From a virus: DNA of 64,000 nucleotides. Below the pieces are notes generated by a model that ran no database searches, was not told where the DNA came from, and saw nothing but the letters and a program-made list of their open reading frames with translations. Both the position numbers and the translations under genes were made by a program. This document shows, in pieces, positions 1 through 64,000 of the stretch (its first letter is position 1; every line of letters begins with the position of its first letter). The stretch is taken from the IMG/VR virus record IMGVR_UViG_3300018411_000639, positions 1-64,000 of that record. One strand, 5' to 3'.

Positions 1-85
1 CCACAACGCAGCGGTCTGTCGAGTTTAAAAGTAGCGAATATGTAGCAAATCTTGACAAATGTCCATAGATTTACACAGACTTTAC

Positions 86-114
86 TTGTCAGATTTTGTT
101 TCATAGTGGATAAT
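86..114 (+). promoter_or_regulatory. sigma-A-like promoter for the first gene
   Basis: TTGTCA at 86-91 and GATAAT at 109-114 are separated by 17 bp, close to the vegetative consensus. Transcription would start near 121, about 27 nt before the ATG at 148, and a GGGGGAG ribosome site lies at 134-140. A second TTGACA at 52-57 has no matching -10 element. Confidence 0.65.
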
Positions 115-147
115 AGAGGTATTCTCAAAAAGAGGGGGAGATACAAC

Positions 148-606
148 ATGCCAGGAGTGAAGCAGTACTTACAACATATGCCATCTGGTCAACTAGCTTC
201 AATGGTTTTCAAGAGTGAGTCAAGCGAAGAGAATGAGTTGATCCTGCTCCTCAAGGAAGACAACTGTATCATCAAAGAACTTAGCTCCGTTGGACTGGTC
301 TGCGTCTGGGTCACGATCCAAGAAGTAGTCGGGGTTGCCGGACTCGTAGTTGAGTTGGTTGCAACAGGTCATCACTACGAACTATGGATCGACTACAAGA
401 CGGCATACGGAAAGAAAGCCGTAGACTGTCTATGCACGCAGTCATCTGTTCGTGTGGACTTTGTCGGCACTGATGGAGAAATTCTTGGCCAAATCGTAAC
501 CAGCAACACACTAAAAGATACAGCCATCGAGTACAGAGAAGTCGCAGAGGGTTGCGACGAATGGTTGCCGGCTCAATTCCGACAACTGAAACGATCAGCG
601 AATTAG
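148..606 (+). CDS. hypothetical protein, 152 aa
   Basis: I do not recognise this protein. I chose the ATG at 148 because AGGGGGAG stands 8 nt before it and a promoter (86-114) fires just upstream. An in-frame ATG at 52 overlaps the promoter and has no ribosome site. The product begins MPGVKQYLQHMPSG and is a mixed alpha/beta protein with no membrane segment. It alternates short hydrophobic strands (VCVWVTIQEVVGVAGLVVEL) with acidic stretches, suggesting a small soluble cytoplasmic domain. It is a single-gene unit on the plus strand, opposite to the long leftward operon. A degenerate copy of the window's 16-bp repeat lies near its 3' end (570-585). Its position beside the recombinase suggests an accessory or regulatory gene, but that is only inference. 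Confidence 0.65.
   Translation: MPGVKQYLQHMPSGQLASMVFKSESSEENELILLLKEDNCIIKELSSVGLVCVWVTIQEVVGVAGLVVELVATGHHYELWIDYKTAYGKKAVDCLCTQSSVRVDFVGTDGEILGQIVTSNTLKDTAIEYREVAEGCDEWLPAQFRQLKRSAN
570..585 (+). repeat. degenerate copy of the 16-bp repeat
   Basis: This site matches GTGTCAATTCCGACAC at 13 of 16 positions, including the whole TCAATTCCGACA core. It is on the plus strand, inside a plus-strand gene, so it keeps the same orientation relative to transcription as all the minus-strand copies. Here it is read in the frame AQFRQ. Confidence 0.4.
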
Positions 607-992
607 GGGAACGATACATTCGCTTGGACTGCTTGTTGGCGTCCCCATAGGCTTTGTGCATTTCTGTCAAAGCTTGTTACGAAATAACGCATTTTGAGGC
701 GATTTCAGATTGTTTCTGTGGATGATTGGTCGTTCGTTGTCTTAAAATCCACGGCTACAAATAGAAGCTCCCGCTCGGTTACGGGAGCCCCGTTAGACCG
801 CATTACATAAGAATTTAAAGCATCAACTCTACGCACGAAGAGGGCCACCCCTGAACAGATTGGCCTGGGCGGTGGGAGGAGGAGGCCGGGAGGACTTCTT
901 TGATGTGCACAATAGTTCGGCAAATTTAACATTGCACATAATTCCTATTTCGTGCCATGTTTGAACAAAAACGAAGAGAGAGGGGTTTCTTT
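607..992. other. intergenic region with hairpins, no supported gene
   Basis: I see no credible gene here. A perfect 7-bp hairpin (GCTCCCG/CGGGAGC with an 8-nt loop) lies at 767-788. A further GGCCA/TGGCC pairing is possible around 843-869, followed by a purine-rich GGAGG-type tract at 871-896. On the minus strand the first hairpin is followed by a weak T-rich stretch, so it might be a poor terminator. The 75-codon minus ORF across 705-932 lacks a ribosome site. The ribosome site of the next gene starts near 976. Confidence 0.4.
767..788. other. GC-rich hairpin
   Basis: GCTCCCG (767-773) pairs with CGGGAGC (782-788) around an 8-nt loop. No strong T-run follows on either strand. It may be a weak terminator or a structured leader element; its role is unknown. 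Confidence 0.4.
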
Positions 993-1505
993 ATGATTTA
1001 TGTAACGAAAACAACAAACTTTACACTGGAGCAAGCCAAAGAAGCTGATTTGATTTTTGTGGAAATTGGAAAGGAAGAAGTTGAACGCCAGACTGTTAGC
1101 ACGATCGGACGGATGATGAGTATGCTTGAAGAACTAGGCGCCGACGGAAAAGAAAAACTGTTCTTGGTCTTCGATGGTTACGATGACCGGCCCGAGGATG
1201 TTTACCTGATTCCAGAGATCAAAGCGTACACGCAGCTCTTGTTGAAAATCTATCCGCACATCTTCTTCTTCCTGTCCAGTGAGGATCGGAATAGCTCCAT
1301 CATCTATTTGTGCATGATGAACTCCGAAGACATGCTGACCGTCCAGGATGACGCTACTCAAATTACGACGACCACCTTCCGCATGAATCCGGATCTTATC
1401 GCTAAGATCGTAGCCGGAACTTCACGTTACCTGCTCTCTATCGGAAGACCCTCAAATGAAGCCTATATAATAGTAGGAAAGTTCTCAGGAGCACCCGCCA
1501 GATAA
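993..1505 (+). CDS. hypothetical protein, 170 aa
   Basis: I do not recognise this protein. The ATG at 993 is preceded by GAGAGAGGGG at a suitable distance and gives a product starting MIYVTKTTNFTLEQA. The in-frame ATG at 957 has no ribosome site. The predicted fold is alternating alpha/beta: a strand DLIFVEIG, a helix, then LFLVFDGYDD and IFFFLSSEDR, both hydrophobic strands ending in acidic or polar turns. This resembles a Rossmann-like or receiver-like sheet, but no nucleotide-binding motif is visible. There is no signal peptide or membrane helix. The gene ends 6 nt before a bidirectional terminator shared with the convergent gene at 1537-2283. Confidence 0.7.
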   Translation: MIYVTKTTNFTLEQAKEADLIFVEIGKEEVERQTVSTIGRMMSMLEELGADGKEKLFLVFDGYDDRPEDVYLIPEIKAYTQLLLKIYPHIFFFLSSEDRNSSIIYLCMMNSEDMLTVQDDATQITTTTFRMNPDLIAKIVAGTSRYLLSIGRPSNEAYIIVGKFSGAPAR

Positions 1506-1508
1506 AAC

Positions 1509-1537
1509 AAAAAAGAGCGCAGAAGCGCTCTTTCTTT
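1509..1537. terminator. bidirectional intrinsic terminator
   Basis: AAAGAGCGC (1512-1520) and GCGCTCTTT (1525-1533) form a 9-bp stem around AGAA. A T-run follows on both strands. It separates two convergent genes. Confidence 0.85.
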
Positions 1538-2283
1538 TACATGCCCAACAGGCTGTACTCGGGTATCTCCTCTACCGAATCATAAGAGTAGACTGACATC
1601 GGGATACCTTGTAAGTGGGATGTTCCGCGAAAGATCAAGATGCTCCCCTTGTGACTAAAGCACTTTTCACACAACTTACCTTTCACGAACCGATTCGAGG
1701 TGTAGTACTGCAGCTCTCTTGCGAGAACCGGCAGCTGATCTTTACCAATCAGGACGTCAAGTTTCAGGTTCAGAAAGGAAGTCAGCACGGGGCCTCCTTT
1801 TGCGGCTGGCTCATAGCGATTCGACAGGATGCCGACATCCTGATGGAAGTCCCCTCTCGACCTCTTGACGGCGAAGTGTTGCCACCTGCATCCATCCGTT
1901 TCGTCGATAGCCAGCTGGCATTCGTTGGGGTGGACGGGGTCAATACTGAAGGCAATCTTCTCTTCAGGTTTCTCGGGTTGGTAGACTATACTGGGAATGC
2001 ACTCGGTAAAGGCTTCCACTTTAAAGGACGCGTCTGCTCCGTACATTTCCTGCACCTTCGGGACCACAAGCGCCTCGATGACCATGGACATCATAGACTG
2101 GGTTATAGCGGTCATGACACCTAGTACAACCCCTACCTCTTTGGTGTTATTGTCGAGTACTGTGGTAAAGACCCCAAGGGGGCGACCCCATTCCTTGTGC
2201 TCGATCAGGAAGCAACCAGAATCCTGAGACATAGCTCTTTGTACGACATGCAAGGCTTTTATTTCGTGACGTAAGTTATCCAT
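1537..2283 (-). CDS. hypothetical protein, 248 aa
   Basis: I do not recognise this protein. The ATG at 2283 has a GGTAAAGAG ribosome site directly upstream, and the stop overlaps the shared terminator. The product is soluble, with a helical middle (EVGVVLGVMTAITQSMMSM) and later beta-rich parts. One C-x2-C pair (LCEKC) lies near residue 208 and could bind metal only with partners elsewhere in the chain. The gene is transcribed away from the recombinase gene and separated from it by a 263-bp regulatory-looking gap, an arrangement often seen for lysogeny-control genes. It has no recognisable helix-turn-helix, so calling it a repressor would be speculation. Confidence 0.7.
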   Translation of the reverse strand: MDNLRHEIKALHVVQRAMSQDSGCFLIEHKEWGRPLGVFTTVLDNNTKEVGVVLGVMTAITQSMMSMVIEALVVPKVQEMYGADASFKVEAFTECIPSIVYQPEKPEEKIAFSIDPVHPNECQLAIDETDGCRWQHFAVKRSRGDFHQDVGILSNRYEPAAKGGPVLTSFLNLKLDVLIGKDQLPVLARELQYYTSNRFVKGKLCEKCFSHKGSILIFRGTSHLQGIPMSVYSYDSVEEIPEYSLLGM

Positions 2284-2379
2284 ACTCTTTACCTACCCGC
2301 TGTCCTTGCTCAGGACTTGTATTGTTTGGGACAGGACACAACATTTCGCTAGTAAGCTTTCATCACATGCGGTCAAGTT

Positions 2380-2407
2380 TTGATCCCGTGAATTACAATT
2401 ATATAGA
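2380..2407 (+). promoter_or_regulatory. possible promoter for the recombinase
   Basis: TTGATC (2380-2385) and TATAGA (2402-2407) are spaced 16 bp. The match to consensus is moderate. The inferred start lies about 35 nt before the palindrome at 2450-2475. Confidence 0.35.
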
Positions 2408-2449
2408 TTTTTGTAACAGAATACAATTCAAAACTGATGAGATGAGAGT

Positions 2450-2475
2450 AAAATGCGAACACTTGCTCGCATTTT
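2450..2475. promoter_or_regulatory. 26-bp perfect palindrome in the recombinase leader
   Basis: AAAATGCGA and TCGCATTTT form a perfect 9-bp inverted repeat around an 8-nt centre. In RNA it would be a hairpin ending in UUUUAAUA, which could attenuate the recombinase transcript. As DNA it could be an operator. It lies 71 bp before the recombinase start codon. Confidence 0.55.
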
Positions 2476-2546
2476 AATAGCACTCATGGGCTTGCTTTGC
2501 AAAATACGACAAGAAGCTATAAGCGCGACTGAAAGGATGCGATATA

Positions 2547-3578
2547 TTGACTAGATCAGAGAGAAATAATGCACTACCGCAGAGAGCAAAAGAGTTTGTT
2601 GCTTACCTGCCCGCGATGAAAGGATTGTCCCTGAATACCGTGGAATCGTACAGCAATGACTTGATTCTCTTGCTCCGTTTCCTGAAGCAAGAGAAAGGAC
2701 TGGTTCCGGAAGGGACGGTCTTCGAGGAGATCGACATTACCGACATCGGGGATGCATTCCTTAGGGAGATAACCGAGAACGACTTGATTCTCTTCGTGCA
2801 TTGGTCAAAGATAGATAGAGGCAACGCAGAGCGTACCCGTGCCCGTAAGATAGCTAGTCTGCGTGCGTTCTTCCGCTACCTGCACAAGAGAGCTCGCGTC
2901 ATCGACGAAGACCCAGCTGCCGACCTAGAATCCCCTAAAGTCGGGAAGAGGAAGCCTGTCTATCTTTCTTACGATGAAAGCTTGGCTTTGCTCCGATCGG
3001 TAGTGGGCAACGGACGAAACGAGAAGCGGGACTTCTGTATCCTCACCCTCTTCCTTAATTCCGGGATGCGCTTATCGGAGCTGTGTGCCGTAGACCTTGC
3101 GAGTATACGGGGAGATAGCCTGCTACTGCTAGGGAAAGGCAACAAAGAAAGACGGGTACCGCTGAACGCTTCTTGTCTGCGTGCGATTGATGCGTACCTT
3201 CCGGAGAGACAGGCTTTGGTGAAAGGCAACGAGTCCACGATGACAGCTGATACGAAGCGCGCTCTCTTCCTGAGCGAAAGACGTAAACGGATCAGCCGAC
3301 GAACCGTGCAGGACTTAGTTGACAAGTACCTGGTTGCAGCAGGCTTGTCCGGAAGAAAGTACACCACCCACAAACTGCGCCACACGGCAGCTTCATTGAT
3401 GTACCAGAATGGCGCAGACATTGTCAGCCTGCAACAACTGCTTGGCCACGACAATATTTCAACGACGCAGATTTATGTGCATATCGAAGACGACCAGATC
3501 CGCCGCGCAGTCAACCTGAATCCTCTAGACGAGGAACTCGATGACATTGTCGACCCTCCTGAGTATCATGATGAATAG
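2547..3578 (+). CDS. tyrosine recombinase (integrase, XerC/D-like), 343 aa
   Basis: This is a site-specific recombinase that would cut and rejoin DNA through a phosphotyrosine, most likely for prophage integration and excision. Residues 15-115 form the SAM-like core-binding domain (LSLNTVESYSNDL). The catalytic domain follows, with every expected residue visible: R175 in NSGMRLSEL, K197 in the GKGNKERRVP turn, H275 and R278 in THKLRH, H301 in LLGHDN and the nucleophile Y310 in STTQIYVH. The start is TTG at 2547, with AAAGGATG upstream at normal spacing. The length is typical. It stands alone on the plus strand between a palindrome-bearing leader and a strong terminator. Some SPbeta-group repressors share this fold but lack the active site; this one is catalytically complete. 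A resolvase role is the main alternative. Confidence 0.92.
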   Translation: MTRSERNNALPQRAKEFVAYLPAMKGLSLNTVESYSNDLILLLRFLKQEKGLVPEGTVFEEIDITDIGDAFLREITENDLILFVHWSKIDRGNAERTRARKIASLRAFFRYLHKRARVIDEDPAADLESPKVGKRKPVYLSYDESLALLRSVVGNGRNEKRDFCILTLFLNSGMRLSELCAVDLASIRGDSLLLLGKGNKERRVPLNASCLRAIDAYLPERQALVKGNESTMTADTKRALFLSERRKRISRRTVQDLVDKYLVAAGLSGRKYTTHKLRHTAASLMYQNGADIVSLQQLLGHDNISTTQIYVHIEDDQIRRAVNLNPLDEELDDIVDPPEYHDE

Positions 3579-3621
3579 AAAAAGAGGACTTCACATCACT
3601 ACGATGTAAGGTCCTCTTTTT
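3579..3621. terminator. strong bidirectional terminator
   Basis: AAAAAGAGGAC (3579-3589) pairs with GTCCTCTTTTT (3611-3621). The intervening bases can extend the stem (TTCACATC with GATGTAA). T-runs occur on both strands, so it ends both the recombinase transcript and the long leftward operon. Confidence 0.88.
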
Positions 3622-3628
3622 GTGTTCA

Positions 3629-4618
3629 TCATTTAATGGTGCGATGCTCTTTCTCTCCAAGGAAAGCCATGATCGCCCACCCTGTTCTTTCCATTGCAGG
3701 AGTCGCCTCTGATGTGGCGTTACTCCACCCATCCGTCATGGTGACGACGATGTAGTCTTTTCCGTTGTACGAGATGATTCCTGCATCATGGGAAACGTCG
3801 TCAAGGATGCCTGTCTTGTGGGCAAACGTAACCTCTTCAGTTAGACCTTGATTCAGGGCGTAGATTAGTTGTTGTTTGGCCAGAAGATCCAAGAAGTAGT
3901 CTGTGCTGTTCGCAGACAAGAGATGACGGCCATGCAACCGGTTTAGTAGCTTTGAAACATCCTGTGCGGTCGTTTGGAGCGTCCCTGTGACCGCCACACC
4001 GTTTTCGTTAAGGTAGGTGTTGAAGGTAGTGGCTTTGTATCCTTGCGTGAAGATAAAGTCTTCTATCCGATCCCATCCGAGGAATGAGGCCAACGATACA
4101 GCTGCTTCATTGCTTGAAACGGTAATGGCCGCATTCAACAGAGAGTCCACGGTGTAGCCGTCTATTACTGTGTCCAGTGTTATGTACCCTTGATCCACTT
4201 TAGAGAGGACTGCATACGCCACGAACAGCTTGTAAAGACTTGCACTGGTATAAACCTTCTCTTCGTTGAAAGTGACCACCTCGCCGGTCTCCTTGTCCAT
4301 GAAGATGAAGCTGTATTGTCCGGGATAGTCCTTTCCAATCATCGTCGTATTGTGGGCAAGGATAGCGCCTGCGTCCGAGATAACGTGAGCTCGGTAAGGA
4401 GTCAGACCGTCTGGAGAGATGACTTCCTTAGCCGAGGCATCCTCTGCGGGTTGAGCAACAGGAGCGCTCTCCTGAACCGCCGAAACAACAGGTTCCGCTT
4501 GGGTGATCATGTTCTGCTTTGGCTCTGAAACAAACAGGGCTACAACGGCATAGGTTAATACAATCGGTGCAAGGAAGGCTAGAACTACGGCCCTCTTGTT
4601 CTTTAATTTTCTGTTCAT
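3629..4618 (-). CDS. membrane-anchored serine hydrolase of the class A beta-lactamase/PBP fold, 329 aa
   Basis: The protein has the penicillin-recognising fold: S127-x-x-K130 (SLYK), S168-x-N170 (SSN) and K268-T-G (HKTG). An N-terminal membrane helix (about residues 10-30, basic residues before it) and a Pro/Ala/Glu-rich linker to about residue 65 suggest it is anchored with the catalytic domain outside the cell. I do not see the Glu-x-x-Leu-Asn omega-loop motif of true class A beta-lactamases, so a peptidoglycan DD-peptidase or other wall-modifying role is as likely as antibiotic hydrolysis. The ATG at 4618 has AGGAGG upstream; a longer in-frame ORF starting at 4735 lacks one. It is the last gene of the leftward operon, with an exact 16-bp repeat 42-57 bp upstream. 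It may be a lysogenic-conversion gene. Confidence 0.8.
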   Translation of the reverse strand: MNRKLKNKRAVVLAFLAPIVLTYAVVALFVSEPKQNMITQAEPVVSAVQESAPVAQPAEDASAKEVISPDGLTPYRAHVISDAGAILAHNTTMIGKDYPGQYSFIFMDKETGEVVTFNEEKVYTSASLYKLFVAYAVLSKVDQGYITLDTVIDGYTVDSLLNAAITVSSNEAAVSLASFLGWDRIEDFIFTQGYKATTFNTYLNENGVAVTGTLQTTAQDVSKLLNRLHGRHLLSANSTDYFLDLLAKQQLIYALNQGLTEEVTFAHKTGILDDVSHDAGIISYNGKDYIVVTMTDGWSNATSEATPAMERTGWAIMAFLGEKEHRTIK

Positions 4619-4646
4619 GGGTTCCTCCTGGTGACTGGGTATGATT

Positions 4647-5504
4647 TTACTGGTATCTAGTGTCGGAATTGACACCTCTAAGTTTCTTGATTGCGTTTTG
4701 TTTCTTTCGGTTGATGGTTGCACGACAGACACCATAGATTTCAGCGATCTGCGTGTCCGTCTTCTTCTCCGAGTAGGATAATAGCATGAGTCTGCGTTCG
4801 AATGGAGTCAGCACTTGGAATATAGCCCCACAAGTGATGCCGTTGATCCAGTTGACGTTCAGTATGGATGCGTCGTAAAGAGAAGAGATGTTTTCCTTGA
4901 TGGCAATACTGGAAGCATCAAGGGCTTGCTGATGCACAACCAAGTCTTCCGTCTTCGTGAACTGTCTACTGGATTCTTCATCTTCCAGTTCCCAATCATC
5001 TAAGTCTTCGTTATTGAAGCGAGAAGCGGGATCGTTCAGGTAAGGCGTAAGCGCTCGGAACGCTTCGTAGTGGAAGCATTTGTCCACGTAGTTGTGGAAG
5101 CTAGGACGCTCAAGGTCTCTGTAGCGCAGAGCCATAGACAAGAGCGCGCAGATCAGTTCGTTGCGTAGTTCGTCTTGCGGACATCGGGAGAAGGTCAGCT
5201 GGAGAAGACTGACCGTACTGTAGATGGAGTCACGGACGGTCAACTTGAATTTGTATTGATTGACGTGACTCTTTGCGCCTTTACCATTCATGAAGAGCGA
5301 GATAAAACGACGTAAGCCGGTATCGTCGATCTGAAAGATGCCAGCGCTCAACAGGTTCACGTATCGCCACAAGAACTTGTCGAATGATTGGATGATGACC
5401 TCAGCTGCATCTTGACTGCCTCCTTGATAATCCAAGACAGCCTGATGAAGTTGTTGGTAATCCGCCATAGAGAAAGGTTGTGTGTTTTCATTTTCTATTG
5501 TCAT
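4647..5504 (-). CDS. sigma-70-family-like transcription factor, 285 aa
   Basis: The C-terminal 60 residues look like sigma region 4: LTPFERRLMLL, then a helix-turn-helix (DTQIAEIYGVCRATINRKKQ) and a final basic helix. The N-terminal half (GGSQDAAEVIIQSFDKFLWR) resembles the start of sigma region 2, as in phage and ECF-type factors that recruit host RNA polymerase. The acidic middle (residues 160-180) is probably a linker. A role in middle or late gene switching is inferred. The start at 5504 has AAGTAGG upstream. The extreme C-terminus, GVNSDTRYQ, is encoded by an exact copy of the 16-bp repeat, so the protein tail appears to accommodate a DNA element. Confidence 0.7.
   Translation of the reverse strand: MTIENENTQPFSMADYQQLHQAVLDYQGGSQDAAEVIIQSFDKFLWRYVNLLSAGIFQIDDTGLRRFISLFMNGKGAKSHVNQYKFKLTVRDSIYSTVSLLQLTFSRCPQDELRNELICALLSMALRYRDLERPSFHNYVDKCFHYEAFRALTPYLNDPASRFNNEDLDDWELEDEESSRQFTKTEDLVVHQQALDASSIAIKENISSLYDASILNVNWINGITCGAIFQVLTPFERRLMLLSYSEKKTDTQIAEIYGVCRATINRKKQNAIKKLRGVNSDTRYQ
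4660..4675 (-). repeat. 16-bp repeat, exact copy
   Basis: Minus strand reads GTGTCAATTCCGACAC. It codes for VNSDT in the last codons of the sigma-like gene and also lies 42-57 bp upstream of the serine hydrolase start. Confidence 0.8.
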
Positions 5505-5518
5505 GTCATCAGCCTACT

Positions 5519-6061
5519 TTAGCCAGGGTGTGCGGATGTTCCCTTCCGCCACTTCAGGACACGAGCGACGCCGATCGAGATAGCGTCATACATGTCACTG
5601 TTCTTTTTCTTGCTCTGGGAGTCGTTGAACTCTCCTAACCCCTGTACAAGTGGGTTCTCGGGGTAGCGATCCAAGATTACTTGAGCCACCTCTTCTTTTT
5701 TAGTGTTCCCTTTTCCATCCCCCATAAAGTGAAGCTTCACTTCGGATGGCTGCATCGAGCAGACGGCAGCACCTGTCACCCTCAAGACAAAGGTGACCCC
5801 TCCTCGTAACTTGGCCAAGACGAGTCCAACTCTTTTGTTCCGCTGTACGAACCCGTCCTCCAGTCCGACATCGGTTACTCGGTACTTCTCCTTAATCTCC
5901 AACAGGCTGTCAATGATATAGGCAATGCGTTCATCTTCGTCTCCCATTTTCGTGGATGTCTGGATACGTCCAACGTCCACGACATCCAAGGTCTCCCGGT
6001 CAATAACAGACCACCCGGTACTGCTTAGGGATGCGTCGATGCCCAACACAAACTCGCTCAC
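5519..6061 (-). CDS. RuvC-type Holliday junction resolvase, 180 aa
   Basis: This is an RNase H-fold endonuclease that would resolve branched DNA during phage replication and recombination before packaging. The acidic residues fit the family: D9 in LGIDASLSSTGW, E68 in VGLEDGF, and D156/D159 in SDMYDAISIG. Basic residues between the second and third motifs (QRNKRVG, KGNTKKEE) suit DNA contact. Length is typical for the RuvC family. The start is GTG at 6061, preceded by GGGGAGG and overlapping the stop of the upstream gene by 4 nt (GTGA), so the two are probably translationally coupled. It sits among replication and recombination genes. Confidence 0.85.
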   Translation of the reverse strand: MSEFVLGIDASLSSTGWSVIDRETLDVVDVGRIQTSTKMGDEDERIAYIIDSLLEIKEKYRVTDVGLEDGFVQRNKRVGLVLAKLRGGVTFVLRVTGAAVCSMQPSEVKLHFMGDGKGNTKKEEVAQVILDRYPENPLVQGLGEFNDSQSKKKNSDMYDAISIGVARVLKWRKGTSAHPG

Positions 6062-6249
6062 GCTTGGCCTCCCCTTAATTTCTTATCACCCTCTTGTCCC
6101 GAATCTTGGACAAGCGTAAAGGTTGGTTCTGTGTCGGAATTGACATGCCCATCCTTAATGGCCTGAGCGACTGACTCGTTGTATACAAGTGTACGTCCCT
6201 GGTCGTCAATTACGATTGCTTTTCCGCCGTTCATGTTCATTTCTAGCAT
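6058..6249 (-). CDS. small hypothetical protein, 63 aa
   Basis: I do not recognise this protein. The ATG at 6249 follows GGAGGAATCAAC, an excellent ribosome site, and its stop overlaps the GTG of the resolvase, so it is almost certainly expressed. The first 32 residues form a compact strand-strand-helix unit (KAIVIDDQGRTLVYN, then SVAQAIKDG). The remainder is polar and probably disordered. A near-exact 16-bp repeat encodes the junction HVNSDTEP between these halves. It might be a small regulator or an accessory subunit of the resolvase, but nothing in the sequence proves it. Confidence 0.75.
   Translation of the reverse strand: MLEMNMNGGKAIVIDDQGRTLVYNESVAQAIKDGHVNSDTEPTFTLVQDSGQEGDKKLRGGQA
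6131..6146 (-). repeat. 16-bp repeat, 15/16 copy
   Basis: The sole difference from GTGTCAATTCCGACAC is at the first base (ATGTC...). It is read as VNSDT in the 63-aa gene, between its folded and polar halves. Confidence 0.75.
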
Positions 6250-6267
6250 GTTGATTCCTCCGTTTGA

Positions 6268-7050
6268 TTATATCATAGTATTAACTGTCAAACTATTGCC
6301 GCAGACACCTTTGTACATGCAGGAATAGCACTTGTCTCCGGGTGCTGCGTAGAACAATCTTTGGTCTATCGCCTTAGCAACCGAGGCTACGGTGTGCTTC
6401 AGGACTTCGTGATCACGTTCTCCACGGCTTGTATTATGGATTTTGTTCTTCTCTAATCCGTAATATAGAATGCGGTCTTCCTTCATTTCGAAGGCTTCCT
6501 GAAAGGCTAGACTTGCAGCTGAGATCTCCAAATCCTTGTCCACATGGATGCGGTTGTGGATCTTGTCCTGTACCTTGAAGTCGATGATTTGGATTTCCTT
6601 TGTCCCTTTGATCTCGACCTCTCGGATGACTTCCCATGTGCCTGTCAAAGTCAGGTCTTCATGAATCTGAATCTGATACTCCTTGTTCACAACAACGGGA
6701 AAGCCCGGATTGTCCTTGAAATTATCGTAGATACCGACAAGTGTATTGATCCCGCGTTTCCTTCTCTCGTTGTGAGTGTCACGCCAAGATGTCGGCTCCG
6801 AGTAAAGCATCTGGCCAGCTGACCGATTCCCAATCCATAGCTTACCGAACGCACGCTTTAAGGCTCCTAATGAAGGTTCCTCGAAGTTCTGAATGGATCC
6901 GAAGAAAGAGTAGACGGTCTTATGGATGTCGCTGTCGTACTTCTCCAGAACGTTGATGGTTTCCGTCTTCAGGTCTGGATGCTCGTACTTGAATTTGTAG
7001 TACATCGGACAATGGCAATAATCAACAACCTGCTTGATGGTAAGCCTCAT
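6268..7050 (-). CDS. Cas4/RecB-like PD-(D/E)XK nuclease with iron-sulphur cysteines, 260 aa
   Basis: This is probably a DNA exonuclease for replication or recombination. An N-terminal cysteine pair (YCHCPMYYKF, C12/C14) and a C-terminal C241-x2-C244-x5-C250 cluster are the arrangement that holds a 4Fe-4S cluster in Cas4, AddB and Dna2. Between them come the nuclease core residues: IIDFKV (D157, K159) with a downstream helix DLEISAASLAFQE in the place of the QxxxY motif. The residue before motif III is unusual (GTWE, with Glu where Asp is common). Length matches Cas4-like phage nucleases. There are no CRISPR repeats or cas genes here. Its ATG overlaps the upstream stop by 1 nt (TAATG), implying coupled translation. 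Confidence 0.8.
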   Translation of the reverse strand: MRLTIKQVVDYCHCPMYYKFKYEHPDLKTETINVLEKYDSDIHKTVYSFFGSIQNFEEPSLGALKRAFGKLWIGNRSAGQMLYSEPTSWRDTHNERRKRGINTLVGIYDNFKDNPGFPVVVNKEYQIQIHEDLTLTGTWEVIREVEIKGTKEIQIIDFKVQDKIHNRIHVDKDLEISAASLAFQEAFEMKEDRILYYGLEKNKIHNTSRGERDHEVLKHTVASVAKAIDQRLFYAAPGDKCYSCMYKGVCGNSLTVNTMI

Positions 7051-7430
7051 TATCTCTTCTGACTTCTTTCTGCCATTAGTCCTGGTGTCCGTCTGTCCAC
7101 TAGGTTATCCAGTTCCTCGATGCAGGCCGCATGGAGGTGCCATTTGAACTCACGTTTACGCACGAAGGGGTTCTTGGAGAATCCTTCTGGAGGCATAGGC
7201 TTTCCGCATTGCTGACAGTACATGATCTCTCCCGGCTTAGGTGGTTGTGGTACTGCCCAGTTCGGCTTGGTCGTATCTCGGGTTTGGTTCTGGATGTAGC
7301 GGTTCACTTCGTTAATGGTGTTGATTTCCGTCTTATCCTGTATTGTTTCAAGGTCATCGGTCTTATCTACCTTATAGGCTGTAGGGCGCTTGCGTGGTTC
7401 AATCTTCCGTGTTCCGGGTATGTTCTGCAT
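7050..7430 (-). CDS. zinc-ribbon-like hypothetical protein, 126 aa
   Basis: The N-terminal 60 residues are basic and then Glu/Asn-rich, probably disordered. The C-terminal half has YCQQCGKPM, and about 30 residues later WHLHAACIEE, giving C-x2-C...H...C, a likely zinc site. Its function is unknown; such proteins in phage replication operons often bind nucleic acid or the host polymerase, which is inference. The ATG at 7430 has GGAGG upstream. The gene overlaps its upstream neighbour (7399-7806) by 32 nt and its downstream neighbour by 1 nt, so it is tightly embedded in the operon. Confidence 0.7.
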   Translation of the reverse strand: MQNIPGTRKIEPRKRPTAYKVDKTDDLETIQDKTEINTINEVNRYIQNQTRDTTKPNWAVPQPPKPGEIMYCQQCGKPMPPEGFSKNPFVRKREFKWHLHAACIEELDNLVDRRTPGLMAERSQKR

Positions 7431-7806
7431 TGGTCAAGACCTCCTCACTCATTCTTTTTAACTCATCTTTTACAGTGTCATCTACGTTCAGTTTAAAGTT
7501 CTCTCTGCGGATCATCTGTGCCCGATCCTTATAGGTGTGCGTGCAAATCGGAATCAAGCAGCTCTGACACTTAACGTGAATGTGCGAAGCTTTGTTTCGG
7601 CACTTGTCGCAGATAGGACAAGGATCGTACATCTCACAGGAGTTGAATTTAGGCTCCCCCTCTTCGAACATCACCGCGTTTCTCGCCCCAAGCTTCTTAT
7701 TGCCCTCTAGCACTCGTCTCAGCTTCTGTTCATCTAACTTGCTAAGTCCGTCATTGTCTTTTGTTTGAGCCATGTCGTACAGCCCTTTAACGAAATTGTT
7801 TGCCAC
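7399..7806 (-). CDS. cysteine-rich zinc-binding protein, 135 aa
   Basis: The centre contains seven cysteines within about 32 residues (C-x5-C-x2-C-x2-C, then C-x2-C-x4-C followed by T-H), a pattern fitting two zinc knuckles or a treble-clef/B-box-like fold. The flanks are charged helices (LSKLDEQKLRRVLEGNKKL at the start, VKDELKRMSEEVLTNAEH at the end). A protein- or DNA-binding adaptor in the replication operon is plausible but unproven. Start is GTG at 7806 with GGAAGAGGG upstream. It overlaps the next zinc-ribbon gene by 32 nt, and the two cysteine-rich products may act together. Confidence 0.7.
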   Translation of the reverse strand: MANNFVKGLYDMAQTKDNDGLSKLDEQKLRRVLEGNKKLGARNAVMFEEGEPKFNSCEMYDPCPICDKCRNKASHIHVKCQSCLIPICTHTYKDRAQMIRRENFKLNVDDTVKDELKRMSEEVLTNAEHTRNTED

Positions 7807-7827
7807 AATAGTACCCTCTTCCTTTTG

Positions 7828-8187
7828 TTAAGATACCCAGATGGTATCTTTGGATTTCGTATCCCGCAGTTCAATCAGCATTTTGCGGACAACTGTGTTC
7901 ATCTCAAATTCTATCTTTCTATTGGCGCACATTTCAAGGAACACCGTAAGTCCCCACGCATGTCCGGCCGTTTGCCCACTCTCTTTGTTGTAGAGGTGAA
8001 GCAGGTAGTGCATGTTCTCGATGCTTGTCTTGTAGTAAATGTTATCGGTAGAACCTTCTGCCTCGCCGACTATCTTCTCTACGAAGGTACGAATCTCTTC
8101 GTCAATGATCTGAAGGGCCTGTGTGATTGGAGTCTTGGTCTTATTCTTCTGAGCGAGTCGGTGCTTGATCTGTTTCTTTGATATCAT
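7828..8187 (-). CDS. hypothetical all-helical protein, 119 aa
   Basis: I do not recognise this protein. GGAGGAGAACAAC before the ATG at 8187 gives a strong ribosome site. The product starts with a very basic segment (KKQIKHRLAQKNKTK) followed by three or four predicted helices, and it lacks motifs, cysteine clusters and membrane segments. It follows the helicase gene by 12 nt in the same operon. A helicase loader or small DNA-binding accessory protein would fit the position and the basic N-terminus, but this is inference only. Confidence 0.7.
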   Translation of the reverse strand: MISKKQIKHRLAQKNKTKTPITQALQIIDEEIRTFVEKIVGEAEGSTDNIYYKTSIENMHYLLHLYNKESGQTAGHAWGLTVFLEMCANRKIEFEMNTVVRKMLIELRDTKSKDTIWVS

Positions 8188-8199
8188 GTTGTTCTCCTC

Positions 8200-9471
8200 C
8201 TAGTTGCTGAATACCAGACTGGCATAGTGTTTCGATGATTGAGGATCTGGTTCTTCCATTCGAGCCATCTCCGGATAGAATTCAAAGAATGCTCTCCCTT
8301 TAAAGTTGTTGAACTTGTTTTTTGCAAAGTGGACTTCGAAGATGGGTTGCTTCAAAGGATCGTTCTTCCGCAAGAAGTGAACCTCAGCGCCCTCTCCCTT
8401 GTAGTGGACCTCGTTGTAGACAAGCAAGACAGCTTTCGCTTCATACTTGATTTTTACGGACTCTCGAATGTCATCCAATGCCGGACGACGTGTGCCGTTT
8501 AGCTTCTTCAGCTCTCCCGAGCAAACGACAGGGATATCATATCGGATAGCCGTATCGGAGCACCATTGCGCGATAGCGTCGTACTTCGCCGTAGCCTGCA
8601 GGTTCGGATGTTCCTTTAGGTTCAAGTCGTGGAAGTTGTCGATGAATACGCAGATCTGTTTGCTAGAGCCTTGTGTTTCCAATAGAATCTTGATGCGTTG
8701 AATCTCAGCCTCTATGTCTTCACAGAATGTGGTGAAGTTGGCATCGTAAGCGCGGTACTTATGTACGTTCTCACGCAGCTTGTTTAGGGCTACTTTACGT
8801 CTTGCAATCATCAAAGGCAGGTGTGTGTAGTTGTTGGGATTCCGTACCGCATTCAGCAATACTTTGCTCCCAGAACCCACGACACGGGCCAACTTGTCTG
8901 GCATCGGATCATCCAGAGAGAAGTCCATCACGTAGACCTCATCGTTATGCTCTACAACCTGATTGGCTACCTGTGAGATAAAGGCCGTCTTACCGATGTT
9001 ACTGTCGCCAGCAATCATGGTGAAGCCTGACTTCAATCCGCCATCGAAAGCTTTGTCTATCTCTGCCCAACCTGTTTTGAGTCCGGTATTTAGAGGATTC
9101 CAAGCATCCGTCTCAAACTGGTTGATCGCATCCCACATCTCTTCCTCGTGGGAAAGGGTAGGTTTTGCGGGTACCGTGTACTGAATAACGATCGGTTGCT
9201 GACCAGGCAGGTTCACTGTTTCTGTTTCGATGTGAGGCTGGTCATAATTAGGTATAAACGGGCCGGGTGCGCCCAATGCCGTCGCTCCTGATGGTTGTGC
9301 TGATTGATTCGGTTGTGCAGGCGCAGCAGATGTCTGTTGCCCAAAAGAGCCGATAGGTTGAGGAGAACTGTCTTCTTCCTCTTCTTCGCCGAAGGATGGA
9401 TAGAAATCATATCCCTCGCTTGGATCTACAATATCTTCTTCACTGAAATAATTGCTAAAATTGTCTTCCAA
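8200..9471 (-). CDS. replicative DNA helicase (DnaB/RecA-like ATPase), 423 aa
   Basis: A RecA-fold motor with Walker A GDSNIGKT (residues 155-162), Walker B VFIDNF (D278) and a DnaB-like segment VMDFSLDDPMPDKLARVV after the first core strand, where DnaB proteins have their FSLEM motif. The first ~105 residues are acidic then Gln/Pro/Ala-rich and look disordered, so the usual folded DnaB N-terminal domain is absent. The start appears to be TTG at 9471 with AGAGGCGG upstream. It lies 8 nt after the primase gene, so helicase and primase would be made together and probably act as a pair at the fork. Whether it hexamerises cannot be seen. Confidence 0.82.
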   Translation of the reverse strand: MEDNFSNYFSEEDIVDPSEGYDFYPSFGEEEEEDSSPQPIGSFGQQTSAAPAQPNQSAQPSGATALGAPGPFIPNYDQPHIETETVNLPGQQPIVIQYTVPAKPTLSHEEEMWDAINQFETDAWNPLNTGLKTGWAEIDKAFDGGLKSGFTMIAGDSNIGKTAFISQVANQVVEHNDEVYVMDFSLDDPMPDKLARVVGSGSKVLLNAVRNPNNYTHLPLMIARRKVALNKLRENVHKYRAYDANFTTFCEDIEAEIQRIKILLETQGSSKQICVFIDNFHDLNLKEHPNLQATAKYDAIAQWCSDTAIRYDIPVVCSGELKKLNGTRRPALDDIRESVKIKYEAKAVLLVYNEVHYKGEGAEVHFLRKNDPLKQPIFEVHFAKNKFNNFKGRAFFEFYPEMARMEEPDPQSSKHYASLVFSN

Positions 9472-9478
9472 CTTTGAT

Positions 9479-10492
9479 CTACCGCCTCTTGTTCATAAGT
9501 TTGCAGTTATCGAAATCGCAGACGGACACAACCTTCATCGAGGTACATCCGTAACTGGACTTTCCTTTATAGACGCTTCGGGCTGTGGCTCGGAGTTCCG
9601 AATGCTTGATTGGCTGCACGTTGTTGTCGTTCCACTCTGTCAAGGTTTCCATTGTTTCATCCAAGCTAAGCCCCGTATTCTTGTAAAAGCTTGTCAGGGC
9701 TGCAAGGGAGTTGTTTCTGTTTCCGCTCTGTGCGCCATTCTCCACTAGATGACGAACGCATGGCGGCATGTATTTCAAAGTGCCATTGTGTGTAATGTTC
9801 TCATTTCGCTTTATGGCTTCCTCGGCGTGCTTCTCTTTGTATCTCACGTATTGGGAGTGAGCGAAGTGATTGTATACAGGCGACTTGACATCCATGACAC
9901 GAGGATTTTGGGCCGTAGCCTTTATGTCCTCGTGTTGGAGGTCTCTTAGTTCCTGAAGGGTAATCGGAATCTTGTAAAGCCCGGTGGATTCGTGGATGCT
10001 GTTAGGTATCCGGAAGAGTCGCTTGTTGTCGTAGATCCTCATGTCCATGGTCTTATGACGGGTAAAGGATTGGACGTTCTCTGCGATGGTCCGGAAGATA
10101 CCGTTTAGTTCCTTGTCTGGCGCAATGCCAAAGATCGACGCAGGGATGATGATGTGAACACCTTTATTTCCGCTGAAATAGATGCGGATCTGTTCGCTCT
10201 CTATCTTGAAGACGGTCTTCAGGTAAGCCATCACGGTGATAGCATCTGCACGCACGGGTTCAAAGTCGTCTTTGTTATCGAAGTCGAAGTACATGTCCCC
10301 GTAAAGAAAAGACTCATCCGGGTTGTCGGTGTTGTAGCGGTAGGCTGTAGCGAAGACCCCTTGGTTTCCTCGCTCCCTCACCACTTTATTGATGAGCTTA
10401 GCCGGCAAGACGATGTTTCGGGTAAATACATTCCGAGCCTTGTCGATCCAGTAGCCCGCTTCAATGAGATAGCAATCTTCTGCGAGGCACAA
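9479..10492 (-). CDS. archaeo-eukaryotic-type DNA primase, 337 aa
   Basis: It would synthesise primers for phage DNA replication. The catalytic residues of the AEP/PrimPol superfamily are visible (numbered from an upstream GTG at 10501): the DxD pair D73/D75 in YFDFDN, the S110...H116 motif in SGNKGVHI, and a third acidic residue D153 in MDMRIYDNKRLFRIP, which also has the family's basic segment. A C-terminal helical domain (about 250-325, NNSLAALTSFYKNTGLS) resembles the PriCT domain of phage primases. GTG at 10501 abuts the AGGGGG ribosome site, so I prefer TTG at 10492, 8 nt downstream of it. The gene overlaps its upstream neighbour by 32 nt and precedes the helicase. Confidence 0.85.
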   Translation of the reverse strand: MCLAEDCYLIEAGYWIDKARNVFTRNIVLPAKLINKVVRERGNQGVFATAYRYNTDNPDESFLYGDMYFDFDNKDDFEPVRADAITVMAYLKTVFKIESEQIRIYFSGNKGVHIIIPASIFGIAPDKELNGIFRTIAENVQSFTRHKTMDMRIYDNKRLFRIPNSIHESTGLYKIPITLQELRDLQHEDIKATAQNPRVMDVKSPVYNHFAHSQYVRYKEKHAEEAIKRNENITHNGTLKYMPPCVRHLVENGAQSGNRNNSLAALTSFYKNTGLSLDETMETLTEWNDNNVQPIKHSELRATARSVYKGKSSYGCTSMKVVSVCDFDNCKLMNKRR

Positions 10493-11147
10493 TCTGGTCA
10501 CCCCCTGATACCCGATTCTCGGTTACTTTCTTTTGGAATAGCTGAATCGCATCCGCGTAGTATTCTTTTACGTCAGATGGGACGCGCAGCTTGTTGTAAT
10601 TGTTGGTCATGATAATGTCGTTGGATATGTCAATCATGAAGAGGACGAGGTCTACTTCGAATTGATCCAACAGCCACTTGATAGCACCTTTCACACGGCC
10701 AAAGGTGACAGCTTCTTTGTGGCACAAGCCCTGCTTAGAGAGGAAGTAATTTGTCAGATCCTCAAGCGTGTAGCTTGCCCGCATCTCAAGGTAGTAGTCT
10801 TGGACGACGCGTTTGATCTCGCCCGTGTTGTAATCGAAATCCACCACAGGAGGCGGTGTCGTAACCCGCAACTCATTATGGTAGTAGAACTTCCCTGTCC
10901 TCAAAAGATTCGTTCTCTGAGGGCTTCGGCCACGGAAATGAGTGGGAAGGTCAAGACCCTTCTTGCCTTCTGTTGCTTTGTAGTGTCGGCGCAGCTCTGC
11001 ACCTAATTCTTCAGATGTCCAACCTCTGTCCAGTAGTTGCGCCAACTGTACAACGGTTGCGACCTTGAACTTCTGAGAGATGTCCTCGTTCTGATGGAAC
11101 ATCTTCAGGTAGCCATAGGTCAGGTCAAAAATAGAAACTTTTCTCAC
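10461..11147 (-). CDS. hypothetical replication-operon protein, 228 aa
   Basis: I do not recognise this protein. The GTG at 11147 overlaps the upstream stop by 1 nt (TAGTG) and yields VRKVSIFDLTYGYLK; the longer ORF back to 11243 would overlap the upstream gene by 97 nt and is less likely. Early residues VVQLAQLLDRGWTSEEL resemble a short helix-turn-helix-like pair, and the remainder is mixed alpha/beta with a long helical C-terminal half. No catalytic motif is visible. Sitting between the Rad52-like gene and the primase, it could be a helicase loader or replication initiator, but no sequence evidence separates these. Confidence 0.7.
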   Translation of the reverse strand: MRKVSIFDLTYGYLKMFHQNEDISQKFKVATVVQLAQLLDRGWTSEELGAELRRHYKATEGKKGLDLPTHFRGRSPQRTNLLRTGKFYYHNELRVTTPPPVVDFDYNTGEIKRVVQDYYLEMRASYTLEDLTNYFLSKQGLCHKEAVTFGRVKGAIKWLLDQFEVDLVLFMIDISNDIIMTNNYNKLRVPSDVKEYYADAIQLFQKKVTENRVSGGDQIVPRRRLLSH

Positions 11148-11809
11148 TAGAATAAGCTCTGGGCCATTCCATCTGCCCACTTGATGAACTCTTCCACGTT
11201 TTCCGGGTTCAGCTGACGCTTGCTGGTAATCTCCGGACGCCATAGAGAAAGATAGCGGACGAGTTGTTCGTCATTGACGATCTCAAAACGTTCCTTGAAT
11301 TTGTTCATAGCCTCGACTTTTTCTGGTGACCATCGCCCTGCTTGACTACGCGGTGTCTGTCCAGGTCCTTGTTGTTGCTGCTCTTGCGGTTGTCCTTGCG
11401 GAGCAGACATCCCGTTGTGGGCGGTCTGTTGTTTGTCGACTATATTAGTGTCGGAATTGACACGTTTTTGTTGGTCGACTGTCGCAGGTTGTCCTTTGGC
11501 ACGAGATAACGTCGAACAAGCGTTGTGTATGGCACGTTGCACCGTTTGGCGGATAACATCTTCAGCGAGAGGATTGCTTGTTGCTGCCGTTCCTGTTCGG
11601 ACAAAGCCCGGAAGATAAAGGATAACCGTTACATGGTAATTGATCCCATTCGTCGTGTAGCCTTCATTTTGGATTTCATAACTCCAGCTGATGCCCATAT
11701 CCCCCAAGAGTTGGACTACCTTGTCGGAGTTGACACGTACAAGGTAGTCTTGATATTTGGGTGACAAAGGCTCTAGGCCGAGGTAATGCGTGACCATTGC
11801 GTTGTTCAT
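11147..11809 (-). CDS. possible Rad52-like single-strand annealing protein, 220 aa
   Basis: Residues 25-105 have the spacing of the Rad52/Sak annealing core: VVQLLGDMGISWSYEI, then a strand pair ending YHVTVILYLPG, a GTAATSNP turn and a helix RQTVQRAIHNACSTLSRAKG where these proteins have an alternating Ala/Lys helix. A Gln/Pro-rich linker (about 120-160) separates it from a helical C-terminal domain. Such proteins anneal DNA in recombination-dependent replication, consistent with the nearby resolvase and exonuclease. The match is by pattern only. The ATG at 11809 has GGAGG upstream. It is the first gene after the early promoter and contains two 16-bp repeat copies, one encoding RVNSDK near the start and one RVNSDT in the linker. 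Confidence 0.5.
   Translation of the reverse strand: MNNAMVTHYLGLEPLSPKYQDYLVRVNSDKVVQLLGDMGISWSYEIQNEGYTTNGINYHVTVILYLPGFVRTGTAATSNPLAEDVIRQTVQRAIHNACSTLSRAKGQPATVDQQKRVNSDTNIVDKQQTAHNGMSAPQGQPQEQQQQGPGQTPRSQAGRWSPEKVEAMNKFKERFEIVNDEQLVRYLSLWRPEITSKRQLNPENVEEFIKWADGMAQSLF
11448..11463 (-). repeat. 16-bp repeat, exact copy
   Basis: Exact GTGTCAATTCCGACAC on the minus strand, read as VNSDT in the Gln-rich linker of the Rad52-like protein, about 400 bp downstream of the early promoter start. Confidence 0.8.
11721..11736 (-). repeat. 16-bp repeat, 14/16 copy
   Basis: Minus strand reads GTGTCAACTCCGACAA. It is read as VNSDK near the start of the Rad52-like gene and forms a cluster of three with 11448 and 11832. 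Confidence 0.65.
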
Positions 11810-11831
11810 TTATTCTGCCTCCAGTATCTAT

Positions 11832-11847
11832 GTGTCGGAATTGACAT
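11832..11847 (-). repeat. intergenic 16-bp repeat just downstream of the early promoter
   Basis: This 15/16 copy is the only clearly intergenic one. It starts about 10 bp after the predicted transcription start of the promoter at 11864-11892 and precedes the ribosome site of the first replication gene, a classic position for a repressor or roadblock operator. Confidence 0.8.
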
Positions 11848-11863
11848 TTAACTTTACCTCACA

Positions 11864-11892
11864 AGTATAGATTTTAATATACCGAAAGTCAA
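11864..11892 (-). promoter_or_regulatory. early sigma-A-like promoter for the replication operon
   Basis: On the minus strand TTGACT (11892-11887) and TATACT (11869-11864) are spaced exactly 17 bp with an A/T-rich spacer. Transcription would start near 11857 and run leftward through the replication genes. It lies in the only sizeable gap (108 bp) between the fibre block and the replication block. Confidence 0.8.
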
Positions 11893-11917
11893 CACAGATT
11901 TGTAACACTTCGATACA

Positions 11918-13177
11918 TTAAACTATGGTATACCCTACCTGAACCCTTGATACGTTTGGCGTTACCTCGGTTCCGTAGAGGTGGAATTTTACCAACATCC
12001 GCTTTCCGGTCAATGTAAACGGAACGGTCTCCGGTACCTTGTGCGGCATCTCGTCACTTCCATAATAGTAGTATTCGCATTGCACGCTTCGGTCGGATAA
12101 CTCGGATGGGTTGTTCAGTACGGCATCCGCTCCATGAACGATGATGCTCCCATTCTCTTCCGGAAACACGATGTCGGTTTGGAAGGTGCTGTACTCTTTG
12201 GCGTAGGTATTCTGAGAAACGCGCATCCCTTTAATACCCAGATGGAACTCCCTCTTCCCTGCTTCAGCGCTCAGGAAATGGCGTTGGCGCAGACGGATTC
12301 TCAACTGGTTGGCGTCGATCCCTCGGAAGCAAAGCTTCAGGTTAGCTGCATCCTTCATTACAGGACGCTCATAGGCCGTACCGTAGATGTCCGTGTATTC
12401 CTCAATCAGACTGGCTCTGTGATCCTCGAAGCCGGGAACAGATGTCCAAGCGCCCTCTTTCCGATACTCCACTGCCAGTACATCCACTGCATTGACGGGA
12501 TATGGATTCAAGGTAATCGTGTTGGTTTCCCTTGTTGTGATGATGTCCTCTGGTAGCCCGATAGTGAGGTCTACCGTTACTTCGTTCACTGTTTCGTCCG
12601 TCAGTACTCGTCTGGCCCAATAAGTGCCGGCGTCCCCGTTAAAGGCGTTGATAGGGTCGCTCTCTGTAATGGAGAGGACGCCTTGCCCAAGTATTGTCGC
12701 AGCAGGAGAGAGGGCTAAGCTCAAGCTAGGCGGAACGAATGTCGCCTGCAGTCCTTCGTCATAAAGGTTTACTTTGGATGAGATGCGACTTGGTTGCATC
12801 GTGACGGACATGCTTTCCAAGTCGATGAGCGCAGCGTGATCACTACCGTCAACGGTCATCTCGTTAGGATAACGGACAATCAGCTTGTGCGCTCCACTGT
12901 TTCCGGAGAGGTCTCGGTAACGTTGGCTCAGGGTGGCGATCTTCGCCTCCAGGTCGTTCACGCGGTACTGCAGGTAGGTGTTCTCTGCCCCTACGACAGA
13001 CCTCGTTTCGTCAATCGCCTTCTCCATCCGGTTCGCTTTGTTGAAAAGATCCAGAACATCCTGAAGGATTTCATTTTGCGACTGGTTCATCTGGGCGCTG
13101 TTCGTTCCTGTTCTGTAGCCTACTTGTGTACGTTGTGTCGCAGGAATGTTGGAGATGTTGATGCTTTCGGTATCCAT
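11918..13177 (-). CDS. putative baseplate/fibre structural protein with discoidin-like domain, 419 aa
   Basis: The first ~95 residues are predominantly helical and coiled-coil (EILQDVLDLFNKANRMEKA, LEAKIATLSQRYRDLSG). The rest is beta-rich. A segment with FNGDAGTYWARR, then PYPVNAVDVLAVEYR and LRIRLRQRHF, follows the galactose-binding/discoidin jelly-roll pattern and matches the 734-aa protein at 17289-19493 (PYPVEIVAIRYK and LSIVLNQIHF), so the two are paralogues. I infer a virion surface or baseplate protein that may bind carbohydrate. It is the last gene of the structural operon and overlaps its upstream neighbour by 1 nt (TAATG). Confidence 0.65.
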   Translation of the reverse strand: MDTESINISNIPATQRTQVGYRTGTNSAQMNQSQNEILQDVLDLFNKANRMEKAIDETRSVVGAENTYLQYRVNDLEAKIATLSQRYRDLSGNSGAHKLIVRYPNEMTVDGSDHAALIDLESMSVTMQPSRISSKVNLYDEGLQATFVPPSLSLALSPAATILGQGVLSITESDPINAFNGDAGTYWARRVLTDETVNEVTVDLTIGLPEDIITTRETNTITLNPYPVNAVDVLAVEYRKEGAWTSVPGFEDHRASLIEEYTDIYGTAYERPVMKDAANLKLCFRGIDANQLRIRLRQRHFLSAEAGKREFHLGIKGMRVSQNTYAKEYSTFQTDIVFPEENGSIIVHGADAVLNNPSELSDRSVQCEYYYYGSDEMPHKVPETVPFTLTGKRMLVKFHLYGTEVTPNVSRVQVGYTIV

Positions 13178-13422
13178 TAGTTCACGGCTCCTTTCACTCT
13201 ATCCATCTGGTCAATCAGTTGATTGATGCGTTCTTTTGTGAGCATCGTTTCCGGGTTCTCTGCTTGTTTCTGAATTTCATCCAGTCCAGTCTTCAACTCT
13301 TCGAACTTTTGGCGCACAGCCTCCAGATTCCGACTAGCCTCGACGAGAAACGTATCCGTCTTCCGGCTTTCCATCGGGCCTCTGTAGCGTGCGTTGTTTC
13401 TTCTTGCGTTTGGGAATATCAT
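13177..13422 (-). CDS. small coiled-coil structural protein, 81 aa
   Basis: I do not recognise it. The N-terminus is basic (NARRNNARYRG) and the remainder is a single amphipathic helix (VRQKFEELKTGLDEIQKQ, then INQLIDQMDRVKGA) likely to form a coiled coil. It sits between two large fibre-like genes and overlaps the downstream one by 1 nt, which suggests a small connector or trimerisation partner for those proteins. It lacks a signal peptide and membrane helix. Confidence 0.65.
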   Translation of the reverse strand: MIFPNARRNNARYRGPMESRKTDTFLVEASRNLEAVRQKFEELKTGLDEIQKQAENPETMLTKERINQLIDQMDRVKGAVN

Positions 13423-13434
13423 CGAAACCCTCCT

Positions 13435-15462
13435 CTATTGGCCTATGATGCGGTAGTTCAGGATTTGAGGGGAAACGGCAGCGTCTTCGCTCATCAGCAA
13501 AGCCATCAGTCTAAACTGGACTGCCTTCCCTTTTGTCAGCTCCAAGACCAGATCAGCAAAGTCCGGTTTTAGTTCTTGGTACGTCAAGTAGTACCCCATC
13601 GCTTCTGCTGCTGCGTTCTCGTCGATCGTTACGAGTCGAGGGTTGTGTGCAACCACCAAGTACCCGTCCTTTATCGCAAAGTAGCGGTAGTTGCCTACAG
13701 GTGTGCGATGCTTCAAGGTGTAGTAATTGACTTGACTCATCGGCGGTACCGCAAAGGTATCTAGCGAGTTCTCCTTGAAGTTCAGGTTGTGTGTGACTGT
13801 CCCGCCTGTTTCGGTATACAGGAGCAGTTGGACTTTGTTAACGCCCTTCTTCAAGCGGATAGCGTACTTCTCGCCGATACTGCGGATCTCTGCGCCATTG
13901 ACGAACAGGCGATGTTGAAGCGTCCCTGCGTCCACAGACAGGACTTTGTTCAGGACACTGACTTCTTCGGTTGCATCCACGTACTGCGTCAATACCTGCA
14001 GGCTTTTGTCTTTGATCGGGAACTGGTACTTGTCGCAGTCCAGATAGCTTTCCCTTTTGCGACCACCCGTTGCAGCTTTCACGACATCATCAAAGATGAG
14101 TCGGTCAATCTGAAAGGCATTCGCTGCCTGCGTGTCTGCGATGTCGTAAGTGTCCACGTGCCACATCTGATAGCCCGGCGTGAGCTTCAAGGAGTTCAGG
14201 TTGATGTTATCCGGCACTTTGGCCACACGGTGCAACTGAAGCTCTCCTTGCGGTTTCACGGCATAGCCTTCTGATAACGAGTTTACGATCCTTCGTTTCT
14301 TTCTCAGGATGCGTAAGTCATGCGGCGCGTAGTTGTCAACCGACTCCCACGACACTTTGTCTTTGCCGTTGTCGATTCCGATATAGTAATTGATGCGTGT
14401 GCCAGGGAAGACGAGATCCTCTGCCTTCAGCGTCAACGAACCCAAGAGCGTACCAAACGTGATGGGTTTGGAAACATAGACGCTCTCCTTTCGGTAGCTT
14501 TCATTCAAGACAGAAAGAGTCTGGAAGGAGAAGTAATGCTCGTAAAGGTTGTCTGCCGTGTATCCATCCGGCTCACTCTTTGTCAGGGTGATGCGGAAAT
14601 CCTTAACCGGTGTTGTCGAGAAGTTCCACTCCAGATAAGGTTGGCTTGCCACTTCGTAGAGATCCGTATAGTTGATGCCATCCTCGGAAATACTCAACAG
14701 CGCCCGCACATCCTGATAAGAAGCCATGCGCAGAGAGATGCCACTTACTTCGGAAACACTTGCTTCCGTTACCTGCAAGACGAGCGTCATCCCTTCTTTC
14801 TCCTTCGTCCGTCCGATATAGGTGTAGGTTTCACCCAAGTTGTCTTTCAGGATATTTCGGCCCTCTCCGTACTCTTCTATCGTCATAGGGGCTTTGCTTG
14901 GTCGAATAGTCAAACCTGCCTGAGAGAGGTCCTTCTTTCTGTTTGCGCGCAAATCTGTCTCGGTGTGGACTTTCTTCCGAAGAAGATCGACAAAGGCTGT
15001 CGTGGCCGGGATGTTTCGCAACTCGCTCCCGTCGAAGTCAATGTCGTAGAAGTCACGGAAGACCTGGGTGTGCCCTTCCCCTGCGGAACCGGAAGCAAGG
15101 GTGTCGTTCAGGTTCTCCAGTCTTAACTCCAGGTTCTTGATTTCAGCCATCACACGACCCGATTCTTCTATATAATGCTCCTCTATGGAAACAAGGGCAT
15201 TGTTTGCTTGGATGTCGCTTTGGTAAGCCACGGAGAGGTCTTCACTCAGATCCTGAAACATGCGATTGTAGGCGGAAGGGTTGGATACCGCATGACTGGC
15301 TTGTTTGACGGGAGCGAAGTACGGCAGTCCGGGAATGTTGCGGTCAAAGAACTCGCTCAGTCGGGTGCTGACCTCAAAGGAGTTCGGTTCGATGCCTTCT
15401 TTAAGGAGCGATTGAATGATGCGTTCTTGCTCTCGTTCGGTTTGCGAGTTGCTAATACTCAA
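13435..15462 (-). CDS. putative baseplate/fibre structural protein, 675 aa
   Basis: After about 190 mainly helical residues with heptads (YIEESGRVMAEIKNLELRLE), the protein becomes beta-rich. A middle part (MTLVLQVTEASVSEVSG, then LEWNFSTTPVKDFRITL) has the strand pattern of discoidin-type jelly rolls. KPITFGTLLGSLTLKAEDLV and the following INYYIGID recur in the two upstream proteins, so the block is a paralogous set. GTG at 15471 touches its own AGGGGG ribosome site; TTG at 15462, 8 nt after it, is the better start. The gene overlaps its upstream neighbour slightly. Cell-surface binding or baseplate assembly is inferred from context. Confidence 0.65.
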   Translation of the reverse strand: MSISNSQTEREQERIIQSLLKEGIEPNSFEVSTRLSEFFDRNIPGLPYFAPVKQASHAVSNPSAYNRMFQDLSEDLSVAYQSDIQANNALVSIEEHYIEESGRVMAEIKNLELRLENLNDTLASGSAGEGHTQVFRDFYDIDFDGSELRNIPATTAFVDLLRKKVHTETDLRANRKKDLSQAGLTIRPSKAPMTIEEYGEGRNILKDNLGETYTYIGRTKEKEGMTLVLQVTEASVSEVSGISLRMASYQDVRALLSISEDGINYTDLYEVASQPYLEWNFSTTPVKDFRITLTKSEPDGYTADNLYEHYFSFQTLSVLNESYRKESVYVSKPITFGTLLGSLTLKAEDLVFPGTRINYYIGIDNGKDKVSWESVDNYAPHDLRILRKKRRIVNSLSEGYAVKPQGELQLHRVAKVPDNINLNSLKLTPGYQMWHVDTYDIADTQAANAFQIDRLIFDDVVKAATGGRKRESYLDCDKYQFPIKDKSLQVLTQYVDATEEVSVLNKVLSVDAGTLQHRLFVNGAEIRSIGEKYAIRLKKGVNKVQLLLYTETGGTVTHNLNFKENSLDTFAVPPMSQVNYYTLKHRTPVGNYRYFAIKDGYLVVAHNPRLVTIDENAAAEAMGYYLTYQELKPDFADLVLELTKGKAVQFRLMALLMSEDAAVSPQILNYRIIGQ

Positions 15463-17278
15463 TGTTTTCACCCCCTGTTGTTAATTTCAGACTGTACTGG
15501 AAAAGGATCGGTGTACGGTAGGTATCGTTTGTCGGCTTCTCGATCACAACCTTGAGTTGCACGGATTTGATGTCTTGCAGCGTATTGATGACGCCTACCC
15601 CACTACGCACATCTCCGCCCAGCAATCGCTCGAAGCCGCCACTGTTGGTTTGGTACGTGCAGACACCCGAGAACGAGCGGTGTCGTGGGAAGATAGGATG
15701 CCATTTGTTGTCGTTCCCCACCTTCAGATAGTAGCTGATCCATTTGTTCGTTAAAGCTTCTCTCTCTGACTTGGTTGCGTTCGGGTTCGTTGCAAGCGAC
15801 AGTTCATCGAAGTCTGCAGGAATGAATTCGTCGGCTTCCAATGTGATTGAGGTGATTGCCTCATCGACTGTAAACTCCTGGGAGAGGTATTCGCTCTTGG
15901 TTTCAAAGCTGTAGTAGGCGACCGAGATGCCACGGATGCCGATAGCGAACCGGCGGGCAGGAAGCTGCTCAACGCCTGCTTTCACTTGCTCGGTGTCTGC
16001 CGGAATAGAGAACAAGCCTTTCTTTGCATAAGCGAAGTCCACATAGGTACGCTCTTTTCCGTATGTGGAATGCGTACTCTCTTGTGTCTTGGGGTCGTAC
16101 TTGACTCCCAGCAAGGTTACGCTTGGCATCGGGCCATCGACGCGACCATACTGACTGCTCGGACCGGGATCGAAGACACTGGACTTCAATGCGCTCGCCT
16201 TCGTGAAGTAATGATGTCCAACGTTTACAGCATAACTGGCACTCTGGGTGAACTCCAAGATGATATGATCGACCAGTTGCGGTTCAAAGACGATGACGGT
16301 ATCCCCGTCAAAAACCTGACTGACCCGCACATCTTGAATCTGCGTCTTTCCGTCGCTGACTGTGCATTTGGATATATAGCTTGGACGAACCTCTCGCTGC
16401 TCAGCAAGGAAAGGGTCTAGGCTCAACCAGTTGCAGACCGGTGAACCTGAAACACTGATCTTTAATCGCAAGCGCAGTGTTTCATCGTCCGTAATCCAAC
16501 TCAAGCCTTCTTTGTACTCGAAGCCATAGCCCCCGCAACGCTCGACCACTTCATCATCCATCGAGAAGATTTCGTATTCGAACCAAGTGTCTTCGTTCTC
16601 GTCCAGTAAATCACGGAGGTCCGTGTGGAGGTCGCTTTCGCCGGAGTAATGAATGGTGTCACCCATGACATCCGCAACGTGCGTATCACCGGGGAAGCCA
16701 TTGGATCCTTTCAGTATCTCAATCTCACTTGTTCGGGAATAAGAACGGGCATTTGTCACGCCCAACGTCAGCACGCCATCCTCGCCATTTACGGAAGCAG
16801 CTCCTTTCTGTTTGGCGTTCTGCATAAAGCGTGTGTCAGCGAAGGAGTCCGTATAGGTTACGACACCCTCTCGCTCTTTTGCATTCACGCGGTTCTGTAC
16901 ATCATCCAAGGCTCTGTTGATGTAGCGTACTTCGTTGCCCATCATCTTCCGACTCAACTCTGCATCCATAAACGATGTACTGATGGCGTCCGACAGGTTC
17001 TCGCAGTCCTGAATGAGATAGCCCATGTCATCATAGGCTTCTTTCAACATCTCGTTGTAATCTGCTGAAATCGGGGTGCTGACAGCGCGTCGGAACTGGA
17101 AGCTCGGCTTGCCAATAGAGTCGTAGAAACGCTTGACTGCGCTCTTGATGCGGTACAGGTATTCTGTTTCCGTCTTGATCTCGCCACTCTTGTACTTGCG
17201 GGTGATTTCGTCCAGAACGGATTCCGCACGGGCATTGATAGTTTTTGTCTTGTTCAAAAATTGGAGCATGTTTGACAT
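15452..17278 (-). CDS. putative baseplate/fibre structural protein, 608 aa
   Basis: The first ~150 residues are helical (EITRKYKSGEIKTETEYLYR, then ALDDVQNRVNAKERE). The beta-rich remainder contains DLRDLLDENEDTWFEYEIF, similar in position to the FNGDAGTYW/LSYW jelly-roll segments of its paralogues, and ITSITLEADEFIP followed by WISYYLKVGNDNKWHPI, matching the SLTLKAEDLV...NYYIGID stretch in 13435-15462. The ATG at 17278 has AGAGGTGAAG upstream. It is one of four related, consecutive long genes between 11918 and 19493. A virion surface role is inferred; receptor specificity is not visible. Confidence 0.65.
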   Translation of the reverse strand: MSNMLQFLNKTKTINARAESVLDEITRKYKSGEIKTETEYLYRIKSAVKRFYDSIGKPSFQFRRAVSTPISADYNEMLKEAYDDMGYLIQDCENLSDAISTSFMDAELSRKMMGNEVRYINRALDDVQNRVNAKEREGVVTYTDSFADTRFMQNAKQKGAASVNGEDGVLTLGVTNARSYSRTSEIEILKGSNGFPGDTHVADVMGDTIHYSGESDLHTDLRDLLDENEDTWFEYEIFSMDDEVVERCGGYGFEYKEGLSWITDDETLRLRLKISVSGSPVCNWLSLDPFLAEQREVRPSYISKCTVSDGKTQIQDVRVSQVFDGDTVIVFEPQLVDHIILEFTQSASYAVNVGHHYFTKASALKSSVFDPGPSSQYGRVDGPMPSVTLLGVKYDPKTQESTHSTYGKERTYVDFAYAKKGLFSIPADTEQVKAGVEQLPARRFAIGIRGISVAYYSFETKSEYLSQEFTVDEAITSITLEADEFIPADFDELSLATNPNATKSEREALTNKWISYYLKVGNDNKWHPIFPRHRSFSGVCTYQTNSGGFERLLGGDVRSGVGVINTLQDIKSVQLKVVIEKPTNDTYRTPILFQYSLKLTTGGENIEY

Positions 17279-17288
17279 GTCTTCACCT

Positions 17289-19493
17289 CTAATCTACGGT
17301 TACGAACTGATAGGTTACTTTTGCAAGGGCCGGGGACATCCAGTTGTGCTTGTGGCTGTTTCGTCTGAAGATGCTTTTCAGTCGCACCTTGGACACGAAG
17401 TGTTGGTAATTGATTTCGATTGTGTACTCGTCAGAAATGTCCCTGTCAAAGTACAGTTTGTTTCCGTCCGTATAGTACTGGATCTTGGAACTGGTGCGAT
17501 CAAAGTTCTTATAGCTTTCCCCTTGATAGAAAGGATTGGTCACACATCGCACTTGATCAGATACCTCGCTCAACGTGTCGCCTGTATAGCGGTTCACCAA
17601 CTTGACACTGGTTACGGAAGGGCTGTCGGTGGCAAAGTAAGGATATTCGGCCAACAGGTAATGACTGATGTTCTGTCCATCCATCTTCTCGAATGAATTG
17701 CGTAAGGCCGGCGTTCCGTCTGTCGCAAAGTCCAACTCTTTCACTTGCGGAACAGGACGATAAGATACCGTGTAGGCTGCGAAGTGATCGAAGTTGGGGA
17801 TCTCGACAGCAATGACATTCCCCTCTGCGTCCTTGTTGAGGCGGTAATCCTCTCCCAGCATCATGCGGCTCTCGTTGTAGAATACGTCATGGACTTCCTC
17901 AGCAGGAAAACGGAGTGGGCTGACGCTTCCGTAAAGTTGCAGAAGCTCACACGGTATCAGGTCCACGTTCACAGGCAGTAGCGGGTACCAATCTTCGTAC
18001 GAAGGATTCTCTGCATGAGAGATGTAATACTCGATGTCCGTCATGCGTTGCGCTCCTTCCAAGGTTGGATGGTCCTCTTCGGTGCTGATGCGAACGCTCT
18101 TGATATTGCCTGCAGCTTGTACAGGGTTGGACACGTAGACGCCGGTCTTCTCGAACTCCGAAAAGTTAGGTGCGATGTTGTGGAAGCCGTAAGTGTATTC
18201 GTATTTCGTGACAGGTAGAGTGACTTCGTTCTGGACAAAGAGCAATTTCTTCACGTCAAGGTTGCGGTTCTTTGCGGTCAGGTTGTTGATGTATTTCCAT
18301 GCAGCATCCTCGGCGGCTCGGTCTGCGTAAAGCGGTTTGAAGAGAAGGTCATCTGAAAGGATCGGCTTCTCGCTCTCTTGTCCGGTTGCGCTATACCAAA
18401 GGTCGTTCTTGAATACTCCGCCATTTGGTACAAGGTACGAGTCTTTCGTGAAGTGGATCTGATTCAAGACAATGGACAGACGCTTGCAGTTGATTTCAGG
18501 GAACCGGTAAGATACCGCCTTTTTCGTCAGCTTGTTTCTGAGTAGAGGGTCGGTATGGTCAGGGTAAACAATATCCTGGAGAGGCTCCTCTGTGTCATCG
18601 GAAGTCTTGTAGCGAATCGCCACGATCTCAACCGGGTACGGCCCGTAAGGAAGGAATTGTAATTCATTCAGCTTAGTGACGGATTCCAGATTTACTTCCA
18701 GTTCACACATGGCGCCGTGTTGGATGCCGTAATAATAGTCAGCCAACGCAATCGGGTCAGTCGGCCTTTCCTTCGGATAACTGACTCGGATCGGCTCATC
18801 GGAAAGGACAGTTTCGCTCCAGTAAGAAAGTGGAGAGGTATCGACAGCCTTCTCTACTGAGTTCTTGCTGTTGCCTGCCTTGGCGAACCCGCTGCCGAGT
18901 TGCTTTTTGATTTCGATTGTCCCCATCTCGACTCCGTTCAGAGAAACAATCATGTTCTGTTGTCGGGTATACGGCAACGTCAGGACACCCTCTTCTGCGC
19001 TGAAGTGTGCGATGCAGGCTTGAGGGACGTTCTCTCCGTAACGCTCCGTGTGGAGGTCCATCCTTGCCTCGAAGCTACCTGTATCACGGAAGCCTTCGAT
19101 AGAACGCTCTGGGCTTTTTTTCTCGCTGAGAGCCGCTTCGTATCCGTCTATCTTGTCGTGGGCCCGTTCAATCTGGGCAGTCAGACTGGCGATGACGGAC
19201 TGGCTGATCTTCAAGTGCCGTGTCACCGTCCCGTCCAAGGCATCCAAGTACCCGAATGTAGTCAGGACATCAATGTAGAGTTCCTGCAGGGCTTCGTTGA
19301 ATGCTTTGGAGTTCAGTCTGCCCTCTTGCGTCTTCAAAGAGGAAACTAACTGAGTGGACAGTAGTTTTTCTTCTAGTTCGATTCGGCGCAGTGCGATGCT
19401 TTCCTCGGAATACCCTTCCGAGTAGGCGCCTGATAAGATGTGGCTGACGACAGCTTGCTTGATTTTTGTCAGGGATATTTCGTTCAGGTTCAT
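17289..19493 (-). CDS. putative baseplate/fibre structural protein with discoidin-like domain, 734 aa
   Basis: An N-terminal helical region (residues 1-130; ALRRIELEEKLLS, IASLTAQIERAHDKIDGYEA) is followed by beta domains. Residues around 230-360 have SPLSYWSETVLSDEPIRVS, PYPVEIVAIRYK and RLSIVLNQIHF, which align with the 419-aa product at 11918-13177. A later part contains an FYNESRMMLGEDYRL...AYTVSYRP unit related to the short beta module repeated in the sheath and other virion proteins. The start has AAGGAGG upstream. The likely role is an extended adhesive or structural arm of the baseplate, inferred from architecture and operon context only. Confidence 0.68.
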   Translation of the reverse strand: MNLNEISLTKIKQAVVSHILSGAYSEGYSEESIALRRIELEEKLLSTQLVSSLKTQEGRLNSKAFNEALQELYIDVLTTFGYLDALDGTVTRHLKISQSVIASLTAQIERAHDKIDGYEAALSEKKSPERSIEGFRDTGSFEARMDLHTERYGENVPQACIAHFSAEEGVLTLPYTRQQNMIVSLNGVEMGTIEIKKQLGSGFAKAGNSKNSVEKAVDTSPLSYWSETVLSDEPIRVSYPKERPTDPIALADYYYGIQHGAMCELEVNLESVTKLNELQFLPYGPYPVEIVAIRYKTSDDTEEPLQDIVYPDHTDPLLRNKLTKKAVSYRFPEINCKRLSIVLNQIHFTKDSYLVPNGGVFKNDLWYSATGQESEKPILSDDLLFKPLYADRAAEDAAWKYINNLTAKNRNLDVKKLLFVQNEVTLPVTKYEYTYGFHNIAPNFSEFEKTGVYVSNPVQAAGNIKSVRISTEEDHPTLEGAQRMTDIEYYISHAENPSYEDWYPLLPVNVDLIPCELLQLYGSVSPLRFPAEEVHDVFYNESRMMLGEDYRLNKDAEGNVIAVEIPNFDHFAAYTVSYRPVPQVKELDFATDGTPALRNSFEKMDGQNISHYLLAEYPYFATDSPSVTSVKLVNRYTGDTLSEVSDQVRCVTNPFYQGESYKNFDRTSSKIQYYTDGNKLYFDRDISDEYTIEINYQHFVSKVRLKSIFRRNSHKHNWMSPALAKVTYQFVTVD

Positions 19494-19517
19494 CCGCTTC
19501 CTCCTTCTCTTTTTCGT

Positions 19518-19952
19518 TTAGCGATTTAGAACACTGTACTGAACCGTAAAGTCCGGCAGGTTCTTTGTGTTTGTCGAAGCGTTGAACAGGCTGACCGTGA
19601 AAGTCTGATTCACGCCATCGACACTGGTAAGGGAAGAAAGCACGCCCGCAGGGATGACTTCGGACAAACTTGCGGTCACAACACTCCCCTCTTTTACACT
19701 GGGGTCTTTGACGGTGATCCGAACTTCTGACTGCGGTGGGATCGAAACGGCTGCTCTGCGAACTTCTCTCCCTCTCATAGCCAGGCCATCTTCTTTGAGT
19801 CGCTTCAGGGCCTCCAAAACGATGCTCTCTCTGGAGTTCTCGATGCTCTTTATCTCGGTATCAAAGAAGCGGTTAATGACGCGGATAAGGTACGTTTCGA
19901 TCCGGTCAGGCTTTTTGACGTACATATCTTGCTCTCTACTTTCTACGCGCAC
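19518..19952 (-). CDS. small structural protein, about 144 aa
   Basis: I do not recognise it. The N-terminal 70 residues are helical and basic (IETYLIRVINRFFDTEIKS, EALKRLKEDGLAMRGREVRR). The C-terminal half is a beta domain ending FTVSLFNASTNTKNLPDFTV. The start is uncertain: GTG at 19952 with GGGG upstream, or an internal ATG nine codons later preceded by GAGAGC. It lies between two structural genes and may be an adaptor in the baseplate or fibre assembly. Confidence 0.6.
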   Translation of the reverse strand: MRVESREQDMYVKKPDRIETYLIRVINRFFDTEIKSIENSRESIVLEALKRLKEDGLAMRGREVRRAAVSIPPQSEVRITVKDPSVKEGSVVTASLSEVIPAGVLSSLTSVDGVNQTFTVSLFNASTNTKNLPDFTVQYSVLNR

Positions 19953-19967
19953 AGTGCACCCCTATTC

Positions 19968-20900
19968 CTAGAATTTCCAGTCGTAATTGCCGGCTGCTCC
20001 CGGCCCATCCACCGTGTTCGAGTCGGATGCAATGGATAGCAGCACCCACTCGTTCACGTTCTTGCTGTTCAGGTATTCGCCATAGTTAAGTGTTTCGGTG
20101 CTTGTGATGTCGTCATCCTCGTAGCGGGTGATAACTTTCATCAGCAAGCCATCCGGACTGTATTCCAGATGTGTGATCCTTTTGCCTTCTTCGATGCGAA
20201 CCAACTTGTCGTCTTGCGCTCGGTCACGAATCAGGACAGTCATCCCAATCCCGAATTGACTAAAGCGTTGCAGGTCAGGGTTGGTCAAGCCATACTCGCC
20301 CTCTACCCCTTCGTCAAAGAAGAGGACGGCCATCCCGAAGATCTGAGGGCTTTCGCCTACGGCATTGGTACGCATTTCCGCTTGTATCCGATAACCCGTA
20401 ACCTCAGCGTAAACGTGCATAGGTAGTTTCGTTTCGTTGGCGGTCAGTGGGTACTTGGCGCCTTCCCGATCGACAAGGAAGTAACGAATGTCCGAGCCGG
20501 CCGGAATGTTGTGATCGACAACTAGGAAGAAGTCCTGCAATCGAATCCCGTCACCTAGTGAACTCTGGACGATGGTCGAGCAGACAACACCCGTCCCAAC
20601 CCCGCGGTTGAGTTGGATGCTGCCGTCTTCATCCTCAAAGGAAACGTTTCTCGAAAGCGTCAGATCAAGGTAGCTTTGGTCATTGACCTCGTTGACGAAC
20701 ATGGCATTTGCGTAGTAGTTGTTGTCCAGAATATCCAGTACGCGTTCACGGAACTGCGTATCCCGCAACTTGGAGATACCTGTCTCCGCTTGGGTGAGTG
20801 CCGCTTGGACGGCCCCGATATGATCAGCACTTACAGTTTCTGCTGCATTGTTGACGTGCCTTTGGAACTTGGTAAAGACACGGTTGTTTTCGTTATCCAT
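19968..20900 (-). CDS. putative structural protein, 310 aa
   Basis: The first ~65 residues form helices (VQAALTQAETGISKLRDTQF); the rest is beta-rich with a jelly-roll-like strand series (VVDHNIPAGSDIRYFLVDR, TGYRIQAEMRTNAVG, GMAVLFFDEG). This resembles the single-domain core of its larger neighbours and could bind a ligand or partner on the virion. There is no catalytic signature, signal peptide or membrane helix. The ATG at 20900 has AGGTAGGTG upstream. Confidence 0.65.
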   Translation of the reverse strand: MDNENNRVFTKFQRHVNNAAETVSADHIGAVQAALTQAETGISKLRDTQFRERVLDILDNNYYANAMFVNEVNDQSYLDLTLSRNVSFEDEDGSIQLNRGVGTGVVCSTIVQSSLGDGIRLQDFFLVVDHNIPAGSDIRYFLVDREGAKYPLTANETKLPMHVYAEVTGYRIQAEMRTNAVGESPQIFGMAVLFFDEGVEGEYGLTNPDLQRFSQFGIGMTVLIRDRAQDDKLVRIEEGKRITHLEYSPDGLLMKVITRYEDDDITSTETLNYGEYLNSKNVNEWVLLSIASDSNTVDGPGAAGNYDWKF

Positions 20901-20908
20901 TCATTCAC

Positions 20909-21391
20909 CTACCTTACTATGTTATGGGTTCCTATCCGATGAGTAGCAGCCATCACAGGCTCTACCGTGTACCGAAGTCTTTTGTCTGTGTCGCAGACGT
21001 AAGTCACGACATCTTTCTTGTAGCGAACCTCGATCTTGTCGCTCTCTCTCAGGGGCAAGCTCTTCAGGATTTGAAGAAGCTTTAACTTCTGACTGTAGAC
21101 GAGATGCACTTTTTCAACCTTCACCCCATTAACAAAAACCTGTACGGGGTTGTCGATGTCGGTGTATACGTCGCTTGGCAGTCGGAAGGACTGTGCGAGA
21201 TTATAAGAGGTTTCGGTGGTGTACTCCCGCAGCTGAGGCTCCCGTGGATTCGGGATAGACCCCAACAGGGTCTTCTTGCTCCCGCCATCCGGCAAATCTT
21301 CATGTGAGTAGATGTTGTAGTGCAAGACATCCACGTTGACTAACCGGGCAAAGGTGACGGTTTGGCGCTTGTTGATTGGAAAAGATGGCAT
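20909..21391 (-). CDS. small beta-rich structural protein, 160 aa
   Basis: The whole protein is predicted beta. Its second half contains a copy of a short module seen across the virion proteins here: VQVFVNGVKV, a gap, then SLPLRESDKIEVRYK. The N-terminal half (TFARLVNVDVLHYNIYSHED) is probably a second small domain. It lies 8 nt after the upstream stop region and reads into the next gene, so it belongs to the structural operon. I infer a connector between fibre or baseplate components. Confidence 0.65.
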   Translation of the reverse strand: MPSFPINKRQTVTFARLVNVDVLHYNIYSHEDLPDGGSKKTLLGSIPNPREPQLREYTTETSYNLAQSFRLPSDVYTDIDNPVQVFVNGVKVEKVHLVYSQKLKLLQILKSLPLRESDKIEVRYKKDVVTYVCDTDKRLRYTVEPVMAATHRIGTHNIVR

Positions 21392-21401
21392 GTCGTTCCT
21401 C

Positions 21402-22883
21402 CTATAGGTCTACAAGTCGCGTTATGGGTCTGGATCTGTCGCCGTAACTGTCGTACATGTAGACGGTGTAGTTGTAGGATTCCCCTGGTAAGCAGGCGTC
21501 CTCGATGGTCAGACTTTTGAAGATGGATGCTTCTGTCAAGGTGTCCGTAGGGCTTGTGCTTTTCGGGACGTTTACGGGTAAGCTACGGCCAATGATGCTG
21601 TCGTAGTAGATGCCGTTCTTTCTGACGTAAGTCTTTATGACTGTACCTTCGTTGACCAGAGAACCGCGCATCTTCTCTGTTTCATCCAGACCTGTCACCG
21701 TTCTGCGGATGACGATCATTCGCTCCACAGGAAGGTGAGCCTCTTCTGTTTCCGTGAGGACAGGTCCTTCTTCTGACTTGAATCCTTGCAGTTCCGCAAT
21801 CAGACGGTAAGCCACGTGCGGCCGGCGGTTGAAGCGCGGATCACCTTTGCACCAAACGTTGGGCAGCGTCACGATCACCTTGTGTTCCGATAGGATATAC
21901 TTGGTATCCAGTTTCCAGTCCTCATCCGAAAACTCAGGTACGCCTGCTTCAACAGGTTTCCCGAATCGGGAGTACTCGGCTCCCTTCGGCATCCCGATTT
22001 GAGCGACCTCCCCTTTCGCAAGGATAGTCAATGGCTCCCACAAAGGATTATCGGATCTTTGGTAACTCTTGCAGACCTCCAGGATATGACGAACCGTTTC
22101 CGGCTTCTGCTTCAACTCATGCGAGAACAGAACAGAAGCTGGGGAAACTAATCCGCCTTGGACGGCCACGATACGATAGTAGTAAAGGCGCCCTTTTTCC
22201 TCAGAACCTGCATCGCTTATCTCCCACAGTGGAACGTAGGACCCGTTCTCAACCAGGAGGGATCGGGTTTTGAAAGACACATCCGGTGCAGCTAGACCGT
22301 GAGGAATCGGACCATTGTAGATGACGCCTGCTTGGACAGCAACATCATCCTGTACCTCAATCACCTGAATCGGATAGGCCAGTTCAACGAACAGAGAACC
22401 CTCGACATAGGCTTTCGGTACTTCGACAACATCCCCCGTTATGCTGACAGGGCAGTCACTCAGATTGCTCCCACCCCATATCTCGCTCTCCAGGTTGCGC
22501 TTCGTGCGAACAACTCCCGCCAAAGAACCATCCATCCTGTAAGAAAAGACAAACTGATCTGTTTCGTGCTGAAGAGTCAGGTTCGGCAAGTCGAAGTGGA
22601 TGACCAGTTCAATGTCTACCGTGTCGGATTTGACACATTTGTTTTTCAATTTATATCTTACCATAGTATCTTCTTCATTCGATAGACCTGTTCGAAGTTC
22701 CTCGCTGACCGTCAGGATAGTTGTGGCAGCTGTCGCCTCATCCACTTCCATGACCGGTTGCAAATCCTTTAACCGATCAAGGGATGCAGGGATGTCTTCA
22801 GGTTTTTCGGCTCGATAAACGAGATAGGTAAGGTTGCGATTCTCACTGACAGATAGGTTTAACTTGATTCGATTCAATTTCAT
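21402..22883 (-). CDS. putative fibre protein with fibronectin-III-like repeats, 493 aa
   Basis: The sequence has repeated strand patterns typical of FnIII-like domains, best seen as GRLYYYRIVAVQGGLVSPAS (about 230-250), HVAYRLIAEL and, at the C-terminus, GESYNYTVYMYDSYGDRS. No enzymatic motif is present. A near-exact copy of the 16-bp repeat (22621-22636) encodes CVKSDTVD near residue 85. The ATG at 22883 has GAGGAGG upstream. Such Ig-like arrays usually act as spacers or weak carbohydrate binders on tails. Confidence 0.6.
   Translation of the reverse strand: MKLNRIKLNLSVSENRNLTYLVYRAEKPEDIPASLDRLKDLQPVMEVDEATAATTILTVSEELRTGLSNEEDTMVRYKLKNKCVKSDTVDIELVIHFDLPNLTLQHETDQFVFSYRMDGSLAGVVRTKRNLESEIWGGSNLSDCPVSITGDVVEVPKAYVEGSLFVELAYPIQVIEVQDDVAVQAGVIYNGPIPHGLAAPDVSFKTRSLLVENGSYVPLWEISDAGSEEKGRLYYYRIVAVQGGLVSPASVLFSHELKQKPETVRHILEVCKSYQRSDNPLWEPLTILAKGEVAQIGMPKGAEYSRFGKPVEAGVPEFSDEDWKLDTKYILSEHKVIVTLPNVWCKGDPRFNRRPHVAYRLIAELQGFKSEEGPVLTETEEAHLPVERMIVIRRTVTGLDETEKMRGSLVNEGTVIKTYVRKNGIYYDSIIGRSLPVNVPKSTSPTDTLTEASIFKSLTIEDACLPGESYNYTVYMYDSYGDRSRPITRLVDL
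22621..22636 (-). repeat. 16-bp repeat, 15/16 copy
   Basis: Minus strand reads GTGTCAAATCCGACAC, with one central change. It is read as VKSDT in the fibre gene 21402-22883. Confidence 0.7.
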
Positions 22884-22926
22884 TCCTCCTCTTTTGGACG
22901 AACAGGGGTAATCTCACCCCCGCTCG

Positions 22927-25900
22927 TTAACTCTCCTCGGTTGACAGGTAAGCTTGCGGCGTGAAGTCGAAGGTATTCAGATACTCTTCTTCTACGGCCA
23001 GTGTGGATTCCGGTAACTCCTCTTTCTCATACGCCGTAACGTATTCGATGAGTGGCAGTGTCCCATGAGCCAACCACTTAGAAACTTTCGCATCCACTTC
23101 CTGATGCGTAAAGCGTCCGCCGTTCTCCGTCAGTATCCGCTTATCCAGTCGCACGATCAGAACGGCATTCTCCGTGTAAGGCTCCCCGTCCCAGAAACCA
23201 ATATCCCAATAGTGTTCGCTTTCCGGTTCCAGTTCTTTCCTGAGTCCGTCACGGATTTCTTCCAGAACACCGCCGCCTCTGCTCCTCGCATCCAAGATAC
23301 GGGTAGAACGAAGGGATGTGTTGTGGCGAACATAGATGCTTCCGATCAGAATGTCGTGATCACGTTCCGGTGCGCCGTTGTCGATCTGATGATAGACGGT
23401 GTTCTCTTGGTAGATCGCTTCTTTCGATACGGTTCCTTTGTAGTCCTGTCTCCAGATGCGTGTGTCCGTTATAGGCTTCACAACCTCTCCCGAATAAGTG
23501 CCGGAGTAATTGGAGTAGATTGGGCTGTTCAAATCATCTTCGAAATGGTAGTCGCTCTCGCTGCCCACCTTCTTCTGGTTGTATCCGATGATTTCTTTTT
23601 GGATGCTCGTGCGTGCCAATGTTCCGCGGTATCCGTCTTGATCGTAAGCAAGGGTACTCGGAACACTCGCTTCCACAAGGTAGGTCGTCCCTGTTGCCGT
23701 GGCGGTCTTCGCCTGTGCATCCGTGTAAGTTCCGGACTCAACGTAGGAAGCGCCATTCTTCACGAGCGTCCCCTTAAAGCCATCATCATCGTCATAAACG
23801 ACAACATCCGGAAAACTATTGACGCTGTTGCGACGGACAAGGAGATGATCGTTCTGCATCTCCTCGATGACAGTTGGACGAAGGAAGAGGTAAACTACCT
23901 TGTTAAAGAGGTCATGGACTTTCTTTCGCTCACGGGAGGAAGGGTTTGAGTGATCCAAGTAGGTATGGTACTGATTCGGATTGAATTCGATATCAATGAA
24001 TTTCTCTTGCGGGTCATAGAAACCTCTGTAGACATAACTCTCTTCTTCGTAAACGTAATCGACTTGGATGCGGTCGTTTTCACTGATGCGCTCCGTTAGT
24101 CGGATGACGCCTTCTGTAAAGCTCCATCGGTCAACGGCCAGCTCCTTCTCATAGCCATCTGCTGCCGTCTTGTAGACGCGGAGATTGGTAGGAGCATAAT
24201 CACTGTCCACCTTCACGTACATCGGACAGAGCGAAACTTTGATGTCATTGTCGTTCAGGACAGAAGCAACTTCGCCTTGAACCTCGACATAAGGTCTTCC
24301 GTAAGTGGTGCTGTACTCTTGTTTGTCGTATTCAGGGATGGCGTAAGTGTAGCGTTTCCGATACCCGTGTTGCTCAAGGACGTAATTGAAATGGCCGAAT
24401 TGCACACGCAGATACCAGTTTGACAGCAGGTCGAACTCTCTCGGCGCAAGCGTCTTGATTGCTCGGACATCCCGACAAGTCACTCGGTATCCCGGATAAA
24501 TCTTTCCGCCTTCCAGTTTGTACATTCCGGGAATCTGGATCATCCGTTCATGTTTGCCGGATAGCGGATCAAGGAAACCAGTGTCCTCGGTTGTTTCGAC
24601 GGATACGGGGCCTGTTCCGTCAGGTTTCGTGAAGAGGTTAAGTTTCTTCTTGTTCGATGCGGTCGTTGGGTCTGATAAGTCCAACTCCACTCGGAAAGTC
24701 TTCGTCCGTAACACTGCCTGTTCTGCTTCATCCAAGTGTTTGTCTTTGACGATGATCTCGAAGGCTGTGAGAGCTGCTCCGCTTTCTTTTGGAGATACCA
24801 CGTAGTTTCTGTTGATGAAGTCTTTCTCCTCAACACTTAGAGCATACTCTCGATTGATTGCTTCAGCGTAATGCGCTTCGGACACATACGAGCCATCATC
24901 CGCTTTTACGATGTAGCGGAAGCCGACTTTCTTTCTGTCGTCTTCGATGATCGGGTTCGTCATCAACTGGATGTACGTGCGTCTTAGCTTCTCGTTGGTC
25001 GGGATGACAGTGTAATCCTTGCCCAGCTCGAAGTAAGGTTGAACACTCAACTCCTCTGTTTTGTTTGCAGCGATATGGCCGGGACTACTTGGATCGTACG
25101 CATGGTAAACCACTTTAAAGGAGCGCGCGTTTGTTGTCAGGAATGAAGTGAACACATACGCATCGTAGATGTCTTCGTATCCCGCAACGCCTTGCTTATG
25201 AGGCACAAGCTTGATTTGGAATTTGTACTTCCGTTCGCTGAGCGGTTTCAGGTTTCCGGAGAGGATCTTAATCCCGTTGCCCTGATAGATGCCGAACTCG
25301 TCCGGCCCCAGTCGGTCATAGATGGGTTGTTTCAACTTGCAGGCGTAATAGAGTGGCACGTTATCTTTGAACAGGTTCGTGATGTAGAATAACTCGCTCT
25401 CCAGTTCTTTCAGGTTGTCGGTGCTCCACAGGACTCCTTGTCCATCCGGATACATGAGGAAGTCCCTCTGCCCCTCTGGGTTGATGTTTCCGACAGCGGT
25501 TCGTTTGACTGCAACGCCCTCGTAGAAAGCAAGTCCGTCATAGTCGCGGGTTTCCCGTAAGAGAGTCCCAGAGTAAACGGCATCCGCTCGCCAGTTCAGG
25601 ATGCGCTCCTTGTTTTTGTTGGTGGTCTTCTTAATTGTTCCTGTGTACAGTTGTTCGCCGATCCATTCGTTTTTGCTTCCGTCAGCTACGACTGCCACAA
25701 AGAAGACTTTTACTCCTGGCTTATAGGCACGAAGAAACTGAATAACCGGACGAAACTGTCTGTTTGCCACCGTAGGGTTTTCGGGATCGTAAAGAGCTTG
25801 ATCCGAGTCGAACGACCCTCCTGAAGGCGAGACAACAGAAAGATGGCTCTTGAGGAAGGACCCTTCGTTCCCAAAGTAAGGAGTTGGTGCAACCCCTCCG

Positions 25901-27012
25901 AGTGGCTGATGCTTCGTTGGCAAACTTCCAGCGGCGTTCCAGAAAGTACTAGCCCAGACATGCCCGTTAGAAGAACCGAATCTTTTCGACTCCGCTATGT
26001 CAAGGAACCATTTTGTCCCGTTTTCATTTCCGATATAGTAGTTGTTTCCGCCAGTAGGGAATGTGTCGTTAAAGTGTAAAGACCTTAACGCTGTGAATAT
26101 ATCTCCGGTTAGAGCCGGAACTGCGTCTGTAAAGTACCCTGTCCCGGTGTCGTTAGCGTTAGCGGATGTCCAATACCCATACATTCCTCCGTTACCAAGC
26201 CAGTTGAAAGTACCCCAGTAGAACTTCTCTTGCGTGATATCTTCGTAGGCTTCGCGTCTGTAAGTAATGCCATTCTCGACGATTGTGCTCGGCATGTTGT
26301 TGATGTTGTCGTAGGTCTTGATTAGGGTTTGCGTGTTCCCTATCGCAAGGGCTGATTTCTTGGTGTAAGATTCGGCACCCGGAACCTTGAGCAGCTTTCC
26401 GGAAAAACCATCCTCCGTAAAGACGGTGTTGCCGTTCGCATCTGTATAAGTGTTTGGCCAAGATCCATAGGAAGGACTCGGAAGGTTGCCCTGAAACATC
26501 TTGCGGCTTACTTGCTTGGTCTCAACGACAGCCTCTTGGTAGATGTCGGTTGCGCCTTTTTTGTAGGTTACGTCCTGCAGGTGCAATGTGCCGGAGAAGT
26601 CCCCCTCTGTGTGAGAGAGGGTTTCCGGTACGACTTGTTTGGTCACAACGCTGGCATAGTGATGGTTGTCGATTTCACGCCTATCGACATGATCATTTGG
26701 TTCCCAGTTGACCCACTTGCGTTTCATACTGCCGGTGTAGCCGTTGTCGTCACTGTACGGCACAGAGGAGAGGAAAACGTTGTCGTCCATTTTCGGCTCG
26801 GCCTTCTTCTGCATGTAAGTGCTGACCGTGATGTGGTCAATCGTGTTCTTGGGTGCTTCGGACACTAACACATTGCTTTCTGAACTCATTCTTTTGTTGT
26901 AGTAGTAAGCAAGGTTGACCGCGTTCGGCGGCACCTTTCTTCCGATACGGAAGGCATACTTGTTTATCTTGTTTTTGATTATCTCTTCGTGCAATCGGGT
27001 TGCCTCAAACAT
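22927..27012 (-). CDS. very large repeat-containing fibre/baseplate protein, 1361 aa
   Basis: A short D-x-[YF]-x-G-[TKSE]-[LVM] unit recurs at least nine times in two groups: EGDFSGTLHL, EDGFSGKLLK, LYTGTIKK, AVYSGTLLR, DDGFKGTLVK, DQDGYRGTLAR, TYSGEVVK, RQDYKGTVSK and similar. Each is spaced by tens of residues, as in beta-hairpin repeats of large Gram-positive surface proteins. Between the groups are beta domains, including LRVYKTAADGYEKELAV...ENDRIQVDYVYE, a copy of the VxVNG...V-x-Y module. There is no enzymatic signature. The ATG at 27012 has GGTGGTG upstream. The C-terminus (YLNTFDFTPQAYLSTEES) is short and acidic. It is probably a long tail fibre. Confidence 0.68.
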   Translation of the reverse strand: MFEATRLHEEIIKNKINKYAFRIGRKVPPNAVNLAYYYNKRMSSESNVLVSEAPKNTIDHITVSTYMQKKAEPKMDDNVFLSSVPYSDDNGYTGSMKRKWVNWEPNDHVDRREIDNHHYASVVTKQVVPETLSHTEGDFSGTLHLQDVTYKKGATDIYQEAVVETKQVSRKMFQGNLPSPSYGSWPNTYTDANGNTVFTEDGFSGKLLKVPGAESYTKKSALAIGNTQTLIKTYDNINNMPSTIVENGITYRREAYEDITQEKFYWGTFNWLGNGGMYGYWTSANANDTGTGYFTDAVPALTGDIFTALRSLHFNDTFPTGGNNYYIGNENGTKWFLDIAESKRFGSSNGHVWASTFWNAAGSLPTKHQPLGGVAPTPYFGNEGSFLKSHLSVVSPSGGSFDSDQALYDPENPTVANRQFRPVIQFLRAYKPGVKVFFVAVVADGSKNEWIGEQLYTGTIKKTTNKNKERILNWRADAVYSGTLLRETRDYDGLAFYEGVAVKRTAVGNINPEGQRDFLMYPDGQGVLWSTDNLKELESELFYITNLFKDNVPLYYACKLKQPIYDRLGPDEFGIYQGNGIKILSGNLKPLSERKYKFQIKLVPHKQGVAGYEDIYDAYVFTSFLTTNARSFKVVYHAYDPSSPGHIAANKTEELSVQPYFELGKDYTVIPTNEKLRRTYIQLMTNPIIEDDRKKVGFRYIVKADDGSYVSEAHYAEAINREYALSVEEKDFINRNYVVSPKESGAALTAFEIIVKDKHLDEAEQAVLRTKTFRVELDLSDPTTASNKKKLNLFTKPDGTGPVSVETTEDTGFLDPLSGKHERMIQIPGMYKLEGGKIYPGYRVTCRDVRAIKTLAPREFDLLSNWYLRVQFGHFNYVLEQHGYRKRYTYAIPEYDKQEYSTTYGRPYVEVQGEVASVLNDNDIKVSLCPMYVKVDSDYAPTNLRVYKTAADGYEKELAVDRWSFTEGVIRLTERISENDRIQVDYVYEEESYVYRGFYDPQEKFIDIEFNPNQYHTYLDHSNPSSRERKKVHDLFNKVVYLFLRPTVIEEMQNDHLLVRRNSVNSFPDVVVYDDDDGFKGTLVKNGASYVESGTYTDAQAKTATATGTTYLVEASVPSTLAYDQDGYRGTLARTSIQKEIIGYNQKKVGSESDYHFEDDLNSPIYSNYSGTYSGEVVKPITDTRIWRQDYKGTVSKEAIYQENTVYHQIDNGAPERDHDILIGSIYVRHNTSLRSTRILDARSRGGGVLEEIRDGLRKELEPESEHYWDIGFWDGEPYTENAVLIVRLDKRILTENGGRFTHQEVDAKVSKWLAHGTLPLIEYVTAYEKEELPESTLAVEEEYLNTFDFTPQAYLSTEES

Positions 27013-27023
27013 ATGTCACCACC

Positions 27024-30000
27024 TCATCGGTTCTTGATATTGATTTCAGTTTCGAGATTGTAGGCTGCACACTTGGCTGTCAGTGCGTCTGTTCCTTTTC
27101 CTATCCCGGATGTATATCGCATCGAGATGACCCCATTTGCGTCCGTGACGAAGCTTTTGCACGCTAACCCGCCAAGGATAGATGTCACCTCTAAAGTTTC
27201 ACCAGAGACCGGATTGCCGTACACATCGGTCAGTTCTACGTGAACATTCAGTCCGTCTTTTCCGTCTCCGATTACGCTCATCGGGTTGGCGTGGATCGTA
27301 ATCTTTGTCGGAATAGGTTCTTCGTCCGAGATGAACAGGAAGCCTTGATGTTCTGTGTTGTAGATGGGATTCAAACTGATGTTACGGATAACGCGCTGAT
27401 TGTCTCGTTCGTTTGTCTCAAACATGACACGGGCCTCTGTGATGACCTTGTCCGCATGAGTTGCGATAGTTGTCGTCTTGTTCTCGATATCGAGATGTGC
27501 AACAAAGGAGTTCTGGATGCGATACGACACCGTCACCATCTGGCCTTCCGGAAGAGCGCTCTCGAATACCAGCATCTGGTTCTTCGTCACCCAGTCCGTC
27601 CGTCCGGCTCCGTCCACTTGGACCTGAAGCGTTCGTGGGTCGTAATCCGCGTACCGCAGAGGGAAAGCTTTTTGACGCTTGGATCGGTAAGCTTCTTCGA
27701 AGTCCAGCGTCAATTCCCCTGCTTCATTGTAGAAGTTCACCTCTCGTAGAGGCCCCACTTCGTCTTCCTGTACCACAATCGGGCAGAACTGCAACGGCAA
27801 TGCGTAGACGACAGCTGCGCCGTCAATGAAGTTGATATAGGCACTGTTCTCTCCATCGTCCAGTTTGATCTCCACGCCCTTTGCTTCGATGGGTGTAAAC
27901 AGCGCACCGATGTCAAAGAAGGAAACGTCTTTGAAGGTACTCCGATCCTGTGATTGACAGCTGTACCCGTAAGACTGCGGGCCTTTGAACTTGGACAGAA
28001 GAGGGTCGTCATCCAGATTGAAGGAAAGGAGTGTGCTGTCCAGAATCTCGGTGCCATTGAACTCCGTTGTTTTCGCTCGGATGGCATTGTTATCTCTTTC
28101 GATCAGGATGGTCGCTCCGTTCTCCAATGCACCCCAACCACTGCCTGTTGCGTCTTTTACGAGAGCATTCCCGTTCGCGATCACTTTTGCGTCCGTCTGG
28201 GCAAAGTTGTAGACGACCACCCACTTAGCTAGTTGCCCACCTACAGAGATACCGCCATTCATCGTCCCTGGGGAACGAAGCGCGGTCAATGTAGACTCTC
28301 GTCCAGTCAGAGGGTCTTTGTGGAAGGCAATGACCACGCCGATCACATCATCATCTCCGTTAACAGAAAAGAGCGTCGCTTGATGCTTGTACCGATCATG
28401 TTTGGAGTCGCTCACGAAACCGATGTACGTGTTGGAGTTAATCTGGCAAACCACTGAGTCCGTGTCAGCTTGGTATTCCCATTTGGTCATCTCGTCTGGC
28501 TGAGCCGGCTGAGAGCTGCCACTATGAGAGAAGCGATCCCAACTATTGAATATCTCAATCATGGCGGCTGTCTCGTCACGCGGCATGGTAATCATGTTGT
28601 ACTTGAGTTCCACTGCGTCCGAGTTCGGGGTAATCCGAACATCAACCAACTCTTGCATCGTGTATCCGGCCAAGAGGACGTTGTGTTCGATTGCATCATT
28701 CAGGTTGTCCATCACGCCATGCCATTGTCCATCAAACGGAATCTGGAAAGTAAAGCTCTCCTGAATGGTCCGAGCCTCTGACTCGGGATGGAACCGACCA
28801 ACGATACGGAAGTTTCCGACACCAGGCACTTTGCTTTCAGAGAAGGAAGTAGATTCTTGGCGGTAAAGGATGTTCAGTGCCTCGTTCTGAGGAATCGTAA
28901 GTTTGTAACGGAAGTAGCGGAAGCCGCCGATCTGAACACCATCGTTTACGAGAACCCAATTCGGACTGGACTCTACCTCTTCCCGATTGTTCGAATAAGC
29001 GAGATGGTAGTTCAATGCCCCGCCTGTCTGGTATCTCGTAAGACCCATTGCGCTTTCCGTTCCGAAGTCGATCACCTTTGATACATAGATGCCGCCCGAA
29101 GTTCCGCCGATTGATTTGATCACATCTTCTTTCAGGCTGATGTTTCGGGACAGGGTCTCATCCATGTTCTCCTTGAAGTCTGGGTAAGAGCAATGAATGG
29201 TCAGGCTATCTTTCAGCGTGCTTGTCGTGAGGGGTCTGAATTTTGCTCGGAACTGAACCGTGGCGGATGCCTGAATGTTCGGGACTTCTCCGTCGATAAC
29301 GGGTGTCCACTCATTCCACACACCTCGATCAAAGTCATAGGAGCGAATTTCAACATCAAGTCCTGCGCCCTCAGGGACGATCGCATCGAAGTTGACCGCA
29401 CCGTAAGAGGTTACGATGTTAGGGAATACGAATGGCGGGCTGATGTAGTCTATGTCCTGATACTCTTGATAGTAAGGGGTGTCGATAAGGGCTGCAGGGT
29501 AAAGATAACCTTCACGGTAAACGATGGCCGATTCGTCATCCTGGAGCAAGTCATACCGATCAACCTTCTGCAGATTGTACTGGATGGCTTTACTGTCGGC
29601 CTTCTTCAATGTCGCAAGAATGGAGAAGTGACCATACTCTTCTTTGTATTTCTGGAGCGCAAGGTAGTCTGCTTCTGCAACAAACTCCGAGTACAGGAAG
29701 TGTTCTCTTTGGTTGGCGTAATAGTAGCCGTTATGAACACGCGGGCTCCAACTAGAGGTTGCGTTCTGTTGTCCTTTTGCTCGGATCGTAACCGGAGAGG
29801 TTTCTTCTGTGAACACGATTTGGCTTGGAGCCTGAACTAGTATCACGTCGATGTTGTCCGTAGTGGCTTCCAGATCGAAACGTGTGTAATCCCTGGTCGT
29901 GGTCGGCTTAGGTAGTTCCAGATAGAAATCTTTTGCCTTGATGTCGAAGAGCTCAAAGCCATCGAAACGAGAAGAAGCAACCAACTCCCGATACTCTTTG

Positions 30001-32213
30001 TATTCGCTCAAAGTGGCTTCGGATGAGAATGTCACCGTGTCTCCGTTGAGTATTCCTGCTCCACTTGCGTTTGCGTGCTGGAAGGCGTAGGTCACAAAGG
30101 CGTTCTCTGGGGAAACCACCTGAATCAGGATATGGAAAGTGGCATCGTACACCTCTGCCGGAACCACGACTTGAGGTAAGACTACACTCATGTCTTCTTT
30201 GCCATTGTAGCCATTTGAAGAGGAGAAGCGACCATTCACGATGCCGTAAAGCGGTGCTGCGGTGCCTTCGTCGGGCAGGATATCTTGCCAAACCTTCGTC
30301 ACAGGGACCGGCTGAGAGTAGAGGTGAATGGCGTCATCCCCCGTCTTCGTTAAGCGCCATTCCATTCCCTTCGCGACTTTTGTACTGGACATGTACTCGA
30401 TGTCACCTACGCAGTCCAAGACTTCGATGTGGAGCTGGTACAACTGGTTCGGGTCGCGACTCACACCTTTCAGTACTTCGTGGAAGTAAATCGTGGTGGC
30501 CGGATCTTCATCCGAGAAGCGGAATGGAAGTCCCACTGTTTTGATGACACCGACAGAGCTACCCGTGTAGATGATTTCGCCATCAAGGTTTGGGGCAGAT
30601 AACTGAACCACGTTGTCACGGGACGCAACGTTAATCTTCGTCGATACATCGGAACCTGCGTAAGCCTCGGATGAGTCGGTTACGTTGAACAACGGCATGA
30701 TCAGATCAGCAGCAACCAATAACGGGAGATCTGTTCCATCTTCTGCCGACAAGGCTTTCTCGATAACTTTCTCAGCCTCAAACAAGGACGCCTCTGCAAA
30801 GCCTGAGATATACACTTTTCCGTCAGGATCAAAAGCATTGTTCGGGTCATAACCGTCTGAATCCCGATTAGCATAGAGCTTCGCCGTACCACTTCCGGAA
30901 GGGAAGAAATGTCTGCCGAAAGTGTGATTGTAGCGGGTCCCCGGATTGATGTCGAAGCCATAGTCGTCGTAGATAACGAAGCCGGAATATACAGCTGGAC
31001 GGATGGAGTTTCGGATCCTGTTGTCAGCGTAGCCCACCTCTTGCATGATAGTGGCCAACGTCTTGTTGTTGACTAGTTCGCCGTTTGCCGGGATCAAGTA
31101 AGCTTTCCCGTTAGCATAGCCGACGTTAGGGGTCAAAGTATGCTCGAACACAGGAGAGGTCAGCCATTGTTGTCTGGCACTGTAAGTCCCTGCGAACGGA
31201 CCGGCTTCATAGTACTCCACTTTACAAGTGACATAATACTTGATCGTAATCGGTCTGGATGCGTACTTGTAAATACGGAAGGACACTTTCCCTAATGGAT
31301 AGGCGCTGAATCGCAACGTACAGACTCCATCTTGTTCATACGTGTCGTACTTGCCTTTTGCCAGTACGCGGTAGTTGAAACCTACCTGATTGTAGCGCTT
31401 CTCGTTCTTTCCGTAAGTGCCGTAGGTCTTGGCGATGATGCCGAACTTCTCGTAGAAATCCTCCTCAGTCCTTTTCGACACGAGCAGGTCTTTTCCATCC
31501 CCTACCCCTGATCGGAATGCGTCCAGTCGCTCAGTCACTTTCGGCAACAGCGTCGGATTATCGTTCTCCAGTAGAGGAACTTCATACTTGTGACGAGCAA
31601 GACTTTCGGATAGGCTCTTGGTTCTTACACCTACAGAACCACTGCCCGGAGAGGTGCGACTAGCGTCATACTTTACAAGGCTTCGGGTGTACAGCGTATC
31701 GGGTATCAGCCCGCTCTCGGAGTAATGAAGAACCCCGATCGGCAGCTGTGCAACCAGACCACCTTTCTCGTTCAGGATGTAATGAGCAAAGTCCTGTTCT
31801 CCTTCTCCTTCGAATCGCCAGATGATAGTAGAGGAATCATAGGCTTCCCCCGTCAGAGCGGGCGCCGTCAAAGGCAGTTTCTCTGGATGTACATAGGCTT
31901 TGATGGTTGGGGATAGAGTGAACTCGCTCGATGTGTCGGAATTGACAAAGAAAACATCTACGCCCGGGGTTTCCGAGAAGATTTCGTAACTATCTACTTC
32001 GATGTCTGAATCCGTAAGGCTGTTCTCTGCAAGGTACGCATCTATCTCCTGATAAAAGTAACTCAGGATGTACGCACTGCTTAGGATGTGAAAATTATCA
32101 TAGAGGTAAGGCTCTACGGCCTGTATAGCTGTCGGAATTGACTTCTCAAACTGCTCGACTTCCCCTGTTGCCACCCGGACAACGGAGACCGTTATTTTGT
32201 AGCGAATGTCCAT
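27024..32213 (-). CDS. giant tail fibre/adhesin with lectin-like and Big_1-like domains, 1729 aa
   Basis: The sequence is beta-rich along its whole length. Residues roughly 1240-1430 show the concanavalin/LamG-like pattern (SNTYIGFVSDSKHDRYKHQ, GDDDVIGVVIAFHKD, FKGPQSYGYSC), consistent with carbohydrate binding. The last ~95 residues match an invasin-type Big_1 Ig domain (LNVHVELTDVYGNPVSGETL, TDANGVISMRYTSG). A VQVDG...V-x-Y module precedes it. The gene starts 23 nt downstream of a terminator hairpin, so it probably has its own promoter or is expressed by read-through. Two copies of the 16-bp repeat lie in its first 280 bp. Receptor binding to wall polysaccharide is the most likely role. Confidence 0.7.
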   Translation of the reverse strand: MDIRYKITVSVVRVATGEVEQFEKSIPTAIQAVEPYLYDNFHILSSAYILSYFYQEIDAYLAENSLTDSDIEVDSYEIFSETPGVDVFFVNSDTSSEFTLSPTIKAYVHPEKLPLTAPALTGEAYDSSTIIWRFEGEGEQDFAHYILNEKGGLVAQLPIGVLHYSESGLIPDTLYTRSLVKYDASRTSPGSGSVGVRTKSLSESLARHKYEVPLLENDNPTLLPKVTERLDAFRSGVGDGKDLLVSKRTEEDFYEKFGIIAKTYGTYGKNEKRYNQVGFNYRVLAKGKYDTYEQDGVCTLRFSAYPLGKVSFRIYKYASRPITIKYYVTCKVEYYEAGPFAGTYSARQQWLTSPVFEHTLTPNVGYANGKAYLIPANGELVNNKTLATIMQEVGYADNRIRNSIRPAVYSGFVIYDDYGFDINPGTRYNHTFGRHFFPSGSGTAKLYANRDSDGYDPNNAFDPDGKVYISGFAEASLFEAEKVIEKALSAEDGTDLPLLVAADLIMPLFNVTDSSEAYAGSDVSTKINVASRDNVVQLSAPNLDGEIIYTGSSVGVIKTVGLPFRFSDEDPATTIYFHEVLKGVSRDPNQLYQLHIEVLDCVGDIEYMSSTKVAKGMEWRLTKTGDDAIHLYSQPVPVTKVWQDILPDEGTAAPLYGIVNGRFSSSNGYNGKEDMSVVLPQVVVPAEVYDATFHILIQVVSPENAFVTYAFQHANASGAGILNGDTVTFSSEATLSEYKEYRELVASSRFDGFELFDIKAKDFYLELPKPTTTRDYTRFDLEATTDNIDVILVQAPSQIVFTEETSPVTIRAKGQQNATSSWSPRVHNGYYYANQREHFLYSEFVAEADYLALQKYKEEYGHFSILATLKKADSKAIQYNLQKVDRYDLLQDDESAIVYREGYLYPAALIDTPYYQEYQDIDYISPPFVFPNIVTSYGAVNFDAIVPEGAGLDVEIRSYDFDRGVWNEWTPVIDGEVPNIQASATVQFRAKFRPLTTSTLKDSLTIHCSYPDFKENMDETLSRNISLKEDVIKSIGGTSGGIYVSKVIDFGTESAMGLTRYQTGGALNYHLAYSNNREEVESSPNWVLVNDGVQIGGFRYFRYKLTIPQNEALNILYRQESTSFSESKVPGVGNFRIVGRFHPESEARTIQESFTFQIPFDGQWHGVMDNLNDAIEHNVLLAGYTMQELVDVRITPNSDAVELKYNMITMPRDETAAMIEIFNSWDRFSHSGSSQPAQPDEMTKWEYQADTDSVVCQINSNTYIGFVSDSKHDRYKHQATLFSVNGDDDVIGVVIAFHKDPLTGRESTLTALRSPGTMNGGISVGGQLAKWVVVYNFAQTDAKVIANGNALVKDATGSGWGALENGATILIERDNNAIRAKTTEFNGTEILDSTLLSFNLDDDPLLSKFKGPQSYGYSCQSQDRSTFKDVSFFDIGALFTPIEAKGVEIKLDDGENSAYINFIDGAAVVYALPLQFCPIVVQEDEVGPLREVNFYNEAGELTLDFEEAYRSKRQKAFPLRYADYDPRTLQVQVDGAGRTDWVTKNQMLVFESALPEGQMVTVSYRIQNSFVAHLDIENKTTTIATHADKVITEARVMFETNERDNQRVIRNISLNPIYNTEHQGFLFISDEEPIPTKITIHANPMSVIGDGKDGLNVHVELTDVYGNPVSGETLEVTSILGGLACKSFVTDANGVISMRYTSGIGKGTDALTAKCAAYNLETEINIKNR
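31933..31948 (-). repeat. 16-bp repeat, 15/16 copy
   Basis: Minus strand reads TTGTCAATTCCGACAC, read as VNSDT about 270 bp into the giant fibre gene and 181 bp from the next copy. Confidence 0.75.
32129..32144 (-). repeat. 16-bp repeat, 13/16 copy in another reading frame
   Basis: Minus strand reads AAGTCAATTCCGACAG. Here the bases are read as KSIPTA, not VNSDT, so conservation is of the DNA rather than the peptide. It lies 70-85 bp from the start of the fibre gene. Confidence 0.55.
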
Positions 32214-32235
32214 AAGATACTTCCCCTCTTTAACA

Positions 32236-32281
32236 CAATAAAAGAGGGCACCGGTTTACTAATTGTTAAACCAATGCCCTC
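32236..32281 (-). terminator. leftward intrinsic terminator
   Basis: GAGGGCA (32244-32250) pairs with TGCCCTC (32275-32281) and GGTTTA (32253-32258) with TAAACC (32267-32272), giving a long two-part stem. TTTTATT follows on the minus strand. It ends the baseplate-core transcript before the giant fibre genes. Confidence 0.8.
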
Positions 32282-32291
32282 CTTATGTTAA

Positions 32292-33395
32292 TTATGTTCG
32301 TTTAAATGATCTAAATCCAACGACGCTTCCATCATACAAGGTTGGCAGAAAGGCGACTCCGGACAACTCCTTGTCGGAAATGTCCCAATAAGCCTCATCC
32401 CACTTGAAATGACCCCACATAATCGGAGCCTCGGAATGAATTCTATCTCGGTAATATTTTAGCAAATCGGTTGCGGTACTGTCAACGTGAAACAGCTCGT
32501 TCCGAAGCTTCAAATCCGCGTGATCATGCACTTGATGCATTTCTAGACCTGTGATGTAACTGACCTCGAGTTCGACTCCTTCGAGCCTCGGATCACCTGA
32601 AAGCAGTACATGACCGGTCTCGCTCAGGAGCACTTCTTCTTCGGACAGGAGCTTCCCGTTGACTTGAACGGAATTGAGTACCACCATCGGGTCTTCGATC
32701 AGGAAGTCCGAACCGCCGTTCAGCCAGACCGCCTCTTTCCGTAAGTTCAGTTCTCTGGCAATCCCGTTCATAAGTCCCTCTCGGTGAGCACCTGCAGGGT
32801 TCTTGAAGACATCCATCAGGCGAGACTTGTACTCTCTGTTCCGTTCTCCGTGTATGCGCGGGCACTCCAGGATCAAACCGAACTCGTCAAAGAAATTCCA
32901 GACGGGATGGACGGAGAGCGACTGTGTGTACCTCTTCCCTTTTACGGCAAAGCTGATTTGCCCGTCCGGGCAAAGAAGGTCACTGTCGTAGGGTTGGCGC
33001 ACATACAGGATGTTCCTGCTTGTATCAATGAAGTAAAGGTCATGACCATACAATTCGTTGTACTCGATACCCACCAGACCGATGCCGAAGAAGTGAGCGA
33101 GTTTCCGTGCTTTCCGCAAAGACCCCGACGACGAGAGGACTTCTTCCAACTCGTCGCTTGCAAGGTTCATTGGGATAATCGTTTTGTAGGCTATATCAAC
33201 AAAGTCGAGGTCGGCTGTTTCGATCGTTGTTTGCTCATAGGCATATTCGAGGACGTAACGAACCTCGTCCAGTTTCACTCCCGCGATGTCCAGGAACTGC
33301 GCCCCTAAACTATCGGAAGACTTCTTACGAATCTGGAACCAGTGAGGTAGCGCGTTTAGAATTTTTTCCGTATAACGAGCGAACTTGGAACTCAT
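32292..33395 (-). CDS. baseplate/tail-fibre connector protein, 367 aa
   Basis: This is the gene right after the J-like block in transcription order, the usual place for a wedge or tail-tip protein. The N-terminus is helical (FARYTEKILNALPHWF, LDEVRYVLEYAYEQT); the C-terminal half contains SVQVNGKLLSEE...VELEVSYITG, the small beta module found in many proteins of this window. Family assignment (P2 gpI-like or similar) is tentative. The ATG at 33395 has AGGAGGG upstream. The stop is 10 nt before the terminator. Confidence 0.55.
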   Translation of the reverse strand: MSSKFARYTEKILNALPHWFQIRKKSSDSLGAQFLDIAGVKLDEVRYVLEYAYEQTTIETADLDFVDIAYKTIIPMNLASDELEEVLSSSGSLRKARKLAHFFGIGLVGIEYNELYGHDLYFIDTSRNILYVRQPYDSDLLCPDGQISFAVKGKRYTQSLSVHPVWNFFDEFGLILECPRIHGERNREYKSRLMDVFKNPAGAHREGLMNGIARELNLRKEAVWLNGGSDFLIEDPMVVLNSVQVNGKLLSEEEVLLSETGHVLLSGDPRLEGVELEVSYITGLEMHQVHDHADLKLRNELFHVDSTATDLLKYYRDRIHSEAPIMWGHFKWDEAYWDISDKELSGVAFLPTLYDGSVVGFRSFKRT

Positions 33396-33408
33396 GAGGT
33401 CCCTCCTT

Positions 33409-34065
33409 TTAGATAACGATATTCTTGAACTTCAGACCTTTGAGGTCGCCGTTGATTGTTCCAAGCGATTCTTCCGCATCCTGTATTGTGTCAACAGAGA
33501 CACCAAGATAGACGTCCAGTATGACGGCAGCTCTCACGTAATCCGTGGTATAAAAAGGAGAAGAACAGATGGAGTAGATTTTGTCCTGAAGAACCTGGAT
33601 CTTATCGTGATTCCATACTGCGTACTTCTTCATCACAATCGCCATGACTTGCTGCTCTTCGTGCGTGTAGTTCTGATTCCCTATGAAGTAATTACCGTGC
33701 CGTTTCACGATAGATTCCAAAGCTTCCATGTGGGCATTATAGAGGTGTGTTGCGTTGTCGATCTCTCCGGCATCAACCTTCTTGGCCAAGACTAACAAGT
33801 GATTGTGGAAGGTGTCTAACTGGTTGGCGAGAACGTCACGGAAAACAGCTTCCTTTCCTTTGTTCGTCATAACGAAGGTCATCTGAATGTGTTGTTTCAG
33901 CATGTCGCAACGGACGAAGAAAGGATGTAACTCCAGAGCAACAGCGTGATGTAGCGGTTCTTCCTCTTTTTGTTCGGATCTCTTTTTTGTGATGATGGTA
34001 AGGAGTCCGAAAACGCCGCTAATGAAAGCGACGAGAACTCCCTCTGTTATCAAATACGATGGCAT
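33409..34065 (-). CDS. membrane-anchored hypothetical protein, 218 aa
   Basis: Residues 8-26 (EGVLVAFISGVFGLLTIITK) form one convincing membrane helix, followed by a basic stretch (KKRSEQK) that predicts a cytoplasmic remainder. That ~190-residue part is helical (DTFHNHLLVLAKKVDAGEID, ALESIVKRHGNYF). A bilayer protein inside the baseplate cluster is unexpected. It may be a holin-like or superinfection-related protein, or a virion component that enters the membrane during ejection; nothing visible decides between them. At 218 aa it is long for a holin. It lies between the J-like gene and the wedge gene with normal spacing. Confidence 0.65.
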   Translation of the reverse strand: MPSYLITEGVLVAFISGVFGLLTIITKKRSEQKEEEPLHHAVALELHPFFVRCDMLKQHIQMTFVMTNKGKEAVFRDVLANQLDTFHNHLLVLAKKVDAGEIDNATHLYNAHMEALESIVKRHGNYFIGNQNYTHEEQQVMAIVMKKYAVWNHDKIQVLQDKIYSICSSPFYTTDYVRAAVILDVYLGVSVDTIQDAEESLGTINGDLKGLKFKNIVI

Positions 34066-34081
34066 GAGTGTGGCCTCTTTT

Positions 34082-34900
34082 CTACAGGATTATAAGCGCA
34101 TCAGCGTCCGAGCTCAGCATGAAGCGCTCGTTCCACCGACAGTCTTGGTTGACAAACATAGCAGGTAATCCATTTAAACTGAAACGCTCACAGGTATAGG
34201 TCACGATGCTTGCGTTGACATTCATGACCTCCTGCGTAATCTGATCGGTGGTGATGGCTTCTCCGACTCTGCGAGTGGCGAAGAAATCCCTCAACGCCTG
34301 TCTGACGCTGTACTTGAGGTCTTGACTGACGGCGACGCTTGTTGTGTCTTTTGTCATCAGCTTGAGTGTGAGTTTGACGCTCACGGCATCAGGGCCTGTA
34401 ACCTCAAAGCGTGTTCCGTAGGCGGTCACCTTTTCCACGTTAGACTGGACAGAGGCGATGATTTCCGGAGCAGGCTCTGGGGAGTCTGTCGTGATCAGCA
34501 CAGAGAAACTGCCCGTCCCGTAGGAGTATTTCTTGAGGATGGCATCCTGAACACCGGACACACTGAGAGCAGCCAGACGAACGGCGGTTTCGTTTGCGGT
34601 CGCCGTGGTGAGGACGCTCTTGGATATCCGATAGCGATAATCCGCATCTTCTTCTCCGACTAACCTCTCGCAAGCCATCAACGCACCAACCGCTTCTAGG
34701 TAAGACCCTGTTGCGGTTGACACGAAGGACTGCACATGATTTAAAGTCAGGACATCGTAAAGGTCTGCGATGTTTCTGTTGACGAGGCCGAGGAAGAGTT
34801 TTGCGATCGAACCCGCCGAGGTGCTGAATCCGACATTCTGGAGGTTCTGTAAATCTTCTTCTTGCAGTTCTTCAAAAGTTTTCGTGTTGAGTAATATCAT
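34082..34900 (-). CDS. baseplate J-like wedge protein, 272 aa
   Basis: It has the Baseplate_J pattern: an early helical region ending in GSYLEAVGALMACERLVGE, then DADYRYRISKSVLTTATANE, then VSGVQDAILKKYSYGTGSFSVLI and FEVTGPDAVSVKLTLKLM. In P2, Mu and PBSX-type phages this protein joins wedges around the hub. The size is close to the family norm. It is preceded by the gp25-like gene with a 5-nt gap, the canonical gene order. A GTG or TTG start elsewhere is not needed; the ATG at 34900 fits. Confidence 0.82.
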   Translation of the reverse strand: MILLNTKTFEELQEEDLQNLQNVGFSTSAGSIAKLFLGLVNRNIADLYDVLTLNHVQSFVSTATGSYLEAVGALMACERLVGEEDADYRYRISKSVLTTATANETAVRLAALSVSGVQDAILKKYSYGTGSFSVLITTDSPEPAPEIIASVQSNVEKVTAYGTRFEVTGPDAVSVKLTLKLMTKDTTSVAVSQDLKYSVRQALRDFFATRRVGEAITTDQITQEVMNVNASIVTYTCERFSLNGLPAMFVNQDCRWNERFMLSSDADALIIL

Positions 34901-34905
34901 TTAGC

Positions 34906-35310
34906 TTAGCCTCCAATCTTGACGTTGATTCCTTTGATGAGATCGAGCTGAACAGAAAGCGACGTTGCGCTTAGTCCATCCAGAGTTCGCAGGTAAACCT
35001 GATACGTGACATCTGTTGCTGATTCCTGTTCGGCCTTGATGAAGATTTCCCCGTAATCGTAGAGGTCGCCTTCCATTAAGGATGCGAGTATTTTCTCTTT
35101 CCCTACCGCACGGGATGAAACATTGTTGGGTTTGCCGAGAAGCGCTTCTAGGTCAGCCCCGATGTGATCACTGAACCAACCTTTGCGGATGGACTTGATT
35201 CTGCAAAGAGCCATCTGAGTTCGGAGGTCGTCATCCATCTGTCGCGAAATGTCGTGCGTCTCTGCATCCATCAAGAATTCTCCGTTACTGTCTAGACCAA
35301 AATCAAACAT
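34906..35310 (-). CDS. gp25/GPW-like baseplate wedge protein, 134 aa
   Basis: The product begins MFDFGLDSNGEFLMDAETHD, followed by ISRQMDDDLRTQMALCRIKS, the typical opening of gp25/gpW-type and PBSX XkdS-like baseplate proteins. A central IGADLEALLGKPNN and C-terminal strands (LIKGINVKIGG) fit the family. Small size matches. It is part of the contraction-trigger ring. The gene overlaps the spike gene upstream by 8 nt and is followed directly by the J-like gene. Confidence 0.78.
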   Translation of the reverse strand: MFDFGLDSNGEFLMDAETHDISRQMDDDLRTQMALCRIKSIRKGWFSDHIGADLEALLGKPNNVSSRAVGKEKILASLMEGDLYDYGEIFIKAEQESATDVTYQVYLRTLDGLSATSLSVQLDLIKGINVKIGG

Positions 35311-36274
35311 CTTCTTCTACCTCTTCTCCGTTCAGAATCTTGATGATGTCGTCCCTGTTTGTGATGAACTCCCCATCCAGAAGGACTTGGGATCCCCTCA
35401 AAAGGATGCGATTATTTGCTTCCAGTGTGATGTTCTTTCCGCTCTTGACGTGAACATCGCCTTCGGAACTGACTGACCACTTCCCGACTTCCATGGTCGC
35501 CTCTCCAGTCTTCAGGGCGAAGGTTTCAGCCTCCACCCCAAAGTGTTTCTGGATGACAAGTTTCATGGAGTCCTCGACGGTGGCATTCAGGTTCGTCACA
35601 TGATGGTTTTCGTTCCGAGTGAAGAAGTTGATGGATTGCGTTTTGGGGTCGATGCGGATGCCCTGATCCCCTTCAACGAATATGTCAATCATCCCATTGT
35701 TGCGAAGTTTTATGGTAGAACCTGTCTTGGGATGCGTAATACCAGGCTCTTCCGCTTCATAGAAACTGGTATTCGTCATGGCAGACAGGAGCGTCTGAAT
35801 CGGGTCAACCGTCCAGTCGGCGTACTTGTTTGTGTTCTGGTTGGAGAGGTCGATCCAATCCTCATGAAGCGGAGAAAAAGAAGAGAAGTCGTACTCTTCC
35901 GCTCCGTTGGCTTCCACGAGGTTGTCCGGCAAGTAAGCGCCCTGCTTTTGATGCTGTAGTCGCTTCCTGCTGTGGATCTGGTAGCGTTCGTCAGCAAGTG
36001 CCACAATCTTTGGTTGAAGCAACGACTTGTTGGCGAAGGACACCCACACCTGATCACCTACAAAAGGGCCGGCTGAGTGGAAACCTCCGCTGCCAAGCTG
36101 AATCGGAACGTTCTCGGATGTAAGGAAACCTGCGTGCTTGGGGTCTTTGAAGCTGATGGTCGCTCGGTGCTTCAGTCCGTCGTAAGCCACCACTTCCGCT
36201 AGGACGGTATCGAACTGATTGTTGTCATGCGGTTTAAGGATCTTTTCCTGTATCGCTCGTTTGATCTGGGACAT
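35303..36274 (-). CDS. baseplate spike protein (gpV/gp5-like), 323 aa
   Basis: Residues 20-90 form an OB-fold-like barrel (FDTVLAEVVAYDGLKHRATIS, then GPFVGDQVWVSFANKS) as in gpV and gp5 spikes. The C-terminal part is repetitive and beta-helical (IDIFVEGDQGIRIDPKTQSI, ITLEANNRILLRGSQVLLDG), expected for the membrane-piercing tip. The protein closes the tube and punctures the cell envelope on contraction. It lies between the hub gene and the gp25-like gene as usual. No metal-binding HxH tip is evident. Confidence 0.75.
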   Translation of the reverse strand: MSQIKRAIQEKILKPHDNNQFDTVLAEVVAYDGLKHRATISFKDPKHAGFLTSENVPIQLGSGGFHSAGPFVGDQVWVSFANKSLLQPKIVALADERYQIHSRKRLQHQKQGAYLPDNLVEANGAEEYDFSSFSPLHEDWIDLSNQNTNKYADWTVDPIQTLLSAMTNTSFYEAEEPGITHPKTGSTIKLRNNGMIDIFVEGDQGIRIDPKTQSINFFTRNENHHVTNLNATVEDSMKLVIQKHFGVEAETFALKTGEATMEVGKWSVSSEGDVHVKSGKNITLEANNRILLRGSQVLLDGEFITNRDDIIKILNGEEVEEDV

Positions 36275-36307
36275 TCGTGTACCTCCTTTCGTCAGTGACT
36301 AATTACT

Positions 36308-39300
36308 TCACTCTGCATCGTCATCCGTTGGGGCTTCTGAGTTATAGACCGCATCACCCGTACCGCCCGGAATGATGTTTTTGCCTCCTTTTACGCCACC
36401 AACGAAAGCCTGTCCTTCCTTATCCAACGGGAAGAGCGTCACGCAGTTATTCCACTGGAACATGTCGAACAACCCCTCAAGAATGATATTCGTTACGACT
36501 TCCCCTGCGATCCATCCGGCCACGGCACCGACCCCGGGAAGGACCGTCCCTCCGGCTAAAGCTAACCCCGTCTTGAGTACGTCAGCAGCTTGCTCTGTCG
36601 TCCTAATTGCCTTGATTGCTTTGAGTCCCGTCTGTGCTGTCTTGACGTGACTCATCAGATCCAATGACTTGATGTAGTCGGCAGAGGTGCTGATGTAGCC
36701 TTTGTAGTCCTTGAATACCTTGCCGCTCTTGACCGCCTGATAGAAGTCCTTCGATAAGGAAACACCCTTTGTTGCGCCTTCGACCGCATTTGCTGCAAAG
36801 GTCCCTGAGCGCACCCCTTGGTTGATTGTCTTGAAGGCAGAGCCGCCACCGTGAATGACGGCACTAGCTGCGCCCATCGTGAGCTTGCGGGTAAAGGAGT
36901 TGGTAGAGGCGATACCGGCCCAAGCAAACATGCTCTTGATGACGTTCCCCTTTCCGGAGTTCTGTGCGTTCGACATGTTCATCAGGCCCGGTGTGATGGT
37001 TGTAACGAAACCTCCTTGAGCACTCATGGAGTGAACGACTTTCCGGACTTCGGCGACGCCGCGGATGCCCGTGTAGGCGTCATACATGTAAAATGTATCG
37101 CAGGGTTTTACGGAAGCGTCACCCAGAAGGAGTAGGCTTCCTTGGTAGGTTTCGCTCCAACTATCAAGCAGGTTTGACACCCCAATCTTGATGGCTGCCG
37201 CTTTCCCGACATCAAAGCCTAGCTTCTCGTAAAGCCAATCCCAACCGAGATAATCCTGAGATATGGTTGTGTCAATTACCGAGGTGTGTTGTTTTGACCA
37301 ATCAATCGACTTGTCGCTGTATAGAGTAGGAGTCGATTTGAGCTCTCCGCCCAGACTGTACATGGCGACAATGTTTGTCTTTACCTCTGAAGAGGAAACC
37401 TTGATTTGGTTGTCCACGATATCACACAAGGAATCGAAGTAATGGAACTGAGAAAAAGTCTTCCCTGCCTCGTAGAGTTTTTCATCCACAATGTCGTACC
37501 GGTACTTGGCAATCCATTGCGGGAGCCCGTAGAAGACACGGCTCTCGAACTGATGGTACATCGGCTGAGCAACAAACTCAGGAACACCTTGCGCCACCAT
37601 CTGCATACAATCCCAAACTGTCTTGTTGTAGATGTTGAAGTTGATGTTCTCTTCTCCGTCAGCGCCGATCAACCATCCATTTGACCCAATGAACGGTTGG
37701 CACTTGTATTTCCCAATATAGAGGTTCTTGCAAAGATCGTATTGCGACTCTTTGGCCAAGTCCGCGAACAAGCCGTTGTTCGAGTAGATTCCGAAATGTT
37801 CGATCCCGAAAGCATTAGGTTCTCCCCACTTTTCGGATAACATGTTCCCTAGTTTATTCTTGCGGGAACGCAACAGGGACGCAATGACATCCGAGGGCTC
37901 TGACCCGAACTTGAAGGCGCCGTTCTCCTGATCCTCTTTGGTGGACACTACGTCGTTGACTAATTCCGCTCCGTCGCTTTGGGCTATGATCGTAACAATG
38001 TCCCCTGCGTCTATGTCGGAAATGACACCATTGAAGCTGATTGGCAACGACATCGGGTTACTGCCATAGCCCATTCTCAGATGGATGCGACAGCCGGGCT
38101 TTACGTTCGCCGTATCGAAGATCATGTTCTTGAGGGCAATCATATTGTCCGTCACCTGCGGGCCGCCTAGCAAACTACCTGTTAGCTTGTACCAACCCAC
38201 GACAAAGGTGTCGCTGACTGCCTCTAGCGCAGTACCGACGAGCGCATCAGGGAGGCCGGCCACCACGTTTACATTATCTGGCGCATGGTCACCGACGTTT
38301 TTGTAGAAATCCCAATAGTCGCTGATGTTGTCACTCACATAAGGAGAGGGTATCTTCGGCGCCTTTGAGATTTCGTTGTAGGCGTTGCTTACCGTGATGG
38401 ATGCGGTGTGGACAGGTTGATCGTTTTCCTGAAAGACGGATACGTCAAGCAAGGAACGGTACGTGTAGAAGTTTGACCAAAGCTTTTGTCCGTCCAACCA
38501 TTCCCCGCCATCATCCACAATCAGGAACATGAACGTAGGGAAGGCCCGAAGCAGGCGACCTCTTGCGGAGTACTCCACCATATCGACCGTCATCCGGTTG
38601 AGCAACTCATCCCCTTCGGCTTCTTCCTGAAAGACTTCTTTGTTCCAGAACTGATCCGCCTTTTCGAAGACGGGCTTGCCGAAGTTATCGAAGTTAAGCG
38701 TTCCTGTCTTCGTTCCCAACGTCTTGCCTGCATCGGTTTGACTCCATGAATAAGTGGACACCGCAGGAGAAGCGGCGACAGAAGACCCCGGCGTACCGAG
38801 GGAGCTACCGTCATAGGCTTGACCTGTCAGCTGAGCGTAGTAGGCGGTCACGTTCGGAACCCAATGGACGTTTAGACCAGTCGGATCGTTAGCGGCTCCT
38901 ACGGGGCAGTATTTCGATCCAATCGCTTCGATCGTAACAAGCCCTTGGTCGATGTAACCTTTCTTCAGGTTGCTAAAGGTGAACGCAAGTCCTTCATCAA
39001 ATGTAGCAAACCGCTTGAGCGTGGACCAGTTGTTATTCCAGTCCATGATGCCGCCGGGGTTGTTGTAGTTACGGATAGCGTTGGATGTCCCGTTACCTGT
39101 TTCGTGAATTACGATAGCCGCAACGATTGCGGGGTCCACGCCGTACTGCTGCCCCAAGGAGATGAAGGTGGACCCTCTTCCCGCCAAGACACCTCCTAGT
39201 GTTTGGTTCATCGTATCCGCAGAAACCTTACTCTTTGTTTCAACGACTCTCGGTGCAGATTCGGTTCCATCGAAGGACAGGTTGCCTGTGGCCTTCCTTG

Positions 39301-41578
39301 TGCTTGTTGTCGCACTTGTCGTGCCTCCTGACGCAAACGCACGGACACGCCCGAATTGATAATAGTTCGCCCAACTCTTCTTTCCATTCGTTACGCCTTT
39401 TTGCGGATTCATCGCTTCAACCGTGTCTTCGTTCCCGAGGTAGATAGCAAGATGCCCGTCCGAAACCAACAAATCCCCTGGTTGTAGCTCGCTTTCGGAA
39501 ATCTTTTGCACACGGGCGGCGTCGTCAACCAAACCTTGATGGTTGGTGCGATACCCAGCCGGAGCAATCCCTAGCTGAATCCACAGCCAACAAATCAGAC
39601 CCGAACAGTCAAACGAGTTTGGCCCTGCCGCACCCCAGACGTAAGGCTTCCCTCTTTGGGCTTGAGCCAAGTCGATGAAGGCTTGCGTGCTTGCGTTTGC
39701 GCTTGTACTGCCTCCGATGGCACCACCTCCGCTCGACCCTCCGCTTCCGCCTGAGCTGCCAGACCAAGTCAGTGACCCGTCATCCCCTGCGATCGCTCCT
39801 TCCGGAATCTCATCGCCCCAATCCTTGTCCGGAACGGTGAAACTGTTCGGTGTCGGCTGCACATTCTTATGCAAGGTCGAGTTGGCATCTGGGTCCATGT
39901 CCTCGTATTTCATCGGGTAGAACACGTAGAAGTCCGGATCAAGGTAGACGGAGTAGTAACCGCCCGGCCCTTTGCCGGGGATGTAAGACACCTCTTTCGG
40001 ATACTCGGTGTAACCCAGAGGAGATAAACCCTTGTTCTTCCGGAAGGCTTGGATAGCAAGGATCGCCACGTTCACTTCTTTGTAAGTTGGAAGAAAGAGG
40101 TCAGGATAAAGCTCTACATGTTTCATCAGCTGTCGCTCTATTTCGTTGTCCTGTCTTGCTTTCCTTTCGAACCCGTCGTAATCCTGTGTAATGGTGTCGG
40201 CCATCGTCCCTTTTTGATTGACCGGGGAGAAGCCTTGGATACTCTCTTGTCGTTCTTGACGGGCGTTAAAGCTGATGCACTGAATTTGTATCTGGTAAAG
40301 GTCTGGGAACTCGGGAACGGTACTGACATTGATATCGTCAATCATAAGATAAGAAGTACCCGTCAGCGAGATGAGTTCGTTCTCGACCTTCACGAACCCG
40401 AAGGAGTTGAATTTCCTGTAGGTTCTTACCAGTGTCTTCGTCATGTTCTCCAGCTGCTGGAACTTGGCGATTACCTTCGCACTGGTTGTTTCCAGTGTAA
40501 AGGTGAAGGTGGTGTCCATGCCGCCCATGAATTGCATCGTGGGCGTGGACTGGTCAGCCAACTGTATCGTCGGAAGAAGGTTGGACAGACCGAACTGCAA
40601 CTCGGTCATCTGAACATTGTCCTCGTTCGTTACGATCGTAGTGAAGCTCTTGTCTTTCAGGAGGTTCTCTCCGATGGTGTAGTCTTCATCATCCACACCG
40701 GCAAGCAGGGTTTCAGGATTCAATGCCTTGAAAACGAAAGAGCCAGTGAGACTCGACTGATCTTTCCCGACAGGTTTCAGGTAGTTCGGCTCTTTTCCGT
40801 CCGAGGACATAGCCCTCTGATAGTAGTAGCGGAACAGATCCCAATCAATGTAATCCTCGAAGAAGATGCCAGGTACTTCTATATAAGGCTCCACGTTAAA
40901 CTCTTGCATAACAAGCGTTGCCTGCAGCGTATCGGGGAACCCCGGCATGGTGTTTACCGAGAACCCTGACAGAGCGACATTGAAGATGGCGTGGGTTGTG
41001 TTCAGGAAGTCATTCACGACTGGCAAGAACGGCGTGCATTTGAATTGAGCTAACAGAGGACGAAGGCCGTCCACATAATACGGACTCTTCGGAAAAGGGG
41101 ATTCCACTTCATACCCGTTGATCTGTTCGTACCCATTGAACACGAACTGGACCACAATCTCTCTTCGGGAATAACCGTGCTTCACTTTTGTCGAACCTTC
41201 TTGTCGGATGGAAACCACACTGTCGGTGGTTGAACTGGTTCTGACGGAGATGAACTCCGGAGGGATCACCAAGGAACAATCCCCTATCCGAAGTGTAAAT
41301 TCATCCGCACCGGTTCGGTGTGGGTATTCGAGGTAGTCGTAATAGTTCGGCGGCTCAACCCGTCGCTCTGGCGTGATTCGGCGAAGTCTGTCCATTACTT
41401 TCTGCGTGTCCTCGTCCTTGATACCTGTTGCCGTGGTGTCGTTGTAGCCTGGATCGGAACCTTTGAATGTTTTCTGCTTTGGCTTTAGCTTTCCGAGGAT
41501 GTCAGACAAGGCATCTGTTGTGTCCTTGCTGACTCCGATGGAAGTTAAAAATGTGTCTAGTAGATCGTCTGCCGGCAT
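36308..41578 (-). CDS. giant baseplate hub protein with NlpC/P60 and glucosaminidase domains, 1756 aa
   Basis: A multi-domain tail-associated wall hydrolase. Residues 1-480 are beta-rich and hub-like. After a Gly/Ser linker (about 610-625) comes an NlpC/P60 endopeptidase with C658 in SFDCSGLI and H709 in SDGHLAIYLG. After a second linker a glucosaminidase-type muramidase shows E826 in IHETGNGTS and the following NNPGG. Residues ~1000-1520 resemble an XkdQ/gp27-type hub (AFPTFMFLIVDDGGEWLDG, VSTKEDQENGAF). The C-terminal part has a hydrophobic Gly-rich stretch (LALAGGTVLPGVGAVAGWIA) that may insert in membrane. Both enzymes would cut peptidoglycan locally during DNA ejection. A degenerate 16-bp repeat lies at 38013. 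Confidence 0.8.
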   Translation of the reverse strand: MPADDLLDTFLTSIGVSKDTTDALSDILGKLKPKQKTFKGSDPGYNDTTATGIKDEDTQKVMDRLRRITPERRVEPPNYYDYLEYPHRTGADEFTLRIGDCSLVIPPEFISVRTSSTTDSVVSIRQEGSTKVKHGYSRREIVVQFVFNGYEQINGYEVESPFPKSPYYVDGLRPLLAQFKCTPFLPVVNDFLNTTHAIFNVALSGFSVNTMPGFPDTLQATLVMQEFNVEPYIEVPGIFFEDYIDWDLFRYYYQRAMSSDGKEPNYLKPVGKDQSSLTGSFVFKALNPETLLAGVDDEDYTIGENLLKDKSFTTIVTNEDNVQMTELQFGLSNLLPTIQLADQSTPTMQFMGGMDTTFTFTLETTSAKVIAKFQQLENMTKTLVRTYRKFNSFGFVKVENELISLTGTSYLMIDDINVSTVPEFPDLYQIQIQCISFNARQERQESIQGFSPVNQKGTMADTITQDYDGFERKARQDNEIERQLMKHVELYPDLFLPTYKEVNVAILAIQAFRKNKGLSPLGYTEYPKEVSYIPGKGPGGYYSVYLDPDFYVFYPMKYEDMDPDANSTLHKNVQPTPNSFTVPDKDWGDEIPEGAIAGDDGSLTWSGSSGGSGGSSGGGAIGGSTSANASTQAFIDLAQAQRGKPYVWGAAGPNSFDCSGLICWLWIQLGIAPAGYRTNHQGLVDDAARVQKISESELQPGDLLVSDGHLAIYLGNEDTVEAMNPQKGVTNGKKSWANYYQFGRVRAFASGGTTSATTSTRKATGNLSFDGTESAPRVVETKSKVSADTMNQTLGGVLAGRGSTFISLGQQYGVDPAIVAAIVIHETGNGTSNAIRNYNNPGGIMDWNNNWSTLKRFATFDEGLAFTFSNLKKGYIDQGLVTIEAIGSKYCPVGAANDPTGLNVHWVPNVTAYYAQLTGQAYDGSSLGTPGSSVAASPAVSTYSWSQTDAGKTLGTKTGTLNFDNFGKPVFEKADQFWNKEVFQEEAEGDELLNRMTVDMVEYSARGRLLRAFPTFMFLIVDDGGEWLDGQKLWSNFYTYRSLLDVSVFQENDQPVHTASITVSNAYNEISKAPKIPSPYVSDNISDYWDFYKNVGDHAPDNVNVVAGLPDALVGTALEAVSDTFVVGWYKLTGSLLGGPQVTDNMIALKNMIFDTANVKPGCRIHLRMGYGSNPMSLPISFNGVISDIDAGDIVTIIAQSDGAELVNDVVSTKEDQENGAFKFGSEPSDVIASLLRSRKNKLGNMLSEKWGEPNAFGIEHFGIYSNNGLFADLAKESQYDLCKNLYIGKYKCQPFIGSNGWLIGADGEENINFNIYNKTVWDCMQMVAQGVPEFVAQPMYHQFESRVFYGLPQWIAKYRYDIVDEKLYEAGKTFSQFHYFDSLCDIVDNQIKVSSSEVKTNIVAMYSLGGELKSTPTLYSDKSIDWSKQHTSVIDTTISQDYLGWDWLYEKLGFDVGKAAAIKIGVSNLLDSWSETYQGSLLLLGDASVKPCDTFYMYDAYTGIRGVAEVRKVVHSMSAQGGFVTTITPGLMNMSNAQNSGKGNVIKSMFAWAGIASTNSFTRKLTMGAASAVIHGGGSAFKTINQGVRSGTFAANAVEGATKGVSLSKDFYQAVKSGKVFKDYKGYISTSADYIKSLDLMSHVKTAQTGLKAIKAIRTTEQAADVLKTGLALAGGTVLPGVGAVAGWIAGEVVTNIILEGLFDMFQWNNCVTLFPLDKEGQAFVGGVKGGKNIIPGGTGDAVYNSEAPTDDDAE
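38013..38028 (-). repeat. 16-bp repeat, 14/16 copy
   Basis: Minus strand reads GTGTCATTTCCGACAT, read as VISDI in the hub gene. It keeps the GTC/GAC arms and the common orientation, but it is the weakest of the gene-internal copies that keep the VNSDT reading frame. Confidence 0.5.
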
Positions 41579-41601
41579 CTTTTCACTCTCCTTTTATAGG
41601 G

Positions 41602-44600
41602 TTAAAACAAACCGGATAGCTTCTCTTGCAACCAGCTGTCGCTGACTTGAGAAGTGTCGTCTTGGGTATTCAGGTTCACGTTCAAGTTCGGGCCGTTGAC
41701 TTTCTCAACCGTTCGTTTGACGGCCGATAGAACAGCGGAACTGTCTTGGCTGCCTTTTGCTTTCACATGAAACTGAACGCCTTCGTTTCCGACATAAGCT
41801 TTTCTTTCTTTGGACGAAGGAGCGATGCGTGGCGAAACCGCAGGCTTCTGGTCAAACTGTCCGTTGGAGTCGGAGGACCCGCTTCCGTTCGGACGGTGAG
41901 AAGCCTTCAGAGCAGAAGGAGGAGCAGAGAACTGCATCCCTGCAAGCAGACTGGAAAGCCCTACGGCTACACCGACCCCAATCATCGTTTTCCCGAATTT
42001 ACCCATCGGCTTGCGGGCAATTTGTTCAACGGCATCCATCCCTGCACTGGCGACACTCTTTCTTTCTCCGGCACTTTGTCCTGTCTTGCGGATTGCGTCG
42101 TTGATGTCTGAGATACCACCCATGACTTCGTCCTCAAGGCCTCGGGTATTCTGTACGGTATGCCTGTCCATCGCTTGTCTTGCTTCCTCGATGGATGCGC
42201 CGTCCAGTGCTTCGAAGTAGTGGCCGATCTGTTCCGCAGTCTTTCGGGCTGCCTGTGTGTTTCTGGCACCAGAACTTCCTGCTTCGTAGATGCCACGCAA
42301 GTCATTCATGCTGACCTCGTTGATCTTGAGTCCTGCTTGATTGCCGAAAGCGATACGCGCCTCACCTAAGCCTTGGATATTCCGTTCGCTCAGGAAAGAT
42401 TGGATGATGTCGTTGCTGTTCCAATTAAGGTACTGCATCGCTTCGTCAGACTGACTGCTTGCCAAGGTGTCGAAGTCCTCGTCCAGTTGCTTCAGGATGC
42501 CTTGGTTTTGTGTAGAGGCTTGTCTCCAAGGGGTAAGCACGGTTTCTTCTTCCACCGCTTTACTTACGTTCTGATCGTTCAGGCGTTCTGCTGCGCTCTC
42601 GTCCAGGCCTCTCACCTGCTCGGCATAGCGAGTCGTTAACTGTTCGCTTACGTCATGAAGGTTGTAGAGTTGACCTCTCGCCCCTTCTGTCCGTTGGATG
42701 ATCTTCTGAATACCGACATCCCCGCTTGAAGGAGTTGGTATTGTGTCGGAATTGACACCTTTGACGGACGCAGCGTCTCTTGCCATCACGGAGTGACGGA
42801 CTTGTTCTCGTGATTCCGCACTGGCTCCTCGTTCACGGATCTGGTCATTGAACTGACGAATCAGCGAACCGGAGTCCTTGTGTCCCCTACTTCTTAACTC
42901 TCCGGCGAACTGGCTTGTGGCTTTACCTTCGTCCGTCCCGAAGAAACTTTCCTGTGCTCTTTTTGCGATTGCATGATCGTAGCCTTCGTGAGAGAGAATC
43001 GAGGATGCGACTGTTTCTCTTAGTCGATTGGCTCTCTTCCCTCTTTTCGTTACGGTAGACTCTAATACGTCTATTTTATCAGAAGGGGACTGTGATGACA
43101 ACGTCTTCGAGGCGACCAGTGCTTCGACCTGACGAAACTGAAAAGTATCGGCATCCGTCATCGCTTCATCGACAAACTGCTGAGCCCCTTTCGTTATGAT
43201 CTCTTCACGGAAGGCAGGTACATCGCTCCTTGTTCCGATACGGAAACTCTCTTGGATCTTCTGACCAAGGACTTCCATGTCAGCCCCATAGACACGCTGT
43301 TGCTTCTTCGTCTTCGTCTCCTGAAGGACAACGAATGGCTGACGGGAGCGCTCCCCTTGGCCGTAAGATTTCACTTGGTAGATACCCGGATCGTAAACAC
43401 CCTCATTTGGCATCAAGTAATTACTCTTGTCCAAGGCTACTCCGTCGATTCGGATAGCGGAGGGTTGTTTTGCTCTCCGGATGGCTTCCTGTTTTGCTCG
43501 GATAACCTCACTGCTTCCTTCTGCTGTTTCGTTCACAACAGACTTCAGGCGATCCATCAGACCTCTGGGGTTCGGTTGACTTCGGATAAGCGGAGAGTTC
43601 CAGATTTGGGTTGCACGAGGATCTTGGAACATCTTGCTCAAGGATAACAGGGATTGATTCATCGGGATATTCATATCGACTGATCCGTTCAGAATGTCAG
43701 CTGCCACAGGAGCCGTTCCTTTCGGGAAGATCGGACCTTCCATAGCGTCGATTACGTTCTGAAGACCCATCTCATGTTCTCCGTTGGCGAGTTGCGTCAG
43801 ACCTAAGCGGTACTTCGGAACCTTGGTAAGCTCTTCCCCACCATCCTTGATATGTTTAACGTCGATCGGCTTTTGTTCGGATTCATCTGTCATCTTCAAG
43901 AGATTATCTAGGTGGACTTGATCCTCTTTGCTGTCCTTAAACACTTCCTCACCGATTTCACGCAAGACATAGTTTGGTGTGGAGATGTAACCGATAGCCC
44001 CTTTGTTGTGCTTGTTCTTGATGGCGGTTGTAACGACAGCTTCGTTGTGCAGATAATTGTCTTTCAGTTTCCCTGTCGCCGTGTCCGTAGGGAGATTCTG
44101 CTCTCCCTGGATGTATGCAGCATGACGAAGGATAGCATCCCCGGCCTCATCTTCTGGATTGGAAGATCCAAACTTGATGGAGTCACCCACGTACTCGTCG
44201 ATTGCAGCAGCCATGTGGCCGTCTTTCCCTGCATTGGTAAAAGATTGCGCCTCGTAGAGTTTACGTGTCGCTAACTCAGCGGGGTCTTGTTCGTTCAACA
44301 GGCGAACGACATTGCGACCTTTCTCTTTATCGTAGCTGGATTCTAGGTTGAGGATCATGGCCTCCATATCTCCATCGACGTCGGCGTTCCAACTATTCGC
44401 TGTGTACCCTTGAAACATGAGGGTGCGACCCTTTAGTTTGTCGTTCAAGCGGACACTGACAGCTAAGTCGGAACTGGTCTTAAATACCGGGTCACGTTTA
44501 CCTGTCCCGAAAATACCGCGCTCCCTGACGTATTCCAAGCCCGCTTTCTCGAAAGCCTCGTCTGTCGCAGCAACGTAGGCGGGGGAGTTCTTCCAGTCAC

Positions 44601-47600
44601 GGGTTGCTTTCTTCAACTCTTTCTTTGTGGCGCCGGCAATCCCTTCCCGGGAAGGGTCTCCCGCTAAGACAAGCGACCCTTGCCCATCAAGAATACCCTT
44701 TCGGATCAACTGCTCTCGGAAGGCGTTGTCGTTTGCTAATCTTTCGTTTACGACTTGATCGCCGATGTCGCGGAAGTTTACACCCATCTCTTCCAGTTGC
44801 TCACGAGAGGTCTCAAGAACATCTCCGTACCCGATGCGACCATCTGCACCTCTCAGAGTCAGGCCCTTCGTGCTCTCTTTATTGGCGAAAGACAACTCAA
44901 TGCCGTTTTCGAGATCCGCTTTCGCTTTCTCTGCGGCTACAGCCAGTGACTCTCCTTTCATCATCTCTTCTGTTACAGGTGAAGTGATGACGGTACCGTG
45001 AGCGTACCCAGAGAACGGCATACGTCCAGATAGCATGAAGCGATTCATGATGCCGTCCTTATGATTCAGTTCATTCTCAAAGGAACCCATCATATCCTTG
45101 TAGGCATCGTCCATCCGCGACTGCATCTGTTTGATGCTTTCTCCGCTTCTAACTGATTGCCCATCCTCAAGGGCTTTTGCCGAGTTAAGCAGTGAGGCGA
45201 TTTTCTTCTGAGAGTCAGAGAAGAAGACCTGTCCATCTACGGCGTGCGTGCGAACCAATGGAATAACCACATCACCGACTCGTTCCCCTGTTTCCGGGTT
45301 CTTGATGGTTATGCCGCCCAAGTTGACTCGGAACGCATCCACGCCCTCGAAGCTTCCATCGTTCTCGTTGGCTACAGAGAACAGCGTCTGCATCATTTCC
45401 TCAACACTGGCTCCACTCTTAGGGATAAGCAAGTCCTCTAGGTTTACGTCCTGAACCCCTCCGGGACTCTTCTCCCCCATTACGTGAGTAAGGGATGCCA
45501 TGATTCCTCGTAAGGACTTGGCTCCCTCTGCATATTCCGGGGACCGCTGAATAATCCGCATTCTCCGGTCAAGGATCGGCTGTGCAACTTTTTCAAACCG
45601 CTCTCCGGTGAATATACGGAACTCTGCATCGCCCACATTGGAACCCAACATCTGATTGGATTTCGGTGTGACGCTGACCCCTTTTCCTGTATCGCCTTCT
45701 GCTCCTTTTGCCGAGTGCATCTCGGACATAATCATGCGACGAACAGGTACGCGGTAGGAGTTGGCTTGTTCCATCTGGCGCATTTCGGCAGCGACTTGTC
45801 TGACCTTTTCGTCGGGACTGTCTTGGATGGCTCGCACCATATCCCTGACACCTTCTAAGTGACCGGCATCAGAGGAAGGATTTCCCTCGATAAGGAGCGT
45901 CTTCTTCCCTGCCTCATCGAGCAGGAAGTCTCCCGTCTCGCTTCGGCTGTAACGTGCGTTCCAACTTGGCAGATGTTCGTCAGCAAGGCGTTCGAACTCG
46001 CCCTCTACACCTAGTTCGTCAAAGCGTTCCGCCATGTAGTTCACGGAGCTACCTGCGACCACGGAGCCGGATAAATGCTTCCCTAGTTCGAACTTACCGA
46101 CCAAGGCTGCGTCTCCGTAAGATTCTTTCCAGACGGCCTGAACGAGGTCATCGTATTCATCGCCCAAGTCGACGGTGGATGCGACAGTCTTCTCTACGCC
46201 ACTGATGCCGAGTTTGAGCTCTCTCAGCTGACCTTCGGCAACAAACCGCGCTTCGTCACCTTCTCCGACCATCTTGCCGGGGTTCACGTACATGGCGTCG
46301 TCTGCGATTTCTCCGACCTGACCACTTGCCTTGTTGTACACGATGTCGATGGTGCTTCCGTCCAACTCACGCGTACCGATGACATCACCCGTCTTCACGA
46401 AGTCACCCGGCGAAATGGTCATTTTTGCCGTTTCAAGGTCTTTGATCTTGAAGGTGTTCAATTCGTTCTTGTTCCACAAATCCTTGCGGAGAATCGGATT
46501 GACGAGCGAATGCTGCAGGTTCGTATCCGAGTAAAGACGGAACTCTTGCATGACGGCATCGAAGTCTTCGGAAGTATACTTGCCACCAAGTCCGGCCAGA
46601 ACATCTTCCTTGCGGGATTCCGTTGCGTCCAGAGCCTGCAGCATTTCATGGGTGTGCATCTGACGCACGTTCGCCATGACCGTTCCTTCGTAACTCCCCA
46701 TACCGGCGGCTTCCATCTTTCCGTAGTAGTTCTCTGCGGCTTCTCTCGTCACGACACTTTCACCGACACGGATATTCAAGGAGTCCAGTTTGGCTTCCTT
46801 GCCGACAAGATCGTCTTTGTCAAAAGATTGGAAAGACTGGAACTGCATCTGCACCGGACGAGTGAACCCGGTCATAAAGCCATACGAGTTCATGGCGACA
46901 CGATCCAACGTGGAAACAAATCCATCCGCAACTTTGTCTTCCCTCAGGATTTGATGCGCGCCTGTGTCCAGTAGGTTTTTGAACTCTGACACGGTCTGTG
47001 CGTCCGTGATTTCTTCGCCGTAATCCACTACCTTTTGGATAAGACCTTCTCCGTAAACAAGGTTCTTGACGTACCATTCCTGAACGGCGATATCCATATC
47101 CTTCATTTTCTTCAGACTGTTGTGCCCACCGTCGGTAAGTTGCTGACTCCAATTAGCCATGTAACTTGCTACCTTTTCATCGGTTCCCCCTACGACAGGG
47201 CTGAATACTTCGTTCAGCGTTTTTCTTACGCCTTCGTCCCGTTGATAGATCGCAGGCAAGAAGTTGATGGCAGAACTCATATCGACTAGATGGTTGGATG
47301 CAACGTCCGACATGTTCGGAATGACTTTCTTCAAGGCTTGCCCACCTTCTACAACGGTCTGCACCCCACTTAATCCGGGAGCAGCTAGTATCGGCTTGCT
47401 GAAGGCGCGGTTCACGGTCGCATTGACTGCTTGGAAATCACCACGGGAAACCATATCGGCGATCCGCTTGTTCTCGTAGATGTACTGCGTCAAGGATTCA
47501 TTCAACGTATCCTGATAATGTGTCACGAGCTTACCTGTATCCTTGTCCGTGTAGGCGTTCAGGCTGCCAATGATGGACTTCTCTATCCGACCTTTCGACA

Positions 47601-50600
47601 CGGATGCAACCGGGCCATCCATATTGATCTTGCTCATAGGGACGACTCCGGCAAACTCACGAATCTCATCCATTCCTTTTTCATCTGTGAGAGCTTCCAG
47701 TAATCGGTGAGAGTGTTTCTGATCTGTAAAGGCGAGCATCAAGTTATCGTCCGGCCCGTTGAATAGCTGTACGGCGTAATCGTGCGCCCCGACCATCCCC
47801 ATCTTCTTGTTGAAGAAAAGGCTCTCGACTTGCTTCAGGTGATGATCGTCGTAGTTCAGCTCTGCACGCAGTTGTTCTGCCACAGGCGCGAATCCTTTTT
47901 CGGACACCCCAATCGAAACCAGAGGGCGCGTACTGTTGATTGCTTGCTCTACGGTCTTCTGGATGTCATCCGGTGTATTGCCGATCGACGCATGGAACTC
48001 ATCCAGACTATTGCCCTTGTGTTTGAAACCGGATGTATCGAACTCGAGCATCGGTTGCGTTTCTGAATTAATGTAACCCCATAGCTTGCGGTCTTCATCG
48101 CTCAACGTTCCTTCGACGCTTTGTTCGTAAAGGGTGTCGGACGTTACGTCACCGAAATCGAAATCACGCATCTGCTCCGCACTAAAACGGGACTTCACGC
48201 TATCGACGGCTTGGAATAACTCTCCTCCGATTGCTTGTGCGATGTGGTAAGGATCGGTAGCGTCACCGATGACACTGTGCTTGAAGCCTGCAGGCAACAG
48301 CTGACGACCGACAAGATCATCGGCGATAGACTTCAAGGCTTCTACTTGCAGGAACTTTTTACGAGAAGGGAGTTTTTCATGTTTCCCAACCCCTCTTACG
48401 GCATTCAGGATGCCGGCCCCCGCCGAATTGTTCGAGGATGCATTGATCCGTGTATACCCGTTTCCGCCCACAACGTCCGCTACCTCGATGGAGTGAATGT
48501 CCGCAAAGGTCCGGTCGGCAATCCGTTTGTTTCCAGCGATAGAGTTTCCTGTTTCAGGGTCTTTCGTAAGCAAGCCCCAAGCTTTCCGTAGAGCCAATGT
48601 CTTCTGTGTTTCCATGTAGTTGCCTGCAATCTTCGGTGTCAGGTTGCTTGGCACTTGTGTCAGGGCTGCGTTCGTGCCGATGGTATTGATAGCTGTCTCC
48701 ATAGTGATATTGGTGTCTTTCAGGACATTGTAGAGTTCCTTGAATGTCGTCTTCTGTTGCGGAGATTTCAGTCTGCCTAGCACTTGATCCGCATTCAAGG
48801 TCTTGTCCAATTCACTGACAGAGCCGTTCTTCACAAGGAACGCGATATCTTCCATTCGGGCCGGTCTGCCGAAGGTTTCTCTGAAGGCGATGTTTACGTC
48901 CGAGTAAGTGCCGTACATCGTTTCAGCGTAACTGAATCCTCGCCCGTTCCCTAGTTGAAACATTCCCTCAAAGTTCCGTCGCGCGCTATCGGAAATCGTG
49001 CGGCCTACTTGTTGGTCCACCATGGCAGAAGTCACCTCTCCGGGGTTCAACGGAATGCGGTTCACAGCTTGATTGGACTCCAAAGCGCTTCGCAGTTCCG
49101 CTTTCCGTCGGTACTTGCTTCGACCCTGCAAACCAACTTGAGTGGCGTAAGAGCGCAAGCCTTTGAGTGGCATCTGGCTGAAGTCTGTCAGTTCCTCGGC
49201 TTCAACGACTGTATGGATGGAGAGGTCATTCTGGAACAAGGCTTGAATGTCGTCCGGGTTCGATCTGAAAATCGTACCTGTCACATTCTGATTTCCTTCG
49301 CCTGCTCCTCGGAACCGAAGAGCGAACAACCCTTCTGCTCCCGGTTGGTTCTTCGCGACTCGACTTGCGATGCTCCCGTCAAGTTCTGCTGTTGGGATGA
49401 ATTTCATCTCATCCACCTGATAGAACTGATTGCGGTTCAATGCGTAATCAAGGTGCGGCTGAATCTCTCCGTCAATCGCCATGAAGTCGTATCCGTCTTT
49501 GTCGATCTTAACCGCTTTGTTGGCGAACACCACGCTCTCGCCCGCATTGTCTGGTGTGACGGTTCGGTTGTTTGGGTTGGAGCGAATAGCTTCCACACCT
49601 TCGAGGACGTCTTGGTAACTTTTCTGAGCAAGAGTCATGGTCGCTTTCGTATCGGATTCCGCAAGATGGGCGTCAATGTCGATACCGAAGGCCGAAGCCC
49701 ACGAACCCAGACTACCCGGACTGCTTCCTGCACTAAAGCTTTCGATGCCTTGGTTGCTGGCGATACCGCTTAACGAAGACAACATTCTTCCTTGATTGGT
49801 TGCGCTCAGACCGGTTCTGGCATCATAGTGGTTCAGCGCCTTGACGGCAGGGATGCCTTGCTCCTGCAGCACGGCGTTCAGGAAAGGAATGTCATAGTTT
49901 GTGCCATTGTAGCTGAGAAGGGCTTTCCCCGGATTGTTGGTTTCGGTGATGGCGTTCCGTAAGGAAATAAGTTGCTGTCTTCCGACGTCTGTCTGGAGTC
50001 CTTGCTTGCGGCCTACTTTAGCAAGATTGGACAAACCTGACCTTGCCCGACGAAGATCCGTTGGGTCAGGGTCGAGCAGTTTGCCCAGAGCGAAACGTTT
50101 GGAACGAGGATTCATCACAAAGGCGTTGGGGTCAGAATAGACTGTCAGCCGTTTAATGGTGGACTGCTCAGCTGCACTCAACGTATCCCACCCATCTCCC
50201 TCTGCGCGGGCTATCAACTCTAGGAAGCCTCTTCGTTGCCGTTCTTCTACACCAAAGGTAAGGACTTCGCTGATTGGCTTATTTGCCTGAATCATACCCG
50301 AAGCATTCTTCGTTACCTGTTGCCGCACAAGAGCGACTTCCGTCATGGCCAGCAATCCTTTTTCGGACTCCGTTGCGTTTGGTCCGAAGTTCCCAAGGGT
50401 TTCCAAGTCGAAACCTGTAACGTCGCCTCCGTCCACCTCGAAGATGTTGCGGATGTTCTCTGCCTGCTTCTGGATTTCATTGAGGTCAAAACCTTTTGCT
50501 GCTTCAGGGTAAGTGGTGAACGCAAACGGCACACGGGATTGTCTGGCGAGAAGTTGGTTCAGCGTATCTCTTTGTTTCTGGTAAAGCTCCTGTGCGTCGG

Positions 50601-50676
50601 GATTATCCCACATTGTCCCAAGGTTGCTGTTGAAACTGCTTCTTGTTGTGTCTCGGTTGATGTCAGCTAAATACAT
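41602..50676 (-). CDS. giant protein: DEDDh exonuclease, SAP-like motif and two-barrel RNA polymerase-like core, 3024 aa
   Basis: Three nucleic-acid modules are visible. (1) Residues 85-360: a DEDDh 3'-5' exonuclease with D90/E92 (GFDLETLG), D262 (YNGTNYDIPF) and H337/D342. (2) About 495-530: a SAP/Rho-N-like helix-extension-helix (PLKGLRSYATQVGLQ, RRKAELRSALE). (3) About 1420-2110: signatures of two-barrel RNA polymerases in the right order. These are GDFVKTGDVIG (hybrid-barrel-like); K1657-x7-K1665-GV-S, matching the beta K-MAGRHGN-KGV motif; and R2061-x-P2063 followed after 33 residues by N2097-AD-x-DGD, matching beta-prime RxP...NADFDGD. Near 2895-2915 is a membrane-like helix. AGGAGG precedes the ATG. 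It lies in the tail operon after the chaperones and the 1910-aa gene, so virion packaging and ejection are plausible. Polymerase activity is inferred from motifs only. Confidence 0.62.
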   Translation of the reverse strand: MYLADINRDTTRSSFNSNLGTMWDNPDAQELYQKQRDTLNQLLARQSRVPFAFTTYPEAAKGFDLNEIQKQAENIRNIFEVDGGDVTGFDLETLGNFGPNATESEKGLLAMTEVALVRQQVTKNASGMIQANKPISEVLTFGVEERQRRGFLELIARAEGDGWDTLSAAEQSTIKRLTVYSDPNAFVMNPRSKRFALGKLLDPDPTDLRRARSGLSNLAKVGRKQGLQTDVGRQQLISLRNAITETNNPGKALLSYNGTNYDIPFLNAVLQEQGIPAVKALNHYDARTGLSATNQGRMLSSLSGIASNQGIESFSAGSSPGSLGSWASAFGIDIDAHLAESDTKATMTLAQKSYQDVLEGVEAIRSNPNNRTVTPDNAGESVVFANKAVKIDKDGYDFMAIDGEIQPHLDYALNRNQFYQVDEMKFIPTAELDGSIASRVAKNQPGAEGLFALRFRGAGEGNQNVTGTIFRSNPDDIQALFQNDLSIHTVVEAEELTDFSQMPLKGLRSYATQVGLQGRSKYRRKAELRSALESNQAVNRIPLNPGEVTSAMVDQQVGRTISDSARRNFEGMFQLGNGRGFSYAETMYGTYSDVNIAFRETFGRPARMEDIAFLVKNGSVSELDKTLNADQVLGRLKSPQQKTTFKELYNVLKDTNITMETAINTIGTNAALTQVPSNLTPKIAGNYMETQKTLALRKAWGLLTKDPETGNSIAGNKRIADRTFADIHSIEVADVVGGNGYTRINASSNNSAGAGILNAVRGVGKHEKLPSRKKFLQVEALKSIADDLVGRQLLPAGFKHSVIGDATDPYHIAQAIGGELFQAVDSVKSRFSAEQMRDFDFGDVTSDTLYEQSVEGTLSDEDRKLWGYINSETQPMLEFDTSGFKHKGNSLDEFHASIGNTPDDIQKTVEQAINSTRPLVSIGVSEKGFAPVAEQLRAELNYDDHHLKQVESLFFNKKMGMVGAHDYAVQLFNGPDDNLMLAFTDQKHSHRLLEALTDEKGMDEIREFAGVVPMSKINMDGPVASVSKGRIEKSIIGSLNAYTDKDTGKLVTHYQDTLNESLTQYIYENKRIADMVSRGDFQAVNATVNRAFSKPILAAPGLSGVQTVVEGGQALKKVIPNMSDVASNHLVDMSSAINFLPAIYQRDEGVRKTLNEVFSPVVGGTDEKVASYMANWSQQLTDGGHNSLKKMKDMDIAVQEWYVKNLVYGEGLIQKVVDYGEEITDAQTVSEFKNLLDTGAHQILREDKVADGFVSTLDRVAMNSYGFMTGFTRPVQMQFQSFQSFDKDDLVGKEAKLDSLNIRVGESVVTREAAENYYGKMEAAGMGSYEGTVMANVRQMHTHEMLQALDATESRKEDVLAGLGGKYTSEDFDAVMQEFRLYSDTNLQHSLVNPILRKDLWNKNELNTFKIKDLETAKMTISPGDFVKTGDVIGTRELDGSTIDIVYNKASGQVGEIADDAMYVNPGKMVGEGDEARFVAEGQLRELKLGISGVEKTVASTVDLGDEYDDLVQAVWKESYGDAALVGKFELGKHLSGSVVAGSSVNYMAERFDELGVEGEFERLADEHLPSWNARYSRSETGDFLLDEAGKKTLLIEGNPSSDAGHLEGVRDMVRAIQDSPDEKVRQVAAEMRQMEQANSYRVPVRRMIMSEMHSAKGAEGDTGKGVSVTPKSNQMLGSNVGDAEFRIFTGERFEKVAQPILDRRMRIIQRSPEYAEGAKSLRGIMASLTHVMGEKSPGGVQDVNLEDLLIPKSGASVEEMMQTLFSVANENDGSFEGVDAFRVNLGGITIKNPETGERVGDVVIPLVRTHAVDGQVFFSDSQKKIASLLNSAKALEDGQSVRSGESIKQMQSRMDDAYKDMMGSFENELNHKDGIMNRFMLSGRMPFSGYAHGTVITSPVTEEMMKGESLAVAAEKAKADLENGIELSFANKESTKGLTLRGADGRIGYGDVLETSREQLEEMGVNFRDIGDQVVNERLANDNAFREQLIRKGILDGQGSLVLAGDPSREGIAGATKKELKKATRDWKNSPAYVAATDEAFEKAGLEYVRERGIFGTGKRDPVFKTSSDLAVSVRLNDKLKGRTLMFQGYTANSWNADVDGDMEAMILNLESSYDKEKGRNVVRLLNEQDPAELATRKLYEAQSFTNAGKDGHMAAAIDEYVGDSIKFGSSNPEDEAGDAILRHAAYIQGEQNLPTDTATGKLKDNYLHNEAVVTTAIKNKHNKGAIGYISTPNYVLREIGEEVFKDSKEDQVHLDNLLKMTDESEQKPIDVKHIKDGGEELTKVPKYRLGLTQLANGEHEMGLQNVIDAMEGPIFPKGTAPVAADILNGSVDMNIPMNQSLLSLSKMFQDPRATQIWNSPLIRSQPNPRGLMDRLKSVVNETAEGSSEVIRAKQEAIRRAKQPSAIRIDGVALDKSNYLMPNEGVYDPGIYQVKSYGQGERSRQPFVVLQETKTKKQQRVYGADMEVLGQKIQESFRIGTRSDVPAFREEIITKGAQQFVDEAMTDADTFQFRQVEALVASKTLSSQSPSDKIDVLESTVTKRGKRANRLRETVASSILSHEGYDHAIAKRAQESFFGTDEGKATSQFAGELRSRGHKDSGSLIRQFNDQIRERGASAESREQVRHSVMARDAASVKGVNSDTIPTPSSGDVGIQKIIQRTEGARGQLYNLHDVSEQLTTRYAEQVRGLDESAAERLNDQNVSKAVEEETVLTPWRQASTQNQGILKQLDEDFDTLASSQSDEAMQYLNWNSNDIIQSFLSERNIQGLGEARIAFGNQAGLKINEVSMNDLRGIYEAGSSGARNTQAARKTAEQIGHYFEALDGASIEEARQAMDRHTVQNTRGLEDEVMGGISDINDAIRKTGQSAGERKSVASAGMDAVEQIARKPMGKFGKTMIGVGVAVGLSSLLAGMQFSAPPSALKASHRPNGSGSSDSNGQFDQKPAVSPRIAPSSKERKAYVGNEGVQFHVKAKGSQDSSAVLSAVKRTVEKVNGPNLNVNLNTQDDTSQVSDSWLQEKLSGLF
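42743..42758 (-). repeat. 16-bp repeat, exact copy
   Basis: Exact GTGTCAATTCCGACAC on the minus strand, read as GVNSDTIPTPSS, a polar linker in the C-terminal part of the 3024-aa protein. Confidence 0.8.
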
Positions 50677-50695
50677 GCCAACCCTCCTTCATTCG

Positions 50696-53600
50696 TTATA
50701 CGAGTTTGGATGTGCGAATCTTCTCTTCGATTTCCTGTCGCTTATCCTTCTTCATTTTTACATCTACACCCACATCGCGGGTGCTGTAGCGGTAATCTAC
50801 CTCTATATCTTCTAAGCCCATCTCGGTAAGGACATCCATAAGTTTGTTTCTCACCGTCAGGGCATTACTGCGGACATTCATTTTCGGAAGAGGGATTTCT
50901 CCTTCTGCATTGGCTTGGTCGATTTGATCCTGCCAAACATCGAACTCCCCGAAGTCCAGTCCCTGCTGCTTAATCATCTTGATTTTCACACTGTCGAGGT
51001 CTGTCTCCTCGTTCCACCCTTCCCACTCTGCATCGGGCAGAACGTTCTCCTGGAAGTACGCATCCAGAGAAGGCTTATCTTCGACAGGCATTCCCCATGT
51101 ACTCTCTAAAGCTCGTCGCAGGTACTTTGGAGCCAGACTCAGAATCTTGCCCTTCTCTTCTTCCGGAGCCTTCATAAAGTACTTCATGTACTGGCGGTCT
51201 GTCTTTGGTAACGCAGCTAGAATGTTGGCCAGAGGATCTCCACGATCATAACCGTACATCGTCTTCTCCGATTTGTTGTAGTAGTCGATGGCTTTGGTGG
51301 CATCTGAGGACAGGCGAGTGACGCTTCTGTCGCTTTGGATCTCGGTCAGCTCCTTATTGATTTGACCGACAATGAGTGACTGAGAGGCTTGCATGTCAAC
51401 GTACTTTGGCGCACCTGTCTTGAACTCGAACTGATCTCTGTCTGCGTAGTTCATCTTGATGAATTTCTTGAAGTCCATCAGATCCCGTTTGCGGGCTTTC
51501 TTGTCCTGTCCGTTGAACTCGGCACTCTTCATGAAGGCTTTCACGTCGAAGCCTTCTTCTTTGAGCGTCTTTTGTGCGTACTCCTCGTAGAGTCCGCGGT
51601 ACTTCACGTATTTCAAGGTGTCGATGTATTCGTTCAGATTGCGTTCCTTCTGGCGTGTTTCTGGTATCCAGCGTTCGCCTGTCGTAGCTTCTTTTGTTCC
51701 GACAATAGCTTTCCCGATGGCGGTGACAGAGAAACCTGTCAAGGCTCCCAATATCTTTCCGTAACGGGTAGATCCGAACGCTGACCCGAGCAACGTCCCC
51801 CAAATCAAACCACTTGGTCGGTTGATGCTTTCCCGAATGGCAGGAATCAGGAAGTCACGTACAGGATGCGTCCAGTTCTGGAAATCCTTGCCGTACACTT
51901 CTCGTTGCTCGTAACTCTCTGCCGCACTTCTTACCTGAAGGACTTTCGTATGAAACGGTGTGTTCAGATGGGACACAGCCTCCCATGCTTTCCCGAAGGC
52001 GATCTCCATCGGATTGTAGCGGGCATGGATGGATGCAGGAGTGAAGTCATCCTCTTTCTCCGTAGCAAGGCCGCGCTTCACCATGGTCTTGTTTACATTC
52101 AATCCGTTGCTGTAGACCACGGCCCGAATACTGTTGACGGTATCTTTTGTGACCTGATTGGCTTCATCCATATCGTAACCGATTCTCACGGATCGACCGG
52201 GTTTCAGCAGCTGAGCCAGTTGCTTGCTCGCTTCCTCTCCCGTTCCATCTGCCATCGCTTCGCTTACGTGTACTCCGGCTAGTTTGATTGGATTGTCGGG
52301 CATCTCGTTCGCGATAAAGGTGTTGTTGCTCAGCATCTTTTTGACGGTCACAGTCTTCATTTCAAGGTTCGCCGTTTTGAATCGGTACGGATAAATCCGC
52401 ATCGGCTCTTTGGCTTCGGTGACGCGATTGTCGATGGCAGACACTTCTTCTTGCTCTTCTGTTGTGATCTTCATCTTGGACAGCATAGCCTTTGTTTCTG
52501 CATATTCTCGCGAGTACGGAGCCACATCGCCTAATATCCTCAGGCGGTCAATCGGATCGTAAAGTTCTCCTCTGCCAATCGACCCATCCGCTATACCGTT
52601 CCGGATGTAATCACGGGCTGTCCGAAGGTTATTCAAGGACTCCTGAAGCAAATCATCGCTATATTTGAATTTTGCTGTATACGTCTGATTTGGGTCGTCC
52701 CGGTTTATATATTGAACATACCCGTTCCCCTTTTCTTGTCCTAGCGCCCACATATAATAATTCACTTGTTTGTGGTGGTCTGCTCGAGCCTCTCCTGTTT
52801 TGAGGACCTCTCTAAAGCCTTTGTCACTAATTGTCTTGATGTCGACTACACCTATCTTTGTTCTCGAAGATTCGTCATGAATGACGGCATCGTAGAAACC
52901 GAGGACGCCGTTCTCTTCGTCTTCGATCTTCCCTTCTGTATCAAGGGCGAGGCCGGACTTCAACCACATATCTTCTATTTTTTTGTGGTACTCCGTTCCT
53001 TCATCAACGATACTCTGCAAGCCTTCGTCCGTAATCGGGTCTTGGTTCAGCAAGTGCTTGATGATTTCCTCGGGTTCTTTTCCTAGAGTGGACGAACCGA
53101 CACGAAGCGCCGTAGGGTCTTTGATGTTCCACGTTCGCTCGTAGCCTTCTCCAGGTAGTCGCATCTCTCCCTTGGCTACTTTCGTATAAGGGTCACCTGT
53201 TTGGAAGTTGGTAAAGTAATCCTCGCCCGGCATCCATTCTGGCATCGTGTTCTTGATTGGGTTGATGTACGCAACATCATTCCTTCTTTTCGGCAAGAAG
53301 CGTCGGAAGATTTCCGAGAACTCTCCTCCGAGCCCGCCAGCGTTCTGATCCCAGAACTGGCGATTGAACGACATAGACCAACCCGGGGTGTCTATAACTT
53401 CTTTTTCAGCTTGCGCTTCACCGGTAACGAATCCTTGGATTGCAAAGCCGTAAATACCAGCTATATCGCCCCACTGGTTCGCCTGTTCGCTCAAGCTATG
53501 CCCTACACTGTTTGGTGAAGCAACATCCCCTATTGTAGGTTCAGGCGTTACTGGTGGAGTCGTGTCCACTCGCGTGTCCGCACTTACAGCTTTGCTTAGC

Positions 53601-56428
53601 GCATACTTCCTTAGATCGAAGTTGACTTCGGATAGGCCTAAGCTATTGTCTATGTTGATGACCTGCATTCCGCCGCTCGGCGTCTGGTAAACTTCGTAGG
53701 ATTCATCCTTCGGTCGTGCGCCTGCAGTTGTGCCAATATCGACACCCAGTTCCTGTAGTTTTGGGGTCAGCAGATCGCCTGCGACAGCCGCATCGTCGGG
53801 CATCGCTCGTGATGGAGAACCTCCCGATGAAACTTGGGCTGCAGCTTCCTCTCCGCCTTCGGTAGAAGGAGCCGAACCCTGTTGCCCAGGAATCGCCGCT
53901 TGCAGACTCGGATCGACAAGTGGTTCCGTGTAAGAGGTTGCTCCGCCCTTCTGCCAATACTCTTCATGCATCCGAAGACGCGGCTTGAGGATACGACCGA
54001 TAGTAGCGCCGAAGGCCGGCCCGATGACAGGGATATTCTCGCCCTCTGGGGAAGTCATGAGGTATGGTCTGTCGTTGTAGTGCTTGCGGTCATAATAATA
54101 CTTGTCGGTGACGAAGTGACGAATCGGAGCCAATGGCTGCGTGAGTGTCGGGAACCATGCGTTCTTGAAGTATTCTTCACGGCTTCCGAACTTACTGTCG
54201 GAGAATTCTGCGTCACCCATGATTCTTCTGTAAAGGTTGGGTTGGAAGTATTGGATCTTTCCACCTGTCAAAGGCGTATTACCCATGTCCCAATAGCGTC
54301 CCTTTCTTACTTCCGTCATACCGCTCTCGTAATATTCTTCCCGTTCCTCTGTGGTGCTGGTCCAGTCTACGACGTTGATGCCGGGAATGTCTGCGATCTG
54401 TTCCGATCCTGGAGTCAGGTCGGCAATCTCTTTGGCGACTTTGGTGATGCCCAAGGAGTCCTTTACGCGATGCCAGCCGAGGTCAAAGTTCTTAACGTTC
54501 CTTGCGGTTCGCATCGTGATGTTGTCAGGGCTTCCGTTCTCGTCCTCGTCTCCGCCCTCGGTCAGGTAGTTCAGGTATTGATACCCCTGATAGGCTCCGT
54601 AGACAGGAAGGAATCGTTTCAGGACGAGGTTCGCTGCGATGTGTCCGACAGAGGCTTTGCTTTCGTTACTCATGCCCGGACCGAACATCCCGATAGCTTG
54701 ATCCATTCGGTCAAACATGAAGTACGGCAAACTCGTTCTGGATGTGACGTTATCTCCGATGGTGTCCGGCCCGCCCTCTACCTTCTTGCGTCCGGCAACG
54801 AATTGGTGCGCCCAATCTTTCAGGTCATACCCTTTGTCTTCTTTGAAGGCATCACGGAGGTTGTGGCTGTCACGGAAGGCGACAATCAGATCCTCTCCTT
54901 CTGGTGCGTTACCGAAAGCCCCCGATAGGTCGTGCTGAGATGTGACGGACTTGGACGCATGGAACATGTTCGTCTTGCCCAACTTGCGTCCCATCTCTTC
55001 GATGTAATGGTCCGGCTTGAAGATGTCAGCAAGACCTGTTTCTTGTTGATAGAGGTGCTCAACGGCCTTATCTTGAAAGCCGAGGTCAAGTGTTTCCATC
55101 ATCTTGCCGTAAAGCCGTTGGTAGGTTTTACTTTTCTCATCGTGATGCTCGTAGTCCACCAAGTTCAGGTTTGCCATCTTCCGCATCTGATCGACTTCCC
55201 GAGGCAGCCCATACGGGCCCTGTTTCTCTTTGGGTATCTTCCAGACATGGTAGTTGCTCCCGACTTTCTCAAGACCACCCATATCATCGTTGATCCTGAA
55301 CACATTCCCGTCCGAGAAGAGGAGAGGTTTGTCACCAAAGACATCCTTTATTTTGCTGTCTGTTCTGCCTGCGAGCTTGGTAACGTGAGGTTGGTACGTG
55401 TTGGCGTGCAGAAGTCCTGAAGATAGCTTGGTCCGGTTCATCTGATCGACGTCGAACAAGCGGAGCGGATTGATGCCTACAGCCGGAATCTTGAAGTCTG
55501 TTGCAAGGGAGTGGACGAGATTATTCTTCGCCTTATCTGCCTTCCGGACGTCAATGAACTCCCCGAACTCGTCCACCATGATGTTTTTATCAAGCACGAT
55601 GTTCTTGTACTTGTTAGATGAAAGCAGTGTTTCGGTTACGCCTTCCTCTGTGGTGTAGGCTGTGTTGATAAACTGATTGATCCTGTCAAGCGTCCCATCT
55701 TTGTCATCCAGACGGATGCGGTCGGTACGGGATTGCACGCCCCCGTTCTTCGCTACATGGATAAGGTCTTCCAGTGTGGCAGAACGGTAGCCTGACCGTT
55801 TCATCTTCTTCTGCCCCTCTTCGGCTGCCTGCGTCATCTTTCTGCTGACATCCTGCATGAGTTGCGACTGGACAGGTTTCCTCGCCTGAGCGACCCCTGC
55901 TTTGTTCAGTCCATCTAAAGTTGACTTCATGCGGCCCATCTCGTACCCAAGGTCAGTGTCCGAGTAAGTATGGAGCGTAACGTCTTTTGCTGCCTCGGAT
56001 AGCTTTTTGTTTTTGCTGATGACTTCCTTGTTCAGGTTCTTGATGTCGCGTCGTGTTTCTGACATCATCTCATTGAAGTTCCGGGGATTCGTCATGCGCT
56101 TCAGGTTGGCTTTCGTAGGCTCCATCCGCAACAGACTTGCCTTCGGAGCTTCGGTATTGTTCTTGCTCCAACGACGCATGGTCTGCATCGTAGTGTCCCC
56201 GTACCCCTGAAAGTCATCTGCGTAGCGGAGCAGCTCTTTGATACCGCCTTTCAGCAAGCCCGATCGGTAAGCGGCGATACCCGCGATGCCGATAGCGGAA
56301 GCGATGAGTGTACGCTTTAGTGAGCTATTCTCTCGGGCCATACCTGTCGTATCGTCTTCCGTATAATCGCTATCTCTCGATCTGACTCTCTGTGTTCTTC
56401 GCTTTTCCCATTTGCGTTCGGATTGCAT
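50696..56428 (-). CDS. giant protein in tape-measure position with PD-(D/E)XK and SNase-like domains, 1910 aa
   Basis: The gene follows the tail assembly chaperones, where a tape measure is expected, and overlaps the second chaperone by 59 nt. Residues 40-58 form a membrane-like helix (IASAIGIAGIAAYRSGLL), with another Gly-rich hydrophobic region near 1540. Residues ~1140-1235 hold a complete RecB/Cas4-type nuclease: GTEYHKKIEDMW, D1180 (GFYDAVI), D1196-x-K1198 (VVDIKT) and Q1221...Y1225 (KQVNYYMWAL). Residues ~1357-1455 look like a staphylococcal nuclease fold (IKLAGVHVSEA, SIRAVVYSNGLNVNKTMV), but its calcium-site Asp residues are replaced, so it may be a binding domain. The N-terminal third is helical, the middle Gly/Ser/Pro-rich. 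A tape-measure or ejected-protein role is inferred. The start has GAGGGTG upstream. Confidence 0.65.
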   Translation of the reverse strand: MQSERKWEKRRTQRVRSRDSDYTEDDTTGMARENSSLKRTLIASAIGIAGIAAYRSGLLKGGIKELLRYADDFQGYGDTTMQTMRRWSKNNTEAPKASLLRMEPTKANLKRMTNPRNFNEMMSETRRDIKNLNKEVISKNKKLSEAAKDVTLHTYSDTDLGYEMGRMKSTLDGLNKAGVAQARKPVQSQLMQDVSRKMTQAAEEGQKKMKRSGYRSATLEDLIHVAKNGGVQSRTDRIRLDDKDGTLDRINQFINTAYTTEEGVTETLLSSNKYKNIVLDKNIMVDEFGEFIDVRKADKAKNNLVHSLATDFKIPAVGINPLRLFDVDQMNRTKLSSGLLHANTYQPHVTKLAGRTDSKIKDVFGDKPLLFSDGNVFRINDDMGGLEKVGSNYHVWKIPKEKQGPYGLPREVDQMRKMANLNLVDYEHHDEKSKTYQRLYGKMMETLDLGFQDKAVEHLYQQETGLADIFKPDHYIEEMGRKLGKTNMFHASKSVTSQHDLSGAFGNAPEGEDLIVAFRDSHNLRDAFKEDKGYDLKDWAHQFVAGRKKVEGGPDTIGDNVTSRTSLPYFMFDRMDQAIGMFGPGMSNESKASVGHIAANLVLKRFLPVYGAYQGYQYLNYLTEGGDEDENGSPDNITMRTARNVKNFDLGWHRVKDSLGITKVAKEIADLTPGSEQIADIPGINVVDWTSTTEEREEYYESGMTEVRKGRYWDMGNTPLTGGKIQYFQPNLYRRIMGDAEFSDSKFGSREEYFKNAWFPTLTQPLAPIRHFVTDKYYYDRKHYNDRPYLMTSPEGENIPVIGPAFGATIGRILKPRLRMHEEYWQKGGATSYTEPLVDPSLQAAIPGQQGSAPSTEGGEEAAAQVSSGGSPSRAMPDDAAVAGDLLTPKLQELGVDIGTTAGARPKDESYEVYQTPSGGMQVINIDNSLGLSEVNFDLRKYALSKAVSADTRVDTTPPVTPEPTIGDVASPNSVGHSLSEQANQWGDIAGIYGFAIQGFVTGEAQAEKEVIDTPGWSMSFNRQFWDQNAGGLGGEFSEIFRRFLPKRRNDVAYINPIKNTMPEWMPGEDYFTNFQTGDPYTKVAKGEMRLPGEGYERTWNIKDPTALRVGSSTLGKEPEEIIKHLLNQDPITDEGLQSIVDEGTEYHKKIEDMWLKSGLALDTEGKIEDEENGVLGFYDAVIHDESSRTKIGVVDIKTISDKGFREVLKTGEARADHHKQVNYYMWALGQEKGNGYVQYINRDDPNQTYTAKFKYSDDLLQESLNNLRTARDYIRNGIADGSIGRGELYDPIDRLRILGDVAPYSREYAETKAMLSKMKITTEEQEEVSAIDNRVTEAKEPMRIYPYRFKTANLEMKTVTVKKMLSNNTFIANEMPDNPIKLAGVHVSEAMADGTGEEASKQLAQLLKPGRSVRIGYDMDEANQVTKDTVNSIRAVVYSNGLNVNKTMVKRGLATEKEDDFTPASIHARYNPMEIAFGKAWEAVSHLNTPFHTKVLQVRSAAESYEQREVYGKDFQNWTHPVRDFLIPAIRESINRPSGLIWGTLLGSAFGSTRYGKILGALTGFSVTAIGKAIVGTKEATTGERWIPETRQKERNLNEYIDTLKYVKYRGLYEEYAQKTLKEEGFDVKAFMKSAEFNGQDKKARKRDLMDFKKFIKMNYADRDQFEFKTGAPKYVDMQASQSLIVGQINKELTEIQSDRSVTRLSSDATKAIDYYNKSEKTMYGYDRGDPLANILAALPKTDRQYMKYFMKAPEEEKGKILSLAPKYLRRALESTWGMPVEDKPSLDAYFQENVLPDAEWEGWNEETDLDSVKIKMIKQQGLDFGEFDVWQDQIDQANAEGEIPLPKMNVRSNALTVRNKLMDVLTEMGLEDIEVDYRYSTRDVGVDVKMKKDKRQEIEEKIRTSKLV

Positions 56429-57095
56429 TCATCACACCCTCATTCTGCCAATGGACGCCTCCGATGAGAGGGAAGTCCATGAAGTCTTTCTTCTGGTTAA
56501 ATTCGTCTTTGAAGTATATCATCGGATCCATTCCGTTAGCCCTCAGTTCATCCACAAACGCTTTGTTGTCAGAACCCGAGTTCTCGGCGTACTCCTCTAC
56601 TTCTTGTTGGTTGGTGGTGAGTTGGATGTTATGACCTTTCAGGTTCAGGATTCTCTCTGCCCTTGCTACCGCCAGCATCAAGCGATCCCATGTCCAGTCT
56701 TCCATCTGCTCGTAGGAGTATTCCGGCATAGCCGCCTTGACGACAGCCATACACTCCTGGTCGAATTGCTTGGTCTTTCTCTTCCCTTTCTCGTAGGCAT
56801 CCAGAACGGAACCCAAACTGGTGAAGTTTGAAGCCTCGACGATCATCGGGCACGCATACGCCGACACCCCCGCAAGAGGGTAGTTCTCGAAGTCAATGTC
56901 TGCGGGCTCAAGGATGGCCGCTTGGCAGATGGCATCTTCCATGTCGTGGTCATCCTGCGTCAAGTTGGTGATGTCCCGATACTCTTTTCGCGTCAGGGTC
57001 CGAAAGACGAATTCTTTATTCTGAAAAAGGACATAAATCACTTTATGTCCTTCATGTGCTTCTTTGTGGTAAAACAAATCATAGATGGAGATCAT
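56370..57095 (-). CDS. tail assembly chaperone, 241 aa
   Basis: This is the second of two adjacent genes sharing a domain: EFVFRTLTRKEYRDI, then MEDAICQAAILEPADIDFEN and SAYACPMIVEASNF. The same pattern occurs in the upstream gene (YFVFRTLNRFEYKQL, EEIICETCTLWPSKYDFRKM, AQIVMENSGF). Such proteins coat the tape measure during tail assembly. It adds a longer C-terminal helical region (WDRLMLAVARAERILNL). In many phages two chaperone products arise by frameshifting; here the two genes are separate (11-nt gap). The ATG follows GGGGGCAATGCA. It overlaps the 1910-aa gene by 59 nt. Confidence 0.7.
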   Translation of the reverse strand: MISIYDLFYHKEAHEGHKVIYVLFQNKEFVFRTLTRKEYRDITNLTQDDHDMEDAICQAAILEPADIDFENYPLAGVSAYACPMIVEASNFTSLGSVLDAYEKGKRKTKQFDQECMAVVKAAMPEYSYEQMEDWTWDRLMLAVARAERILNLKGHNIQLTTNQQEVEEYAENSGSDNKAFVDELRANGMDPMIYFKDEFNQKKDFMDFPLIGGVHWQNEGVMNAIRTQMGKAKNTESQIER

Positions 57096-57106
57096 TGCAT
57101 TGCCCC

Positions 57107-57712
57107 CTATAATATCTGGATGGAGTAGTCTTTTGTGAATCCGCTATTCTCCATGACGATCTGTGCATAGGTTGACGGGATGCCCGCTTTTCCGATAGCC
57201 ATCTTACGGAAGTCGTACTTGCTTGGCCAAAGCGTACAGGTCTCACAAATGATTTCTTCTCTCTGCAGAGGGTCAAGGTTTGGGATAGCTGCGAGCTGTT
57301 TGTACTCGAAGCGGTTCAGAGTGCGGAAGACGAAGTACTGTCCCATGATTTCGATAGCCATAAGGTTGTAGTCTTCCCATTGGCGCTTCCACGTTTCGAC
57401 TTGTGTGATGGTAGGTCCACCCACAAAGAGGGGTTCGTCATAAGCGTAGAGTTCAGGGTTGTCGCCGAGTTCTCCTTCTTCCGGCTCGCTTCTCAGCGTA
57501 GGTAGGTCTTCCCACTCTTCCGGTTCGTTCTGCAGATGAACACTTTCCTCGGTTTCTTCGCTTGTGTCGGAATTGACACCTTCAACTACTTCATTGTCAT
57601 CTCGGAACGATGCGTACAGGTCTTCGTTTGCTGCAGGTTCCTCACTGATTTGCTTGGATAGTTTTTCTTTGGCTTGCTTTGCTAATTGATCTAGGTTTCC
57701 TCCGCTGAACAT
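57107..57712 (-). CDS. tail assembly chaperone paralogue, 201 aa
   Basis: The C-terminal ~100 residues match the downstream chaperone domain (FVFRTL, E-x-I-I-C-E-T-C, IVMENSGF). The N-terminal ~95 residues are strongly acidic and disordered (EEPEEWEDLPTLRSEPEEGE), which may help recruit or release the tape measure. An exact copy of the 16-bp repeat encodes GVNSDTSEETEE in this acidic part. GAGGAATGTAA precedes the ATG at 57712. Together the two genes could provide the two chaperone forms that other phages make by programmed frameshifting. Confidence 0.68.
   Translation of the reverse strand: MFSGGNLDQLAKQAKEKLSKQISEEPAANEDLYASFRDDNEVVEGVNSDTSEETEESVHLQNEPEEWEDLPTLRSEPEEGELGDNPELYAYDEPLFVGGPTITQVETWKRQWEDYNLMAIEIMGQYFVFRTLNRFEYKQLAAIPNLDPLQREEIICETCTLWPSKYDFRKMAIGKAGIPSTYAQIVMENSGFTKDYSIQIL
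57564..57579 (-). repeat. 16-bp repeat, exact copy
   Basis: Exact GTGTCAATTCCGACAC on the minus strand, 133-148 bp into the chaperone gene and read as VNSDT in its disordered acidic region. Confidence 0.8.
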
Positions 57713-57731
57713 TTACATTCCTCACTCTCTC

Positions 57732-58247
57732 TTAGTCCGTGCTTTCCTCAATATCCTGTGCAATGAAATCGTAGGTCTTGAAAAGGGGGTTCCCTGACGC
57801 ATCCACTTCCACACCTGAACTACGCAAGAACACGCGCTTTAAGGTTGTGTTCAAGGGATGGTTCGCTCCAAAGTCCACTCGGATCTCCAGATCGTTCCCT
57901 CTCAATGCTTCCGTGTTACCTTCTTTGAAGAAGGGTGTATGTTTGGGTGTCCCATCGTACTTAGGAACGCCGCCCGCTTCCTCTTCTTGTTCATATCCGG
58001 CCATAGCGTTCGTAACCAGAGCACCGTACTCTTCTTCCAGTTTAGCCTTTGTGTTGGCGTCCAGTCTCCCTGTTGCGGTCAGACCTTTCTTGGTCTGGTA
58101 AGCTTTAACGGCTTCCTCGTAAGCAAGGGTGTACTCTTTCCCGATCGCATACCCGTTCAAAGCCCCGACAGCGTTCAACATAATGCCCACTTCCTGAACC
58201 TCATCTGAGATATAAGGACTTCCGGGGACATACTTTAGTTCTGACAT
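57732..58247 (-). CDS. tail protein with peptidoglycan-binding domain, 171 aa
   Basis: Residues 12-75 match a PG_binding_1 three-helix domain (LNAVGALNGYAIGKEYTLAY, AVKAYQTKKGLTATGRLD). The C-terminal half is a beta domain (NDLEIRVDFGANHPLN, VDASGNPLFKTYDFIAQDI). No catalytic domain is attached, so it should bind wall rather than cut it. GAGGTGCTATT precedes the ATG. It is the third of three consecutive wall-binding tail proteins between the tube and the chaperones. A tail-completion or decoration role is inferred. Confidence 0.72.
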   Translation of the reverse strand: MSELKYVPGSPYISDEVQEVGIMLNAVGALNGYAIGKEYTLAYEEAVKAYQTKKGLTATGRLDANTKAKLEEEYGALVTNAMAGYEQEEEAGGVPKYDGTPKHTPFFKEGNTEALRGNDLEIRVDFGANHPLNTTLKRVFLRSSGVEVDASGNPLFKTYDFIAQDIEESTD

Positions 58248-58301
58248 AATAGCACCTCTTTTATCTTCTCCATTTTACCATTTAACTTTGACCTTCACAA
58301 T

Positions 58302-59165
58302 CTAGGCTTTGGGGATATATACGCCAGGTTCACCTGTTTTGGAGATGTACCCTTTTGTTCCGTTGCTGAGCTGGACATAGTACCAATCCGATACAGTGCG
58401 CAGAATCCTTACGTTAGTGGATTGCTCCAGTGTTGTGATGGTTGGGTAAGTCATACCCGGACCTGTCCGTATCGCCGTATCAGGAGCCACAAATAAGTTT
58501 GCGAACGACCCTGTGTTCAATCCTTGGATGACCGCAAGTGTTTCGGTATCGAGCACGCCGGATTGATTCAAGTTGTAGTCACTCTGGATTTGACGGACGA
58601 CACCCTTTGTCTTCGTGTCGTAGAACCCGTTGATCTCGACAGCATAACCCAACTTCAGGAGTTGCGTCTGTGTTTTCCGTAATTCGTCGCTGAACTCTTT
58701 GTCCTCCAAAGACTGCAGGGAATTCAGTCTGCTTTCCTCTGCAGAGCTTGGACGGGATGAAGCTTTCCACGTAGAGCCGGACAAAGGCTGCAGGTGAGAT
58801 AAGGCGCTCTCCACCCATCCGGGGTAATTGTTCTTCTTCGCTTCCTCTGCAACTTCTTCATTCACTGAATCAACAATGGCTTCGATTTCTCTTGTGCTGT
58901 TCTCTTCGGGATTGTGGATCGGCACGCGCAACATCCCCACGACAATCCGATTCCCGATAGCGACATCATCAAAGGTACGAGAAGCGTAGCCAAAGATCGG
59001 TTTCAGTTGCTCCTGTATCTGATAACTCAAGCCAGAGATATGCGTCAGCTTTTCCCCGTTGACGTAAATAGCGACGTCGGCGCCTGAAAAGTATTCCTCG
59101 GTAAAGATGTTATGCTCCCGCGTATCGCCAGAGTTGTACTTTAAGGTAAGGCGGTCATCTGCCAT
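58302..59165 (-). CDS. tube-like tail protein with peptidoglycan-binding and SH3b domains, 287 aa
   Basis: Residues 15-125 resemble the tail tube fold of neighbours (YFSGADVAIYVNGEKLTHIS, then YQIQEQLKPIFGYASRTFDD), matching FSGADLVVSF...YAIQREKAPVFTLGSADARS in the tube protein. A PG_binding_1 domain (about 155-215; TQTQLLKLGYAVEINGFYDT) and an SH3b wall-binding domain (about 218-280; DTAIRTGPGMTYPTITTLEQ, GYISKTGE) follow. Its ATG overlaps the upstream stop (ATGA), so it is coupled to the 59165 gene. Wall binding along or at the end of the tail is the likely job. Confidence 0.75.
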   Translation of the reverse strand: MADDRLTLKYNSGDTREHNIFTEEYFSGADVAIYVNGEKLTHISGLSYQIQEQLKPIFGYASRTFDDVAIGNRIVVGMLRVPIHNPEENSTREIEAIVDSVNEEVAEEAKKNNYPGWVESALSHLQPLSGSTWKASSRPSSAEESRLNSLQSLEDKEFSDELRKTQTQLLKLGYAVEINGFYDTKTKGVVRQIQSDYNLNQSGVLDTETLAVIQGLNTGSFANLFVAPDTAIRTGPGMTYPTITTLEQSTNVRILRTVSDWYYVQLSNGTKGYISKTGEPGVYIPKA

Positions 59166-60823
59166 CAGTTATTCCTCCTTGTTTCAATGGTCCACTTCCA
59201 CGGCGTTTCTCCTTGAGGGTAAACAATCAGCTCCACTTGAGTCGGTTCGCTTCCTTGGTCGGGATTGTAGAGGAGCGCATCCTGTACGTCCTGCAGCGTC
59301 ATCGAACGCGAGGAGTTGGCCGGAATGATGATAGTCTTCGTAAAGACCTCCTTCTTGCCGTTAGCGTACTTGGCGATGGCGGAAACCTTCACCACTTGCG
59401 GTACGTCTTGGGTTACGCAGTCCATACCGAAAGTCTGACTGACCTCTTGCATGTTGTCCTGATAGATCAAAGTAGACTTACCTGGTTGCTTTAAGAAGAG
59501 GTACTGTGTGCCGTTCACCTGCTCTTGTTTCTCTAGTCCGGCTTCGCTTTCCAATGTCTGCCACAACTCCCGATCGACAACGCCATCAGCAGTCAGGCCG
59601 CTTTGTCGCTGAGCCTCTTTTACTGTGAGGATGGTAGCTTCATCCATTAGACCATTCACGACCACACGCCCTGCGATATACTCACGGTCAGCTAGGCTGT
59701 TGAGTGCCTTCTGTAGGACGGAAACCAAGGCCCCTTTATCGCCTTCCCTGAGTTCAGGGTAAGTACTCTCTTCTCTCTGATTCCTGTAAGCATAGACATC
59801 ATATTTGGACACGTAGCCCATCCTTGTTTCGTACCAGTCGCCTTCTTCTCCTGCTATAACCAGATCCTCTTTGTACGGATAGACAGTCAATGGTACAGAC
59901 AGAACCGAAGGACTCTCGTAAACGAGTGCGCCGCTTTTATTTGTCACGACAGCTGACGGATTGATTGGCGCGCCCCCGGCCTCATAAGACTGTAGCAACA
60001 GATAGGTTTCATCGTCCACACCGCCACTGACGCGCAAGCCCTGGCTGGATTGGAAGGCACGAACCGCATCATAAGTACGGGTGTCGTAAATGCCAGTAGA
60101 GACCAAACTGTCGTGCCCTGCAGCCCGCAGAAGGTCTTGCACTCTTCTGACATCCTGGCCACTCAAGGTGTTGGCCGGGTCCAGTGAGAGGTTTCGCTTC
60201 AAGTCCGTGCGGTAAGAGCGAAGATTCTCTGCATTCAAATCTTTGTCATAACGGATATCGAAGTCCGTCAAGGTTCGGATTGTGGCAGACCCTTGCCCCT
60301 CTGTACTGTTTCCGAACGCTTCTCCTGTGAAATTCGTCAGATCCCTTGCAACAAAGCTGAAGGTGTTCTCTGTGAAGATATCCTCTATGGAAAGAACTTG
60401 TCCTTCGTCTGTAATATCCACACCGTAAATGAACATCTGGACAGCTGAACCGTACTCATTAGCGCAGATGATCATGAGATCAAACAGAGGAAGTTCATCC
60501 GCCTTCAGTTTCCCGAACTTCTTGAGCCATGGTGCTTGGTCCAGTAACTCGTTTACCCAATGCTGATTGATAAGTGTAAAGACCATCGTGCCTGCATAGA
60601 TTCGCGTCCCACGGGTAAACCCGCCAACGTTGACCTTTCCGATCAATGGAACAGGCTTCTTGTCTCGGAACATGGAATAGGAGAAGGTAGTCAGAGAACC
60701 CAGTACGATTGGCTTTGTTTGTGGCAGTAAGGCAAACACCAGAGCATCCGTACCAGAGAAGGTTCGGTAGTATTTCGGAATAGATGAATCGGTCATTCGG
60801 CTCGCTTCGTTGTATTCTGGCAA
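59165..60823 (-). CDS. tube-like tail protein with two peptidoglycan-binding domains and SH3-like domain, 552 aa
   Basis: The N-terminal ~170 residues are a tail-tube paralogue: RTFSGTDALVFALLPQTKPI, FSYSMFRDKKPVPLIGKVN, GGFTRGTRIYAGTMVFTL, aligning with FSGADLVV and GIAGSMVFAVF of the tube. Then come a PG_binding_1 domain (about 225-300; YDAVRAFQSSQGLRVSGG), an SH3-like domain (about 305-360; PYKEDLVIAGEEGDWYETRM), a second PG_binding_1 (about 370-445; VKEAQRQSGLTADGVVD) and a C-terminal beta domain. The ATG at 60847 lies before its own AAAGGAG; TTG at 60823, 9 nt after it, is the better start. A terminator separates it from the tube gene. Confidence 0.75.
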   Translation of the reverse strand: MPEYNEASRMTDSSIPKYYRTFSGTDALVFALLPQTKPIVLGSLTTFSYSMFRDKKPVPLIGKVNVGGFTRGTRIYAGTMVFTLINQHWVNELLDQAPWLKKFGKLKADELPLFDLMIICANEYGSAVQMFIYGVDITDEGQVLSIEDIFTENTFSFVARDLTNFTGEAFGNSTEGQGSATIRTLTDFDIRYDKDLNAENLRSYRTDLKRNLSLDPANTLSGQDVRRVQDLLRAAGHDSLVSTGIYDTRTYDAVRAFQSSQGLRVSGGVDDETYLLLQSYEAGGAPINPSAVVTNKSGALVYESPSVLSVPLTVYPYKEDLVIAGEEGDWYETRMGYVSKYDVYAYRNQREESTYPELREGDKGALVSVLQKALNSLADREYIAGRVVVNGLMDEATILTVKEAQRQSGLTADGVVDRELWQTLESEAGLEKQEQVNGTQYLFLKQPGKSTLIYQDNMQEVSQTFGMDCVTQDVPQVVKVSAIAKYANGKKEVFTKTIIIPANSSRSMTLQDVQDALLYNPDQGSEPTQVELIVYPQGETPWKWTIETRRNN

Positions 60824-60851
60824 AGCATAACACTCCTTTCGTATCATATAG

Positions 60852-60876
60852 AAAAAGGCCGACCAAATGGCCGGCC
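60852..60876 (-). terminator. terminator between tube and downstream tail genes
   Basis: On the minus strand GGCCGGCC and GGTCGGCC form an 8-bp stem (one G-T pair) with loop ATTT, then TTTTT. It lies 11 bp after the tube stop, suggesting that sheath and tube are made in excess and genes to the left depend on read-through. Confidence 0.85.
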
Positions 60877-60887
60877 CTGTTCTATGT

Positions 60888-61685
60888 CTATAAGCTTGCG
60901 CTTGTAGGTTGAACGCCTTTCAGCGAGCCACCCATTTCGCGACTGTAAACGCCACGAACTAGCGGAGACAATCGTCTAGCGATGTAAGTCATCTGTCTTT
61001 CCATCACTACCGTATCTACAGACACACCGGAACTTTCGTTCAAGATGTCGATGTCATAGATTTTTTGGAATGCGGTTTGACCGTACTCATTCGCAAAAGT
61101 CAGCGTTGCATCGAACGGAGGCAATGTATCAGCGTACAAGATGTTTTCTCCACGAATCGGAGAGAACCCAGCCGGAACGTATACGTCCGCAGCGTCTTCA
61201 TAGCTTTCAACAAAGTAACCTGTGTCGTCGAAGTTCGGTTTGCCGTTACTTCCGGGTTGAGCGTTCGCCACGATTTGGCTTGTTCCGCTGAATCCGTATC
61301 CTGGGTTGTTCAGGTTAGCAGCAGCACTAGCGTTCACATTCCATTTCAGCATATTTAAAGCATCCGTAAATGCTTCGGATTTTGCTTGCACCGCGTTGCC
61401 GGCAGCTGTAAACATTGCAGCAGGAGCCACTTTGTCCCAGATAGATTGCATAGCAGTGATCAAGGAATCGTGATCGAAGACTGCGAAGACCATAGAGCCA
61501 GCAATTCCGCGTTTTCCGCGAGAAAACGAACGAGCATCAGCAGATCCCAATGTGAATACCGGAGCTTTTTCACGCTGGATCGCATAAGAGATTTGTTGCA
61601 ATTCACCTACGACTTGGTTTGCGAAGCTGACAACTAGGTCGGCACCACTGAAAGACGTTAAAGTGTTAATGGTTGGGCTTGCCAT
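60888..61685 (-). CDS. major tail tube protein, 265 aa
   Basis: It is encoded directly after the sheath, the usual place for the tube protein of contractile tails. Key segments are FSGADLVVSFANQVVGELQQ, YAIQREKAPVFTLGSADARS, GIAGSMVFAVFDHDSLI and FANEYGQTAFQKIYDIDIL, the repeated beta-strand pattern of tube subunits that stack into hexameric rings. Two downstream genes carry copies of this fold. It has an excellent ribosome site (AAAGGAGGAATCTCA) and its own terminator, consistent with high expression. Confidence 0.82.
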   Translation of the reverse strand: MASPTINTLTSFSGADLVVSFANQVVGELQQISYAIQREKAPVFTLGSADARSFSRGKRGIAGSMVFAVFDHDSLITAMQSIWDKVAPAAMFTAAGNAVQAKSEAFTDALNMLKWNVNASAAANLNNPGYGFSGTSQIVANAQPGSNGKPNFDDTGYFVESYEDAADVYVPAGFSPIRGENILYADTLPPFDATLTFANEYGQTAFQKIYDIDILNESSGVSVDTVVMERQMTYIARRLSPLVRGVYSREMGGSLKGVQPTSASL

Positions 61686-61721
61686 TGAGATTCCTCCTTT
61701 GTTTATGTGGCCTGACTATTG

Positions 61722-61741
61722 CCGGGGCTTTTACACCCCGG
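61722..61741 (-). other. hairpin between sheath and tube genes
   Basis: CCGGGG and CCCCGG pair around an 8-nt loop, and the flanks (GCCGACC, GGTCAGGC on the minus strand) can extend the stem with a bulge. There is no T-run, so it is more likely an mRNA stabiliser or processing element than a terminator. Confidence 0.5.
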
Positions 61742-61760
61742 ATTGGTCGGCGTTGCTAGA

Positions 61761-64000
61761 TTAAGAAGCTTTTAATCCTACAACAGTTGTGATGCGACGC
61801 AATTCTTGAGGAGGAACGATCGTTAATTCGATACGAGCCTGACCTAAGACTTGGTCTTGGACGCTTGATGTTACGATGAAGTCGTAATCTAAGATCACGC
61901 CTTTTTCTTTCAAGAGACCTAATCGTTTGCTGATAGCAGCAGACAATGCGTTCATTTGTTCAGTTGTGTTCGCTTCACCGATGTAAGGCTCGGATACGTC
62001 GCGGATTTGGTCAACGGTTTCACGGATTACTTTCGTTGTCGTCAAGCGCGCGTAGTCGGAACCAGCTGCGGCAGAGGTGATGCCATCTACAACGTAAGCA
62101 GCCCCTGCGTTTGCACCTTGTTGGTCAAACTTAGTTTTGAACACTACGATTCGGTTGCCCAAGATAGCGTTCATTTGTGGGTTAGACAAGCGGTAACGCA
62201 AGCCTCTTACACCCGCAAGGCGTTTGTTCGCTGGAGCAGAATGAACCGGGATAACAGCGTTCAAGCCAACGTAAGCGACAGCAGGAGATCCGTAAGAACG
62301 TCCCAATGCTCTGCTTTGGTAAACTGGCTCAGGAGAACCGACTACTGTCAGGAAGCTACCCAAGTCGATTGGCTTACCATCGTTGTCGATGATGATGTTA
62401 CCCACTTCATCGCGCATCAGGTACGTGTTTGGCATGTTCGCCAATTTGTTCGCGTGAGCCTGAATGCCTGCCAAAGAAGTGTCTGTTGCAGGACGAACGT
62501 CGATTGCGCCCAAGGTAATCTTGCTGCGGTACGAAAGCACCGTGCAGAACAAACCTAGTTCGTAAGCGAAGTTCTGGTAGCGGCCAGGAAGAACGTCGTC
62601 AGCGTAAACGCCTAGAGGAACAACCCAATCCGTTTGGTAATCTTCTAGCAACTGGTAAGCCCCTTGTACGCTGACAAAGCCTTCACTATCACGGACACCA
62701 GATAGCGCCTCGAACAATTTAGTCTTGTCTGTCGTAATGCCGTTGTCGCCACCGATGAAGTTTACGCCATCAGCGCCGCCCTCTGCCAAGTTAGAAACCA
62801 ATTCTGATACCAAAGCGTCAGGGAAGACTGTTTTCGCGCGGTAGACGCTGTTGCTGTAGTCGCCGTTGATTGCTTCTACTAACTGACCGAAAGTAGGGTA
62901 GTCGATTGAAGTGAACACCATTGGTTGCTCAGCGACTTGTTTTCTCTTCGACAACGGTTTGATGATTTTCACAGTTTTACCTGCGACATCTCCGTTCGCG
63001 TCCAAGATATCCTCGACGATGACCGTACTCTGGTTGTAGACTTCACCTGCGAAGTAAGAGGAGATTTCGATGTTGCGCTCTACCAACTGTACATCTTCGT
63101 AGCTGTACGTTACGGCAACTTGAGACCCTAGTGGGTAGAATTTCTTCTCCAATTTTACGGTTTTCGCTGTAGCGTCTACGATGAAAGCAATCGGGTTTGT
63201 CATCTCAACGCCATTCACGTAAACATGAACCGATCCGCTAACTGGTGTGTGTGCGATGGTTTTGCTTTGCAAGCTAGTTGCAGCTGTGTAAGGTGTTACG
63301 CCGTCGCCTGTTTCAGTCGCATGGAATACGTCGGTTGTGATACCTGTGTAGTCCACTTTGATTTCGTCGCCCGCTTGTGCTGGGTTTCCGACTGCGTAAG
63401 TTGTGATTTTCACTGTGCGGTCTGTGACTTGGTAGCCGCCTTCAGCAATTTCCAATCCGCCGACAAACACATGGATAGCACCCTTTGGCTTGTAAGCTAA
63501 CTCTAAGCTAGTTTCTTCATCCAACAAGTGCGTTTCCTTTACAACTTCGGTAGTACGGTAGTGATCGTATTGCACTTGCAAGGAAGCCCCTGCGTCGCAC
63601 ACATTAGGAGCCAAGATGACTTGACCATCCGTTTCGTTTACGGTCACACCACCAGTGATCAATACACCTTTAGCGTAAACTTTAGTAGAAGCCTGTACGA
63701 TGGTACCGTTTTGCAACTGGATAGTAGTCAGGTCGTTACCCTCTGCATAGCCTAATTCTTCCGTTGACGTTTCTACGGTAGTAAGTGTTTCTGGCGTCTT
63801 CTTCAAAGACGTTTTTGCACGTGTACCAGTTACACGCATCAAGCGAATATCTCGTACCCCGTTCTCGTATAACTCTTTTGCAGCCTTAACTAAGGTTGAT
63901 CCGTTAGGGGCTCCGTTTGCGTTGATCTCTTTACCGAAGACTGTCTCCAGTGTGTTGATGTCAATCGCGACAGGTTCCATTACGGGACCGTCTACTGCTG
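61761..64000 (-). CDS. tail sheath protein, partial (5' end beyond the window)
   Basis: The C-terminal third is classic contractile sheath: a VVDGITSAAAGSDYARLTTT strand pair, RDVSEPYIGEANTTEQMNAL and DYDFIVTSSVQDQVLG, ending LTIVPPQELRRITTVVGLKA. The reading frame continues upstream of the ATG at 63980 as AVDGPV to the window edge, and that ATG lacks a ribosome site, so the true start is outside. Between about residues 60 and 310 is an insert of two or three copies of a beta module (GAIHVFVGGLEIAEGGYQV...GDEIKVDY; GSVHVYVNGVEMT...GSQVAVTYSY), probably surface-exposed decoration. At least 746 residues are visible, long for a sheath because of this insert. Confidence 0.88.
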   Translation of the reverse strand, partial: AVDGPVMEPVAIDINTLETVFGKEINANGAPNGSTLVKAAKELYENGVRDIRLMRVTGTRAKTSLKKTPETLTTVETSTEELGYAEGNDLTTIQLQNGTIVQASTKVYAKGVLITGGVTVNETDGQVILAPNVCDAGASLQVQYDHYRTTEVVKETHLLDEETSLELAYKPKGAIHVFVGGLEIAEGGYQVTDRTVKITTYAVGNPAQAGDEIKVDYTGITTDVFHATETGDGVTPYTAATSLQSKTIAHTPVSGSVHVYVNGVEMTNPIAFIVDATAKTVKLEKKFYPLGSQVAVTYSYEDVQLVERNIEISSYFAGEVYNQSTVIVEDILDANGDVAGKTVKIIKPLSKRKQVAEQPMVFTSIDYPTFGQLVEAINGDYSNSVYRAKTVFPDALVSELVSNLAEGGADGVNFIGGDNGITTDKTKLFEALSGVRDSEGFVSVQGAYQLLEDYQTDWVVPLGVYADDVLPGRYQNFAYELGLFCTVLSYRSKITLGAIDVRPATDTSLAGIQAHANKLANMPNTYLMRDEVGNIIIDNDGKPIDLGSFLTVVGSPEPVYQSRALGRSYGSPAVAYVGLNAVIPVHSAPANKRLAGVRGLRYRLSNPQMNAILGNRIVVFKTKFDQQGANAGAAYVVDGITSAAAGSDYARLTTTKVIRETVDQIRDVSEPYIGEANTTEQMNALSAAISKRLGLLKEKGVILDYDFIVTSSVQDQVLGQARIELTIVPPQELRRITTVVGLKAS

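Follow-up and report, generated by a model that had tools for sequence, protein, structure and literature searches.

A short, transcription-oriented repeat as a candidate operator and roadblock element in a large, probably temperate myovirus

The locus and its phage

The stretch of DNA analysed here (the window) covers positions 1 to 64,000 of a 112,616-bp virus record of IMG/VR, and positions above 64000, in the remainder (L001-L003), continue the same numbering along the contig. Between 3.6 kb and about 109 kb nearly all genes lie on the minus strand. The contig encodes structural and lysis proteins (tail sheath, portal, large terminase, endolysins) as well as replication-type proteins (primase, DnaB-like helicase, RuvC-like and sigma-like proteins), and the nearest named relatives of its phage are Moorella phage MTATph1 and Bacillus phage KLEB27-3; the tail sheath and these relatives identify it as a large myovirus unrelated to L5. 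A XerC/D-like tyrosine recombinase, i.e. an integrase (2547..3578, plus strand), keeps all of its catalytic residues (R, K, HxxR, H and Y), and for this reason the phage is probably temperate. Since related contigs reach approximately 200-218 kb, the contig may be a fragment; an open reading frame at 111826-112616 (L003:10826-11616) runs past its right end, where it has therefore probably been cut. Searches for contigs prolonging either end of the 112.6-kb contig yielded nothing useful, and scans of genomes for a prophage or a host found neither. L011, with 99.98% identity over 6 kb, represents the same phage, so it does not count as independent evidence.

The locus under study heads a replication operon transcribed on the minus strand. 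The proposed early promoter consists of a -35 hexamer TTGACT (11887..11892, minus strand) and, after a spacer of 17 nt, a -10 hexamer TATACT (11864..11869, minus strand). Seventeen nucleotides below the -10 hexamer, at about +12 to +25 and in keeping with a preliminary description, lies the site TGTCGGAATTGACA (11833..11846, plus strand; transcribed strand TGTCAATTCCGACA). It falls in the operon's 5' leader and is proposed to act as an operator. The two further copies announced at 11721 and 11448 are likewise present: TGTCGGAGTTGACA, with one change, at 11722..11735 (plus strand, 147 bp below the promoter, coding for VNSDK) and TGTCGGAATTGACA again at 11449..11462 (plus strand, 420 bp below the promoter, coding for VNSDT). 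Both are proposed roadblocks and fall within the first gene of the operon (11147..11809, minus strand), whose 220-aa product belongs to no known family.

The further operon genes together span 3629..11243 on the minus strand and encode, in the order of transcription, an uncharacterised protein (10461-11243), the primase (9479-10501), the DnaB-like helicase (8200-9471), a PD-(D/E)XK nuclease (6268-7050), a RuvC-like protein (5519-6061), a sigma-region-4 protein (4647-5504) and a beta-lactamase-like protein (3629-4735). There is no large gap below 11809, and the block under the promoter does contain replication genes, as had been claimed. The protein encoded at 3629-4735 has a domain resembling class A beta-lactamases (Pfam Beta-lactamase2, E 7e-39) and scores below the NCBIfam cut-offs for true beta-lactamases; it is possibly a cell-wall enzyme.

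Number, orientation and sequence of the repeat

With at most one mismatch the site occurs 19 times on the 112.6-kb contig, against a mean of 0.1 and a maximum of 2 in simulations of the contig under a third-order Markov model; in an unbiased word count the repeat also supplies the most over-represented 12-mer of the contig. By strand they divide into 18 plus copies and a single minus copy. Since transcription is minus-strand, 18 of the 19 copies appear as TGTCAATTCCGACA on the transcribed strand, an 18:1 orientation with transcription (p ~8e-5). Strong information is confined to about 16 positions, (G)TGTCAATTCCGACA(C), with flanks that show no conservation beyond approximately 1 nt, and the architecture is TGTC-N6-GACA, that is, dyad arms of 4-5 bp around an asymmetric centre. 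At 102643-102656 (L003:1643-1656), right below a TATAAT promoter, the arms are perfect over 9 bp (AAAGGTGTC...GACACCTTT), as compared with 4-5 bp elsewhere.

Fourteen copies are genic and five intergenic (11833, 67908, 102643, 108750 and 109055), so the view that the copy at 11833 is the only intergenic one holds within the 64-kb window but fails for the whole contig. The remaining copies in the window, all on the plus strand, are found at 4661..4674 (where genes 4647-5504 and 3629-4735 overlap), 6132..6145 (gene 6058-6249), 22622..22635 (TGTCGGATTTGACA, gene 21402-22883), 31934..31947 and 32130..32143 (the latter TGTCGGAATTGACT; both in gene 27024-32213, respectively 527 and 331 bp below a promoter-like site, TTGACA-18-TAAAAT, with its -10 at 32461), 38014..38027 (TGTCGGAAATGACA, gene 36308-41578), 42744..42757 (gene 41602-50676, 334 bp below a promoter-like TTGTCA-17-TAAAAT with its -10 at 43078) and 57565..57578 (gene 57107-57712).

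Association with promoters

Promoter calls are matches to the consensus, and the score threshold of 10/12 was picked after seeing the data and was thus not pre-registered. Among the ten best minus-strand sigma-70-like promoters, four have no more than 30 bp between the start of the -10 box and that of a site, and in a fifth this distance is 31 bp. The promoters at 109037 and 67899 are not independent of the element, because part of their -35 comes from the site itself; once they are left out, eight independent promoters remain, and in three of these (109089, 102672 and 11869) a site follows the -10 box after 10-17 nt. The spacing is 17 nt at 11869, 10 nt at 102672 and 15 nt at 109089, the last being a perfect TTGACA-18-TATAAT. 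Moreover, 10 of the 19 sites lie no more than 650 bp below five of the eight independent promoters (0.88 expected; p ~4e-4 by random shifts of the set of sites). The promoter association of the sites is strong, though the threshold was chosen after looking. Taken by its match strength alone, the TTGACT-17-TATACT promoter is at chance level, with 6 such matches in the surrounding 5 kb against 5.0 +/- 2.3 in shuffles, while the coincidence of promoter match and site copy is not, as judged by the random-shift test over the contig.

The layout at 11.8 kb recurs at 109.1 kb (copies 109055 and 108750), 102.7 kb (102643 and 102047), 43.1 kb (42744) and 32.5 kb (32130 and 31934). Two copies stand apart in their arrangement: 67908 overlaps the -35 and the spacer of a TTGTCA-17-TATAAT, and 109055 is reversed relative to the promoter above it.

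Proposed mechanism and rival explanations

The copies likely serve as operators and stoperator-like roadblocks for a sequence-specific repressor, most probably encoded by the phage itself, working in the manner of the L5 stoperators. The evidence read from the sequence covers the number of copies, their orientation, their promoter association, selection at the DNA level and presence in a diverged relative (G015, see below); from it we infer repressor binding, a block to elongation and a purpose in lysogenic silencing. The repressor would recognise (G)TGTCAATTCCGACA(C), 14-16 bp on the transcribed strand. At 11833, in the initially transcribed region of the early promoter, bound repressor would stop initiation or promoter escape, the site acting as an operator; at 11722 and 11449, and at most other copies, which are genic and lie below promoters, it would stop the elongating RNA polymerase, and such genic roadblocks would silence read-through over the whole phage genome. 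The operator-plus-roadblock layout of the preliminary description is thus favoured by its recurrence, by the enrichment of sites below promoters and by the 18:1 co-orientation. Its tie to lysogenic silencing is more conditional: an intact integrase and the lack of the motif in six integrase-less relatives of about 200 kb speak for it, the failure to find a repressor, a contig that may be a fragment and the oriented repeats of the lytic phages T1 and Stevie against it. Arguing against the operator and stoperator reading as a whole are the same missing repressor, the reversed copy at 109055, the G015 copies, which lie away from recognisable promoters, and the promoter calls, being consensus matches under a threshold set post hoc.

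Searches of the contig for HTH_3, S24 and ParB_N domains found none, and no repressor gene was recognised on the contig, which may be incomplete, by general repressor domains. A small HTH and zinc-ribbon protein encoded upstream of the large terminase (TerL) gene (108452-108712, minus strand; L003:7452-7712) is kept family-wide at 42-60% identity. As a candidate binder it was rejected, for it is mostly equally or more similar in relatives devoid of the motif (42-60%) than in G015 (45%); being a core gene of the whole family that does not track the motif, it was set aside. The repressor may sit outside the contig or belong to an unrecognised type, an unexpected fold being conceivable because MrpR of SPbeta is one such case (PMC10516654).

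A reading of the repeat at the protein level, as a peptide motif (VNSDT) and not a DNA element, has a vanishingly small probability, even though ten genic copies out of 14 share a frame encoding V-N-S-D or one of its variants: the other four are in another frame and five copies are intergenic, and it is because copies fall in two reading frames and between genes that selection is seen to act on DNA. Along the same line, the codons at genic copies hardly vary (the codon-frequency product for V-N-S-D is 0.013), while the encoded residues are not kept in homologues, the VNSDT stretch at 11449 being missing altogether from the homologue in the relative G003. The near-constant presence of the element on the transcribed strand in a single orientation would also suit an RNA function, namely that of a transcript hairpin, GUGUC-AAUUCC-GACAC, to which a protein of phage or host would bind, for instance in antitermination, RNA processing or translation control, and some copies do fold stably (z -4.8 at 11449; -19.9 kcal/mol at 102643). 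This appears unlikely nonetheless, for the arms do not covary: their changes break pairs, and shuffled sequences pair at least as well. Nor does copy 11833 fold better than shuffles; copy 109055 runs opposite to the transcript below it, and copy 67908, which overlaps a promoter, sits upstream of that promoter's start site. A search for known RNA families in 9000-14000 found none.

Among explanations at the DNA level, a promoter element or activator site, e.g. the recognition sequence of the sigma-region-4 protein (4647-5504), could draw on the TTGACA present on one strand, on the several copies near promoters and on the very fact that the phage encodes a sigma-like protein. We hold it to be rather improbable: no second conserved box occurs at a fixed distance, the copies are mostly within genes rather than ahead of them, the transcribed strand reads TGTCAA and not TTGACA, and the sigma-like gene is present in relatives without the motif too. 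A similarly low probability is given to another DNA process, such as replication, packaging, segregation or chromosome organisation, the strand bias then following the direction of replication or packaging. Dispersal of strand-biased copies along the contig would fit it, but clustering below promoters is not predicted, there is no ParB_N domain on the contig and the motif is missing in most relatives that share structural and replication genes. Lastly, the sites might be read by a host regulator instead of a phage repressor, as the lack of a recognised phage repressor on the contig would allow; this is very improbable, given that a single orientation across a whole phage genome is not expected of such a regulator and that the motif is also found in G015, whose GC content (37% vs 50%) points to perhaps another host.

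Comparison with known systems

The operator and stoperator reading invites comparison with several dispersed or repeated sites. The lambdoid operator of the 434 type (ACAA-N6-TTGT) spans 14 bp, its 4-bp arms enclosing a centre of 6 bp, and lambdoid operators are clustered at one or two promoters, neither dispersed nor oriented. The element described here shares the 14-bp length, the 4-bp arms and the 6-bp centre, but it is dispersed and oriented, and no HTH_3/S24 repressor is found on the contig.

A model for the proposed mechanism is offered by the mycobacteriophage L5 and other Cluster A phages, with their repressor Rep (gp71). Such systems are marked by some 20-30 dispersed short sites, part of them operators at early promoters, and by a bound repressor that halts elongation in one direction. 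In L5, about 20 short sites are distributed genome-wide, mostly in one orientation with respect to transcription and with a few of them at promoters but most elsewhere (PMC9283540, PMC6550527); reversed sites lose repression, and the reason why orientation matters is an open question (PMC9283540). Likewise, 19 dispersed copies are present here on 112.6 kb of a contig that is possibly a fragment, the sites follow transcription (18/19, and 5/5 in G015), and the copies at 11833, 102643, 109055 and 67908 are at promoter-like sequences. The L5 sites differ, however, in being 13-14 bp long without dyad symmetry, as opposed to TGTC-N6-GACA arms around an asymmetric centre, and in having been described in promoters and short intergenic spaces, as opposed to a location inside genes for 14 of 19 copies. 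L5 also encodes Rep (an HTH and a stoperator domain); no Rep-like protein was seen here on a possibly incomplete contig searched for general repressor domains. Because of the dyad arms, the mostly intragenic copies and the failure to find a repressor, the element is not filed as a member of the Cluster A stoperators.

In the large temperate Firmicutes phage SPbeta, a dispersed motif of about 15 bp (SPBRE) is read by the master repressor MrpR (PMC10516654). SPBRE copies are in promoter regions, whereas only about 4 of the 19 copies here are at promoters, most being intragenic and oriented; MrpR has a recombinase fold without recombinase function, whereas the catalytic residues are intact in the one tyrosine recombinase found here. 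In P1, twenty-two dispersed short operators are served by one repressor, C1 (PMC8546580); they are 17 bp long and asymmetric, ATTGCTCTAATAAATTT, and unrelated in sequence to the present element. The lytic phages T1 and Stevie carry sixteen to twenty repeats oriented with transcription (PMC4319613), which differ from the present element by their 22-bp length, their mostly intergenic placement and the lytic lifestyle of the phages; since these phages are lytic and have oriented repeats all the same, oriented repeats alone are no proof of lysogenic silencing, and this is the main caution to be placed on the proposal.

The Cluster A mycobacteriophages are essentially the only phages in which oriented roadblocks are established as a means of genome-wide repression. 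It is conceivable, if doubtful, that a large myovirus lineage outside the actinobacteriophages has evolved a polar silencing of its own, with dyad-armed, mainly genic roadblocks working in one direction and a repressor outside the usual phage families. Were the proposed mechanism true, an independent system in an unrelated phage would become available, in which a near-symmetric site and a naturally reversed copy (109055) under a perfect promoter would provide a direct test; such a test would show whether the asymmetric centre is the source of polarity, and whether blocking initiation and blocking elongation make different demands on orientation.

The motif in related phages

Single-protein scans for close relatives (virion protein, primase, HTH protein) found nothing; an alignment of TerL did yield relatives. 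Among 31 related records, and besides one that is the same phage (G001), the motif is clearly carried by G015 only (IMGVR_UViG_3300033562_001023; 20 kb, 37% GC as compared with 50% for this phage, TerL 53% identical). Allowing one mismatch, G015 has five copies where 0.01 would be expected, oriented 5:0 with transcription, the same way as in this phage; its genes around TerL are syntenic with those of this phage, and one of its copies lies in the endolysin beyond the aligned part, as is also the case here. Across the copies of both phages CA, T and CGACA are invariant. No G015 copy is at a recognisable promoter.

In six relatives of approximately 200-218 kb the motif is not above chance and the tyrosine integrase is absent; in MTATph1, a distant relative with a partly similar gene order, the integrase is present and the motif absent. 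Exact motif scans of IMG/VR gave chance-like single matches and one double match, L236, which is unrelated and turned out to be a 22-bp tandem repeat in a gene.

Other short elements were observed in these relatives. The distant relative G029 (IMGVR_UViG_2593339199_000002; loci L039 and L141-L145) has about 12 copies of a palindrome, TGTAATGCATTACA, mostly intergenic and resembling dispersed operators, and in G026, G003 and G020 (L131-L140, L098-L108 and L112-L122, respectively) there are oriented short hairpins of the type CCCCGATAGGGG, perhaps terminators.
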